Source: a bacterium (GTDB lineage Bacteria; Hinthialibacterota; Hinthialibacteria; OLB16). From it: 40,110 nucleotides of DNA. Where the stretch lies: positions 1-40,110 of the forward strand of contig JAJVIK010000008.1 in assembly GCA_022072055.1 (NCBI GenBank). Reading direction: 5' to 3'. The translations under genes were made by a program, and so were the position numbers. Position 1 is the first letter of the stretch, and every line of letters begins with the position of its first letter. The notes beneath the pieces were generated by a model. That model saw only the letters and a program-made list of their open reading frames with translations. It did no database searches and was not told where the DNA came from. Shown here in pieces: positions 1-40,110 of this stretch.

Positions 1-1293
1 CGCGCCCGCGCCTTCGGTCCCCACTCCCACGATGTCCACGGGTCGCGGTTTCCCATCCAGATCGGTGGTCGCCGAGGTGATTGTTCCGGAGTCGATGCAA
101 GGCGAGTTTGGCAAGAGTCGGTAATCGCCCACGTCGGGATTGACGAACACCGGGTCCGCGTCAGTGTTGCCGGGGCCGGTGTAGGGGTGAGAAAGGCAAG
201 AGTATTCAATCTGAACGTTATCGGATGGTGTTTCGATGCCATCTCCCGTGAAGATAGAGTTTGACATTTCGACATGTGCGTTCGATGCTCCGATTTCAGT
301 TGGAATGAAGAAGCCAGGGTGTGAGAAAAGGTTTCTGGAAACTGTACTATTCCAAAACTCCGCAGCCCCTCCATCAAGGAGTAACCCCGCACCCCACCCT
401 GCTTGACTTGTCCCCGCATCCACGTCCGTTCGAATCTTGTTGTCAACGATAAGGCAGTTTACAAATCGGATGTCACTTTCACCCGCGGAGAAAACGCCTC
501 CGCCAGAATGGTCCCTGGAAAGGGCGAGCTGATTCCTGTCAATTCGGCATCTTCGAAAGGCTATCGTCGAATCGCTGATCCAAGCGCCGCCTCCCTCCCC
601 ACCCGATCCCCATGGGTTTCCCCCGGTGGCAATGTTCTCCGAGATAGTGCAGTCCTCGATGACCCCTGAAGACTGGCGAATATAGATTCCTCCACCACGT
701 CCGTCTCCATCAAGGGCGATATTGGTCGTAACTCGGCAGTTTCGGACCACCATCGAGCAATTATCGTAAAACAGGCCACCCCCTCTTTCAGCGACACCCC
801 CCTCGATGGTAAATCCATCAAGGATGGTATCATCGGCCCCAATAACCACGTGGAACCTCTCTGCTCCAAGGGCGCCAAGTGCTTGGAGACCAAACCACCA
901 GTGGCTGTATAAAATGGTCCTGATGACGCTTGTTGTTCCTGCCCGGATCACAGTCTCATTAGCCACGGGATCACGCAAGGAAAACTCGCCGGGGCTTTCT
1001 TGACCGGAAAATCCCCCGTATACGGCAACCCCAGTAACTAATGCTATCGATTCGTTATAGACGCCCTGACGCACCCAGATCTGATCTCCTGATGTCGCAT
1101 GAGAAAGACCGAGTGTGACTGTGGTGTAGGCACTGGTCCAATCGGTTCCATTAGAGGAATCCCCGTCAGGCGAGACGAAAATTGTGGCTCCCCAACTTCC
1201 TGCATCAAGGAAGATGGAAACCGCCACGATGACCGTGTATAGGACCGCCATGGGTAAGGTGCCATTCCGATCAGCCGCTCCGGAGGTTCTCAT
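1..1293 (-). CDS. Exported right-handed parallel beta-helix protein, 3' end beyond the left edge
   Basis: The reading frame is open for 431 codons from ATG 1293 to the window edge. The start has a good ribosome site (GGGAGGA, 6 bases upstream) and lies only 14 bases after the stop of the propeller gene, so the two are probably one operon. The N-terminus carries a hydrophobic signal segment (about residues 14-36). A DUF1565-like opening follows (FVSPDGDSSNGTDW, then SGDQIWVRQGVYNES). At least five coils then begin with GGG-type turns (GGGLFYDN, GGGIYIRQ, GGGAWISD, GGGVFSAG, GAGLLLDG) and alternate with C-x-I/V-x-x-N strands, as in pectate-lyase-like folds. The visible end reads SPCIDSGT, then DLDGKPRPVDIVG, which matches the choice-of-anchor Q motif that usually precedes an IGAYE sequence and a sorting tail. 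A surface-exposed or secreted role is likely. Substrate and partner are unknown. Confidence 0.85.
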   Translation of the reverse strand, partial: MRTSGAADRNGTLPMAVLYTVIVAVSIFLDAGSWGATIFVSPDGDSSNGTDWTSAYTTVTLGLSHATSGDQIWVRQGVYNESIALVTGVAVYGGFSGQESPGEFSLRDPVANETVIRAGTTSVIRTILYSHWWFGLQALGALGAERFHVVIGADDTILDGFTIEGGVAERGGGLFYDNCSMVVRNCRVTTNIALDGDGRGGGIYIRQSSGVIEDCTISENIATGGNPWGSGGEGGGAWISDSTIAFRRCRIDRNQLALSRDHSGGGVFSAGESDIRFVNCLIVDNKIRTDVDAGTSQAGWGAGLLLDGGAAEFWNSTVSRNLFSHPGFFIPTEIGASNAHVEMSNSIFTGDGIETPSDNVQIEYSCLSHPYTGPGNTDADPVFVNPDVGDYRLLPNSPCIDSGTITSATTDLDGKPRPVDIVGVGTEGAGA

Positions 1294-1307
1294 GGCGCGT
1301 CCTCCCT

Positions 1308-3270
1308 TTAATCCTCTCTCCTGAATGAAAGCCGGTTGATTCCCCCGACGGAACCAGCGAAGGAGTACCAGAGGTAATAAAGGTTCCCATCCGGTCCCTG
1401 CTGGAGTTCATAATTCATGCCGGGTTGTTCGGAATCCCACCAGATTCTTTGGGAATCGTTCAGGAGGAGGGGGGCACTTGAAAATTGGTCATCCGGGACT
1501 CGTCCAATTGTGCCATGGACAAAATCAAGGAATACGAGATCGTCTTCATAGTCTGACGGAAAGAAGCCACCCGTAATGAATGCGGGCCCCCCAACACTAC
1601 CCGAACCCGATGGACGCAGATAATACACGGTGGGAGGAGTCAGATTCGCGAAAGGGACATAGGGGAAACTCGGACGTTCGAAGAGATCCCCTCCGTAATT
1701 CTCGGGGTCGCAACCTGAATTGCATCCCGTATACATCTGGTAACCCGGTGTCGGCCAAGGAGTCGGTTGAGCGGAATTGCCCTCAACTCGAGGGAATCCG
1801 AAGTTCTCATAGTCACTAATATCGGGCCCCCCGGAAAAAGACAGGTCAACGCGATCAATCTCTTCAAAACCGCGTTCCTCCACGCCCCCGACGTTCGCAA
1901 TCCACGCTTCGATGATGGCACCCGTGTTTGGATCGGGGCGTAGGGCGAAGGTATATGGGTTTCGAAAACCTGAGGCGACGATTTCCGCTTTCGGAAGGCG
2001 CTGGCTGTATGAAGCGGGTGTGGGTGTGCCGGCGGGAACGGCTGTTGGTGTGGCGGTCAACCAACCCGTGAAGGGATTATCGGATGGAATCTCCAGATTT
2101 CCGTTGGAAGCAATCTTGTAGCGTAGAAGCTTGCCGGGATAGACACGGACATCCTGGGGGCGTCCGCTCATATATCCAGCGTTTCTTTCATGGTCAATAC
2201 AGCCTGTTGATAGAAGGAGGTAGTCGTCAGAACCATCCGAGTAGGATCTCAGGCACCCTCCAGTGTGGTCAACCTCTTCGAAAACGGGTGTAAAGACTGG
2301 GGTTGGGGTTGTGTTACCCGCATAAACATCAGGTCCCCCACTTACCGGTGCGGGAGTGGCAATTGGTGTCAGTTCCGCGTTGACCTCAAACCTGTAGATC
2401 TTGTTGACCCAAGTCTCCACGTTGGGTCGATACGGGTCATTGGGGAAAAGTGTGGGTGTGTTGCTCGTGCCGAACACATAGACAAAGCGCTTCGGAGAAA
2501 CCGCATCATCGAAGTCGGGATGACAAGCGATTCCCAGGAGTCCGTGTTGACCGGCCGGAACTGATATTAGCTGCGTGAGGTCCGCAATGGGATCCTTCTT
2601 CAGGGTACCATCATCTTCGATAACTCTCACCTTTCGATTGGTGCGCTCGGTCACCAACATGGCATTCCCCATGCCCGGGATGAATGTGAAATGGTTCGGA
2701 TGGTAGAGCGGTGTCGCCATCGCCTCCGGGGAGTCCCACCGCTCCTGGATAAACCCCACCGGACGATTCTCCTCCTTGGTGCAAGCGATCAGGAGGGAAC
2801 CATCGTTGAGCCCGCCACCGGTGGTTTTGAGCTCCATCAGGGAACTGGAGTCCTTGGTGACCTTAAGTCGGTTTGTAACCCCGGAATAGGTTCCGAAATT
2901 GGCGGATTCCACGAGGGAACCGGCCAGGACCAAGTCGAATCGATCGGTGGTGTTGTTCTGGTAAACAGCGGCTAATTGAGTGCCACCGGTGTCCTTCGCC
3001 TGCCACACCACGCTGCCCGACACTGCGTAGGTTGAGAGATGGTTGGCCACGGTCTTGTTCTCATGGACCTCGCCTTCGACAATCAGGTGGCCGTTCTCGT
3101 CCAGGGCGATAATGTACTCATCAAGTGCGCCGGGCTTCCGAAGGAACCAAGCGTAGTCGAGCGTCTCGGTGCAGACCCCAAACGCACCCCCCCCCCATGC
3201 ACACAAGTAGGCATACCAACGCGGGGTTCCTTCCGAGAGACTGCTTGGTTCTGGAACCATTTCGCTTCAC
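1308..3270 (-). CDS. Exported glucose/sorbosone dehydrogenase-like beta-propeller protein, frameshifted at its signal peptide by a G10 tract
   Basis: The intact frame runs from 3260 to 1308 (650 codons). It carries soluble PQQ sugar dehydrogenase (GSDH) motifs: GQHGLLGIACHPDFD, an EVDHTGG segment holding the family's catalytic-type His, and GFRNPYTFALRPD. Three loops contain Thr/Pro-rich insertions (TPTPVFTP, TATPTAVPAGTPTP, QPTPWPTP), so the protein is longer than typical family members. The ATG at 3260 has no signal peptide and no ribosome site. Ten bases upstream, GTG 3270 sits 8 bases behind AGGAGG and encodes a basic N-terminus followed by a hydrophobic stretch (ALVCLLVCMGGG), a convincing signal peptide. 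That frame joins the propeller only if the G10 run at 3187-3196 is one base shorter or two longer. The gene is therefore either phase-variable or carries a real or sequencing indel. Cofactor and substrate are not deducible. Confidence 0.8.
3187..3196 (-). repeat. G10 homopolymer near the 5' end of the propeller gene
   Basis: Ten C on the plus strand (G10 in the coding sense) lie about 75 bases after the GTG start. The tract decides whether the signal peptide and the GSDH domain are in one frame. Nine G would join them; ten, as sequenced, do not. It is the longest single-base run noticed in the window. Confidence 0.9.
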
Positions 3271-3326
3271 CCGCCTAACCTCCTGATACACCGTCCTGGA
3301 ATGCAGTGCGAGATAGCCAATGGAAA

Positions 3327-3356
3327 AGAATAGCTGACTGAGCGAAAGAGTGTCAA
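3327..3356 (-). promoter_or_regulatory. Sigma-70-type promoter for the propeller/beta-helix operon
   Basis: On the minus strand a perfect -35 TTGACA (3356-3351) is followed after 18 bases by TATTCT (3332-3327). It points at the GTG start at 3270, leaving a leader of about 50 bases that ends in AGGAGG. It supports 3270 rather than 3260 as the true start region. Confidence 0.65.
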
Positions 3357-3419
3357 GCTCTTTTTTTCAGCGGGGAGCGCTGGGTATGAAGTCAGCAGTC
3401 ATCGGGTTTCTTTGATTGC

Positions 3420-5483
3420 TTACCTGACTCGCCGAATCCTCACCTCCGCGATCATCAGATTCCTGTCCTCCAGGATTCGCCCCTCCGTGTCCACCACGGT
3501 GTCGTCGTTCACAAACTCGATCCCGAGCATGTGAATCCGCGGCGCAAGATCCAGGTCGAGATCGTAAGCGCGCCAGGAACCCGGGGTTATGTCTAAATTC
3601 GAGGCGGAGTTCCGGTCGAGGGTCACGCGCGCTTGCGGGCCGGAGCCGCGCGCGGGCGTCCCATCCGCAAGCAGTGAAAAGCGATAGACTCCGGGCGCTG
3701 GGACCTGAATCCGGAAGCGGACACCCCCTGACTTCTGGAACTTAAGCGCCGCGCGCCCCAGGTGCTCCCGCTCCACCACCCCCGGGTCGCGCGCCCGGAT
3801 TCGGACCGCCTCAAGCCTCAGGTCCCGATCCAGGGTAGCCAGGTTGAGGCCCTCGAAAGTCAGCGAAGTGGGATTTCCGGCGTTGTCCAAGACACGGACC
3901 TCGATATCCCCAGCGGCTAACATTGGGGGCGGGAGGGTGAGTTCATGGCGGCCATCCCAGCTCTCGATCCGCTCCTCCTGAAGGCGCTTCCCCTCCATCC
4001 AGGTCTCCACCCGCGCGCCGACCTCGGTCCGGAGCTTCAACGTTCGCCCGCGCTCGGCCCCCTCGTTGAGCGCCGCCTCCACCGCCGGGGGACTCGAGTC
4101 GAACAGGTCGATCACCCAGCGCGAGTTCCAGGCCAGCGCAAGGACCACAACCGCCCCGGCAAGGTTCCTGAGGGCGTCCGGCCACCCGCATCGGTTGCGG
4201 AGGACCTTTGCGAAGGGATCCCACCAGGCCATGAACCCCCACGCGGCGAGCAGCGCGAGGAAAGGGAGCAGGCTGACCCGCCCACGGCTAAACGAGGCCA
4301 CCAGGATCATCACCGCGAGATAAGTCCCGATCCACAGCCAGATCAGCCCCCATCCGGGGGTCTTGGGGCGATGCAGCCAGCCATAGATTCCGGCGAGCAG
4401 CAAGAAGCCATAGCCCACCAGCGGCATGTGTGTGAGCGGCGGGAGATAAACCACGAGGTCTTCCCCCAAGGTCCAACGGCTCTCCTGCCAGTACTTGTAG
4501 GTCCCGAAGAGGAGCACCTTGGCCTTATAGACCAGCCCGCGCAGGAACGCGGTGGGATTCTCGCGGAGGTAATCCAGGGTGAGCTCCAGGAGGATTCGGT
4601 TCTGCTCCGCGCGGGATTTCCCGATAAGTTCCGGAAGCGTGGTCCTGGGGTCCTCGTGGAAATAGTCCCACTCCCCGGTCTTGGGGTTGTTGCCGACATA
4701 CAGCAAGCCGGGACCGTCGAGTCCCAAGGGGGCGAAGGTTCCCTCTTGGGCGCGGACCCGCAGGCCATTCGCCACCAGGAAGGGAACAACGAACGCAAAG
4801 ACAAGGGCCAACCGGGGAAGCTCCCGTTTCCACTCCGCGCGATGGCGCCGGAGGTCCCAGAGGGCATGGGCGAGGAGCAGGAGGATTCCCTCCGGGCGAA
4901 CCAGACAGATCCCGACCCCCACGGCGCCGAGCGCCGCGCTTCGAGTCCAGGTCAGCGGGCCGGAAGGTGCCAGCGTGAGCGTGGCAAAGGAGAGCCAGAG
5001 GAACGGGAAGAGGGTTTCCCGCATGATCCGCCCGGTGTAGACCACGGCCTCCAGCTGGAGGGCATACAACAGCCCCGCGAGCAGCCCCAGCGCGAGGGAA
5101 TGAAGCCGCCATCCCAATATAAGGATCAGCACGCAGGACCCCGCGCCGAGAAAGGCCTGCGCGACACGCACCCAGCGGTAGCCCTCGGAGGGGTCGAACC
5201 CATAGAACAGCGAGCAGAACAGGGCATATCCGGGCGGGCGCCAGGTGGAGAGCGCGAAACCCGGTTCGGAAACCCAGCGTCGTGCCTGGGTGTGGTATTC
5301 GAGGTCATCCTCAATCGGGAAGCGCGGGGGGAGGCTCGCGGACTCCAGGTCGCCAAGGGGCAGGACATGAACAAGGCGGATGGCGAGAGCCACGGCGAAC
5401 AGCGCGAGACCCGCCGCAGGCCCCACCGACAGGCGCGGTTTTGAACCATCTTCGCTGGGGGGATTCTCCGTTCCGGTTTCCAT
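3420..5483 (-). CDS. GT39-type (ArnT/PMT-like) membrane glycosyltransferase with C-terminal carbohydrate-binding-like domain
   Basis: The protein has 687 residues from ATG 5483 (METGTENPP); the frame stays open upstream, but that part overlaps aroG and is spurious. A first membrane helix (about 22-40) is followed by a large periplasmic loop with an acidic motif (EDDLEYHTQA). That motif resembles the catalytic DE segment of polyprenyl-phosphate-dependent GT39 enzymes, and WRPPGYALF and about ten further helices follow. Such enzymes move a sugar from a lipid carrier to protein, lipid A or glycan on the periplasmic side. The last 170 or so residues are soluble and beta-rich. They end in GIEFVNDD, then EDRNLMIAEVRI, resembling calcium-dependent xylan-binding modules (CBM36/60 type). 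The join of transferase and binding module is unusual. It stands alone and is divergent from aroG with 98 bases between. Confidence 0.75.
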   Translation of the reverse strand: METGTENPPSEDGSKPRLSVGPAAGLALFAVALAIRLVHVLPLGDLESASLPPRFPIEDDLEYHTQARRWVSEPGFALSTWRPPGYALFCSLFYGFDPSEGYRWVRVAQAFLGAGSCVLILILGWRLHSLALGLLAGLLYALQLEAVVYTGRIMRETLFPFLWLSFATLTLAPSGPLTWTRSAALGAVGVGICLVRPEGILLLLAHALWDLRRHRAEWKRELPRLALVFAFVVPFLVANGLRVRAQEGTFAPLGLDGPGLLYVGNNPKTGEWDYFHEDPRTTLPELIGKSRAEQNRILLELTLDYLRENPTAFLRGLVYKAKVLLFGTYKYWQESRWTLGEDLVVYLPPLTHMPLVGYGFLLLAGIYGWLHRPKTPGWGLIWLWIGTYLAVMILVASFSRGRVSLLPFLALLAAWGFMAWWDPFAKVLRNRCGWPDALRNLAGAVVVLALAWNSRWVIDLFDSSPPAVEAALNEGAERGRTLKLRTEVGARVETWMEGKRLQEERIESWDGRHELTLPPPMLAAGDIEVRVLDNAGNPTSLTFEGLNLATLDRDLRLEAVRIRARDPGVVEREHLGRAALKFQKSGGVRFRIQVPAPGVYRFSLLADGTPARGSGPQARVTLDRNSASNLDITPGSWRAYDLDLDLAPRIHMLGIEFVNDDTVVDTEGRILEDRNLMIAEVRIRRVR

Positions 5484-5581
5484 GGCTCTTCTATAAGAGC
5501 ACGCGCGGCATAGGGAAAAAACCCATCCGTGGGAAAAGCGGATCAAACCCGGTATAGTATGGATGAAAGCGCCGCTGCCCC

Positions 5582-6625
5582 ATGAAACAGACCCAGAACC
5601 TGCATGTTCGAGAGACAGTTCCGCTGATCTCTCCGAAAGACCTTTGCTCCCAGTTGCCGATGACCGAGCGAGCCAACGCCACGGTGGTGCGCGCGCGCGA
5701 GGCGATTCGTGAAATCCTCCTGGGCGAGGACCCGCGTCTTTTGGTGGTGGTGGGGCCCTGCTCGATCCATGATGAGGCGGCGGCGATGGAATACGCCCGC
5801 CGTTTGGTTGAGCTCGCGCGGGAGGTGGAGGACCGCATGCTGGTGGTGATGCGGGTTTATTTCGAGAAGCCGCGCACGACCATCGGCTGGAAAGGGCTGA
5901 TCTACGATCCCCATCTGGATGGGACTTTCGACATCGCCGGGGGGCTGCGCAAGGCGCGCGAGATTCTGCTCGCGGTGGGGGAGATGGGGCTGCCCGCCGC
6001 GACCGAGATGCTCGACCCGATCTCGCCGCAATACACGGCCGACCTGGTGAGCTGGGCCTCGCTGGGGGCGCGCACCACGGAATCCCAAACACACCGTCAA
6101 ATGGCCAGCGGCCTCTCCATGCCGGTGGGTTACAAGAACGGAACCGATGGGAACCTGGAGATCGCGCTTCAGGCGATGGAGGCGGCGCGCTCGCCGCATG
6201 CATTCCTGGGGATTAACGCCGAGGGGAGCACTTGCATTGTGCACACCACGGGCAACCCTTGGGGGCACCTGATCCTACGCGGGGGGAGGTCCGGGCCGAA
6301 CTATGATTCGGCCAGCATCGCGGACGCCTCGCGGCGGCTTTCCGAGGCCGGGCTGAATCCTCGGGTGATGGTGGATTGCAGCCACGCCAACTCGATGAAG
6401 AACCCCAAGCGCCAGGCCGAGGTCTGGCGGAATGTCACCGGGCAGTGGTTGGAGGATTCCATGAGAATCCTGGGCCTGATGGTGGAAAGCAATCTCTTCG
6501 AGGGAAGCCAGAAGCTCGAAGGGGACCCGGCCCAGCTCCGCTATGGAGTCTCGATCACGGACGCCTGCCTGGGGTGGGAAGAGACCGAGGCGCTTCTGCG
6601 CGCCACCCACGAGCGGGCGACATAG
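5582..6625 (+). CDS. aroG: 3-deoxy-7-phosphoheptulonate (DAHP) synthase, class I AroF/G/H type
   Basis: This cytoplasmic enzyme condenses phosphoenolpyruvate and erythrose 4-phosphate, the first step of the shikimate pathway. The 347 residues match the usual length. Diagnostic motifs are GPCSIHD (about 58-64), VYFEKPRTTIGWKGL with the following DPHLDGTFDI, VGYKNGTDGN, and VDCSHANSMK, which supplies a metal-binding and active-site segment. The N-terminal extension of about 45 residues is the part that carries feedback regulation in the AroFGH family. Which amino acid inhibits this copy cannot be told. A -10 hexamer TATAGT lies at 5553-5558 but the -35 is weak. No other shikimate gene is adjacent. 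Confidence 0.95.
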   Translation: MKQTQNLHVRETVPLISPKDLCSQLPMTERANATVVRAREAIREILLGEDPRLLVVVGPCSIHDEAAAMEYARRLVELAREVEDRMLVVMRVYFEKPRTTIGWKGLIYDPHLDGTFDIAGGLRKAREILLAVGEMGLPAATEMLDPISPQYTADLVSWASLGARTTESQTHRQMASGLSMPVGYKNGTDGNLEIALQAMEAARSPHAFLGINAEGSTCIVHTTGNPWGHLILRGGRSGPNYDSASIADASRRLSEAGLNPRVMVDCSHANSMKNPKRQAEVWRNVTGQWLEDSMRILGLMVESNLFEGSQKLEGDPAQLRYGVSITDACLGWEETEALLRATHERAT

Positions 6626-6705
6626 CGAAAGTCAAACGATGGGTGAGAAGGGGTAAGGTTGGCTTGTCTCACCCAGAGGGGAATGCTCTGGTTTAGGGGT
6701 AAAGG

Positions 6706-6811
6706 ATGCCGGTTATCGCCAGATTTGAAGGAATGGGCCACCATGCACCAGGAGGAGCTTTTGGAGATGTGGAAAACTCAAAACTACCGAATGCTTCCAG
6801 CACTTCCATGA
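6706..6811 (+). pseudogene. DUF4160 gene remnant with internal deletion
   Basis: The first ten codons from ATG 6706 (MPVIARFEGM) match the usual N-terminus of DUF4160 proteins. Immediately after, in another frame starting at 6734, comes WATMHQEELLEMW and a short tail ending at TGA 6809-6811, which matches the family C-terminus. The central part, about 45 residues including the usual NPPHFH region, is missing. The join also shifts frame, so no full protein can be made. The stop overlaps the start of the DUF2442 gene (ATGA), as in intact DUF4160/DUF2442 pairs. This small two-gene module is often regarded as toxin-antitoxin-like, but the activity of either partner is not well defined. Confidence 0.75.
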
Positions 6812-7140
6812 GAACCGTGATATCCTATCCACGAGTCCAGGGTGTTACCCCTCTCGCCGAAAAGCGACTTCTGGTTGTTTTTTCGAGTGGCGAGCGCAAG
6901 GTGTACGACTGCAATCCACTCTTGGACGAAGAGGTCTTCCGCCCCCTCGCGGATGAGAGCTTGTTTCAATCGGTCCGGTCCGACCCGCACGGCTACGGTG
7001 TAGTTTGGAGCGATGCGATTGACCTGAGCGAGTCAGAGCTTTGGATCCACGGAACGCCGTTTGTGGCCGAGAAGGAGCTTGAGCCTCCAAACGGCCCGGT
7101 GTCCGGTCACGGAACAGCTTCGTCCGCCCGCGGCCGGTAA
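6808..7140 (+). CDS. DUF2442 domain protein, partner of the broken DUF4160 gene
   Basis: The 110 residues start at ATG 6808, which overlaps the stop of the DUF4160 remnant by the classic ATGA. The pattern ISYPRVQGVTPL, LLVVFSSGERKVYDCNPLL, FRPLADESLF, YGVVWSDAIDLSESELW and HGTP is typical DUF2442. The family's core fold is about 80 residues, and the last 25 here are a Pro/Gly/Ser-rich tail. A frame upstream adds 34 residues but belongs to the remnant. DUF2442 proteins usually travel with DUF4160 in small addiction-like modules. Here the partner has lost its middle, so this gene is an orphan. Confidence 0.8.
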   Translation: MRTVISYPRVQGVTPLAEKRLLVVFSSGERKVYDCNPLLDEEVFRPLADESLFQSVRSDPHGYGVVWSDAIDLSESELWIHGTPFVAEKELEPPNGPVSGHGTASSARGR

Positions 7141-7149
7141 TCCCCTTTC

Positions 7150-10100
7150 TCACTTCGCGCTCAGACCTTCCACCTCCAGGCTCTCGGCCTCAAGCATGTG
7201 TTCGTCATCCAGCCCCTCGGTCCGCCGCTTGGCGAGACGCAGGATCGCCTTGCGGCCATACAAGCACGCGGCGGCGGGAGTGATGGTGAAATCGAGGATC
7301 GTGCTGGTGGTCAGCCCGCCGGAGATCACGATCGCCACCGGGTAGAGGATCTCCTTGCCGGGTTGCCCCTCGGCGAGCACCAGCGGAACCATCCCCAGAT
7401 TGGTGGTGAGAGCGGTCATGAGCACCGGGACCAGACGCTCCTTGCAGCCGCGCAGGATCATCGCCGGGGTGAACTCCTCGCCCTCATCCCGGATCAAGGT
7501 CACCCAGTGGGTGATCAGCAGGATGCCGTTGCGCGAGGCGATCCCGCACAGCGCCACGAACCCGACCAAGGCCCCCATGTTCAAGGTGGTGCCGGTCACC
7601 AGAAGCGCAATCACCGCCCCGATCACCGCTTGCGGGACATTCATCAACACAATCGCCGCGAGCGCGAACGAGCGGAACTCCGCCGCGAGCAACACCCCCA
7701 TCAGGAGCAGCGCGAAAAGGAACAGCCAGGTCATGGTCCGTCCCGATTCGAGAAGCTGTTCGTATTGTCCTCCCATCACCCAGGCGTAGCCCTCGGGAAA
7801 CTCAACCTGCTCTTCGATCCGAGCCTGGATTTCGTTCACCGCGCTCCCCAGGTCTCGTCCGGCCACATTGCACAAGACAAAGAGCCGCCTGCGCGAGTTT
7901 TCGTGGCTGATCGAGGTGGGTCCCGGGTAGACCGCGATTTCCGCGACCGATTTGAGGGGAATGAGGCCGCCGGAAGGGATCGGAAGGAGCAGGTTGCCTA
8001 TGGTCTCCGGGTTGTCGCGCAGCTTGTCTTCGCCGCGGATGACCAGATCGAAGCTCCGCTCTCCCTCCAGAACCTGGGAGAGAACCTTGCCCTGCAGCGC
8101 GGTTTCCAGGAGCTCCAGGACCTCGCCCTTGCGCAGGCCATGCCTTGAAAGCTCAAAATCGTTCGGCGTGATGCGCAGCTGTGGGATCATCACTTGCGGT
8201 TCGACATAATCATCCACCACGCCCGCGACCTCGCGCATGGCGGAGTGAACCTCGCTCCCAAGGCGTTCGAGGGTCTTCAGGTCCGGCCCGAAGATTTTCA
8301 CGATCACCTGGGAGCGCGCCCCCCCGATGAGGTGACTGATGAGGTGCTGAATCGGCTGCCCGACCTCGGTGATGACCCCGGGAACCTTCGCCAACGCCTC
8401 GCGGAGATCCTCCTGGATTACCCGCAGAGGACGCGGCTCCCGGCCCTCGGGGGTGAGGAGCTCCGCCTCCACATCCGAAACCCCCACGCTGTGGGCATGC
8501 TCATCCCCTTCGGAGCGACCGGAGCGTCTCCCGGTCTTGGAGATGGCCACCTCGGGAACCTGGCGCATGGCGACGGAAACCGCCCGAGAGAGGCGGTTGG
8601 CCTCATCCAGCGCGGTGCCGGGAGGTGTGATCGCCACCACCAGGACCGAGCCTTCGTTGAAATCGGGGAGTAGGTCCATCCCGAGTCGGGTGACTTTCCA
8701 AACCGACCACCCCGCGATGATCCCGCCAAGCGCCAGCACCACCAACGGCAGCCGAACCGAGGTGAGAACCACCGGCTCCACCGCGCGCTTGAGGGTCCGA
8801 ACCACGATGCCATCCTTTCCGGAATCGGGGAGCCTTCCCTTGAGCAGGAAGGAGCACAGCACCGGTGTAAGGGTCAGGGAGACCAGCATCGAAACGAAAA
8901 TGGACACGAGGTACGCCACCCCGATCGGTCCGAAAATGCGCCCGACAATTCCAGGCAGGGCGAAGAGCGGAATGACCACCAGGAGGACAATCACGGTCCC
9001 CAGGGCGATCCCCGCGAAAACCTCGTTGGTGGCGTGCGCGATGAGCGGGAGGAAATGCGCGCGCTCCTCGGGAGGTCTCGCGCGGTTTTCCCGCAATCGT
9101 CGATAGATGTTCTCCGCGCCGACAATCGCGCTATCCACCAGTTCCCCGACCGCCACCGAGATGCCTCCGAGGGTCATTGTGTTGATGGTCATTCCAAACC
9201 ACTGAAAGACCATGAAGGTGGACAGGACCGAGAGCGGAATGGCGGTGAGGATGATCAGGGACATCCGGAGGTTCATCAGGAAGAGCAACAGGATGACAAT
9301 CACCAGGATCGAGCCATCTCGCACCGCCTCGATCACGTTGTCGATGGCGGTGTGGATGAAGCGGGCCTGCTTGTAGACGTCATCATGGAGGGTCACCCCT
9401 TTCGGAAGCGAAGCCTTGATGCCCCGGATGGCTTGATCAAGCCTATCGGTGAGGGCCAGCGTGTTGGCTTCGGGCTGTTTCAGCACGGTGAGAACCACGG
9501 CGTCTTGGTCGTCCAGGCCCGCGGTCCCGCGAGGGATCTTCCGGCCTTCGCGCACCTCGGCGACATCATGCAGGTGAACCGAGCCGTGCGGGCCGGATTT
9601 CACGGTCAGCAGGCCGAGGTCGACGATGTTCGCGGGGCGCCCGATGTTGCGAATCAGGAGCTCGGTTCCCTCGCGCTGGATGAAGCCTCCCGGCGTGTTG
9701 GCGTTGGCCCCGCGCAAGAGGGTTTCTATTTCGGACAGGGTGACTCCATGGCGGGCCATCAGGGCGGGCTTGGCGAGAACCTGATATTCCTTGGCTTCGC
9801 CGCCGATGGTGAAGACTTGAGCGACCCCTTCCACGACCATGAGACGCGGGCGGATGTCCCAATCGGCCAGGGTCCGTAGATCAGCCGCGGACACGCTTCC
9901 GTCCGAGGTGAGCGCCATGCGCAGGACCTCGCCGGTCACGGAGGCGGCGGGAGCCATCACCGGGGTCACCCCCTCCGGGAGCTTCTCCTGGGCGAGTTGC
10001 AGGCGCTCCTGAACGATCTGGCGGCACAGATAGAGGTCGCGCCCCCAATCAAACTCCACGTTGATCATGGCGAAACCGGCCGAGGAGGTGGAGCGCACGC

Positions 10101-10341
10101 GAACCACCCCGGGGGCCCCATTCATGGCCGATTCGATGGGAAAGGTGACCAGGCGTTCGATCTCCTCCGGGGCCATGCCGTGCCCCTCGATCAGGAGGGT
10201 CACATAGGGACGGTTGAAATCAGGAAAGACATCGATGTCCAGTTGACTTGCGGACCACAGCCCGAAGATCGAGAGCAGAACCGCGACGATGACCACATAC
10301 AGGCGGAACTCCAGCGCGAGCGCGACAAGGTGTTTGAGCAT
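7150..10341 (-). CDS. CusA/CzcA-family heavy-metal efflux RND pump
   Basis: This inner-membrane proton-driven exporter (1063 residues) is of the HME-RND type. It has an N-terminal helix (about 12-32), a first periplasmic pore domain, helices 2-6, a second large loop and helices 8-12, as expected for the family. The helix 4 motif GGISVAVGELVDSAIVGAEN holds the conserved acidic residues of the proton relay. The GELVD form is seen in many CusA/CzcA-like pumps and does not settle whether copper, zinc, cobalt or another metal is moved. It is the last gene of the operon, 12 bases after the adaptor gene, with a good ribosome site (AAGGAG). The His-rich partners upstream suggest a divalent or copper-group metal. 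Confidence 0.93.
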   Translation of the reverse strand: MLKHLVALALEFRLYVVIVAVLLSIFGLWSASQLDIDVFPDFNRPYVTLLIEGHGMAPEEIERLVTFPIESAMNGAPGVVRVRSTSSAGFAMINVEFDWGRDLYLCRQIVQERLQLAQEKLPEGVTPVMAPAASVTGEVLRMALTSDGSVSAADLRTLADWDIRPRLMVVEGVAQVFTIGGEAKEYQVLAKPALMARHGVTLSEIETLLRGANANTPGGFIQREGTELLIRNIGRPANIVDLGLLTVKSGPHGSVHLHDVAEVREGRKIPRGTAGLDDQDAVVLTVLKQPEANTLALTDRLDQAIRGIKASLPKGVTLHDDVYKQARFIHTAIDNVIEAVRDGSILVIVILLLFLMNLRMSLIILTAIPLSVLSTFMVFQWFGMTINTMTLGGISVAVGELVDSAIVGAENIYRRLRENRARPPEERAHFLPLIAHATNEVFAGIALGTVIVLLVVIPLFALPGIVGRIFGPIGVAYLVSIFVSMLVSLTLTPVLCSFLLKGRLPDSGKDGIVVRTLKRAVEPVVLTSVRLPLVVLALGGIIAGWSVWKVTRLGMDLLPDFNEGSVLVVAITPPGTALDEANRLSRAVSVAMRQVPEVAISKTGRRSGRSEGDEHAHSVGVSDVEAELLTPEGREPRPLRVIQEDLREALAKVPGVITEVGQPIQHLISHLIGGARSQVIVKIFGPDLKTLERLGSEVHSAMREVAGVVDDYVEPQVMIPQLRITPNDFELSRHGLRKGEVLELLETALQGKVLSQVLEGERSFDLVIRGEDKLRDNPETIGNLLLPIPSGGLIPLKSVAEIAVYPGPTSISHENSRRRLFVLCNVAGRDLGSAVNEIQARIEEQVEFPEGYAWVMGGQYEQLLESGRTMTWLFLFALLLMGVLLAAEFRSFALAAIVLMNVPQAVIGAVIALLVTGTTLNMGALVGFVALCGIASRNGILLITHWVTLIRDEGEEFTPAMILRGCKERLVPVLMTALTTNLGMVPLVLAEGQPGKEILYPVAIVISGGLTTSTILDFTITPAAACLYGRKAILRLAKRRTEGLDDEHMLEAESLEVEGLSAK

Positions 10342-10353
10342 GGCGGAGTCTCC

Positions 10354-12546
10354 TTAGTGCGAGTGACCGTGATCGGCCGCGCCTTCCTTGGGCGCGGAGA
10401 CCGCGAGCAGCAACGCCCGATTCCCCTCCACCACCACCTTGTCGCCGGGGGAAAGCCCCGAAAGGACTTCGGTTCGCGCCAGGGTTTCGAGACCGGTCCG
10501 GACCACCGTGCGATGGAAGTGTTCCCCCTCATCCACGAAGACCACCTTCTCAAAACCATCCGAGAGCACCGCCTTCTTGGGGACATGCAGGACCCCGGAG
10601 CGGCGTTCCAAGGGCACGGCGACCGTGACCGCCATCCCATCGCGGAGCAACTTGCCATCCGGGTTATCCAATTCGATCACCAGGTGAGCCTTGCGGACAT
10701 CCGGGTGGATCGAAGTGTCGAAGTAAACGAAGCGGCCCTCCAAGATCTGGTCCCCCAGCCCGGGGACATGGACCGGGAACGCATCCGCCTTGCGGTTGAC
10801 CACGGCCTTGATCTCGCTTTCGGAAACCTCGACCTCGACATGGACCTTCGAGTAATCCACGAGTTGGAGAAGACGCTGTTCATCGGTAATCGCCTCCTGT
10901 TCGGTGACATCCACGTCCATCAACACGCCGCTTCTGGGACTCTTGAGCACCAGCACGGTCTCGATGGCCGTGGTGTCGCCCTTTCGGAGCCGCTCCAGGG
11001 ATTCCTTGAGGAACCCCCAGGCGAGGAGGTTGGCCTCGGAGAAGAGGGAGTGGTGGACCGCCTCCTCGAGATCAAATTCCGATTGGCGGATGGACGTGCT
11101 GACCTCCGGAGGCAGCACCTTGCGCGCGGACTCGGAGAGGGCCAGGCCGGCCACAAAGGCTTTCAGATCGTCTTCGCTGAAACCCCAGGAAAGCGCCTGG
11201 AGCCTTTTAGCCTCCAGGGTGGCCTCGGCCACCGAGAGCTCGCCCCGCTTGGTTTCGATTTCACGGCGTGAAACCGCCCCCGCGCCGGCCTCCGCGAGGA
11301 GTTCGGTTTCCCGGCGGAGCTTGTCGGCCTCGGCGGCGGCGACCCGGATCTCGCCAAGGAGCTTGGCCACCGCGGCGCGCCCTTCCCCCTCGGCGTAAGT
11401 CTTAAGGTCGGTCACCCGCTCGCGCTCGTGGTAAACGTGCAGAACATCCCGCTGCCATTGAAGCCATTCCGGCACATCCAGGGTGAGGAGGGGGTCTCCC
11501 GACTCCACTCTTTCCCCAGGCCACTTGTGGACCTTGCGGACCACGCCCGGGATGGGGGAATGGATGTCGACTCGGTCCTGGGGCCGCGGGCGGACCCAGC
11601 CGTAGAGATCGAGCGTGACCTGAAGCGCCCCCTCGATCGCGAGTTCCGAGGTGAGTCCGATGGCCTCGCGGATCTTAGGGTCCATCTCGACCGCGTCTTC
11701 CTCGCCGTGCGCGTGCTCCTCAAGGGGGGCCAGCACGATGGCGTCCGCGCCCCGGGTCACCACTCGGTCGCCCTCATAAAGACCGGTTTCAACCCAGACC
11801 TTTCCATCTTCGCGCCTGGCAATTCTGAGTTGTCGTTCCGCGAAGGTCTCTCCCGAGACTTGAACATACGCAATCGATTGACCCTCCTTGGGGACCACCG
11901 CGCTTTCCGGGATCAGGATCGCTCCCTCCTCCTTTCGGACCGGTTCCGTCTTGAATGGGATCTTCCACTGCTGCTCCAACAAGAAGGAGGTTCCTGAAGG
12001 CTCCTCGACTTCGGGCGCCTTGGCGATCTCCTGGTCCGACGAAAACACCGTGATGTCCGGCAGGGGGATCTCCTCGGCCCCATCCTCCGAGGGGATGAGT
12101 ACTGAAACCCGCCATGTTCCCGGGTTCGGGAAAAGCAGGTCGGGGATGTAGATTCCCGGTCGCGTGGGGGCCTTGGCGAGGACCTCAAGCGGTTCGCCCG
12201 AATCCCCGTGCAGGCGGAGGGTTATCGGCCCCTCCCGGCGCGGCTCGGATGTCTTGAGATCCGTGACATGCGTGGTGAAGGGGGAGGGATGCTTCGCCAA
12301 GACAAACGGGTGTTCGATGTACAACCAGTGCCGGATGCCATACACGGTGATCCTGCCGGTCTTGGCTTCCTCCGCGCCATGGTCGTGCGCGTGCCCATGC
12401 TCATGGCCGTGATCATCTTGGACGGGACGCGGCCCGTCTGTGTTACCGCCGCAGCCGGCGGCGATCAGTCCCGCGGCGGCGAGCACGGCGATAAGGGCCG
12501 CGCGCCTCTTGAAATCCCCCGCGAAGGGGGCGCTGAAAGTCTGCAT
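10354..12546 (-). CDS. RND efflux periplasmic adaptor (CusB/CzcB type), long form with duplicated membrane-proximal domain and His-rich segments
   Basis: At 730 residues this is far longer than typical adaptors (about 400). A signal sequence ends in AAGC (Cys32), a probable lipoprotein site. A His-rich stretch (HGHEHGHAHDHG, about 46-57) follows, then an Ig-like CzcB N-terminal domain. Next comes a segment that already looks like the adaptor C-terminal domain (about 211-273: IPESAVVPKEGQSIAYVQV, then LYEGDRVVTRGADAIVLA). A second His patch (HAHG, about 278) precedes the normal adaptor body: barrel-sandwich halves, a coiled hairpin (about 390-480) and the usual C-terminal domain (VPKKAVLSDG, then LSPGDKVVVEGN). 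The tail is HGHSH. The His clusters probably bind or sense the exported metal. It lies 18 bases after the outer-membrane gene. Confidence 0.9.
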   Translation of the reverse strand: MQTFSAPFAGDFKRRAALIAVLAAAGLIAAGCGGNTDGPRPVQDDHGHEHGHAHDHGAEEAKTGRITVYGIRHWLYIEHPFVLAKHPSPFTTHVTDLKTSEPRREGPITLRLHGDSGEPLEVLAKAPTRPGIYIPDLLFPNPGTWRVSVLIPSEDGAEEIPLPDITVFSSDQEIAKAPEVEEPSGTSFLLEQQWKIPFKTEPVRKEEGAILIPESAVVPKEGQSIAYVQVSGETFAERQLRIARREDGKVWVETGLYEGDRVVTRGADAIVLAPLEEHAHGEEDAVEMDPKIREAIGLTSELAIEGALQVTLDLYGWVRPRPQDRVDIHSPIPGVVRKVHKWPGERVESGDPLLTLDVPEWLQWQRDVLHVYHERERVTDLKTYAEGEGRAAVAKLLGEIRVAAAEADKLRRETELLAEAGAGAVSRREIETKRGELSVAEATLEAKRLQALSWGFSEDDLKAFVAGLALSESARKVLPPEVSTSIRQSEFDLEEAVHHSLFSEANLLAWGFLKESLERLRKGDTTAIETVLVLKSPRSGVLMDVDVTEQEAITDEQRLLQLVDYSKVHVEVEVSESEIKAVVNRKADAFPVHVPGLGDQILEGRFVYFDTSIHPDVRKAHLVIELDNPDGKLLRDGMAVTVAVPLERRSGVLHVPKKAVLSDGFEKVVFVDEGEHFHRTVVRTGLETLARTEVLSGLSPGDKVVVEGNRALLLAVSAPKEGAADHGHSH

Positions 12547-12564
12547 GTTGGGTTCCTCTCCGGG

Positions 12565-13908
12565 TCATTGTCCGGTGGTCGCGCCGAGCGCGAGGAGGTA
12601 ATCGATCTCCGCTTCGCGGAGTTCGGAGAGGGCGCGGATGGCGTTACGCTCCTGTTCCACCAAACGCACCTGGGCTTGGAGCAAAAGGCTCCTGTCGGTC
12701 AGGCCCTGATCGAGCGCGGATCTCGCGGTTTCAAGGGACTGGCGGATGCTCGGGGAGATTTCATTCTCATAGATCTCCACCGCTTGACGTCGAATTTCGA
12801 GCTGCGAGGAGGTTCGTTCGAGCTCGGACTCGATCTCGCGCGCGAGGGCGGATTTTTCGGCATGGGCGGTCTGCTGTTCGGCGATGCGCTCCTGGACTCG
12901 GGGACGGCCCGAATTGAAGAGGGGAATCTCAAGTCCGAGGGTGAAGAAGTTTTCGGTGTCATCCCCGGCTTCCTCGCGCTCATAGCCGATCACGGGATTG
13001 GGAATCCGAGCGCGTTCGGCGGCGGCGACCGCGGCTTGGGCGGCCTGTATCCGGAGGCTGGCGGCCTCCAGGTCGGGGCGAGAGGGCTTTCGCGAAGCGG
13101 TGTCCGCCGGAAGCAGGGAGGCGCGAAGGTTCCCCGCCACTTGGGGAAGCCCGGCCTCGGTCAACCCAATCAGGAGGGCCAGGTTCTTACGCGCGTTGGC
13201 GTGCTCCTCTAGAACAAGCAGGTTCGCCGTGCGCGCGCCCGCCACCTCCACCCGTGCGAGCTCGAAGGGAAGCGCGCCGGACAGCCCCCGGTGGTAGGTC
13301 TCGGAGGAATGACGAAGAAAGCCCTCGGCGAGCTCGAGGCCATGCTGTTCAACCCCCGCCAATTCACGAGTCGCAAGGGTGGATACATAAGCCCGCATGA
13401 CCTCGGCCAAGACCGATTGGATTCCACGCGAGAGCTGGGCCTGATCGGCCATCAGCTCCAGACCCGCCGCTTGCCTTTCGAGGCCGAGCGCCCCATTGAT
13501 AGGGAGCTCCTGGCTGATGCGGACCACCGGCCCGGAATGCTCGCCGCTGACCTTCTTGGCCCCGCCCTCAACCACTGGGTTCGGGAGAAGCCCCGTGGCC
13601 AGCGCCCGCATCCGGGTTTCCCCGACTTTGGCGCGCTCCACCGAGAGCTTTGGGCTGCTGCGCAACGCCAGATCAAGTAAACCGGCGAGGTCTACGCCCC
13701 CCGCCGGAACGGTTGAGGCAATCCATGAGGAGCCCGAGGGGACCTCTTCCTCCAAGGGTGGAAGCGGTTCTTCCGCCGATGAAGAGGTTGAGTGTATCTC
13801 GGCGCCGGTCAGCGCGGAGGGGGCCTCGGGGGTTCCCCAGCAGACCCAACCTGAACAACCCATCCCCAGCCAGGCAAGGGTGGAGATGAGGATGCGAGTC
13901 TTGTGCAT
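12565..13908 (-). CDS. TolC-family outer-membrane factor of the metal efflux system (CusC/CzcC type)
   Basis: The 447-residue protein forms the outer-membrane channel with its periplasmic tunnel, completing the tripartite pump with the two genes that follow. A signal sequence (IstLAWLGMGCSGW region, first 25 residues) and a Pro/Ser/Glu-rich linker precede LLDLALRSSPKLSVERAKVGE. That is the characteristic start of the OEP fold, which occurs as two repeats of about 200 residues each. The second repeat opens with RPDLEAASLRIQAAQAAVAAAERARIPNP. The start has AGGGAG upstream. Order channel, adaptor, pump on one strand with gaps of 18 and 12 bases indicates one transcript. Confidence 0.9.
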   Translation of the reverse strand: MHKTRILISTLAWLGMGCSGWVCWGTPEAPSALTGAEIHSTSSSAEEPLPPLEEEVPSGSSWIASTVPAGGVDLAGLLDLALRSSPKLSVERAKVGETRMRALATGLLPNPVVEGGAKKVSGEHSGPVVRISQELPINGALGLERQAAGLELMADQAQLSRGIQSVLAEVMRAYVSTLATRELAGVEQHGLELAEGFLRHSSETYHRGLSGALPFELARVEVAGARTANLLVLEEHANARKNLALLIGLTEAGLPQVAGNLRASLLPADTASRKPSRPDLEAASLRIQAAQAAVAAAERARIPNPVIGYEREEAGDDTENFFTLGLEIPLFNSGRPRVQERIAEQQTAHAEKSALAREIESELERTSSQLEIRRQAVEIYENEISPSIRQSLETARSALDQGLTDRSLLLQAQVRLVEQERNAIRALSELREAEIDYLLALGATTGQ

Positions 13909-14066
13909 GATCCGTTCTCCCTGGGTGGCGCTCCTTTTCCTGGGGAAGCGCGCACCTTGAAAATCAGCCGAAATTCCGTAGCGGGCAGCGGGCGCCCCCC
14001 ATGATCGACACCCATGTCCGCGGTGTCAAAAGGGGCGCGCCCATTCCAAGCGGATGGGAAAGGAGA

Positions 14067-14459
14067 TCAGATCAGGAGGGAGTGGAGGGTGATGAACAAC
14101 CCCTCCTTGGGGGGTGGATCCCACTCGGTGATTGAGAAGGCGAAGCCCACGCCGGTCGCGGCCACGCGCGGGGTCTCGACCGGGGAAAGGGCCATCGACA
14201 CGGGAAGAATCAGTTTGTGGAATGCGGCATGGGCGAAGGACGGGTGCCAGTCATGGCAGTGCCCCTGGTGCTCATCCCCGCTTTCATGGTGATGGCTGGG
14301 ATGGTGGTCATCCGAGTGGGTGTGGGGACAAGCCGAATCCGAGGCCCCATCCGGGTGAGCATGCGCCCGGTGACAATAGTCCACCAGGGCGTGGTCCACG
14401 GTGATGTGCGCGGAGAGGAACAGCAACGCCGCGAGCGTGACAAGGGCGATCAGACGCAT
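14067..14459 (-). CDS. Small His-rich exported protein upstream of the metal efflux operon
   Basis: The protein has 130 residues from ATG 14459 (MRLIALVTLAALLFLSAH, a signal peptide), with 19 histidines, most between residues 18 and 80 (for example DDHHPSHHH and GHCHDWH). Two or three Cys sit among them. This composition suggests periplasmic binding of zinc, copper, nickel or cobalt, in the manner of small His-rich accessory proteins found beside CusCBA/CzcCBA systems; no family is recognised with certainty. A frame extension of 13 codons upstream is possible but lacks a ribosome site. The gap to the channel gene is 158 bases, so it may have its own transcript or lead the operon. Confidence 0.75.
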   Translation of the reverse strand: MRLIALVTLAALLFLSAHITVDHALVDYCHRAHAHPDGASDSACPHTHSDDHHPSHHHESGDEHQGHCHDWHPSFAHAAFHKLILPVSMALSPVETPRVAATGVGFAFSITEWDPPPKEGLFITLHSLLI

Positions 14460-14465
14460 GTCGTT

Positions 14466-14494
14466 ATTCTCCGGGGTCTTGGCTCGGCTGTCAA
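14466..14494 (-). promoter_or_regulatory. Promoter of the His-rich gene, probably giving a leaderless transcript
   Basis: On the minus strand a perfect TTGACA (14494-14489) is followed after 17 bases by GAGAAT (14471-14466). The ATG at 14459 is only 6 bases beyond the -10 hexamer, so the transcript would start at or next to the start codon. This fits the lack of a ribosome site there. Confidence 0.45.
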
Positions 14495-14523
14495 GCAATC
14501 GGGGACTGTCACCGGGATTGCGG

Positions 14524-14553
14524 TTGAGTCTCGGGGGCGGAATCCGGTATAGT
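14524..14553 (+). promoter_or_regulatory. Promoter of the gatC operon
   Basis: TTGAGT (14524-14529) and TATAGT (14548-14553) are separated by 18 bases and lie about 57 bases before gatC. The same CCGGTATAGT string occurs upstream of aroG (5549-5558). Confidence 0.55.
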
Positions 14554-14572
14554 TCGGGGATTCGATTTCACT

Positions 14573-14590
14573 CCGCGTTCTCAAACGCGG
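14573..14590 (+). promoter_or_regulatory. Stem-loop in the gatC leader
   Basis: CCGCGTT (14573-14579) and AACGCGG (14584-14590) form a perfect 7-pair stem with a CTCA loop. It ends just before the ribosome site (GGGGAG) of gatC. It has no T-run, so it is not a terminator. It could affect ribosome access or RNA stability. Confidence 0.45.
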
Positions 14591-14609
14591 CCAGGGGAGT
14601 TCACGGGCA

Positions 14610-14903
14610 ATGGCGGTCACCAAGGCGGAGGTCCAACATATCGCGCTTCTTTCCAGGCTTGCAATCAGCGAGGAAGAGTCGGAGCGGTATGCCCAACAGC
14701 TCAGCGAAATCCTGGACTATGCCGCCCAGCTCAACCGGTTGGACACCGCCGGCGTGGAGCCGACCTTTCACGCCGTGCCCCTGGTCAATGTTTTCCGCGA
14801 GGACATCCAGGGGACTCCGATTCCCTTGGAGGCCGCTCTTTCCAACAGCGCCCGAGCCAAAGGCTCCTTCTTCGAGGTTCCCAAAGTCGCCGACGGATCA
14901 TGA
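14610..14903 (+). CDS. gatC: Aspartyl/glutamyl-tRNA(Asn/Gln) amidotransferase subunit C
   Basis: The 97-residue protein has the normal GatC length and pattern: VTKAEVQHIALLSRLAIS at the start, a central helix ILDYAAQLNRLDTAGVEPT, and a C-terminal segment with LVNVFREDI and FFEVPKV. GatC holds GatA and GatB together in the cytoplasmic enzyme that amidates Glu-tRNA(Gln) or Asp-tRNA(Asn). gatA and gatB are not next to it. Its stop overlaps the start of an HD-GYP gene (ATGA at 14900-14903), so the two are translationally coupled. A promoter and a leader stem-loop precede it. Confidence 0.93.
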   Translation: MAVTKAEVQHIALLSRLAISEEESERYAQQLSEILDYAAQLNRLDTAGVEPTFHAVPLVNVFREDIQGTPIPLEAALSNSARAKGSFFEVPKVADGS

Positions 14904-15874
14904 CCGCCGAGGCCCAGCAGCCCGTTGAGAGCCTGTTTCCGATCAGCCTCCATTCACTGCGCTTGGACACCGTCCTCACTTTTGAGCTCTACCTCAAGCA
15001 CGCGAGCGGGAAACAGGTTCTCTACCGCGCCAAGGACATCCCCTTCACCGAGGAGGTCCGGAGCAGCCTGATCGCGAACGGGGTCGCCGAGCTGTATGTC
15101 CCCCGCTCCCAGCGCGACGATTACTTCGAGTACGCCAGTCACGAGATCAAGGCGGTGGTGGCGGACCCCAAGATGCCGGTCGTGGAAAAGGCCCAGGCGG
15201 TTTACAAAGTCACCACCTCGATCATGGAGGACCTGTTTGTCACTCCCAAATCCAGCGAGCGCATCCGCCAGGCCAAGACCGCCATCCACCACACGGTCAA
15301 CTTCATGCTCGAGAATCAGGAGGCCACCCGCAGCCTGATGTTTCTCACCCACCATGATTACTACACCTACACCCACTCCGTGAATGTCACGATCTTCTCC
15401 ACGGCCCTGGCTCAACGAGTCTTCGAGACGGAAACGGAGACACCGGATTTCCGATTGTTGGGGGAAGGGTTCCTCCTCCATGACATCGGCAAGTCGACCA
15501 TTCCCGCCTCGATCATCAACAAGCCCGGAAAGCTCACCGACGCCGAATGGGCGCTCATGCGAACCCACCCCGAGGCGGGGCGCCGAATCCTCAAGGAAAC
15601 AAAGACCCTTAACGAGATCATTGAGAAGATTGTCCTGCAGCACCACGAAAGAATGGACGGAAAAGGCTATCCCTTCGGACTCAAGGGGGATGAGATCGAG
15701 CCCGCCGCGCGGGTCTGCGCCATCGCGGATGTTTTCGACGCCATCACCACGGTGCGCTCGTACCGCGACCCGCTGCCCACCTTTGAGGCGCTCAAAGTCA
15801 TGCGGAACGACATGGGCAATCACTTCGACTGGAATTACTTTGACCAATTCGTGGTGCTCTTCCGGAAGGAATGA
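14900..15874 (+). CDS. HD-GYP domain phosphohydrolase (probable cyclic-di-GMP phosphodiesterase)
   Basis: Of 324 residues, the first 140 form a DUF3391-like region (ELYLKHASGKQVLYRAKDIPFTEE, about 30-52), and an HD-GYP domain follows. Metal and catalytic motifs are complete: YTYTHSVNV with H159, HDIGK (194-198), RTHPEAGRRIL, HHERMDGKGYP (248-258) and ADVFDAITTVRSYR. The GYP triplet and intact HD pair indicate an active enzyme that would linearise cyclic-di-GMP, or a related dinucleotide, in the cytoplasm. No REC domain is present, so the signal input is probably the N-terminal region. Start and stop both overlap neighbours by four bases, which couples it to gatC and to the CPBP gene. Confidence 0.9.
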   Translation: MTAEAQQPVESLFPISLHSLRLDTVLTFELYLKHASGKQVLYRAKDIPFTEEVRSSLIANGVAELYVPRSQRDDYFEYASHEIKAVVADPKMPVVEKAQAVYKVTTSIMEDLFVTPKSSERIRQAKTAIHHTVNFMLENQEATRSLMFLTHHDYYTYTHSVNVTIFSTALAQRVFETETETPDFRLLGEGFLLHDIGKSTIPASIINKPGKLTDAEWALMRTHPEAGRRILKETKTLNEIIEKIVLQHHERMDGKGYPFGLKGDEIEPAARVCAIADVFDAITTVRSYRDPLPTFEALKVMRNDMGNHFDWNYFDQFVVLFRKE

Positions 15875-16512
15875 TCCTCTTTTTCAAGGCGGGATGGATT
15901 CGGCTGGCGCTTGGGGCCGGGTTTCTGTACACGGCCCTGGCCCTGGTTCATCGTGGGCGCGGAATCACGGGTCCGATCTTCCAACATTTCCAGGTCGCGC
16001 CCGTTTTCTCCATCCACTGGGTGAAATGGGTCCCCCTCGGGATCGCGCTCGATATTCTGCTGATCCTCCTCTACTTCTCTTTAGGGGCGATGCTCGCGCC
16101 CAAGCTATTCCCCCGCGCGTTCCTGACATCTTGCGCTCGCCTGTTCGCGCGGCATGGCCCCTTGCTGGTCCTGGGGTGTGGGGTCCTCGCGGCGGGTCTG
16201 GAAGAGCCACTCTTCCGCTGGGAGATCCAGAAGCAACTGATGAGCGATGTGGGGGCGAGCGAAGGGGTGGTTCTGGCCGCGGTTCTCCAAGCGGCCGCCT
16301 GCTGGACCCCGCTCACCCATCTGCTCACCGGCCTGATGTTCCTGCGGGGTCTGCTTTACGGCCTGGTTTACCAGATCAGCGGGCATCCGCTCGCGCCGGT
16401 GATGGTCCATGGGGTCGGGGAGTTGCTGTTCATCGGGGGAATCGCGCTCATGGGCCGCTTCGGACTCACCTCGACTCCGCCCGAGGAGCCGAGGGGCCTG
16501 ACCCATCCTTAG
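15871..16512 (+). CDS. CPBP-family (Abi/CAAX-like) intramembrane protease homologue
   Basis: The 213 residues include a hydrophobic N-terminus and about six membrane segments. The glutamate-protease motif EEPLFR (111-116) is intact. A second His follows in TPLTH (H150), where the family usually has FxxxH and this protein has Trp. A third lies in VMVHGVGELLF (H180). These motifs support CPBP membership, with a slightly divergent second site. Bacterial members process or regulate membrane proteins and some serve in self-immunity, but no substrate can be named here. The start overlaps the HD-GYP stop (ATGA), placing it last in a three-gene operon. Confidence 0.75.
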   Translation: MILFFKAGWIRLALGAGFLYTALALVHRGRGITGPIFQHFQVAPVFSIHWVKWVPLGIALDILLILLYFSLGAMLAPKLFPRAFLTSCARLFARHGPLLVLGCGVLAAGLEEPLFRWEIQKQLMSDVGASEGVVLAAVLQAAACWTPLTHLLTGLMFLRGLLYGLVYQISGHPLAPVMVHGVGELLFIGGIALMGRFGLTSTPPEEPRGLTHP

Positions 16513-16528
16513 CTCTCGTTCACTCCCA

Positions 16529-17113
16529 TCAATCCGGCGCTCCCCTCCGTTTCCCTCCTCGTCCGATCCAAAGGGTGCAGCACAGGGTTTGGACAGCCAT
16601 TCCGATGAGCGCCAGGGTGAGCCACTTTTCCTCCAGATGAACTCCGCCAACGATCAACGCCGCGCCCGCGAGCGAGGAGCCGACAATCACCAGGTACCGT
16701 TGCAGGAGACTGAGGAGGACCCCTCCCAGGAGACCGGCGAGGAGGGTGAACCAAGGCCCCTCGGCAAAGTCTCCCAGCCGCCCATTGGCCAAGCGTTCGG
16801 AAAGCCCGACCGCCTCATCCAGGCGGACCTTGAGCGCCAGTGCGATCAGCACCCCGGACACAAAGACGACCATTCCGAAGAAGGCCCGCGCGGCCAAGCC
16901 GCCGACCACCGCGAAAACCACCGCGCTGAGGAGGTAACCCCAATCGGGGATTCGCGTGTCCGGAAGGAGCAGGATCGCGATATCCACCAAGAGCACCCCC
17001 ACCAGCGCGCCCAGCGACCAGCCCACCACTCGGACGGCGAGCGGAATCGCCGCCCACCCAAGCAGGAGGAGGACCAGCCCCGCCGGGAGAAACGGATGGA
17101 CTCCGATCTCCAT
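16529..17113 (-). CDS. DUF4203/TMEM198-like multipass membrane protein
   Basis: The protein has 194 residues from ATG 17113, whose first base is shared with the stop of the TPR gene (TGATG), so translation is coupled. Seven or so hydrophobic helices alternate with short loops, and small-residue motifs recur (GWSLGALVGVLL, AVVGGLAARAFFGMVVF, LLAGLLGGVLLSLLQRYLVI, GSSLAGAALIVGG). This pattern resembles the DUF4203 family, whose biochemical role is unknown. A frame extending upstream lies inside the TPR gene and is ignored. Assignment to the family is by pattern only. Confidence 0.65.
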   Translation of the reverse strand: MEIGVHPFLPAGLVLLLLGWAAIPLAVRVVGWSLGALVGVLLVDIAILLLPDTRIPDWGYLLSAVVFAVVGGLAARAFFGMVVFVSGVLIALALKVRLDEAVGLSERLANGRLGDFAEGPWFTLLAGLLGGVLLSLLQRYLVIVGSSLAGAALIVGGVHLEEKWLTLALIGMAVQTLCCTLWIGRGGKRRGAPD

Positions 17114-18528
17114 CAGCGTCCCCCCTTGTGGGCGGGTGTGCCGGGCGAGGCCGGGGCGCCGAGGAATTGGCTGATTCGGGGGATGTTCTGGGCCGCCTGG
17201 GGATCTTCGGGATCGAGGCCCCGAACTTTCCTCCAAGAATCCAGGGCTTCCTCCCAGTTTCGGGCGCGGGTGTGGGCGATGGCATAGTGTCGCCACCCCT
17301 CCAGGTGTTGGGGATCCAAGGCGACCACATCCCCGAGCGGAGGAAGGGCTTCCTCGACATATCCCTGTTCCAGGCGCTCCACACCGAGTGCAAACAGCGC
17401 CTCTTTGTAGCGCGGAGAAAGCTCCACCGCGCGCTCCAGATCGGCAAGTGAGCGATCGGCCCTCCCCCGCTCCTTGTGGAGCGCGGCTCGAAGAAACCAC
17501 AGCCGCGCCTCAGAGGGGTGCTGCCCAAGCGCCTTTTCGACAGTCTCCTCGGCGGCCTCGATCTCCCCCGAGTCGATGAGGGATCGCGCGAACTCCACCC
17601 AGTGGTGAGTCTCGGAGGGGGTCTCCAGGCAGAGCAGGCGATAGAGATCGGCGGCTTGGTCCGCGCTTCCAGCGGCATGGAGCGCCCGGGCCTTGAGGGC
17701 CAGGACCGGTTTGCTCATCCGCTCCTTGGGGACACGGCGTATCAGACCGAGCGCCTTTCGGGAGTGGCCGCGAACCAGGCAGGCTTCGACCAGAATCTCC
17801 AGGAGCTCAATCCGACCCGGGAAACGCTTAAACCACTCCTCAACCGCCTCCAGCCCCTTGACGGGCAGCCCGGCGGCGGCCAGTTCCCGGGCCTCGTGGA
17901 CGAACAGGTCGGAGTAGGCTTTGGCCAGAGCGCACTCCTCGAGCAGCTCCCCTCGCCAGAGTCGCTTGAGATGCTCGAGGGTGACCGAGTCCGTGGGATC
18001 GATTTCCACCGCGCTCTGGTAGGCCTCCTCGGCGGCCGGGAAGCGGCCAAGGGTCTCCTCCAGAAATCCCAGATAGGAATAGCCCTGGCCCCACGTTGGG
18101 CGCTCCCTGAGGTGACGTTTGACCGCGCGGTGCGCGGCGGGGGCCCCTTTCAGGACGAACGCCAAGAGCACAGCCAGGGAGCGCGCGGCATCGAGCCTTG
18201 GGGCGCGCTTCACCGCCGCTTCGGAGAGCCGAAGCGCCTCCCTTTCCGCGCCGGCGAAGAGGGCGATTTCAGCCGCTTCCGCCAAGGCCTCGCCATCGTT
18301 GGCGATCGCCGTCAGGATTTCCCCGAGCGCCTCGAAGGCATCGTGACGTCTCCCCTGGCGCCGGTGAATTCGGGCAAGGAGAAAGCGGGCATCGATGAAA
18401 TTCGGCTCCTCGGCGAGGCACCGCCGAAGTGGAATGACAGCTTCCTGGTGGCGGTTCCTGGCCACCAGGTCAAGCGCGCGGTGGTAGTCCGCCAGCCCAG
18501 GGGGCGCGATGGAGTTCGTGGTTTTCAA
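17113..18528 (-). CDS. Tetratricopeptide-repeat protein
   Basis: The 471-residue protein has no signal peptide or membrane segment. It consists of about ten to twelve TPR units of 34 residues, for example YHRALDLVARNRHQEAVIPL, SYLGFLEETLGRFPAAEEAY and LFALGVERLEQGYVEEALPPL. It probably acts as a cytoplasmic scaffold, and partners are unknown. The first codon is TTG 18528, without a strong ribosome site, so the exact start is uncertain by a few codons. It is co-transcribed with the membrane protein that follows and is divergent from thiS. Confidence 0.85.
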   Translation of the reverse strand: MKTTNSIAPPGLADYHRALDLVARNRHQEAVIPLRRCLAEEPNFIDARFLLARIHRRQGRRHDAFEALGEILTAIANDGEALAEAAEIALFAGAEREALRLSEAAVKRAPRLDAARSLAVLLAFVLKGAPAAHRAVKRHLRERPTWGQGYSYLGFLEETLGRFPAAEEAYQSAVEIDPTDSVTLEHLKRLWRGELLEECALAKAYSDLFVHEARELAAAGLPVKGLEAVEEWFKRFPGRIELLEILVEACLVRGHSRKALGLIRRVPKERMSKPVLALKARALHAAGSADQAADLYRLLCLETPSETHHWVEFARSLIDSGEIEAAEETVEKALGQHPSEARLWFLRAALHKERGRADRSLADLERAVELSPRYKEALFALGVERLEQGYVEEALPPLGDVVALDPQHLEGWRHYAIAHTRARNWEEALDSWRKVRGLDPEDPQAAQNIPRISQFLGAPASPGTPAHKGGR

Positions 18529-18657
18529 ATGTCAACCCATCCCCTTGACATTCCAAAAAGGAAAAGAATCCTCTCCCCTCGGAGTTGCTCCGGCTAGTTT
18601 ACGCATGTTAGCATAATCTCAAAGGTGGATGGGAATGGGACCTTTCAGGAAACTCCG

Positions 18658-18858
18658 ATGAATCTGACAATCAACGGAAAATCCGAAGCGGTGGAGTCCG
18701 TCCGCACCCTTGCCGATCTGCTCGCTCGACTCAACCTGGACCAGCGTCAGGTTGTCGTGGAGCTCAATGAGAGGATTATCCGCCGAAACGATGTGGAAGG
18801 AACCTTGCTTTCCAACGAGGATCGGTTGGAGATTCTCCGATTCGTGGGGGGAGGCTAG
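18658..18858 (+). CDS. thiS: ThiS-family sulfur-carrier protein
   Basis: The 66-residue ubiquitin-like protein starts at ATG 18658 behind AGGA. MNLTINGKSE, LADLLARLNL, VVVELNERIIRRNDVEGTLLSNEDRLEILRFVGGG follow in order, with the Gly-Gly end needed for adenylation and thiocarboxylate formation in thiamine thiazole synthesis. A third Gly is present (FVGGG), so the exact functional terminus should be confirmed. No thiG or thiF is adjacent. The only E1-like enzyme in the window is the MoeB/rhodanese protein at 32101-33261. A response-regulator gene follows after 6 bases. Confidence 0.88.
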   Translation: MNLTINGKSEAVESVRTLADLLARLNLDQRQVVVELNERIIRRNDVEGTLLSNEDRLEILRFVGGG

Positions 18859-18864
18859 ACCCGC

Positions 18865-19788
18865 TTGAATTCCACCGAGCCGAGCAAACCAACGATCCTG
18901 GCGGTCGATGACGAGGAAGTCATTCGCACGCTCCTGGTGAACATCTTCCAGCGTGATGGTCGCTACGCGGTGGACATCGCCGCCGATGGGGTGGAGGCGC
19001 TGGCCGCTTTGGATGCGCGGGACTACTCGGTGGTCATCACCGACCTTCAAATGCCCCGCATGGGGGGGATTGAGCTTCTTCGCCGCATTCGTAAAGCCCG
19101 CCCCGAGCTGCCGGTGATGGTGTTCACCGGATATGGCGACCTGCAGCAGGCGGTGGAGGCGCTCCGTCTGGGGGCGGTCAATTTCCTCTGCAAGCCGTTT
19201 GACCTCAAGGAGATTGTCCCCGCGGTCTCCAAGGCGGTTGAAGCGGTCCACAAGATGGACCGCCGGAAGCTGGCCTACTCCTTCGTCGATTCCCTCCACA
19301 TGGATATCTCGGTTCCGCCGGCCATGGATCACGCCGAGAGCGTTCTTCAGATGCTTGTGGATCCGGTCCTCAACCTCAATCTCGCCGAGGAGGCGGAGGT
19401 CAAGAATGTCTTCCTGGCCTTGGATGAGGTGTTGATCAACGCCATCGCCTACGGCGCGCTCCGGATCGACCCGATCATCCGCGAGTCGGAGACCGGGCAC
19501 GAAGATTTCGAACGGGAGCTGAGCAAGCGGGGGCTTCTCCCCGAATACGCGGACCGCCGTGTGCGAATCATCGCGGATTACAGCCCGGAAAAGGCGGTCT
19601 TCCGCTTCATCGATCCGGGCGAGGGTTTCGACTTTGAAAACCTCCCCGACCCGACTCACCCGGAGAACCTCTTCCGGGAACATGGCAGGGGACTGCTCCT
19701 TGCGCGCTGTTTCATGGATGACCTCCAATTCGCCGGAAAAGGGAATGATGTCACCCTGATCAAGATCCGCTCCGCCGCGGGGACCTGA
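18865..19788 (+). CDS. Response regulator fused to an RsbW-like ATPase domain
   Basis: The 307-residue protein begins at TTG 18865. The receiver domain is complete: D15-D16, phospho-acceptor D60 in VVITDLQMPRMGG, T88 and K110. After a short helix comes a HATPase_c_2 domain of the anti-sigma/serine-kinase type. It has an N-box-like ALDEVLINAIAYGAL (about 190-204), then FRFIDPGEGFDFENLPDP, and HGRGLLLARCFMDD with GNDVTLIKI at the end. There is no His phosphotransfer domain. The design suggests a phosphorylation-controlled anti-sigma or anti-anti-sigma switch. Neither a partner kinase nor a sigma factor lies in the window. Confidence 0.85.
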   Translation: MNSTEPSKPTILAVDDEEVIRTLLVNIFQRDGRYAVDIAADGVEALAALDARDYSVVITDLQMPRMGGIELLRRIRKARPELPVMVFTGYGDLQQAVEALRLGAVNFLCKPFDLKEIVPAVSKAVEAVHKMDRRKLAYSFVDSLHMDISVPPAMDHAESVLQMLVDPVLNLNLAEEAEVKNVFLALDEVLINAIAYGALRIDPIIRESETGHEDFERELSKRGLLPEYADRRVRIIADYSPEKAVFRFIDPGEGFDFENLPDPTHPENLFREHGRGLLLARCFMDDLQFAGKGNDVTLIKIRSAAGT

Positions 19789-19899
19789 CCCCTTGAAGCG
19801 CCCCCGACTCGGTGGACTTGCCGGGGGGGTGGGTCTAGAATTGTTTGCTCAATCCTCAATTTCCGAAATTCATCAGATCGACAAGGTGGTTCATGGATC

Positions 19900-21168
19900 A
19901 TGCCGACACCCGTGTTGCACGCAACCCAAGGCAGCCCCGCAATCCTCGGCGGGGAGCCGGTGAGGAAAACCCCCTACCCCGAGTGGCCGGACCCGAAACC
20001 GTGGATGCTGGATGCCCTCAAGGAGGTGTGGGCCTCCCGAGAGTGGGGGGTGGGCGCGCCGATCATCGACACCTTTGAGGAGAAATGGGCCGAGTATGTC
20101 GGGGTGCGCTATTCGGGGAGCTGTGTGAACGGCACCGAGGCGATCACGGTGGCGCTCCGCGCGGTGGGAGTGAAGCAGGGGGATGAGGTCCTTACTTCCC
20201 CATACACTTTCATCGGAACGATCACCCCGATCATGTCCATGGGCGCGGTCCCCAAATTCGTGGACATCTCGGAATCCGATTACCTGATGGACCTCGACAA
20301 GTTGGAGGCGGCGATCACCGAGCGCACGCGGGCGATTATCCCGGTGCATATCGCGGGGTGCATGGTGGACATGGAGCGGGTGTGCGCCATCGCCGAGAAA
20401 CACAACCTCAAGGTGATCGAGGACTGCGCGCAGGCCCCCGGCGCGGAATGGAAGGGGAGGAAGGCGGGGGCCTGGGGGCACGCCGGGACTTTCAGCTTCC
20501 AAACCAGCAAAAACATGTCTTCGGGAGAAGGCGGCTCGGTGACCACGGATGACCCTGAGATCGCCGACGGCGTTTTCGCCGCCAAGAACTGCGGGCGAAC
20601 CCGCGAAGGGGTCTGGTACGGCCATTCGCGATTCGGGAGCAACCTGAGACTATCGGCCTGGCAGGCCGCCTTACTCTTGGGGCAGATCGACACCCTGGAC
20701 GAGGAAAACTCCTTGCGACACAAGAACGCCCTGTATCTGGAGTCGATCCTCCGGGGCATCGAAGGGGTCGAGGCAATCGCCGTGGATGTGGAGGGAGTGA
20801 CCCGGCACGCCCATCACCTGGTTTTGTTCCGGTACGACAGCTCCAAATTCGAGGGGCTGACCCGCGACCAATTCACCAAAGCGGCGCAGGCGGAGGGGAT
20901 TCCGGTCGGCAACGGATATGTCCCGATCTACACCCAGGGGTGTGTCCGGGAGTATGCCTCCTGGCCGTTCATTGCCCCTTTGCTCAAGGCTCGTGGGATC
21001 GACTACTCGAAGGTTTCGTGCCCGGTGACCGAGCGGGTTTCCCGGCATGAGGGCTTCTGGACCCACATGAATGTGCTGATGGGAGGCGCGAGCGAGCTGG
21101 ATTCCTTCGCGGAGGCGTTCCGCAAAATTCAGCATCACGCGGGCGCCCTCAAACGGCGAATCGAGTAG
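19900..21168 (+). CDS. DegT/DnrJ/EryC1/StrS-family PLP-dependent sugar aminotransferase
   Basis: The 422-residue cytoplasmic enzyme has the fold-type I layout of nucleotide-sugar aminotransferases: NGTEAITVALRAVGVKQGDEV, SPYTFIGTI, a PLP-phosphate and ring site in IEDCAQAPGA with D175, and the Schiff-base lysine K204 in FSFQTSKNMSSGEGG. Members act on keto sugars for O-antigen, lipid or antibiotic sugars. Which sugar is used here is unknown. It stands alone, preceded by a 111-base gap with a TAGAAT string at 19836-19841, and it converges with the PPK2 gene at 23 bases. Confidence 0.9.
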   Translation: MPTPVLHATQGSPAILGGEPVRKTPYPEWPDPKPWMLDALKEVWASREWGVGAPIIDTFEEKWAEYVGVRYSGSCVNGTEAITVALRAVGVKQGDEVLTSPYTFIGTITPIMSMGAVPKFVDISESDYLMDLDKLEAAITERTRAIIPVHIAGCMVDMERVCAIAEKHNLKVIEDCAQAPGAEWKGRKAGAWGHAGTFSFQTSKNMSSGEGGSVTTDDPEIADGVFAAKNCGRTREGVWYGHSRFGSNLRLSAWQAALLLGQIDTLDEENSLRHKNALYLESILRGIEGVEAIAVDVEGVTRHAHHLVLFRYDSSKFEGLTRDQFTKAAQAEGIPVGNGYVPIYTQGCVREYASWPFIAPLLKARGIDYSKVSCPVTERVSRHEGFWTHMNVLMGGASELDSFAEAFRKIQHHAGALKRRIE

Positions 21169-21191
21169 AGCGCGGTTCGGTCAAGCGACCC

Positions 21192-22673
21192 TTATCGCCC
21201 GAGGGCTTCCTCCACTCGCTCGGTGAGCGTGCGGAGGGCCTTGAGGCGAGCGTGGAGCTTGCAGTTCCCCTCCAGAATCACCCACGGGGCGTAGGTGGTG
21301 CTGGTGCGCTCGAGCATATCCAGTGCGGCCTCTTCGTAGAGCGGCCACTTGGCCCGATTCCTCCAATCCTCTTCGGTGATCTTCCAGCGCTTGTGGGGGA
21401 TTTTCTGGCGTTCCTTGAAGCGCCGGAGCTGCTCCTTGGCGGAGAGGTGAATCCAGAACTTCACGATGATCGTGCCGAAGGAGGAGAGCTGCTCCTCGAA
21501 TTCGTTGATCTCCTGGTAGGCGCGCCACCAGTCCTCCGGGCGGCAGAACCCTTCGACCCTTTCGACCAGGACACGGCCATACCAGCTCCGGTCGAAGATG
21601 CTGATGTGGCCGGCTTTTTGAAGGGGACGCCAGAACCGCCAGAGGAAATGGTGCGCCAGCTCCTCCTGGTTGGGAGCGGCGATGGAGGTGACTTGATACC
21701 CGCGCGGGTCCAGGTTGCCCGTCACTCGGCGGATGTTGCCTCCCTTCCCGGCGGCGTCCCAACCCTCGTAAACCACCACGAGCGGAACCCGACTGCGAAA
21801 TAGGGAGAACTCCAGTTCCCGCATCCGGACCTGCAATTTGGGGAGCTCGGAGTCGTATTCCTTGCGGTCCGCCTGGACGGATAGATCGATCCGGTCGAGG
21901 AGAGTCGGCTTGGGATGGGGAACAAGCGGGATGGGTTTGGGTTTGCGGCGCGCCTGGGCCTTGTGCTCCTCAAGCGCGCGCTCCAGGGCGGCGATGACAG
22001 TCTGAAAAACCTTCACGGTGGCGAACCGTTTGCAGTGCGCCTCGACCACGGTCCACGGGGCGAAATGCGGGGAGCAGCGCTGCAGCATTTCCTCGACACA
22101 CTCGGCATAGCCGCCGTAGTTTCGGACCAGCCGGCGATCCGCCTTGGTCACCTGCCAGGCCTGGGTCGGGTCCTTGGTGATCTTCGAGACCCGTTTGCGC
22201 TGCTCCTTCTCGCTGATATGGAGGAAGAACTTGACCAGGACCGCGCCTGAGTCCGCGAGTTGACGCTCGAACTGGACAATTTCTCGAAACACCTGGGGCA
22301 GTTCGCGCCCGCGCGTGCGTTTGAGAGCACGGTCGACCAACACCTTGCGGTACCAGCTTTGATCGAACAGAGCGATGTGCCCTTGGGCGGGGGTCTTGAT
22401 CCAAAACCGCCAGAGGAATGGGCGCAGGAGCTCCTCCGGAACCGGGTCCTCAACGAGGTGGGTCTGAACCCAGCGCGGATCAAGCCGCTCCACCAGACGC
22501 GAGATCTGCGCGCCCTTGCCGCTGGCTTCCCAGCCCTCGAATACAATGATGGTCGGAATGCCCGCTTGACGGATCCTCTGTTGGAGCTCGGATAGTCGGT
22601 TGCGAAGGGGCGGAAACTCCGCCTCGAATTCCTTCTTGGTCAGTGCGTGGGTGAGGTCCACCTGTTCAAGCAT
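21192..22673 (-). CDS. pap: Polyphosphate:AMP phosphotransferase, double-domain PPK2
   Basis: The 493-residue protein contains two PPK2 domains. Each carries a Walker A (GWEASGKG about 47-54; GWDAAGKG about 300) and a Walker B-like segment (DQSWYRKVLVDR; DRSWYGRVLVERVEGF). Double-domain PPK2 proteins (class II) transfer phosphate from polyphosphate to AMP, giving ADP, and help restore nucleotide charge. Usually one half is the active one. Here the second half has the canonical DRSWYG and the first has DQSWY. The start at ATG 22673 is chosen because GGAGG lies 8 bases upstream; an in-frame TTG five codons earlier is less likely. The YTV-like gene upstream ends with a terminator, so transcription is separate. 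Confidence 0.9.
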   Translation of the reverse strand: MLEQVDLTHALTKKEFEAEFPPLRNRLSELQQRIRQAGIPTIIVFEGWEASGKGAQISRLVERLDPRWVQTHLVEDPVPEELLRPFLWRFWIKTPAQGHIALFDQSWYRKVLVDRALKRTRGRELPQVFREIVQFERQLADSGAVLVKFFLHISEKEQRKRVSKITKDPTQAWQVTKADRRLVRNYGGYAECVEEMLQRCSPHFAPWTVVEAHCKRFATVKVFQTVIAALERALEEHKAQARRKPKPIPLVPHPKPTLLDRIDLSVQADRKEYDSELPKLQVRMRELEFSLFRSRVPLVVVYEGWDAAGKGGNIRRVTGNLDPRGYQVTSIAAPNQEELAHHFLWRFWRPLQKAGHISIFDRSWYGRVLVERVEGFCRPEDWWRAYQEINEFEEQLSSFGTIIVKFWIHLSAKEQLRRFKERQKIPHKRWKITEEDWRNRAKWPLYEEAALDMLERTSTTYAPWVILEGNCKLHARLKALRTLTERVEEALGR

Positions 22674-22748
22674 CCTCAAAGCCTCCAAGTGGAGATGGAC
22701 TGTGAGACCTTGGGCGGGGGTCGGACGGGATGATGACAGGATTCAGGC

Positions 22749-22788
22749 GAAAAGACAAAGGAGCGGAGGCCGCTCGACGCTCCGCTCC
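22749..22788 (-). terminator. Intrinsic terminator of the VPYT-repeat gene
   Basis: On the minus strand GGAGCGGAG (22788-22780) pairs perfectly with CTCCGCTCC (22768-22760) across an 11-base loop. It is followed at once by a T-rich run (TTTGTCTTTT). It lies 28 bases after the stop of the VPYT-repeat gene. Confidence 0.8.
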
Positions 22789-22815
22789 CGAAACCAGTCT
22801 CTTGTCTCGCGGGGC

Positions 22816-24516
22816 TTATTGCTGTTCCGGTCCTCCCGTGGTCCGAATCACGGTCGGCGTGTCCCCCTCGATTGGGGTGAGCACGGTCTCGAGCGGTCCC
22901 GGGGGATTCGCCAGGGCCTTTTGAACTTCCTCTGGGGTGAGCTCGACAATCCTGTGGGAGACCACTTCTGCCTTGGCGGTCTCCTGGGTGTGGCGCGCCA
23001 CGCGGACAAGCGGGCGCCCATCAGGACCGCAGTTCATCGGGCTCCTCCGCTCGATGATCTCCTTGGCCTTGGGGTAGCGGACCAGGACTTTATATTCCAC
23101 GGTCTTCACATCCGGGACCTCGACTTGGTACGGCTCATCCACCTCAAAGGCCACCATCTCGGTGTAGGGAACCCGGACTGAGTAAGGAACCTGAACCTCG
23201 TACGGAACCTTCACCGTGTAGGTCTCCTCAACCTGATAGTTCTCCTCCTCGGTGTATGGAACCTTCACCGTGTAGGGGACTTGCTCCTCATACGGGATGC
23301 GCTCGGTGTAAGGGACCTTGACCGTATACTCCACCGGCTCCTCATAGGATTCGGGAACCTCATAGGGAACGGTGACCGTATACTTCTCCTGATCCGTATA
23401 ATTCACGGTTTCTGTGTAGGGAACATCCACCTCGTAGGGAACCTGGATCTCCTCTTTGACCATGATGGTCTTGGGGACCTTCTCGACATAGGGGACCTCC
23501 ACCTCGTAGGTTTCGGTGTCGGTGTAAGGAACATACACGGTGTTCTCAACCGGTTCTTCATAGGGCACATACTCGGTCTTCCGTTTGGCCACCTTGTAAT
23601 CCACGACCTCGCTGTCCACAAGGGTCTCGGTGTATGGAACCTCGACCTCGAACGGGATCTTAACCTGGTAGGTGACCGGCTCCCAATCGATCACGGTCCG
23701 CGAGTAAGGCTCGCGCAAGCTGACCAATTGCCCTCCCTGACATTCCCGGCTGCATCGGTACGCGGTCACTTCGCGTTCGCGCGGTTCCATCCGGGTCCGC
23801 CGTTCGGTCTTGTACTTGAGCTCGGTCTTGTACTTGGTCACCTCGCGCTCGCGCGGGACCACTCGGCTGGCATCCTCGTAAACGATCTTCTCCTCGGGAC
23901 GGACTCGGGAGACCATCTTGACCTGGGTTTCCGGCCGGACTTTTTCGACTTCGCGCGTGCGGGTCTCGAGCCGGGTCTTCACGACTTCATCGTGTTCAAC
24001 CACCGGCTTTTCGCGCACCTCGGTTCGATAGCGGGTTTCCTTGCGTGTGCGCGGCTCCTCGCGGACCTTCTGGACCGGACGGGTCCGCTCCTCCTCGCGC
24101 GTCTTGGTCACCGTCCGAGTGCGCGGCTCCATCCGGACGCGGGTCTCCTCGCGGACCCGATCCACATCCTTGTGGCGGGTTTCGGTCCGATAACGGGTTT
24201 CTTCGCGCACCTTTTCGACCGGGCGGGTCTTGGTGACAAGGCGGGTGCGCGGCTCCTCGCGCTCGCGGGTCTCGATCTTGTACTTGACCTCTTCGCGGTA
24301 GCGGGTCTCCGGGCGGTATTGGGTGACTTTGCGGGCGGCGGTTTCAATCCGAGTGGTGGGAACCTCACGTGTCCGGGTTTCCTCGCGGGTGGCCCAGATG
24401 ACCTGCTCCGCGGTCTTGATCACCGAACACTCCATGTCCGCCTGCGCGAAAACGGGGGTGATCCATTGAACTGCCAATATAGCGATGAAGGCTGAAACGG
24501 GCCGTGAAAGGGGCAT
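22816..24516 (-). CDS. Exported bipartite repeat protein: Arg/Glu/Thr half followed by a VPYT (YTV-like) half
   Basis: The 566 residues open with a signal peptide (cleavage near VFA-QA, residue 24). Residues 43-253 are an Arg-rich region of alternating charges with repeats such as TRPVEKVREETRYRTETR (98-115) and its variant TRPVQKVREE, then ETRYRTE (146-166). A short linker holds C255 and C259 (RCSRECQGG). Residues 280-480 are a Val-Pro-Tyr-Thr/Glu repeat (VPYTETV, YTVKVPYTE, VPYEVQVPYSVRVPYTE), overall acidic, recurring every 8-16 residues. A C-terminal 85-residue segment with C496 follows. The VPYT half resembles the YTV motif described for secreted planctomycete proteins. No enzyme motif is present, so a structural role in the envelope is likely. 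It has GGAGGT, 6 bases before ATG, its own promoter and its own terminator. Confidence 0.85.
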   Translation of the reverse strand: MPLSRPVSAFIAILAVQWITPVFAQADMECSVIKTAEQVIWATREETRTREVPTTRIETAARKVTQYRPETRYREEVKYKIETREREEPRTRLVTKTRPVEKVREETRYRTETRHKDVDRVREETRVRMEPRTRTVTKTREEERTRPVQKVREEPRTRKETRYRTEVREKPVVEHDEVVKTRLETRTREVEKVRPETQVKMVSRVRPEEKIVYEDASRVVPREREVTKYKTELKYKTERRTRMEPREREVTAYRCSRECQGGQLVSLREPYSRTVIDWEPVTYQVKIPFEVEVPYTETLVDSEVVDYKVAKRKTEYVPYEEPVENTVYVPYTDTETYEVEVPYVEKVPKTIMVKEEIQVPYEVDVPYTETVNYTDQEKYTVTVPYEVPESYEEPVEYTVKVPYTERIPYEEQVPYTVKVPYTEEENYQVEETYTVKVPYEVQVPYSVRVPYTEMVAFEVDEPYQVEVPDVKTVEYKVLVRYPKAKEIIERRSPMNCGPDGRPLVRVARHTQETAKAEVVSHRIVELTPEEVQKALANPPGPLETVLTPIEGDTPTVIRTTGGPEQQ

Positions 24517-24562
24517 TGTAAGACCTCCGAAAATCAGTCAATAACTCTCCCCCCTCGGATAG

Positions 24563-24591
24563 AGTTTAGCCGCGCGCCACGCCCTGGACAA
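24563..24591 (-). promoter_or_regulatory. Promoter of the VPYT-repeat gene
   Basis: On the minus strand TTGTCC (24591-24586) and TAAACT (24568-24563) are 17 bases apart and lie 47 bases before the start codon. Both match consensus at four or five of six positions. Confidence 0.5.
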
Positions 24592-24681
24592 TCATTCCTG
24601 ACGCGGAAGCTCCTCATTTCACGCTGCAAACCTCACACCAGAGGGGGTTCCGGAGGCATTGAAGTGGAGCAAACCCTCTCG

Positions 24682-24701
24682 ATTTCCACAGGTTATCCAC
24701 A
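24682..24701 (+). promoter_or_regulatory. DnaA-box-like pair
   Basis: TTATCCACA at 24693-24701 is the perfect classical DnaA box. Two bases before it, ATTTCCACA (24682-24690) is a two-mismatch copy in the same orientation. They lie in the rarA upstream region. One perfect nine-mer could occur by chance in a window of this size. The adjacent second copy makes regulation or DnaA titration worth considering. Confidence 0.4.
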
Positions 24702-24823
24702 GATTCTTAAGAACGGATCGAATTGGACAACCGAGGCAACGGAAGGCATGGGTCCTCATTTCTGGTCGAGAACCACCCTAGGATGAGTACACACCGGGGG
24801 CGGATATGCTTTAGAGTTCCGAC

Positions 24824-26209
24824 ATGAGCAGCTCCACGGACCTCTTTGGGAACCCTGTTGATGAGACGCGCGGAGCCCCAACCTTGGGCGACAAGCCAGT
24901 CGTGCCGAAGGCCTCCAGGCCGCTGGCGGACCGGATGCGCCCCCGCACGCTGGATGAGCTCCTGGGACAGGACCGGATCATCGGGCCGGGGACACTGCTC
25001 CGGAGGGCAGTTGAGGCCGGGAAGATCCAAAGCCTGATCCTCTGGGGGCCTCCGGGAAGCGGTAAGACCTCCCTGGCGATGCTGCTCGCGGCCCAAACGC
25101 AAGCCCATTTCATCACGCTTTCCGCGGTCACCGCCGGAGTGAAGGATATCCGCGAGGTGGTGGAAGGGGCGCGCCGGAGCCTGGAGCGCTCAGGGACACG
25201 CACGCTGCTCTTCATCGACGAAATCCATCGGTTCAACAAATCGCAGCAAGACGCGCTCCTCCCGCATGTGGAAGGGGGCCTTCTGACCCTCATCGGCGCC
25301 ACCACGGAAAACCCCTCCTTCGAGGTCAATTCCGCGCTCCTGTCACGGTGCCGGGTATATGTTCTCGCGGCGCTGGAGGAACGGGACATTGTCGCGCTTC
25401 TTCGGCGCGCCCTGGCGGATCCGGAACGCGGACTTGGGGGAGAGGCGATCGAACTGGAGAAGGATGCCATGGAGGCCCTCGCCGCGGCTTGCCATGGGGA
25501 TGCCCGCGGCGCGCTGAACGCCCTGGAGCTCGCGGTGATGGCGGTCCGGGAGCGTCCTTTGACGCTCACCGCCGCGATGCTGTTGGAGGCGCTCCAGAAG
25601 AAGGCGCTGCTGTACGACAAGAGCGGCGAGGAGCATTTCAATCTGATCTCCGCGTTCCACAAGAGCCTGCGCGGGAGCGACCCGGACGCTGCCCTTTATT
25701 GGCTGGCGCGAATGCTTGCAGCGGGCGAGGATCCGATGTATGTCGCGCGGCGGATTGTGCGCTTCGCGAGCGAGGATGTGGGCAACGCCGACCCCCAGGC
25801 GCTGACGCTCGCGATGGCCGCGATGAACGCCTACCACGCCTTGGGGACTCCGGAAGGAGAACTCGCCCTGGCCCAGGCCACCCTCTATCTCTCCACCGCG
25901 CCCAAGAGCAATGCATGCTACACCGCCTTCGGGCAGGCCACTCAGGTGGCCGAGGAAAAAGGACCCCTTCCGCCGCCGCTTCATATCCGAAACGCCCCCA
26001 CGCGGTTGATGAAGGACCTCGGGTACGGGAAGGGATATCAGTACGATCACGATTCCCCCGAGGGATACCTTCCACAGGAGTATTTTCCCGAGGGGCTTGA
26101 GGGAACGCGATTCTACCATCCGGTGGAGCGAGGCTTTGAACGCGAGATCCTCAAGCGACTGGACTATTGGAGGAAGCTGAGGGAATCCAAGGGGCAGGCC
26201 TCCGTGTGA
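24824..26209 (+). CDS. rarA: Replication-associated recombination protein A (RarA/MgsA)
   Basis: The 461-residue AAA+ ATPase acts at stalled replication forks and belongs to the clamp-loader-like MgsA/WRNIP1 family. Seen are LADRMRPRTLDELLGQDRI (35-52), Walker A GPPGSGKT (75-82), Walker B LLFIDEIHRFNKSQQDALLP (about 128-147), GATTENPSFEVNSALLSRC with sensor 1, GDARGALNALE (sensor 2), and the family's C-terminal tetramerisation region with KSLRGSDPDAALYWLARML and RRIVRFASEDVGNADPQAL. Length is normal. The start follows a TATGCT hexamer by 12 bases, so it may be nearly leaderless. It converges with the TSUP gene. Confidence 0.95.
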   Translation: MSSSTDLFGNPVDETRGAPTLGDKPVVPKASRPLADRMRPRTLDELLGQDRIIGPGTLLRRAVEAGKIQSLILWGPPGSGKTSLAMLLAAQTQAHFITLSAVTAGVKDIREVVEGARRSLERSGTRTLLFIDEIHRFNKSQQDALLPHVEGGLLTLIGATTENPSFEVNSALLSRCRVYVLAALEERDIVALLRRALADPERGLGGEAIELEKDAMEALAAACHGDARGALNALELAVMAVRERPLTLTAAMLLEALQKKALLYDKSGEEHFNLISAFHKSLRGSDPDAALYWLARMLAAGEDPMYVARRIVRFASEDVGNADPQALTLAMAAMNAYHALGTPEGELALAQATLYLSTAPKSNACYTAFGQATQVAEEKGPLPPPLHIRNAPTRLMKDLGYGKGYQYDHDSPEGYLPQEYFPEGLEGTRFYHPVERGFEREILKRLDYWRKLRESKGQASV

Positions 26210-26282
26210 ACCAGACCATTGGGGATGCCCGGAAGCGACCGAGGAGACGCTTGGCCAAATCCTCGCGGCGATTGGAGCGCCT

Positions 26283-27086
26283 TCAGAAGAGCACCTTCTC
26301 GATGCCAACCAGAATGAGGAGAACGCCGAACGGGACGCGCAGGCGGTTGGCTCGGGTCCGCGCCGCGGCCCAGCTTCCCAGTTGCGCGGTGATCATCGCG
26401 CCGAATGAAATCAGAACCCACGCGACCAGGTTGACATATCCCACCGAAAACGCCGGGCGACCTTCCACGCTCAGTCCTTGAAGAACCCACCCCGTGCAAC
26501 CCGAAAGCGCGCTGAAGACAATCAATCCGCTGGAGTTGGCCACCGCTCGCTTGATCGGGACATCGAGTCCCAGGTGAAGCAGAGGGACGGTGAGGATGCC
26601 TCCACCGACTCCGATGATCGAGGAGAACAGACCGCTGATGCCCCCAACCATCACATAGTTCGAGACCGAGACCTCGCGGTCCGCCTTGTCATGCTTGATC
26701 GGGATCGGTCGGAGGAACTGAAAGGCCACCGCCAGCGCGGTCAGACCGAAGATTCGTTCGAGGACCGCACCGCCAACCACATTGCCGATCCCCGAACCGA
26801 CCAACGAGGAGGGAACCGACATGCAGGCCATCACGAGAACCGCTCTCGGGTCCAGGTTTCCATGCATCGTGTGCCCCAGCGCGCTGGAGAGGCCGGTCAC
26901 CACGATGATCGCGAGGCTGGTGGCCACCGCCATCTGGAAGGCCAGGTCCGGCTTCACCCCCAGCGCGGTGAACCCCCAGTCCAGGCAAGGAACAAACAGA
27001 ATCCCCCCTCCGACTCCGAGCAGCCCGCCAATGAACCCCCCAATGAGGCCAGTCAGGACAAAGAGAATCACAATTCCGGCGCCCAT
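26283..27086 (-). CDS. TSUP-family (TauE/SafE, DUF81) membrane exporter
   Basis: The 267-residue inner-membrane protein has about eight helices arranged as two halves, each opening with the family signature (GVGGGILFVPCL about 24-35 and GVGGGILTVPLLHL about 155-168). TSUP proteins move sulfite, sulfoacetate or other small organic and sulfur anions; the substrate cannot be inferred here. Other motifs are TSLAIIVVTGLSSALGH and NSSGLIVFSALSGCTG. It is a single gene, converging with rarA at 73 bases, with no sulfur-metabolism neighbour apart from the distant sulfatase. Confidence 0.88.
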   Translation of the reverse strand: MGAGIVILFVLTGLIGGFIGGLLGVGGGILFVPCLDWGFTALGVKPDLAFQMAVATSLAIIVVTGLSSALGHTMHGNLDPRAVLVMACMSVPSSLVGSGIGNVVGGAVLERIFGLTALAVAFQFLRPIPIKHDKADREVSVSNYVMVGGISGLFSSIIGVGGGILTVPLLHLGLDVPIKRAVANSSGLIVFSALSGCTGWVLQGLSVEGRPAFSVGYVNLVAWVLISFGAMITAQLGSWAAARTRANRLRVPFGVLLILVGIEKVLF

Positions 27087-27146
27087 GGCCTGGGAGAGTA
27101 GGAGAGGCTGACCCTGTGGGCAACCGGAATGACCCTCAAGTCGTCG

Positions 27147-27176
27147 TTGACAGTTGCTATATCATTGCTTTATCAT
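27147..27176 (+). promoter_or_regulatory. Strong promoter of the DUF3300-like gene
   Basis: A perfect TTGACA (27147-27152) and TATCAT (27171-27176) are separated by 18 A/T-rich bases. They sit about 88 bases before ATG 27264. Confidence 0.65.
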
Positions 27177-27263
27177 GCATATCGCTGTTCATGGCTGTCC
27201 CCTGCCCGAACAGCGCCATCACCTTTCGGGGGTGGCCCAGCTCGCCGAACCGAGGATGCCCCA

Positions 27264-28970
27264 ATGAAGACCCACCTGGTATCGATCCTCTTCTGTCTGC
27301 TTCCCCTCCTTCCCCAACTGTCAGCCGAAGCCCAGCCGGCGGCGCTCCGGGAGCGAATCCAGGCGCGGCTGGAGGAGTCGCCGGCGGCCGAGGCGATTCG
27401 GCGTGAGGTGCTGTCCGGAATCGCCTTCTATCCGGATGAGGTGATTGAAGCCATCTTGGGGGTGGCTCAGGACCCGGAGGCGCTCTTTACCGACCAACCC
27501 TCCTCGAATCCGACCTACCAAGAGGGACTCGCCCTGCTTTCCTCCATGCCGTTGATCCTCTCGGACCTGAAGTCGCATCCGCTGGCCACCGCGCTCTTGG
27601 GACGGATAGCGGCCAAGGATCCGGAAGGGGTGTGGGAAACCATTGATCAGATTCGCGCGGAATACAGGAAGCGAGTGGGCATGGCTGTGAGCGAGGCCGT
27701 GGTGGCCCCACATGCTGCAGCGAATGTGGTCTTTACCCCCACTGAGACCGTCTCGAATTCAGGAACGTCCGCGCCTGCTCCCCCACCCGTGAGTTCGGTG
27801 GTGATCGCTCCGGATGTCACCGTGGTGGAGAACGCAACGCCCACTGGCGGAGTGGTGTACGCGGCCCCTTCTGGGGTGGCCCAGGTTGGGGTCACATACG
27901 TGGAGCCGGGCGCGGCGACTGCTCAGGGTGGCGCGGCCTATGGGACAGTCCAAGGCCAGAACGCATCCGCCGCGGGGTACGGGGTGGCGGTGGCGGGTGA
28001 GAACGCCGCGCATGTCGGCGCCGGCGGGGTGGTGGCGACCGAGGATGGACAGGTCCATGCCGGTAGCGCGGGCGGCACGGTGGTTCAGACTCCGAATGGC
28101 GCCGTGGCAACCGCTCATTCGGGTCAAACTCATGTGGATACCCAGAATCAAACCTTCAACTCCTCCCACACGGCGGGGGCGGTGAACTCACAAGGCCAGG
28201 GGGTGGTGGTCCACCAGGAGGGGAGTGGATCGTATGACTCCGACTCCTTCCAGCGCTCAGGACAGGGGACAGTTCAAGCCGCCAACGGCCAGGGCGCCGA
28301 GTGGTCACACTCCGGGAGTGGACAGAAGACCGAGACAAGCGCCTCGCATCAGTCCTCCACTCATGTGGAGACAAAATCGGGCCAAAGCGCGGACATCGAG
28401 CACAGCGCCTCGGTGGAAAAGACGGACACCGGAGTGGATGTCGAGCATGGGGGCTCGGCGACGACTGGAAGCGGGCAGACCTACGAATGGGGGAATCGGG
28501 AGGATTCGGCGGCCGCAAAATCCTCCTCCCCACAAGATGTCTCGAGCCGCTCGCAGCCGCTTTCGAGGGGACATTCGCCACACAATCAGGGATTCCAACA
28601 GGCGGCCGGGGGCAATCCGCTTGCGGCGATGCAGCAGGATGCATGGAAGGCGATCAATCGAGGGACCCAGGAGATGCAGCGGTCTCTTAAGGGTGCGCAG
28701 ACGCAGTTCGCGCGGAGCGCTGGGAAGATGAAGAGTGCCGAGGCCTTCAGTGCGAAGGGGATGAGTCCAAAAGACCTTTCAACCGCCTTGGACCGTGGGA
28801 TGAAGCAGCAAAAGAAGAGCTTTGGGAGCGCCGAATCGAAGCTCGCCAAGGGGGGACATGGCATGCAAGCGCCGCCGATGGGCGCTCGAGGCGGCGGGAT
28901 GATGCCCCCAACCCCGCGCGGCGGTGGAGGCGCCCGTGGGGGAGGAGGAGGAGGGCGGAGGGGGAGGTGA
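27264..28970 (+). CDS. Exported low-complexity protein with DUF3300-like N-terminus and Gly/Arg tail
   Basis: The 568 residues are counted from ATG 27264, chosen because a clean signal peptide (MKTHLVSILFCLLPLLPQLS, cut near AEA) starts there. A helical domain of about 120 residues includes GIAFYPDEVIEAILGVAQDP (52-71), which resembles the IALYPD motif of DUF3300 proteins. From about 150 to 420 the chain is Gly/Ser/Gln/Thr/Val-rich with irregular repeats (AAYGTVQGQNASAAGYGVAVAG style). A helical basic region follows (about 455-535), and then a Gly-rich tail with RGGGG and RRGR. No enzyme motif is visible. The composition suggests an envelope or extracellular matrix protein. Membership of DUF3300 is tentative. 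Confidence 0.75.
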   Translation: MKTHLVSILFCLLPLLPQLSAEAQPAALRERIQARLEESPAAEAIRREVLSGIAFYPDEVIEAILGVAQDPEALFTDQPSSNPTYQEGLALLSSMPLILSDLKSHPLATALLGRIAAKDPEGVWETIDQIRAEYRKRVGMAVSEAVVAPHAAANVVFTPTETVSNSGTSAPAPPPVSSVVIAPDVTVVENATPTGGVVYAAPSGVAQVGVTYVEPGAATAQGGAAYGTVQGQNASAAGYGVAVAGENAAHVGAGGVVATEDGQVHAGSAGGTVVQTPNGAVATAHSGQTHVDTQNQTFNSSHTAGAVNSQGQGVVVHQEGSGSYDSDSFQRSGQGTVQAANGQGAEWSHSGSGQKTETSASHQSSTHVETKSGQSADIEHSASVEKTDTGVDVEHGGSATTGSGQTYEWGNREDSAAAKSSSPQDVSSRSQPLSRGHSPHNQGFQQAAGGNPLAAMQQDAWKAINRGTQEMQRSLKGAQTQFARSAGKMKSAEAFSAKGMSPKDLSTALDRGMKQQKKSFGSAESKLAKGGHGMQAPPMGARGGGMMPPTPRGGGGARGGGGGGRRGR

Positions 28971-28991
28971 CCCTACAACTCCCCCATGCGA

Positions 28992-30287
28992 TTATTGACC
29001 GATGGTGACGGTACCGCCGAATGCTTCCCAGAAACTTCGAACCGAAATTGGAGGTGTTGAAATTACCCCAGAACTCCCTGGGTGGAACCGGAGGCTTCCG
29101 CCGGAGGCAAGCACCGAGAGCCCCTCTGCGAGTGTGTTGTAAGGAAAGTCTGATGATCCGTCCTCTTCCCCTGCATAATCAAAATCCACCCACACGACCG
29201 CTGACCTATTCAATACTGTAAAGCTGCCGCTTGGGGACCTTCCCACAACCCGCCCTTCAAAATCTCTTATCTCAAAGTAGTAGCTGATTGTACTTCCGAT
29301 CGCACCATTTGGAATGGTCCAAGTGGCTTCGCATGTATCGTCACCCCTAAATGTGTACTTGTCCGTGCGAGCGCCATCTTCGGGATCGCATATCGAGTCT
29401 TGGTCGTGGTCAAATTCACACCAAAAGTAAGGATCCCCGTTGAATCTATTTGTGGCGGGCAGGACTATGGCTTGACCCAGCCCTGGCGATTCTAGATTGA
29501 AGTATCCTCGGTCATTTCTGACGGGGTTATTGTATAGCATCTGCTCCACACCAGCTCGAAGGGTGACAACTTCCCCTCCAACTGGCGCTATAGGGTCTGC
29601 ACTAATACCACTGATGATTCTGGGAATAAGCCCTCCCGGAAAGAGAGCTTCATTTGCAATCGCGACTGCTTCGGCTTCTGCTTCAAATGGTTGGAGATCG
29701 TGGATTTGGCCGAATCCGGGCAGAAACCCGTCTCTAATTGCTATAAGTTGCGCCTCCGGAAGCTCATTGAACCAATTGTATCCATAGCATTCTTCACCCA
29801 TTTCTCGACACTGTATAATGTGGTGGAGCTCATGAAGAAACGTTCGCAGGTATCCTCCAATCAATGGCCGTTGATCTCGAATATAGTCAACCAGTGTGTT
29901 GGAGCAGTTTCCCGTAATGTATTGACAGTTTGCAATATATCCGACACGGGCAGTGAGATCGTTACAGGTTGTACCGAAAAGAACATCTTCCATAGCATCG
30001 CCATACAGAGGCTGGACGTGATACAAATAACTGCTTGGCATGAGGCGGTATGTCACCCCTTGTCTCAGGTCGTGAGTATACCTGTAGTAAAGCTCGAGTA
30101 AGGTGGCCTTTCTTGATTCGCAGGTTATTAACGTGGTCCGACAGGGCTCGACTAATCGGCAGAGATCGCAATTCGGATTTGGTACTTGGTCGCAGCAATC
30201 GCAGGGGATTGTATTCCCGCAGACTCCAGGTGTTATGGCAACTCCGAGACTCATGAGGATAAGGATGAGGCGATTGATAACGTTCAT
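28992..30287 (-). CDS. Exported Cys-rich protein with HExxH metallopeptidase-like motif and beta-helix stub
   Basis: The 431 residues run from ATG 30287, which has GGAG 6 bases upstream; a GTG four codons earlier is less likely. The signal peptide ends near GVCG. A Cys-rich segment follows (eight Cys in residues 23-56, with CDCC). The helix LRTFLHELHHIIQC carries H152-E153-x-x-H156, the zincin metal site, and an acidic stretch EAEAEAVAIANE (202-213) could give the third ligand. Beyond about 220 comes a beta-rich domain with DHDQDSICDPEDG, like a calcium loop. The last 65 residues (VDFDYAGEEDGSSDFPYNTLAEGL and GGTVTIGQ) look like the first coil of a parallel beta-helix that stops. Its DNA is visibly more A/T-rich than its neighbours. 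It lies 40 bases after the upstream gene. Confidence 0.7.
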   Translation of the reverse strand: MNVINRLILILMSLGVAITPGVCGNTIPCDCCDQVPNPNCDLCRLVEPCRTTLITCESRKATLLELYYRYTHDLRQGVTYRLMPSSYLYHVQPLYGDAMEDVLFGTTCNDLTARVGYIANCQYITGNCSNTLVDYIRDQRPLIGGYLRTFLHELHHIIQCREMGEECYGYNWFNELPEAQLIAIRDGFLPGFGQIHDLQPFEAEAEAVAIANEALFPGGLIPRIISGISADPIAPVGGEVVTLRAGVEQMLYNNPVRNDRGYFNLESPGLGQAIVLPATNRFNGDPYFWCEFDHDQDSICDPEDGARTDKYTFRGDDTCEATWTIPNGAIGSTISYYFEIRDFEGRVVGRSPSGSFTVLNRSAVVWVDFDYAGEEDGSSDFPYNTLAEGLSVLASGGSLRFHPGSSGVISTPPISVRSFWEAFGGTVTIGQ

Positions 30288-30327
30288 GGCATTCTCCACC
30301 GGAATCAGGCGATCATTATCATTGGAC

Positions 30328-31887
30328 TCATTGCAACGTCACTAACACCAACACCAACCCCGCTCCTTCGGCAAGTCCGGTCATCGCCTTCCCAATAATC
30401 GCCCCTTGGGCTTTCGCGTGGTCGGTAACCTTCATGGCGTGGCCGGGAGTGTCGCTCGTGGTGAGGAGGTCGCCTGGTTCCACCGCGCCGTTGGAGGCAT
30501 CCACCCAGCAATAAACACGGCCGGTTAGAGCTACAGGGTGTTTACCGTCGGCGAGAGTCCCCGCATGCCCCATGAGCATACCAGGGGCTACCCCTCCTGC
30601 TCCGCTGACAATACCGGCCACCTTCTTGTCGTAGGCGGTCCGAGCTAGACAGAGATGCCCCGGGTTGGCGGAATCTATGGCGACTACCATTCCCGGCTCC
30701 GAGGATTCCTCACAGGACATGTCGAAATTCTCCGAGAAATCCGATCCGCCTGTGATCTGGACCGACTTGGAGGTTACACGGCCGTTGTTTCCATCCATCC
30801 TGATGGAAACGAGCGCGGCGATTTGGTCTGGAGTCAAGTTTGTCGTTGTCGCGGATGGGTAGAGCTTAATTTGACCTCCGCCGCCGGCGGAGATTATCTC
30901 GACACGCTCGTTGCCAACCACGCGGAGCCTTACTGCCCCAGCCGGAGAGGCGTTGATGTCGTCGTGGTTCAGCGTGATGCCAGCCGCTCCACCTCCACCG
31001 TCCAACTGAATACGCGCCTTGTCTCCAAAAGGTACAAGCCGAATCCTTGACTGGGCGCCATCGAGATCGATGGTCGGAGTACTGGCTCCAGTCTTGAAAA
31101 GTGTAATGTTACCGTCGTTTCCGACCCGGAAAGTTTGCCCGAGGATCCTCCCAGTTTCCCCCTCCAAGCTGATCTTTGGGGTGAAGTCGCTGGAAAGACA
31201 CTGGATTCGTCCGATTGAGCCATCGATGTCGACCGTGGGTGTGGTGGCCCCGGCCTTAAAAAGGTTGATGTTCCCTCCAGTCGGGGAGGAGTACATCTGG
31301 AACCTAAGCTGGTTGAACTCAGCCGGGTTCGTTGAACCTGGCGGTGTGTAGCCAATCGTGACCGCTGCCGACCAGGGGGATGCTCTTGATCCGATCATTT
31401 GAAGCAACGGGGCATCTCCTGTGAGAGTCATTGTAGCGTTCATGTTGTGCCCAATACCGGAGGAAACAATCTTTACGGTTTCAACAGGGGCTGTTGCGGT
31501 ATTCAGCTTCGTGAACATGCTTAACCGGGAACGGAACCCGCCGCCACCCGCTGCCCCAAAGGGTTCTGAAATCATGCGAAGCAGATCCTGGACACCAAGG
31601 GTTTGAAGTCTCAATTCTGCCGACTGATTCCCCGACGTTCCTCGAATGATTAGTTCTCGGTCTGAGAAGACCTGTTTTTCGCCATCACCTGTGTTTGGGG
31701 CCTGGTCCGGTGGGATGGAAAGGTCCGCTGGAGGGCTCGCTGGTCCCTTCCAGCTCGCCGCGAGGTCTAGGAGCTCCGGAGCTCCAGTTTGTTGGTCCCC
31801 ATCCACATCCACCGGGGTGGCCGTTCCTGCTCCCCTCCACATGCCCAGGGATAGAACCGCCGCAATGAGAGTATGCTTGAATCGCAT
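30328..31887 (-). CDS. Exported tail-fibre-like repeat protein with dockerin-like loop
   Basis: The 519 residues run from ATG 31887 (GGAGG 9 bases upstream). After the signal peptide comes DVDGDQQTGAPELLDLAASW (27-46), similar to one half of a dockerin or EF-hand loop. The middle contains two similar units of about 55-60 residues: GNINLFKAGATTPTVDIDG with GRIQ, and GNITLFKTGASTPTIDLDG with SRIR. Further beta-rich segments follow. The C-terminal 140 residues (PGMVVAIDSANPGHLCLAR, KKVAGIVSGAGG, PVALTGRVYCWVDAS, PGDLLTTSDTPGHAMKV) resemble a domain found at the ends of phage tail-fibre-like and other secreted repeat proteins. No capsid or tail genes are nearby. A fibre or anchor role is likely. 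It forms an operon with the HExxH gene. Confidence 0.7.
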   Translation of the reverse strand: MRFKHTLIAAVLSLGMWRGAGTATPVDVDGDQQTGAPELLDLAASWKGPASPPADLSIPPDQAPNTGDGEKQVFSDRELIIRGTSGNQSAELRLQTLGVQDLLRMISEPFGAAGGGGFRSRLSMFTKLNTATAPVETVKIVSSGIGHNMNATMTLTGDAPLLQMIGSRASPWSAAVTIGYTPPGSTNPAEFNQLRFQMYSSPTGGNINLFKAGATTPTVDIDGSIGRIQCLSSDFTPKISLEGETGRILGQTFRVGNDGNITLFKTGASTPTIDLDGAQSRIRLVPFGDKARIQLDGGGGAAGITLNHDDINASPAGAVRLRVVGNERVEIISAGGGGQIKLYPSATTTNLTPDQIAALVSIRMDGNNGRVTSKSVQITGGSDFSENFDMSCEESSEPGMVVAIDSANPGHLCLARTAYDKKVAGIVSGAGGVAPGMLMGHAGTLADGKHPVALTGRVYCWVDASNGAVEPGDLLTTSDTPGHAMKVTDHAKAQGAIIGKAMTGLAEGAGLVLVLVTLQ

Positions 31888-32100
31888 CTTCCATTTCCTC
31901 CAATTCTCCAGACACCAGCTTCGATTTCTCTCAAAACCAACCGGACCATCCAGTCCGGACATCGGATTCCGGCAACCGGGACGAGAGGGGAGACCTCCGC
32001 CCCCTAATACCCTCTAATACTCAGGGAGCTGGAGGTTTGTTGGGAAAAAGATGCGGGAAGAGTGAGGAAAAGACGTAAGGCGTGAAAAAGCAGTGGGTTA

Positions 32101-33261
32101 TCAATACTTCGCCACGCTCGGGTCCACCTGATCCGACCAAGCGGTGATCCCACCCGCGACATTCACGACCTTCGAGAACCCTTGTGACTGGAGAAACTGG
32201 CAGGCCTGCATGGAGCGCCCACCCATCTTGCAGTGGATAACAATTTCGCGGCCCTTGTGGTCCTCCAGCTCCCCCACTCGCTGTTGAATCACGGAGAGCG
32301 GGAGGAGAGTGGCGCCGGGGATGCGCGCGATGTCGTATTCGTGTTGCTCGCGCACATCCAGGAGCAGGAAGTCCTCCTTGGCGTCGAGCTTGGCCTTCAG
32401 TTCGGGGGCGGTGATCTGGGGAATCATGGTCTGCTGCTCCTCTTTCTTCTCATCGGGTTTGGGGATGCCACAGAACTGCTCGTAGTCGATCAGCTCATGG
32501 ATGGTAGGGTTGTCTCCGCAGAGCGGGCAGTTTGGGTCGCGTCGGAGTTTTAGTTCGCGAAACTTCATCGCCAGGCTGTCGTATTGGATCAATCGCCCCA
32601 CCAGGGAGGAGCCGATGCCGAGCAGGATCTTGATGCACTCGGTGGCCTGGATCAGCCCGATGATGCCCGGAAGGATTCCGAGCACTCCTCCCTCGGCGCA
32701 GCTCGGAACCATACCCGGCGGCGGGGGTTCGGGATAAAGGCAGCGGTAGCAGGGGCCTCCGCGCGCGGTGTCAAAAACAGTGGCCTGTCCATCAAAACGG
32801 AAGATCGAGCCGTAGATGTTCGGTTTCTTGAGCAGCGCGCAGGCATCATTGGTCAGATAGCGGGTCGGGAAGTTGTCGGTGCCGTCAATCACGACATCAT
32901 ATTCCCGAAGGATTTCGAGGGCGTTCTTCGAGGTGATTGCCTCGCGATGGACTTCGACCTGGACATCGGGATTCAGGTCGGCGATGCGCGCCTTGGCAGA
33001 TTCCACCTTGGGCTTGCCGAGCCAGGACAGACCGTGAATGACCTGGCGCTGGAGGTTGGAGCGGTCGACCACATCAAAATCCACCAACCCCAGTTTCCCG
33101 ACTCCCGCCGCGCCGAGGTACAGCGCGAGCGGGGAGCCGAGGCCCCCCGTGCCGATCAGCAGCACCCGGCTTGAGAGCAGGCGTTTCTGACCCTCGACCG
33201 CAATTTCGGGGAGGATCAGGTGGCGGCTATAGCGTTCGATCTGTTCGCGTGAGAGTTCCAT
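32101..33261 (-). CDS. moeB: MoeB/ThiF-type adenylyltransferase fused to a rhodanese domain
   Basis: The 386 residues run from ATG 33261 (MELSREQIERYSRHL, the standard MoeB start). The E1-like domain has GTGGLGS (37-43), DFDVVDRSNLQRQ, the DGTDN motif (126-130), zinc-binding pairs C171/C174 and C245/C248, and SCAEGGVLG with the catalytic Cys188. From about 282 a rhodanese domain follows with active-site C344 in HCKMGGRS. Such fusions (MOCS3-like) adenylate a ubiquitin-like sulfur carrier and then supply its sulfur. No moaD is adjacent. The ThiS protein at 18658-18858 is a possible client, though this cannot be shown from sequence. Flavin reductase lies upstream on the same strand. Confidence 0.9.
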   Translation of the reverse strand: MELSREQIERYSRHLILPEIAVEGQKRLLSSRVLLIGTGGLGSPLALYLGAAGVGKLGLVDFDVVDRSNLQRQVIHGLSWLGKPKVESAKARIADLNPDVQVEVHREAITSKNALEILREYDVVIDGTDNFPTRYLTNDACALLKKPNIYGSIFRFDGQATVFDTARGGPCYRCLYPEPPPPGMVPSCAEGGVLGILPGIIGLIQATECIKILLGIGSSLVGRLIQYDSLAMKFRELKLRRDPNCPLCGDNPTIHELIDYEQFCGIPKPDEKKEEQQTMIPQITAPELKAKLDAKEDFLLLDVREQHEYDIARIPGATLLPLSVIQQRVGELEDHKGREIVIHCKMGGRSMQACQFLQSQGFSKVVNVAGGITAWSDQVDPSVAKY

Positions 33262-33348
33262 GCCTTTGTGTTTGGGCGGTCCTCTTCTCCTCTCTTGAGC
33301 CTTGAGGTTACCGGGGAGGGTGATCAACCGGAAGACCCGTCAAGCCTT

Positions 33349-33825
33349 CTATCCGCCGTACTTCATCCCGCTGGAGACCGTGGTGAGCACCGCGCCGGCG
33401 CCGTTCAGCCCGCAGCCGGTGAGGTGGCCGAAGAAGAGGGTGTGGTCGCCGGGAGAGGCTTTGTCGCGGACCACACACTCGGCCCAAGCCTGGCAGTCGT
33501 TCAAGATCGGCGCGCCGAGTGGGCTGAGGTGGAAGGGAATGGTCCCAAAGCGGCCCTCCGTGGGCGTGGGGGGTTTGAAAAAGACTCGCGCGACCTTGAC
33601 CTGCTCCGCGCTCAGGATGTTGATCGTGAAGGGCCGTCCGAGATCGAGCAAGGAATGGGCGCGAGAGTCCTTGCGCACCCCGATCCAGAGAATGGGGGGA
33701 TCGAAGGAGCACTGCCCCATCCAGCTCCCGCCGAAGGCGTGGACCTCGCCCTCGTGGGCGCAGCCGACCACGAAGATCGGGCTGGGAAAGAGTTGGAGCA
33801 CCTTGCGTTTGGTGTCCGGATTCAT
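33349..33825 (-). CDS. Flavin reductase-like (FMN-binding) protein
   Basis: The 158 residues run from ATG 33825. The flavin reductase-like fold is suggested by FPSPIFVVGCAHEGEVHAFGGSW, FDPPILWIGVRKDSRAHSLL, FTINIL and HTLFFGHLTGCGL, in the order expected for this small FMN-binding split-barrel family. Members reduce free flavin or act as oxidoreductases with bound FMN. The redox partner is unknown. An in-frame start 23 codons earlier (33894) exists, but the family pattern begins here. It lies 87 bases before the MoeB start on the same strand. Confidence 0.8.
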   Translation of the reverse strand: MNPDTKRKVLQLFPSPIFVVGCAHEGEVHAFGGSWMGQCSFDPPILWIGVRKDSRAHSLLDLGRPFTINILSAEQVKVARVFFKPPTPTEGRFGTIPFHLSPLGAPILNDCQAWAECVVRDKASPGDHTLFFGHLTGCGLNGAGAVLTTVSSGMKYGG

Positions 33826-33934
33826 GATTTGGCTGGTCCCCCTTGTCGTTGAAGGAGGGGTATGGTAGATAATCCAGTGGTCGGTGGGGAGCACCGGTGT
33901 GTTGTCCGCTCCCGGCCGATGAGTCCTTCACGAT

Positions 33935-34010
33935 TCCGCGGTAGCTCAACCGGTAGAGCGGGTGGCTGTTAACCACTAGGTCGTAGGTTCGAATCCTACC
34001 CGCGGAGCCA
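33935..34010 (+). tRNA. tRNA-Asn (anticodon GTT)
   Basis: The cloverleaf is complete over 76 bases. The acceptor arm is TCCGCGG/CCGCGGA with discriminator G and an encoded CCA, and the D stem is GCTC/GAGC. The anticodon stem GGTGG/CCACT (one G-T pair) encloses loop CTGTTAA with GTT. The T arm is GTAGG/CCTAC around TTCGAAT. Confidence 0.97.
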
Positions 34011-34033
34011 TCATCCCCGACCTGTTTGGCCCC

Positions 34034-34495
34034 TCAGGCCGAATCCTCCACCAGCCCTCGTGTCGGGACCCGGAGTAGAAAGAGTGTGATCCCGATGGGG
34101 ATCACGAACACCAGCGCTTTCCCGAGCGGATGCGAGAGGGCAAAGCAGCTGGTGAGGATGAAGGAGCCCCACAGAAGAGCCAGGAGCGTGACCTTGGCGC
34201 GCCGACTGAGACTCCGGTGCTGTCTCCACTCGCGAACGTAGGGACCCAAGAGGCGGTTGTTCAAGAGCCAGAGGTAGCATCTCCGTGAGGCGCGCGCGAA
34301 GCAGGCCGCGGCCAGGAGCAGGAGCGGGGTGGTGGGGACCAAGGGCAGGAAGATTCCGAGGATCCCAAGCGCGACCGCCAAGCCCCCAATCAGGATCAGG
34401 ATCGCCCGGAGGACAAGCGAGTCGGAAAGCTGGAGCTCACGGTCCAGCTCCTCCCGTTGGGTGGAATTCGACTTGGGGTCCGGAGGGCGGGTCAT
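34034..34495 (-). CDS. DUF454 (YbaN-like) inner-membrane protein
   Basis: The 153 residues run from ATG 34495. After a hydrophilic N-terminus of about 30 residues comes the family signature LGILGIFLPLVPTTPLLLLAAACFARASRRCYLWLLNNRLLGPYVREWR, with three or four membrane helices overall. This matches the DUF454/YbaN family, whose function is unknown. Its stop is 24 bases from the end of tRNA-Asn, on the opposite strand. Confidence 0.88.
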   Translation of the reverse strand: MTRPPDPKSNSTQREELDRELQLSDSLVLRAILILIGGLAVALGILGIFLPLVPTTPLLLLAAACFARASRRCYLWLLNNRLLGPYVREWRQHRSLSRRAKVTLLALLWGSFILTSCFALSHPLGKALVFVIPIGITLFLLRVPTRGLVEDSA

Positions 34496-34560
34496 GGGGT
34501 TAATTCTATCGGGGGATCTCCCCGCTTCCAATCCGTGCAAAAACGCTCAACACAGAAGAC

Positions 34561-34794
34561 TTGGAGACTCTGGAAGAGCATGTTGTTGTCGACCCCTCTG
34601 TCCTTATGGGGAAACCGGTCATCCGGGGGACTCGGGTCTCGGTCGAGCTGATCCTCGAAAAACTCGCGGCAGGCGAAACCGAGGAGCAGATTCTCTCCGA
34701 GCATCCCCGGTTGACGGCGGATGGGATTAGGGCGGCATTGTCCCACGCCGCGAAGACATTGCGAGCAGATGGGGTCATCCCGATTTCCCGCTAA
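34561..34794 (+). CDS. DUF433 domain protein (antitoxin-like)
   Basis: The 77-residue protein starts at TTG 34561. It has the DUF433 pattern: VVVDPSVLMGKPVIRGTRVSVELILEKLAAGETEEQILSEHPRLTADGIRAALSHAAK. The family has a small helix-turn-helix fold and is usually the first gene of a pair with a DUF5615 PIN-like protein, for which it is thought to be the antitoxin. Here the second gene begins 5 bases after this stop but is cut short (34800 onward), so this is an orphan antitoxin. It is divergent from the DUF454 gene. Confidence 0.85.
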   Translation: METLEEHVVVDPSVLMGKPVIRGTRVSVELILEKLAAGETEEQILSEHPRLTADGIRAALSHAAKTLRADGVIPISR

Positions 34795-34799
34795 TCTCA

Positions 34800-34844
34800 G
34801 TGAACTTCTTCGTGGATGAGAGCGTCCCGGATTCCTTGTGGTCT
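34800..34844 (+). pseudogene. Truncated DUF5615 (PIN-like) toxin remnant
   Basis: GTG 34800 opens NFFVDESVPDSL, the typical first strand of DUF5615 PIN-like toxins with its metal-binding Asp. After about 13 codons similarity ends (WSRRVWCGIGGG), and the remaining sequence runs into the convergent sulfatase stop at 34892. Intact proteins have about 110-120 residues, so more than 80 percent is lost. Position, spacing from the DUF433 gene and motif make the identity likely. Confidence 0.65.
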
Positions 34845-34891
34845 CGCCGGGTTTGGTGCGGGATAGGAGGCGGTAGCCCAGTCTCCTCACC

Positions 34892-36352
34892 TCACCTCCC
34901 CCACTTCGCCTCGCCGGTCGCGCCGGTTTCCGCCAGCAGGTCCCGCAGTTTCCCACGCAGATCCTGGTAGATCGATTTGATCTCTCCCGTGGCCTCCTTG
35001 AGGATCAGGCCATCGAGTGTCCCCGATTCATGGTGGATTCGGAAATCCCGAAGGAGGTTGTTGCGCTCCTCCGGGTCCGCCTCCAGATCATACATCTCGT
35101 TCACGTCCTCGATGCCCTGGTACTGCATCAGTTTGTATCGCGGAGTCCGGACTCCGAACACGGTCGGCGTGTGCGCGAACGAACGCTCCCAGAAATACTC
35201 GTACAGGAACGCCTCGCGCCACTCGACCTTCTCGCCCGCAAGGAGCCTCAGAAACGAGCGCCCGCGCATGGACTCCGGGACCGATAGCCCCGCGGCTTCC
35301 AGGAAGGTGGGCCCGAAATCCAGATTGACAATCATCTCCTCGCGCTTTGTTCCACCCTTCACCAGCTCCGGGCAATGGGCAATCAGCGGCACACGGATCG
35401 AGGGTTCATACATGCAGCGCTTGTCGATCAAGCCGTGCTCGCCGAACAGGAAGCCATTGTCCGAGGTGAACACGAGGAGAGTGGATTCGAGCAGTCCTTT
35501 CTCCGTAAGGGCTTCGACCACCCGCCCCACGCTGTCATCCACCGCGCGCAGGGTCTCGCAATAGTCGCGCACAAACGGATCGAACTCGATCCGCCCGTTG
35601 TACATCCCATCGACCCCATGCCAACTGTCGCGTTGGGCGCGGACCCAATCGGGCTTTCCGGCGTAATTCTCCTCCGTGTTCGCCATGGTTCCGGGATGCG
35701 GGATGACCTCTTTCGAGTAGCACCCCTTGTGGCGCTCGGCGGGTTGGAAATCGGCATGCACCGCCTTATGCGACAGGTACAACATGAAGGGTTTTTCATC
35801 CGACGAGCGGATGAAATCGACGGCGTGATCGGTGAGCAGGTCGGTGGTGTAGCCCTGCGCCTCCGCGCGCTTGCCGTCGATGTTCAAGCTGGGGTTGTTA
35901 TAGACCCCTTGGCCCTTGAACGAGACCCAACGGTCGAAACCGGGGCGAGGCGCATCATTCGCGCCGCCCATGTGCCACTTGCCGATGAAGCCGGTGCGGT
36001 AGCCTGCCTCCTGAAGCAATCTGGGGAAGGTGGGGAGCTGCTCGGGAAGCTCGGTGGAGTTGTCGAGGACTCCGTGCTCATGGGCGTACAGCCCGGTGAG
36101 GATCGAGGCTCGGCTGGGCGAACAAAGGGCGGTGGTGACAAAGGCGTTGGAGAACACGAGGCCATGCGCGGCGAGTGAGTCCAGATGCGGGGTTTGGACA
36201 AAGGGGTGGCCCATGAATCCGAAGGTGTCATGCCGCAAGTCATCGATCAGAATAAAGATAATGCTCCGCTTATCGGCCGCGCTCGCGGGGGTCCCGGGAT
36301 CGATGAAATAAAGCAGGATGGTCATCACAAACACGGCGATGGTGTGACGCAT
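34892..36352 (-). CDS. Exported sulfatase (type I, formylglycine-dependent)
   Basis: The 486 residues run from ATG 36352, with AGGAGG 7 bases upstream. A signal peptide (first 26 residues, cut near ASA-AD) is followed by IIFILIDDLRHD with the metal Asp pair D37-D38. CSPSRASILTG follows, with C77-x-P-x-R81, the site where Cys becomes formylglycine. FIGKWHMGG, LLVFTSDNGFLFGEHGLIDKRCMYEPSIRVPLIAHCP and a C-terminal subdomain follow. It should cleave sulfate esters from a sulfated glycan or related substrate outside the cytoplasm. The maturation enzyme is not in the window. A glycosyltransferase gene lies 13 bases upstream on the same strand, and a glycosidase-like gene is beyond it. Confidence 0.93.
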   Translation of the reverse strand: MRHTIAVFVMTILLYFIDPGTPASAADKRSIIFILIDDLRHDTFGFMGHPFVQTPHLDSLAAHGLVFSNAFVTTALCSPSRASILTGLYAHEHGVLDNSTELPEQLPTFPRLLQEAGYRTGFIGKWHMGGANDAPRPGFDRWVSFKGQGVYNNPSLNIDGKRAEAQGYTTDLLTDHAVDFIRSSDEKPFMLYLSHKAVHADFQPAERHKGCYSKEVIPHPGTMANTEENYAGKPDWVRAQRDSWHGVDGMYNGRIEFDPFVRDYCETLRAVDDSVGRVVEALTEKGLLESTLLVFTSDNGFLFGEHGLIDKRCMYEPSIRVPLIAHCPELVKGGTKREEMIVNLDFGPTFLEAAGLSVPESMRGRSFLRLLAGEKVEWREAFLYEYFWERSFAHTPTVFGVRTPRYKLMQYQGIEDVNEMYDLEADPEERNNLLRDFRIHHESGTLDGLILKEATGEIKSIYQDLRGKLRDLLAETGATGEAKWGR

Positions 36353-36365
36353 GCAGGCGCCTCCT

Positions 36366-37754
36366 CTAGCGCATTGTGGCAACTTTGCCGGCGAGGGTAT
36401 CCAGAACCCTTTCCACCAGGGGAACATACCTGAAATCCAGGATCGAGTCCCAGGTAAACTCAGCTAATACTCTGTCTCTTCCGGCCTTGCCCATTCGCGC
36501 GCGCAGGTCCGCATCATGAATAAGCCGGAGCATCTGCGCCGCAAGCTCACCCGGATCGTTCGGTCGAACCAGGAACCCGGTTTCTCCATCGAGGACACTG
36601 CGCGCGAGTCCCCCTAAGTTGCTCGCGACTACCGGGAGACCCGTGGCCATTCCCTCCAGCGCGGTGATCCCGAACGGCTCGATCCAGATCGAAGGGGCCA
36701 CCACAATGTCCATCTCCCGGTACAGGTCCGCGAGCTCCTCCTGATTCTTCCAGCCCAGATTCCGCAGCCACCCGCGTGTCGCGCGATGGTCCGTCGCGGA
36801 TGTGTAAAGGATTTCAAAGGATGCACCGGCCCGTTCGAGCAGGTCTCCCGCCGCAAGCAGGACCTCGAAGCCCTTGAGCAAATCATCCGCTCTTCCGGGA
36901 AAGAAGATCCGCGCGGGTCCGTTCCGCCGCATGTTGGCGCCCGGATGAAACACGTCGCTGTCCACCCCGGCGGGGATGATTTCGACCTTCGCGCAATACG
37001 GGGCCAGCTTGTCGGCGAGCGTGGAGTTATACACGACCGCCGCGCCGACCCGAGACAGGTTCTCCCGGAGCTGCTCGCGGTAGCCAGGGGTAAACGCAAG
37101 GCTGGAGATGTATTCGTGGGAGTAGTGGAGCTTGGTTTCGTGGCGCTTGGGCGATAGCAACACTTGCGCGGCTCGGCCCCACATCGGCATCCGCCTGAAC
37201 CAGCAGCGCTCGCATTCGGCCGGGTGATCGAGGAAGCCCAGGTCGCAGATCCGGTTCTCATGATAACGGTAATAATGCTGATTGATGCAGAGGAGTTCAT
37301 AAGCATAGAAGCGGAGGATGCAGCGCTCCGGCCCGAGCGCGGTCAGGAGCTGGTTCTTCATCGGACCGCCATCCAGGATCACGATCAAGTCAGGAGCGAA
37401 TTCCTCGATGGCGCGCGAGAAGCGCCGCCGCCCCGTGGGCGCGCTATACGACAGGCGATTGAAGGGAAGCGCGCGGACCTCGAAGGGGAGCTCGCCGCGA
37501 ATCGAGCCACGGGGAAAAAAATCCTGGAAGTCCGGACAAAACAGAGCGACCCGCGCTCCGCGCGCTTGGAGTCCATGAATCACCTGGAAGCCATCGATCC
37601 AACTCCCGCCCTTGGGCGGCCAGTGGAATAGAAGGTCCACAAAGGCGATTCGAGGGGAAGAGGACAGCCGCCGCACCAAGCCTGCTCCAGGATGAAGGTC
37701 CGAGCGATGGTACACTCCCCGCCGGAAACCGTAAGGGGAGCGCCGAGATTTCAT
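36366..37754 (-). CDS. GT4-family glycosyltransferase
   Basis: The protein has 462 residues from ATG 37754. The C-terminal half has the GT-B donor-binding signature: VEIIPAGVDSDVFHPG, ARIFFPGRADDLLKGFEVLLAA, ATRGWLRNLGWKNQEELADLY, and IEPFGITALEGMATGLPVVASNLGGL. The N-terminal half is the acceptor domain. It has an unusual Cys/His patch (LLCINQHYYRYHENRICDLGFLDHPAECERCW, in parts) that could bind a metal. The start is not certain: there is no strong ribosome site at 37754, and an internal GTG near the SSSPRIAFVDLLFHW segment is possible. It precedes the sulfatase by 13 bases and is divergent from the glycosidase-like gene. Confidence 0.85.
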   Translation of the reverse strand: MKSRRSPYGFRRGVYHRSDLHPGAGLVRRLSSSPRIAFVDLLFHWPPKGGSWIDGFQVIHGLQARGARVALFCPDFQDFFPRGSIRGELPFEVRALPFNRLSYSAPTGRRRFSRAIEEFAPDLIVILDGGPMKNQLLTALGPERCILRFYAYELLCINQHYYRYHENRICDLGFLDHPAECERCWFRRMPMWGRAAQVLLSPKRHETKLHYSHEYISSLAFTPGYREQLRENLSRVGAAVVYNSTLADKLAPYCAKVEIIPAGVDSDVFHPGANMRRNGPARIFFPGRADDLLKGFEVLLAAGDLLERAGASFEILYTSATDHRATRGWLRNLGWKNQEELADLYREMDIVVAPSIWIEPFGITALEGMATGLPVVASNLGGLARSVLDGETGFLVRPNDPGELAAQMLRLIHDADLRARMGKAGRDRVLAEFTWDSILDFRYVPLVERVLDTLAGKVATMR

Positions 37755-37791
37755 GATTCCCAAGCCCCGCGCGCGCGGTTACAGTTCCCTC

Positions 37792-39687
37792 ATGAGATCA
37801 AGTTCCATTTCCTTCATTGTCCTACTCGTCGCCGGCGCGTCGCGCGGCATGGCTCTCGAACCTGTAACTCTCTCCTCCCCAGAGGGGGTTGCGGTCCGGG
37901 TCATGGACGGAACTCGGACTGTTTTCGCGCCGATCGCGGGTGACGCAAGCCTTTGGGTTTATCATCCGACGGGAGCAGCTTCAGTCACTTACACGGAGGC
38001 GCGGACCGAGGGGAGAACCCTGAAATTGTCCGGAGGCGAGGCGGTCGGTATCCGGCTTTCAGAGAGTTTTCGCCCTGTCTGCGCGGGTCTGATCGAGCGC
38101 TGTGTCACGGTCACCGCGAGCGCCGACCAGCGCTACTTTCTCGACCTGGGTTGGAGGGTGGCGGCGGCGGGAGATTTCTATTCCTTCACCGGAAGGGAGA
38201 CGGAGAATCGCCGCTACAGCCCGAGCTGCTCCGGCCCGGAATTCGCGGAGCACTCCTCGCAGACCTTTCCGTTTCTCGGGGTCCATGACGGATCCGTCCT
38301 CTACGGGGTCATCGGCGACACGCCCGGCAGGTGGGAAAACCGCTGTTTCATGGAGTTTGACCTTACGGAGCGGCGCCTTTCCCTGAGGAACGGAGATGGT
38401 TCGAAGAAGCGGACCATCGCGATTCCCGCCGAGGTGGATGCCACCTCGGTGTATCGCGCCGCCTTTGATGGGTGGCAACATATTGAAATGGGAGAGACTC
38501 AGGCGTGGAAGACCTGGATCTTTGCCTCTCCCGCGAAATCGCTGTATGAGATCCAGCTCGCCGCCCATCTTGCGCTGGCCAACGCCAAGGGGTTCACCGG
38601 CTCCGCAATCGAGGCGATTCTTCGGAACACCTCGTACCTCCTGCTGCGTCGCAACCTGCTCCGTCCCGAAAGCGATTACCTGTTCATCTCGGGGGTGGGA
38701 TACGGTTGGAAACAGTGGGTGACCGATGGTTTTTACATGAGCCGCGGGCTGGATGACCCCTATTATGACTCCGAGGCGCGCGCGGCGGTGTTCTATGAGC
38801 GCTTGCACTATGAGGACAACGCGCAGTACTACCTGCTCTGGTCGTTGATTGTCAAGCGCGCGGGCGGGGAGCTCGACATGCGGACTGTCCAGCGGGCCTA
38901 CAAGTTCATCCGCGACCACGAGACGGATGGACTGTACATGCCACCCCGTCTCAAACCGGATCAGATCATTCTGCGCACCTATATGGATCAGCTCCCTTAT
39001 GAGGATGGCGATCCTCCCTCCTCAAACCAAGGGTTTCATTGCGGGGCGCTGATGGCGGCCAAGGAACTGGGATTGGGAGTGACCAAGGAGGACATCGAGA
39101 AGGCCATCGCCGGATATCGGAGCATGTTCAACCACGAGAAGGGGTACATGCCCACAAGCCTCCGTCAACAAGAGCATGTCGGCCAGGATGCCCTTTACGG
39201 GGAAGTTCTGACTTACGCGATCCTGGGCGAGAAACTGCTTCCGGATGACATGGTTCGGAAGCATCTGGAGACATCCGTGAGGATCCAGTCGCCGCATGGC
39301 ATGCGGATCATTTCGCTCGCGGATGGGAGCCTGCTTGAGGGTCACAACGGGACTTACACGTATGGCGGGTCCTGGTTTTTGTGCGATGCCGCGAATTACT
39401 TGGACGGCCTTATTCATGGGATGGACCCGAATTGGGTTGATGACCAGTTGGTTTGGCGATTGGAGAAGGAACTTGCCGCAATGCCCGCCTTCCATGAATC
39501 GCTGAACACCCTCACCGGAGCGCCCTATGGGCATCATTTGTATTCGTGGAATTCAGGCTATTGGTGGCTGCGGCGTGAGGTCCGCAAGCGGCTTGGGTAT
39601 TCAGGTCCGGATCCGGTGGAGACGCGGATGGATGAGAAGCTCGGGGTGATGAAGAGGGATGGGTTTTTGTTCTTGGAGGGGAAGTAA
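37792..39687 (+). CDS. Exported six-hairpin glycosidase-like protein
   Basis: The 631 residues run from ATG 37792 (MRSSSISFIVLLVAGASRGMA, signal peptide). A start 13 codons earlier exists but would bury the signal. The first 260 residues are beta-rich. From about 275 the chain is helical with aromatic and acidic clusters typical of (alpha/alpha)6 barrels: GYGWKQWVTDGFYMSRGLDDP, YYDSEARAAVFYERLHYEDNAQYYLLW, TDGLYMPPRLKPD, GHNGTYTYGGSWFL, NSGYWWLRREV. Several Asp and Glu could be catalytic, but no single family is certain. With the neighbouring sulfatase and glycosyltransferase it suggests turnover or modification of a sulfated glycan. Confidence 0.65.
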   Translation: MRSSSISFIVLLVAGASRGMALEPVTLSSPEGVAVRVMDGTRTVFAPIAGDASLWVYHPTGAASVTYTEARTEGRTLKLSGGEAVGIRLSESFRPVCAGLIERCVTVTASADQRYFLDLGWRVAAAGDFYSFTGRETENRRYSPSCSGPEFAEHSSQTFPFLGVHDGSVLYGVIGDTPGRWENRCFMEFDLTERRLSLRNGDGSKKRTIAIPAEVDATSVYRAAFDGWQHIEMGETQAWKTWIFASPAKSLYEIQLAAHLALANAKGFTGSAIEAILRNTSYLLLRRNLLRPESDYLFISGVGYGWKQWVTDGFYMSRGLDDPYYDSEARAAVFYERLHYEDNAQYYLLWSLIVKRAGGELDMRTVQRAYKFIRDHETDGLYMPPRLKPDQIILRTYMDQLPYEDGDPPSSNQGFHCGALMAAKELGLGVTKEDIEKAIAGYRSMFNHEKGYMPTSLRQQEHVGQDALYGEVLTYAILGEKLLPDDMVRKHLETSVRIQSPHGMRIISLADGSLLEGHNGTYTYGGSWFLCDAANYLDGLIHGMDPNWVDDQLVWRLEKELAAMPAFHESLNTLTGAPYGHHLYSWNSGYWWLRREVRKRLGYSGPDPVETRMDEKLGVMKRDGFLFLEGK

Positions 39688-39694
39688 GGGCTGA

Positions 39695-39928
39695 CTAAAC
39701 CTCGGCGACCACCAATCCACAAGGTTTGAACCGATTGAAATCCCTGAGGTTGGCCGTGGCTAAAGACGCTCCCAGCCGCAGGGCGACTGAGGCAATCATG
39801 CAATCCAGCAACGAGGCCCTTCGTCTTCCAGTACGGTTGTAAAGCCGGGCGGCGTTTGAGGCATCCGCTTCCGAAAACGGAATTGGAGATTGGAGGACCT
39901 GTTTCAGGAGCGCGATTTGCGCGCCCAA
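39695..39928 (-). pseudogene. vapC: Truncated VapC (PIN-domain toxin), N-terminal half missing
   Basis: The frame begins at a TTG inside the antitoxin gene and codes for 77 residues. They match only the C-terminal half of a VapC: PFSEADASNAARLYNRTGRRRASLLDCMIASVALRLGASLATANLRDFNRF (in parts), with the DCMIA metal-site Asp and the NLRDF end motif. The N-terminal MIxxDTS strand with the first catalytic Asp, about 50 residues, is absent. In-frame sequence upstream of TTG runs to a stop without such a motif. A deletion that joined the antitoxin end to the middle of the toxin explains this. Confidence 0.75.
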
Positions 39929-40110
39929 ACCGCGCTCTTGGCAGGAGAAAGGGCTAGGCTCTCCTGAACCTCATCCCAGATTGCGAGGGCTGGGTTTGGT
40001 TCCACGGTGGACGGTTCGGAGGCGCCGCGGATTGCGCGCCGAAGCGCCTCCGACTTGGAGACATTCCAGCGCCGCGCTATCTCCTCAAGACGCCGGACTG
40101 TCCCGACATC
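39904..40110 (-). CDS. Ribbon-helix-helix (CopG/VapB-type) antitoxin, 5' end beyond the right edge
   Basis: The open frame enters at the window edge and ends at TGA 39904-39906. It gives 68 residues: DVGTVRRLEEIARRWNVSKS, EALRRAIRGA, then a linker, ALAIWDEVQESLALSPAKSAVWARKSRS. The first 30 are a CopG-type RHH DNA-binding unit, and WDEVQESLALSP matches the tail of RHH antitoxins paired with VapC. The end is shorter than usual and overlaps the truncated VapC by 25 bases. Toxin neutralisation and autorepression are the family roles. With a broken toxin it may only repress. Confidence 0.78.
   Translation of the reverse strand, partial: DVGTVRRLEEIARRWNVSKSEALRRAIRGASEPSTVEPNPALAIWDEVQESLALSPAKSAVWARKSRS

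What the first reader, a model, noticed from the sequence alone, without database searches (positions are those of the whole stretch)
3187..3270. G10 tract separates a good signal peptide from its propeller domain
GTG 3270 has promoter, AGGAGG and a signal peptide but runs out of frame at G10. The GSDH frame lacks all three. One base fewer joins them. This is the classic layout of a phase-variable surface gene, or else an assembly indel.
Basis: partly seen in the sequence, partly recalled or inferred. Interest (0 to 1): 0.65.

Follow-up and report, generated by a model that had tools for sequence, protein, structure and literature searches.

The report
Poly-G switch candidate in secreted protein
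A run of ten Gs knocks a bacterial secreted-protein gene out of frame just after its export signal, while a sister gene in the same genome carries the same start with nine Gs and reads correctly, which fits a slippage on/off switch but does not prove one.

Summary
Window 3187-3196 (minus strand) is G10. GTG 3270, with AGGAGG 8 nt upstream, a 10/12 promoter match and a signal peptide, runs out of frame at the tract and stops after 49 codons. The PF07995-like frame is otherwise open for about 620 codons.

The new evidence is a paralog on another contig of the same assembly (G000:C19). Its 5' end matches window 3288-3001 except for 3 substitutions and the tract, which is G9 there. With G9 the signal peptide runs in frame through a 650-residue protein. 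So the in-frame architecture exists, and tract length differs between two recently homogenised copies.

Seven pairs of contig ends share exactly 127 bp, the mark of a short-read k=127 graph. G10 and G9 can each be tied to locus-specific flanks within one 127-mer, so a consensus error is unlikely but not excluded.

No homologue was found in the other 13 held genomes of the class, and there are no reads, so reversible switching is untested. My best reading is a poly-G contingency locus sampled OFF, in one of two paralogs that exchange sequence. The main rival is a recent, fixed frameshift in a redundant copy. This would be a new member of a known kind.

The parts
3187..3196 (-). G10 tract, 75 nt into the GTG 3270 reading frame
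3327..3356 (-). promoter-like site TTGACA-18-TATTCT, outside the cassette shared with C19
3279..3284 (-). AGGAGG Shine-Dalgarno-like site
   Evidence: spacing 8 nt to GTG 3270, 18 nt to ATG 3260
3121..3270 (-). GTG frame as assembled: signal peptide, out of frame at the tract, 49 codons and stop
1308..3260 (-). open GSDH-like frame (650 codons from ATG 3260; PF07995 match at residues 186-263)
3001..3288 (-). 5' cassette almost identical to the C19 paralog (3 substitutions and G10/G9)
1..1293 (-). downstream beta-helix ORF, cut by the contig end; its last 183 bases held recur twice in C19

Best explanation
The G10 is a poly-G contingency tract at the end of the signal peptide of a secreted GSDH-like protein, sampled in the OFF state. 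SHOWN: with 10 G the start with the good ribosome site and export signal runs into a stop after 49 codons; a paralog in the same assembly with an almost identical 5' cassette has 9 G and is in frame over 650 residues; the bodies of the two genes are close to saturation at synonymous sites while the cassette is not, so the cassette was recently copied between them. INFERRED: slipped-strand mispairing moves the tract between 9 and 10 G, turning synthesis and export of this copy on and off; the two GSDH genes and the beta-helix genes with near-identical 3' ends belong to one array of secreted or surface proteins that exchange their ends.
For: G9 twin in frame. Only 3 substitutions besides the tract in 288 bp, against pS 0.85 in the body. 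Tract pure and inside the 5' end of the ORF. Signal peptide only in the GTG frame. The k=127 contig-end overlaps tie each tract length to its own locus. In a meningococcal reporter G10 to G9 is the fastest wild-type switch (1.2x10^-7), and MutL loss makes no difference at G10-G13 (PMC4085013, section 17).
Against: No read-level or population variation at this locus. MutS1 and MutL are present, so rates may be modest. No other tract of 9 or more G was flagged as breaking a frame: 0 of 39, but 27 of the 39 could not be judged, so there is no sign of a genome-wide phasome. No orthologue with a tract in relatives. A duplicate gene is also free to decay.
Confidence: 0.5

Rival explanations
1. A recent, effectively one-way frameshift in a redundant copy: the paralog does the job, and the window copy has just begun to decay.
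For: An intact paralog exists; one frameshift and no other disabling change in the frame is what a very young pseudogene looks like; mismatch repair is intact.
Against: A frameshift in a pure G10 is among the easiest mutations to reverse (PMC4085013). The promoter, SD and signal peptide are all still in place.
Confidence: 0.3
2. Assembly or sequencing indel: the true tract is G9 at both loci.
For: Homopolymers are the usual place for indels; this is a short-read draft of 32 contigs. No reads could be seen.
Against: With equal tracts the two copies would share 161 bp, more than k=127, and would merge into one graph node with one tract length; as assembled they share at most 101 bp. Illumina indels are reported mainly above 14 bp (PMC8808543, passage). 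All 12 of 39 long tracts that have coding sequence on both sides keep one frame.
Confidence: 0.12
3. The gene is expressed despite G10: by transcriptional or ribosomal slippage on the G run, or from ATG 3260 as a form without a signal peptide, so that tract length would choose exported or internal protein.
For: ATG 3260 opens the GSDH frame directly; G runs are slippery in principle (recalled).
Against: ATG 3260 is 18 nt from the SD and its product lacks a signal peptide. Nothing here tests slippage.
Confidence: 0.08

Closest known systems
Translational poly-G contingency loci, such as meningococcal hmbR/hpuA and Campylobacter poly-G genes
   Same: A pure G tract of 9-10 inside the 5' part of the coding sequence; a change of one base moves a secreted or surface protein in or out of frame (PMC3786947 abstract in listing; PMC4085013).
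   Different: No switching seen here; mismatch repair present; one tract rather than a genome-wide set; the two lengths are seen in two paralogs, not in isolates.
GSDH (PF07995) / soluble PQQ glucose dehydrogenase
   Same: Sequence match above Pfam's cut-off in both paralogs; weak profile match to soluble quinoprotein glucose dehydrogenase, E 4e-5.
   Different: In the window protein only positions 2-69 of 332 of the Pfam profile are matched; an extra N-terminal region and Thr/Pro-rich stretches; enzyme activity unknown.

Membership tests
Poly-G phase-variable gene | Pure mononucleotide tract long enough to slip, inside the 5' coding part | tested here: met
   G10, 75 nt after GTG 3270
Poly-G phase-variable gene | One-unit change joins or breaks an otherwise intact ORF | tested here: met
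   The G9 paralog is in frame over 650 residues; the window frame is open on both sides of the tract
Poly-G phase-variable gene | Tract length varies between isolates or reads of one locus | not testable with these tools
   No reads and no same-genus genome; variation seen only between paralogs
Poly-G phase-variable gene | Reversible switching of expression | not testable with these tools
   Needs reads over time or a reporter
Poly-G phase-variable gene | Product is at the surface or secreted | tested here: inconclusive
   Signal-peptide-like N-terminus by hydropathy and charge only
Decaying pseudogene | Further disabling changes in the frame | tested here: not met
   Frame open from 3260 to 1308
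GSDH (PF07995) | Profile match over the curated cut-off | tested here: met
   44.8 bits against 25, but profile positions 2-69 of 332 only; paralog 36.6 bits, 3-168 of 332
GSDH (PF07995) | Six-bladed propeller fold with PQQ and calcium ligands (recalled) | tested here: inconclusive
   Single-sequence fold failed, mean pLDDT 33.5; ligand residues not checked

The most novel reading that the evidence does not exclude
In this uncultured lineage an array of secreted GSDH-like and beta-helix proteins diversifies by two coupled means. Gene ends are homogenised between paralogs while bodies diverge, and a poly-G tract carried inside the exchanged signal-peptide cassette sets each copy ON (G9) or OFF (G10). 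Exchange of the cassette would then also reset the switch of the recipient.
Probability: 0.2. Interest if true: 0.6.

Novelty: new member of a known kind. Interest (0 to 1): 0.42.

Why it matters
To my knowledge (recalled) poly-G contingency genes are known mostly from host-associated pathogens. A case in a lineage with few relatives and intact mismatch repair, with a built-in paralog control, would widen that range. It also shows that one short-read draft genome can separate a real tract-length difference from an assembly indel when a near-identical paralog is present.

Tried and rejected
Orthologues: only G000 itself matched among 61 genomes and among the 14 of the class, G000 included. GTDB contig scan: one weak Thermus composti hit, 25% identity. 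A viral-contig scan for the G9 cassette motif found nothing. Fold prediction of the 622-residue part was unusable (mean pLDDT 33.5), so no fold search was run. That lost mismatch repair makes tracts unstable was rejected: mutS1 and mutL both pass their cut-offs. A genome full of poly-G switches is not supported: 0 of 39 long tracts were flagged as a frame change; 12 kept frame and 27 could not be judged, the window's own tract among the 27. My reading of the ORF upstream of the C19 paralog as a fibre-like protein found no Pfam support.

Full report
OBSERVATION. On the minus strand the window reads GTG (3270) ... GTGTGCAT-G10-TGCGTT, the tract being 3196-3187. It is the only run of 8 or more G/C in the window. 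AGGAGG lies 8 nt before GTG 3270. A promoter-like site (10 of 12 matches) lies at 3356-3327, against 0.1 expected in the stretch scanned. The GTG frame has a signal-peptide-like N-terminus (net charge +5, then a 12-residue stretch of hydropathy 2.37) and ends after 49 codons. The frame that carries the PF07995 match (44.8 bits, cut-off 25) is open from ATG 3260 to 1308. It lacks a good signal peptide, and its ATG stands 18 nt from the SD.

THE PARALOG. The genome (G000, 5.86 Mb, 32 contigs) has one further copy, on contig C19, 62% identical. Its DNA is nearly identical to the window over 3288-3001: three substitutions and one base of the tract, which is G9 there. With G9 the same GTG start reads MKRNGSRTKQSLGRNPALVCLLVCMGGGAFGVCTETLDYAWF... 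through 650 residues. Beyond window base 3001 the genes fall to pS 0.85 and pN 0.28, so the cassette was copied between the loci long after the bodies parted. The 12 bases just upstream (TCCAGGACGGTG, window 3300-3289) recur in C19 at the end of the upstream gene, followed there by 13 extra bases. This suggests, as inference, that a C19-like locus was the donor. The window's promoter-like site lies outside the shared stretch.

IS G10 REAL? I compared 54 contig ends. Seven pairs share exactly 127 bp from their very ends and several others 123-126 bp, as expected of a de Bruijn assembly at k=127 from short reads (inference). Between the copies the longest exact shared block is 101 bp; with equal G counts it would be 161 bp. 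One 127-mer (3289-3163) holds a window-specific base together with the whole tract, and the C19 copy can be tied to G9 in the same way. The two lengths are therefore locus-specific in the graph. This is an argument from assembly logic, not from reads. Illumina indels are reported especially for tracts above 14 bp (PMC8808543, passages). Genome-wide there are 39 runs of 9 or more. A codon-score test found 12 with coding sequence on both sides, all 12 in one frame, and 27 that could not be judged, the window's own tract among them because only 75 coding bases precede it. By ORF span 33 of 39 lie in an ORF, though some ORF starts are doubtful.

HOW IT MAY WORK. In a meningococcal reporter with the tract 118 nt into the gene, G10 to G9 was the fastest wild-type switch (1.2x10^-7) and G8 to G9 was 2.4x10^-8; for G10-G13 loss of MutL made no difference (PMC4085013, section 17 read in full). 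The same paper's introduction cites an insertion bias at 8-9 G and a deletion bias at 10-11 G in Campylobacter (passage). In meningococci, homopolymers of 8 or more were predominantly variable in four or five of five resequenced genomes (PMC5084427, passages). With 3 substitutions in 288 bp and a recalled rate near 10^-10 per site per generation, the copies have been apart for roughly 5x10^7 generations per lineage, enough for several tract changes at 10^-7. This rough inference makes a tract near equilibrium plausible; it does not show that switching is selected. mutS1 and mutL are present.

SURROUNDINGS. Downstream of the window gene is a beta-helix ORF cut by the contig end. Its 183-bp 3' stretch recurs in two C19 genes at 96 and 93%. 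The end of C19 (127773) is the 3' tail of such a gene, identical over 194 and 183 bp to the tails of the two others. With three such bodies and three such tails held, C5:1 and C19:127773 are probably neighbours, which would put both GSDH copies in one array (inference). The pattern is conserved gene ends and diverged bodies. A DDE_3 transposase ORF lies between the two C19 beta-helix genes.

LIMITS. No reads, no same-genus genome, and no match outside G000 in 61 genomes or in the class. Literature was seen as listings and passages, with one section in full; I make no claim that such a case is absent from print. The fold prediction was unusable.

VERDICT. A well-formed poly-G phase-variation candidate with an internal G9 control; probably real sequence; switching unproven. 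Best reading 0.5, recent fixed frameshift 0.3, assembly indel 0.12, still expressed by slippage or the alternative start 0.08.

Noticed in passing
window 1-183; L004 128-310 and 2922-3104: Three beta-helix genes share a near-identical 3' stretch (93-96%) while their bodies differ; contig ends C5:1 and C19:127773 probably adjoin through it.
   Followed up: partly
L004 1415-2509: DDE_3 transposase ORF between two C19 beta-helix genes of the array.
   Followed up: no
G000:C7:211473-211560 (L053): Cluster of four long G/C runs, one of 38 bases, within a Gly-rich reading frame.
   Followed up: no
G000:C1:499719 (L040): A second G10 in a lipoprotein-like signal region (LLGCGGGD), in frame as assembled: another possible slippage site.
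   Followed up: no
window 3420 to about 5660: The upstream membrane-protein ORF (glycosyltransferase-like, my reading) ends in a CBM60-type module (31.5 bits, cut-off 28.2).
   Followed up: no

Follow-up and report, generated by a model that had tools for sequence, protein, structure and literature searches.

The window (the whole stretch of 40,110 nucleotides that was analysed) harbors a gene whose product joins two repeat arrays of different charge, a basic Arg/Glu/Thr array and an acidic VPYT array. This raises the question of what kind of protein it is and whether its two halves interact with each other. The first-pass annotation had already recognised the two arrays, and the repeat analysis confirmed them in one protein, with extents of 43–254 and 275–490. 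The features of the locus are as follows:

22816..24516, reverse strand: coding sequence of the two-array repeat protein, 566 aa (ORF list; codon constraint relative to the homologs; homologs in three genera)

24439..24516, reverse strand: predicted signal peptide, residues 1–26 (MPLSRPVSAFIAILAVQWITPVFAQA), with cleavage at about A26 (read from the sequence)

24427..24429, reverse strand: Cys30, invariant (found in each of the three homologs) and placed where the proposed hairpin is open

23755..24390, reverse strand: basic Arg/Glu/Thr hexad array, residues 43–254 (repeat analysis, homolog comparison)

23695..23754, reverse strand: linker, residues 255–274, with Cys255 and the invariant Cys259; proposed turn at 261/262 (AlphaFold2 model, homolog comparison)

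23047..23694, reverse strand: acidic VPYT hexad array, residues 275–490 (repeat analysis, homolog comparison)

22819..23046, reverse strand: C-terminal tail, residues 491–566, in which Cys496 is invariant and a short helix motif (LTPEE) is conserved (alignment, AlphaFold2 model)

24524..24528, reverse strand: ribosome-binding site GGAGG, 7 bases before the ATG (read from the sequence)

24563..24591, reverse strand: weak promoter candidate TTGTCC-17-TAAACT, with 8/12 consensus positions, below the scan threshold (read from the sequence)

22750..22788, reverse strand: intrinsic terminator, formed by the stem GGAGCGGAG, an 11-base loop and CTCCGCTCC, followed by TTTGTCTTTT (read from the sequence)

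The ORF starts with ATG, its frame is coding (GC content of the three codon positions of 0.64/0.40/0.77, respectively) and the pN/pS values between the homologs range from 0.3 to 0.6, of which only the direction is meaningful, the synonymous sites being near saturation. An antisense ORF of 404 aa (23281–24495, forward strand) was taken as a by-product of the repeat codons. The inspection of the alignment revealed that all the homologs open with a hydrophobic stretch ending near AQ/GQ, and the protein is predicted to be exported on the basis of this signal-peptide inspection.

The gene stands alone. Since its upstream neighbor, an MgsA-type AAA ATPase gene, is divergent, the 300-bp gap between the two genes must contain the promoter of the repeat gene. 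A dedicated promoter had been proposed, but the sigma-70 scan upstream of the gene did not retrieve any reaching the threshold, and only the sub-threshold candidate listed above was read by eye. The terminator was judged by eye to be real, with a G+C stem of 9 bp and a T-rich tract after it, its fold z-score being only −1.4. The downstream neighbor, on the same strand, is a two-domain PPK2 gene (21192–22688, reverse strand) with two PPK2 stretches in a single chain. The copies of the two relatives have other flanking genes, and thus the neighborhood gives no function for the repeat gene. Elsewhere in the window, an RND-type efflux set spans positions 7150–13908 and includes a membrane fusion protein of 730 aa (10354–12546, reverse strand), whose best match with the HlyD barrel-sandwich domain lies at residues 503–638, leaving a long N-terminal part unexplained by the match. 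Moreover, four long ORFs (27129–28970 and 37753–39687 on the forward strand, 28992–30299 and 30328–31962 on the reverse strand) gave no Pfam match at E ≤ 1e-5.

The relatives of the repeat protein were retrieved by searching the genome collection with a three-row alignment; the same scan performed with the single sequence did not retrieve any. Homologs are present in all the genomes of the taxonomic family examined (3/3, belonging to three genera, with an identity of 48–63%), the two relatives being Candidatus Hinthialibacteria OLB16 and a genome labelled Omnitrophota. The protein is absent from all 11 other genomes of the phylum (Candidatus Hinthialibacterota) that were searched. Hence, the conservation previously suggested holds within the family but does not extend beyond it (0/11). 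No relative was found in the viral contigs searched. Matches outside the phylum were discarded: an 86-aa frame (locus L013) does not contain such repeats on reading, the frames of L012, L015, and L016 contain stops, that of L014 is a low-complexity stretch antisense to a transporter, and those on Lactococcus plasmids run antisense to an annotated gene. None of the relatives has one array without the other (3/3 family genomes, three genera), so the protein is not a chimera, a possibility that the first-pass annotation had raised.

The alignment of the three proteins has zero gap columns over residues 27–497; thus, array length is fixed, unlike that of freely expanding repeats. Three Cys residues (Cys30, Cys259, and Cys496) are invariant and bracket the arrays, with spacings of 229 and 237 residues. 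The CxxxC pair ascribed to the linker does exist in the window protein (C255-SRE-C259), but it is not strictly conserved: C259 is invariant, while C255 occurs in only two homologs out of three.

Both arrays consist of strict hexads, with an autocorrelation of 0.29–0.37 at lags 6, 12, 18, 24, and 30 versus 0.04–0.19 elsewhere. The unit is roughly [E/V]-[T/P]-[R/K]-[T/Y/V]-[R/K]-[E/P/T] in the basic array (65 K/R and 46 D/E) and V-P-Y-[T/E]-[V/E]-x in the acidic one (20 K/R and 47 D/E). This shared period of six residues, the nearly equal length of the two arrays (about 36 units each) and the three bracketing Cys had escaped the first-pass annotation. All 16 [V/I]P[Y/F/D] motifs share one phase of six, and the VPY motifs of the VPYT array keep the same phase in the three homologs. 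The strand-like alternation already noticed in the sequence is real: in both arrays, alternate residues fall on two faces, in the fashion of a beta strand. K/R and D/E make up 58% and 22%, respectively, of one face of the Arg array, while the opposite one has 3% K/R; V/I/Y/F/L/M/W account for 70% of one face of the VPYT array. The charge segregation exceeds that of 500/500 shuffles in two homologs and of 490/500 in the window copy. Furthermore, the A+G content of the repeat protein is 1.4–1.9%, and the window protein has only four Cys in 566 residues.

If the two arrays pair with each other, opposite charges should face at one value of i+j. A total of 180 antiparallel registers were scored, with shuffles preserving hexad-column composition as the null. 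Registers 525 and 523 ranked first and second (z 4.3 and 4.1, respectively, with a family-wise 95% limit of the null maximum of 3.3), the best parallel register having a z of 3.3. The even registers, which would put side chains on opposite faces, stay low (z −0.3 for 522, −1.3 for 524, and 0.5 for 526). The combination of 523 and 525 gave a z of 5.7, reached by none of 1000 null maxima. These data support, at the level of a specific register, the electrostatic association of the halves that had been put forward as a possibility. Register 523 keeps its first rank if each shuffle stays inside one hexad column of a block of 24–120 residues, and it ranks first in homologs G000 and G002 taken singly; in the third one (G001), 525 has to share its rank with another register and 523 does not rise. 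When the nulls preserve parity only, the three homologs together give 503 as the top single register, above 523/525, while 525+527 is still the top pair of neighbors (family-wise p 0.004–0.04). A cruder, local parity-only null applied to the single window sequence gave no significant register.

Structure prediction had been suggested as a check. The AlphaFold2 model built on the three sequences has strands at residues 30–101, 172–260, 263–351, and 422–494, which are mirror images about residue 261.5 (the pairing being read from the strand borders only), with pLDDT values mostly of 70–84 around the turn and at the free ends. Nevertheless, the model is poor overall (pTM 0.24, mean pLDDT 57, the other four models scoring lower), with low confidence in the middle of both arrays. 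When the Arg half is folded alone, the mirrored confident strands are lost and residues 195–262 drop to a pLDDT of about 37–45. The strand symmetry of the model is expected of a chain that folds back once over its whole length, and it would put C30 beside C496. The charge test picks the same register (i+j = 523/525) as this symmetry; AlphaFold2 may know charge rules, so that the two tests are not fully independent of each other. A PDB fold search with the model retrieved no match at E ≤ 0.001. A viral fold search retrieved three matches at E ≤ 0.001, which were set aside as extended-strand geometry (TM-scores 0.07–0.12, rmsd 37–65).

The VPYT half had been likened to the planctomycete YTV motif, and the comparison supports this likeness, the two-array architecture being common to both. 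YTV proteins (Pfam PF07639) are major wall constituents in Gemmata obscuriglobus (PMC5287468), and a YTV domain gene is present in Planctopirus limnophila (PMC10632474); they are described as cysteine-rich (PMC8567305), and their genes as confined to planctomycetes (PMC8567305, PMC10632474). Profile searches in further genomes yielded 17 two-array YTV proteins (their loci being among L017, L025, L026, L030, L034, and L040–L063), called planctomycete from their YTV genes and the published range of the YTV domain, and forming 12 clusters at 60% identity. In all 17, the second part is the more positive one; the Hinthialibacterota proteins show the opposite order. Neither the two-array organization of the YTV proteins nor this reversal had been noted in the first-pass annotation.

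The same register test was extended to these proteins, with linkers set by an automatic rule. The top antiparallel register lies within 17 residues of the linker mirror in 16/17 of them. The width of 17 was picked after the offsets were seen, and the test is not fully blind, as four of the proteins were examined before the rule existed. Fifteen out of 17 pass a family-wise p < 0.05. With a second null, 16/18 proteins (window included) are near the linker mirror versus 5/18 for parallel registers. Several of the planctomycete proteins (e.g., L040 and L043) also have significant parallel registers, and repeat effects are not fully removed.

The window protein resembles the YTV proteins in several respects: (predicted) export, VPY/YTV and TRxR-type motifs, a linker that separates two arrays, halves that differ in charge, and a strongest antiparallel charge register centered on the linker. 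It differs from them in its period (6 versus 14, 16 or 28), in having the basic array first instead of second, and in its Cys content (4 versus 29–72). Moreover, its best stretch scores 20.4 bits with the Pfam YTV profile, just below the cut-off of 21, and hmmscan gave no YTV match for it. Two homologs reach the cut-off in a six-frame search (21.2 bits, and 27.6 with neighbors); in hmmscan, one of them scores 16.7 bits and the other has no YTV match. BLAST pairs the VPYT half with the first of the two arrays of L026, and the Arg half with the second; the VPYT half scores 57.0 bits against L026, with a maximum of 47.0 for hexad-column shuffles, the other seven comparisons falling within or near the shuffle range. 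The hhalign probability against YTV is 96% over 36 columns. Since sequences shuffled within hexad columns match the YTV proteins almost as well as the real ones, residue-level homology is not separable from a shared hexad grammar; it is this grammar that is demonstrated, and common descent from planctomycete YTV is not claimed. The protein departs from the Pfam YTV family in score, cysteine content and period, so its membership of that family is not established, and it shares with it the YTV-type architecture, i.e., two charge-distinct arrays, a linker, and an antiparallel register at the linker mirror.

The YTV profile search also retrieved a second, predicted exported protein of 221–240 aa from the same three family genomes, which had previously been overlooked. 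It has the same layout, with a basic TR-rich half followed by a VPY-rich acidic half, and harbors 20–26 Cys. In the genome of the window, it is located as follows:

Contig C10, 29569–30231 (locus L037, 5570–6235), forward strand: Cys-rich paralog, 221 aa (YTV profile search)

The name paralog is used here for the common layout and the weak match between the profiles (hhalign 79%), and is not meant as proof of common descent. It accompanies the window gene in 3/3 family genomes, on a different contig, and is absent from the other genomes of the phylum (11/11). Its two best charge registers (294 and 292) are at the linker mirror (292) but under the limit (z 2.7).

Similar low-complexity, beta-type repeats of V, P and charged residues occur in the articulins, plateins and alveolins (epiplastins) of protists and in Caulobacter articulin-like proteins (PMC6212826, PMC4303705). 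Their period of 12 is a multiple of 6, they have almost no Ala/Gly and a membrane-skeleton type of design, and plateins carry signal peptides, as predicted for the window protein. Articulins/epiplastins are defined by more than three VPV modules, a V+I content of about 33%, and acid-base dyads (PMC6212826). The window protein does not fit this definition: it has no VPV module (0), its arrays contain 14.2% and 24.5% V+I versus 33%, and its dyads (27 and 6 versus 28 and 9 expected) are at chance level; furthermore, its Thr content is high and its charge is segregated into halves. The Bacillus EntB/EntC cell-wall-binding proteins (NCBIfam NF040676 and NF040677) share with it a charged low-complexity region, matching the basic array weakly (32.8 and 22.9 bits, far under the cut-offs of 780 and 770 bits, respectively), and kinship with them was rejected in favor of shared composition.

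The two-array anatomy, the fixed length, the conserved Cys, the association with the paralog throughout the family and a charge register that exceeds chance are directly supported; from here on we infer the fold, disulfides, assembly, location and function of the repeat protein. We lean, with modest confidence, towards an exported structural envelope protein whose arrays form an antiparallel, charge-zipped hairpin ribbon and which acts like the YTV wall proteins. In each chain, either array would comprise about 36 beta units of six residues and have a face that is charged and rich in Arg in one array, acidic and rich in Tyr/Val in the other. The chain would fold back at the central Cys-containing linker, so that the antiparallel arrays make up a single, very long ribbon of two strands, which salt bridges would hold at a fixed register (i+j of about 523–525). 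C259 in the linker and, at the free ends, C30 and C496, which this register brings together, could form disulfides that lock the ribbons, either inside one chain or from chain to chain. Together with the shorter Cys-rich paralog, the ribbons might then build up a wall sheet or mesh by stacking via their Tyr/Val and charged faces. The reversal of array order between the phyla would be harmless for such a ribbon, since moving the turn to its other end leaves the pairing as it is. The register of the hairpin would also be that of a domain-swapped dimer.

Alternatively, the Arg array might pair with the VPYT array of the next chain in a staggered manner, giving an end-to-end or lateral fibre. The hexad repeats offer many near-equivalent registers, 503 among them, and three conserved single Cys would suit chain-to-chain disulfides; free stagger, however, does not favor the linker-set 523/525, which came out on top, and a linker-centered register recurs in the planctomycete YTV proteins, so that we regard such a fibre as unlikely. 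Still less probable is a disordered polyampholyte, in which the unfolded arrays would lie between wall layers as a charged, sticky gel or spacer: low complexity, high charge and the low AlphaFold2 confidence in mid-array would suit it, but it has no need for strict conservation of phase and length, for purifying selection, or for a specific charge register. A left-handed beta-helix or another solenoid of hexapeptide turns, suggested by a period of six with multiples of 18, is very improbable given the near-absence of Gly/Ala, the lack of a Pfam hexapeptide match, the long extended strands of the AlphaFold2 model and the lack of a PDB fold match.

Returning to the charge-zipped ribbon, the loss of peptidoglycan was considered as a reason for a protein wall and rejected because all 14 genomes of the phylum, that of the window included, harbor Mur ligases; the proposed layer would thus add to peptidoglycan rather than replace it. 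In a wider and more tentative perspective, to which we give somewhat less than even weight, the YTV-type wall proteins of Planctomycetota and Hinthialibacterota could all be giant antiparallel beta hairpins, charge-zipped residue by residue and closed by disulfides; either array order would be possible, since both yield the same zipped ribbon.

The charge register turns a vague wall repeat protein into a specific prediction of which residues face each other. We found no fold of the planctomycete YTV wall proteins in the literature, and the charge zip gives them a testable structure. A two-array protein from another candidate phylum, with few Cys and a strict hexad, represents a simpler model of the same design. 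If the charge zip is true for the whole YTV class, it would represent a structural principle for bacterial protein walls that is, to our knowledge, undescribed.
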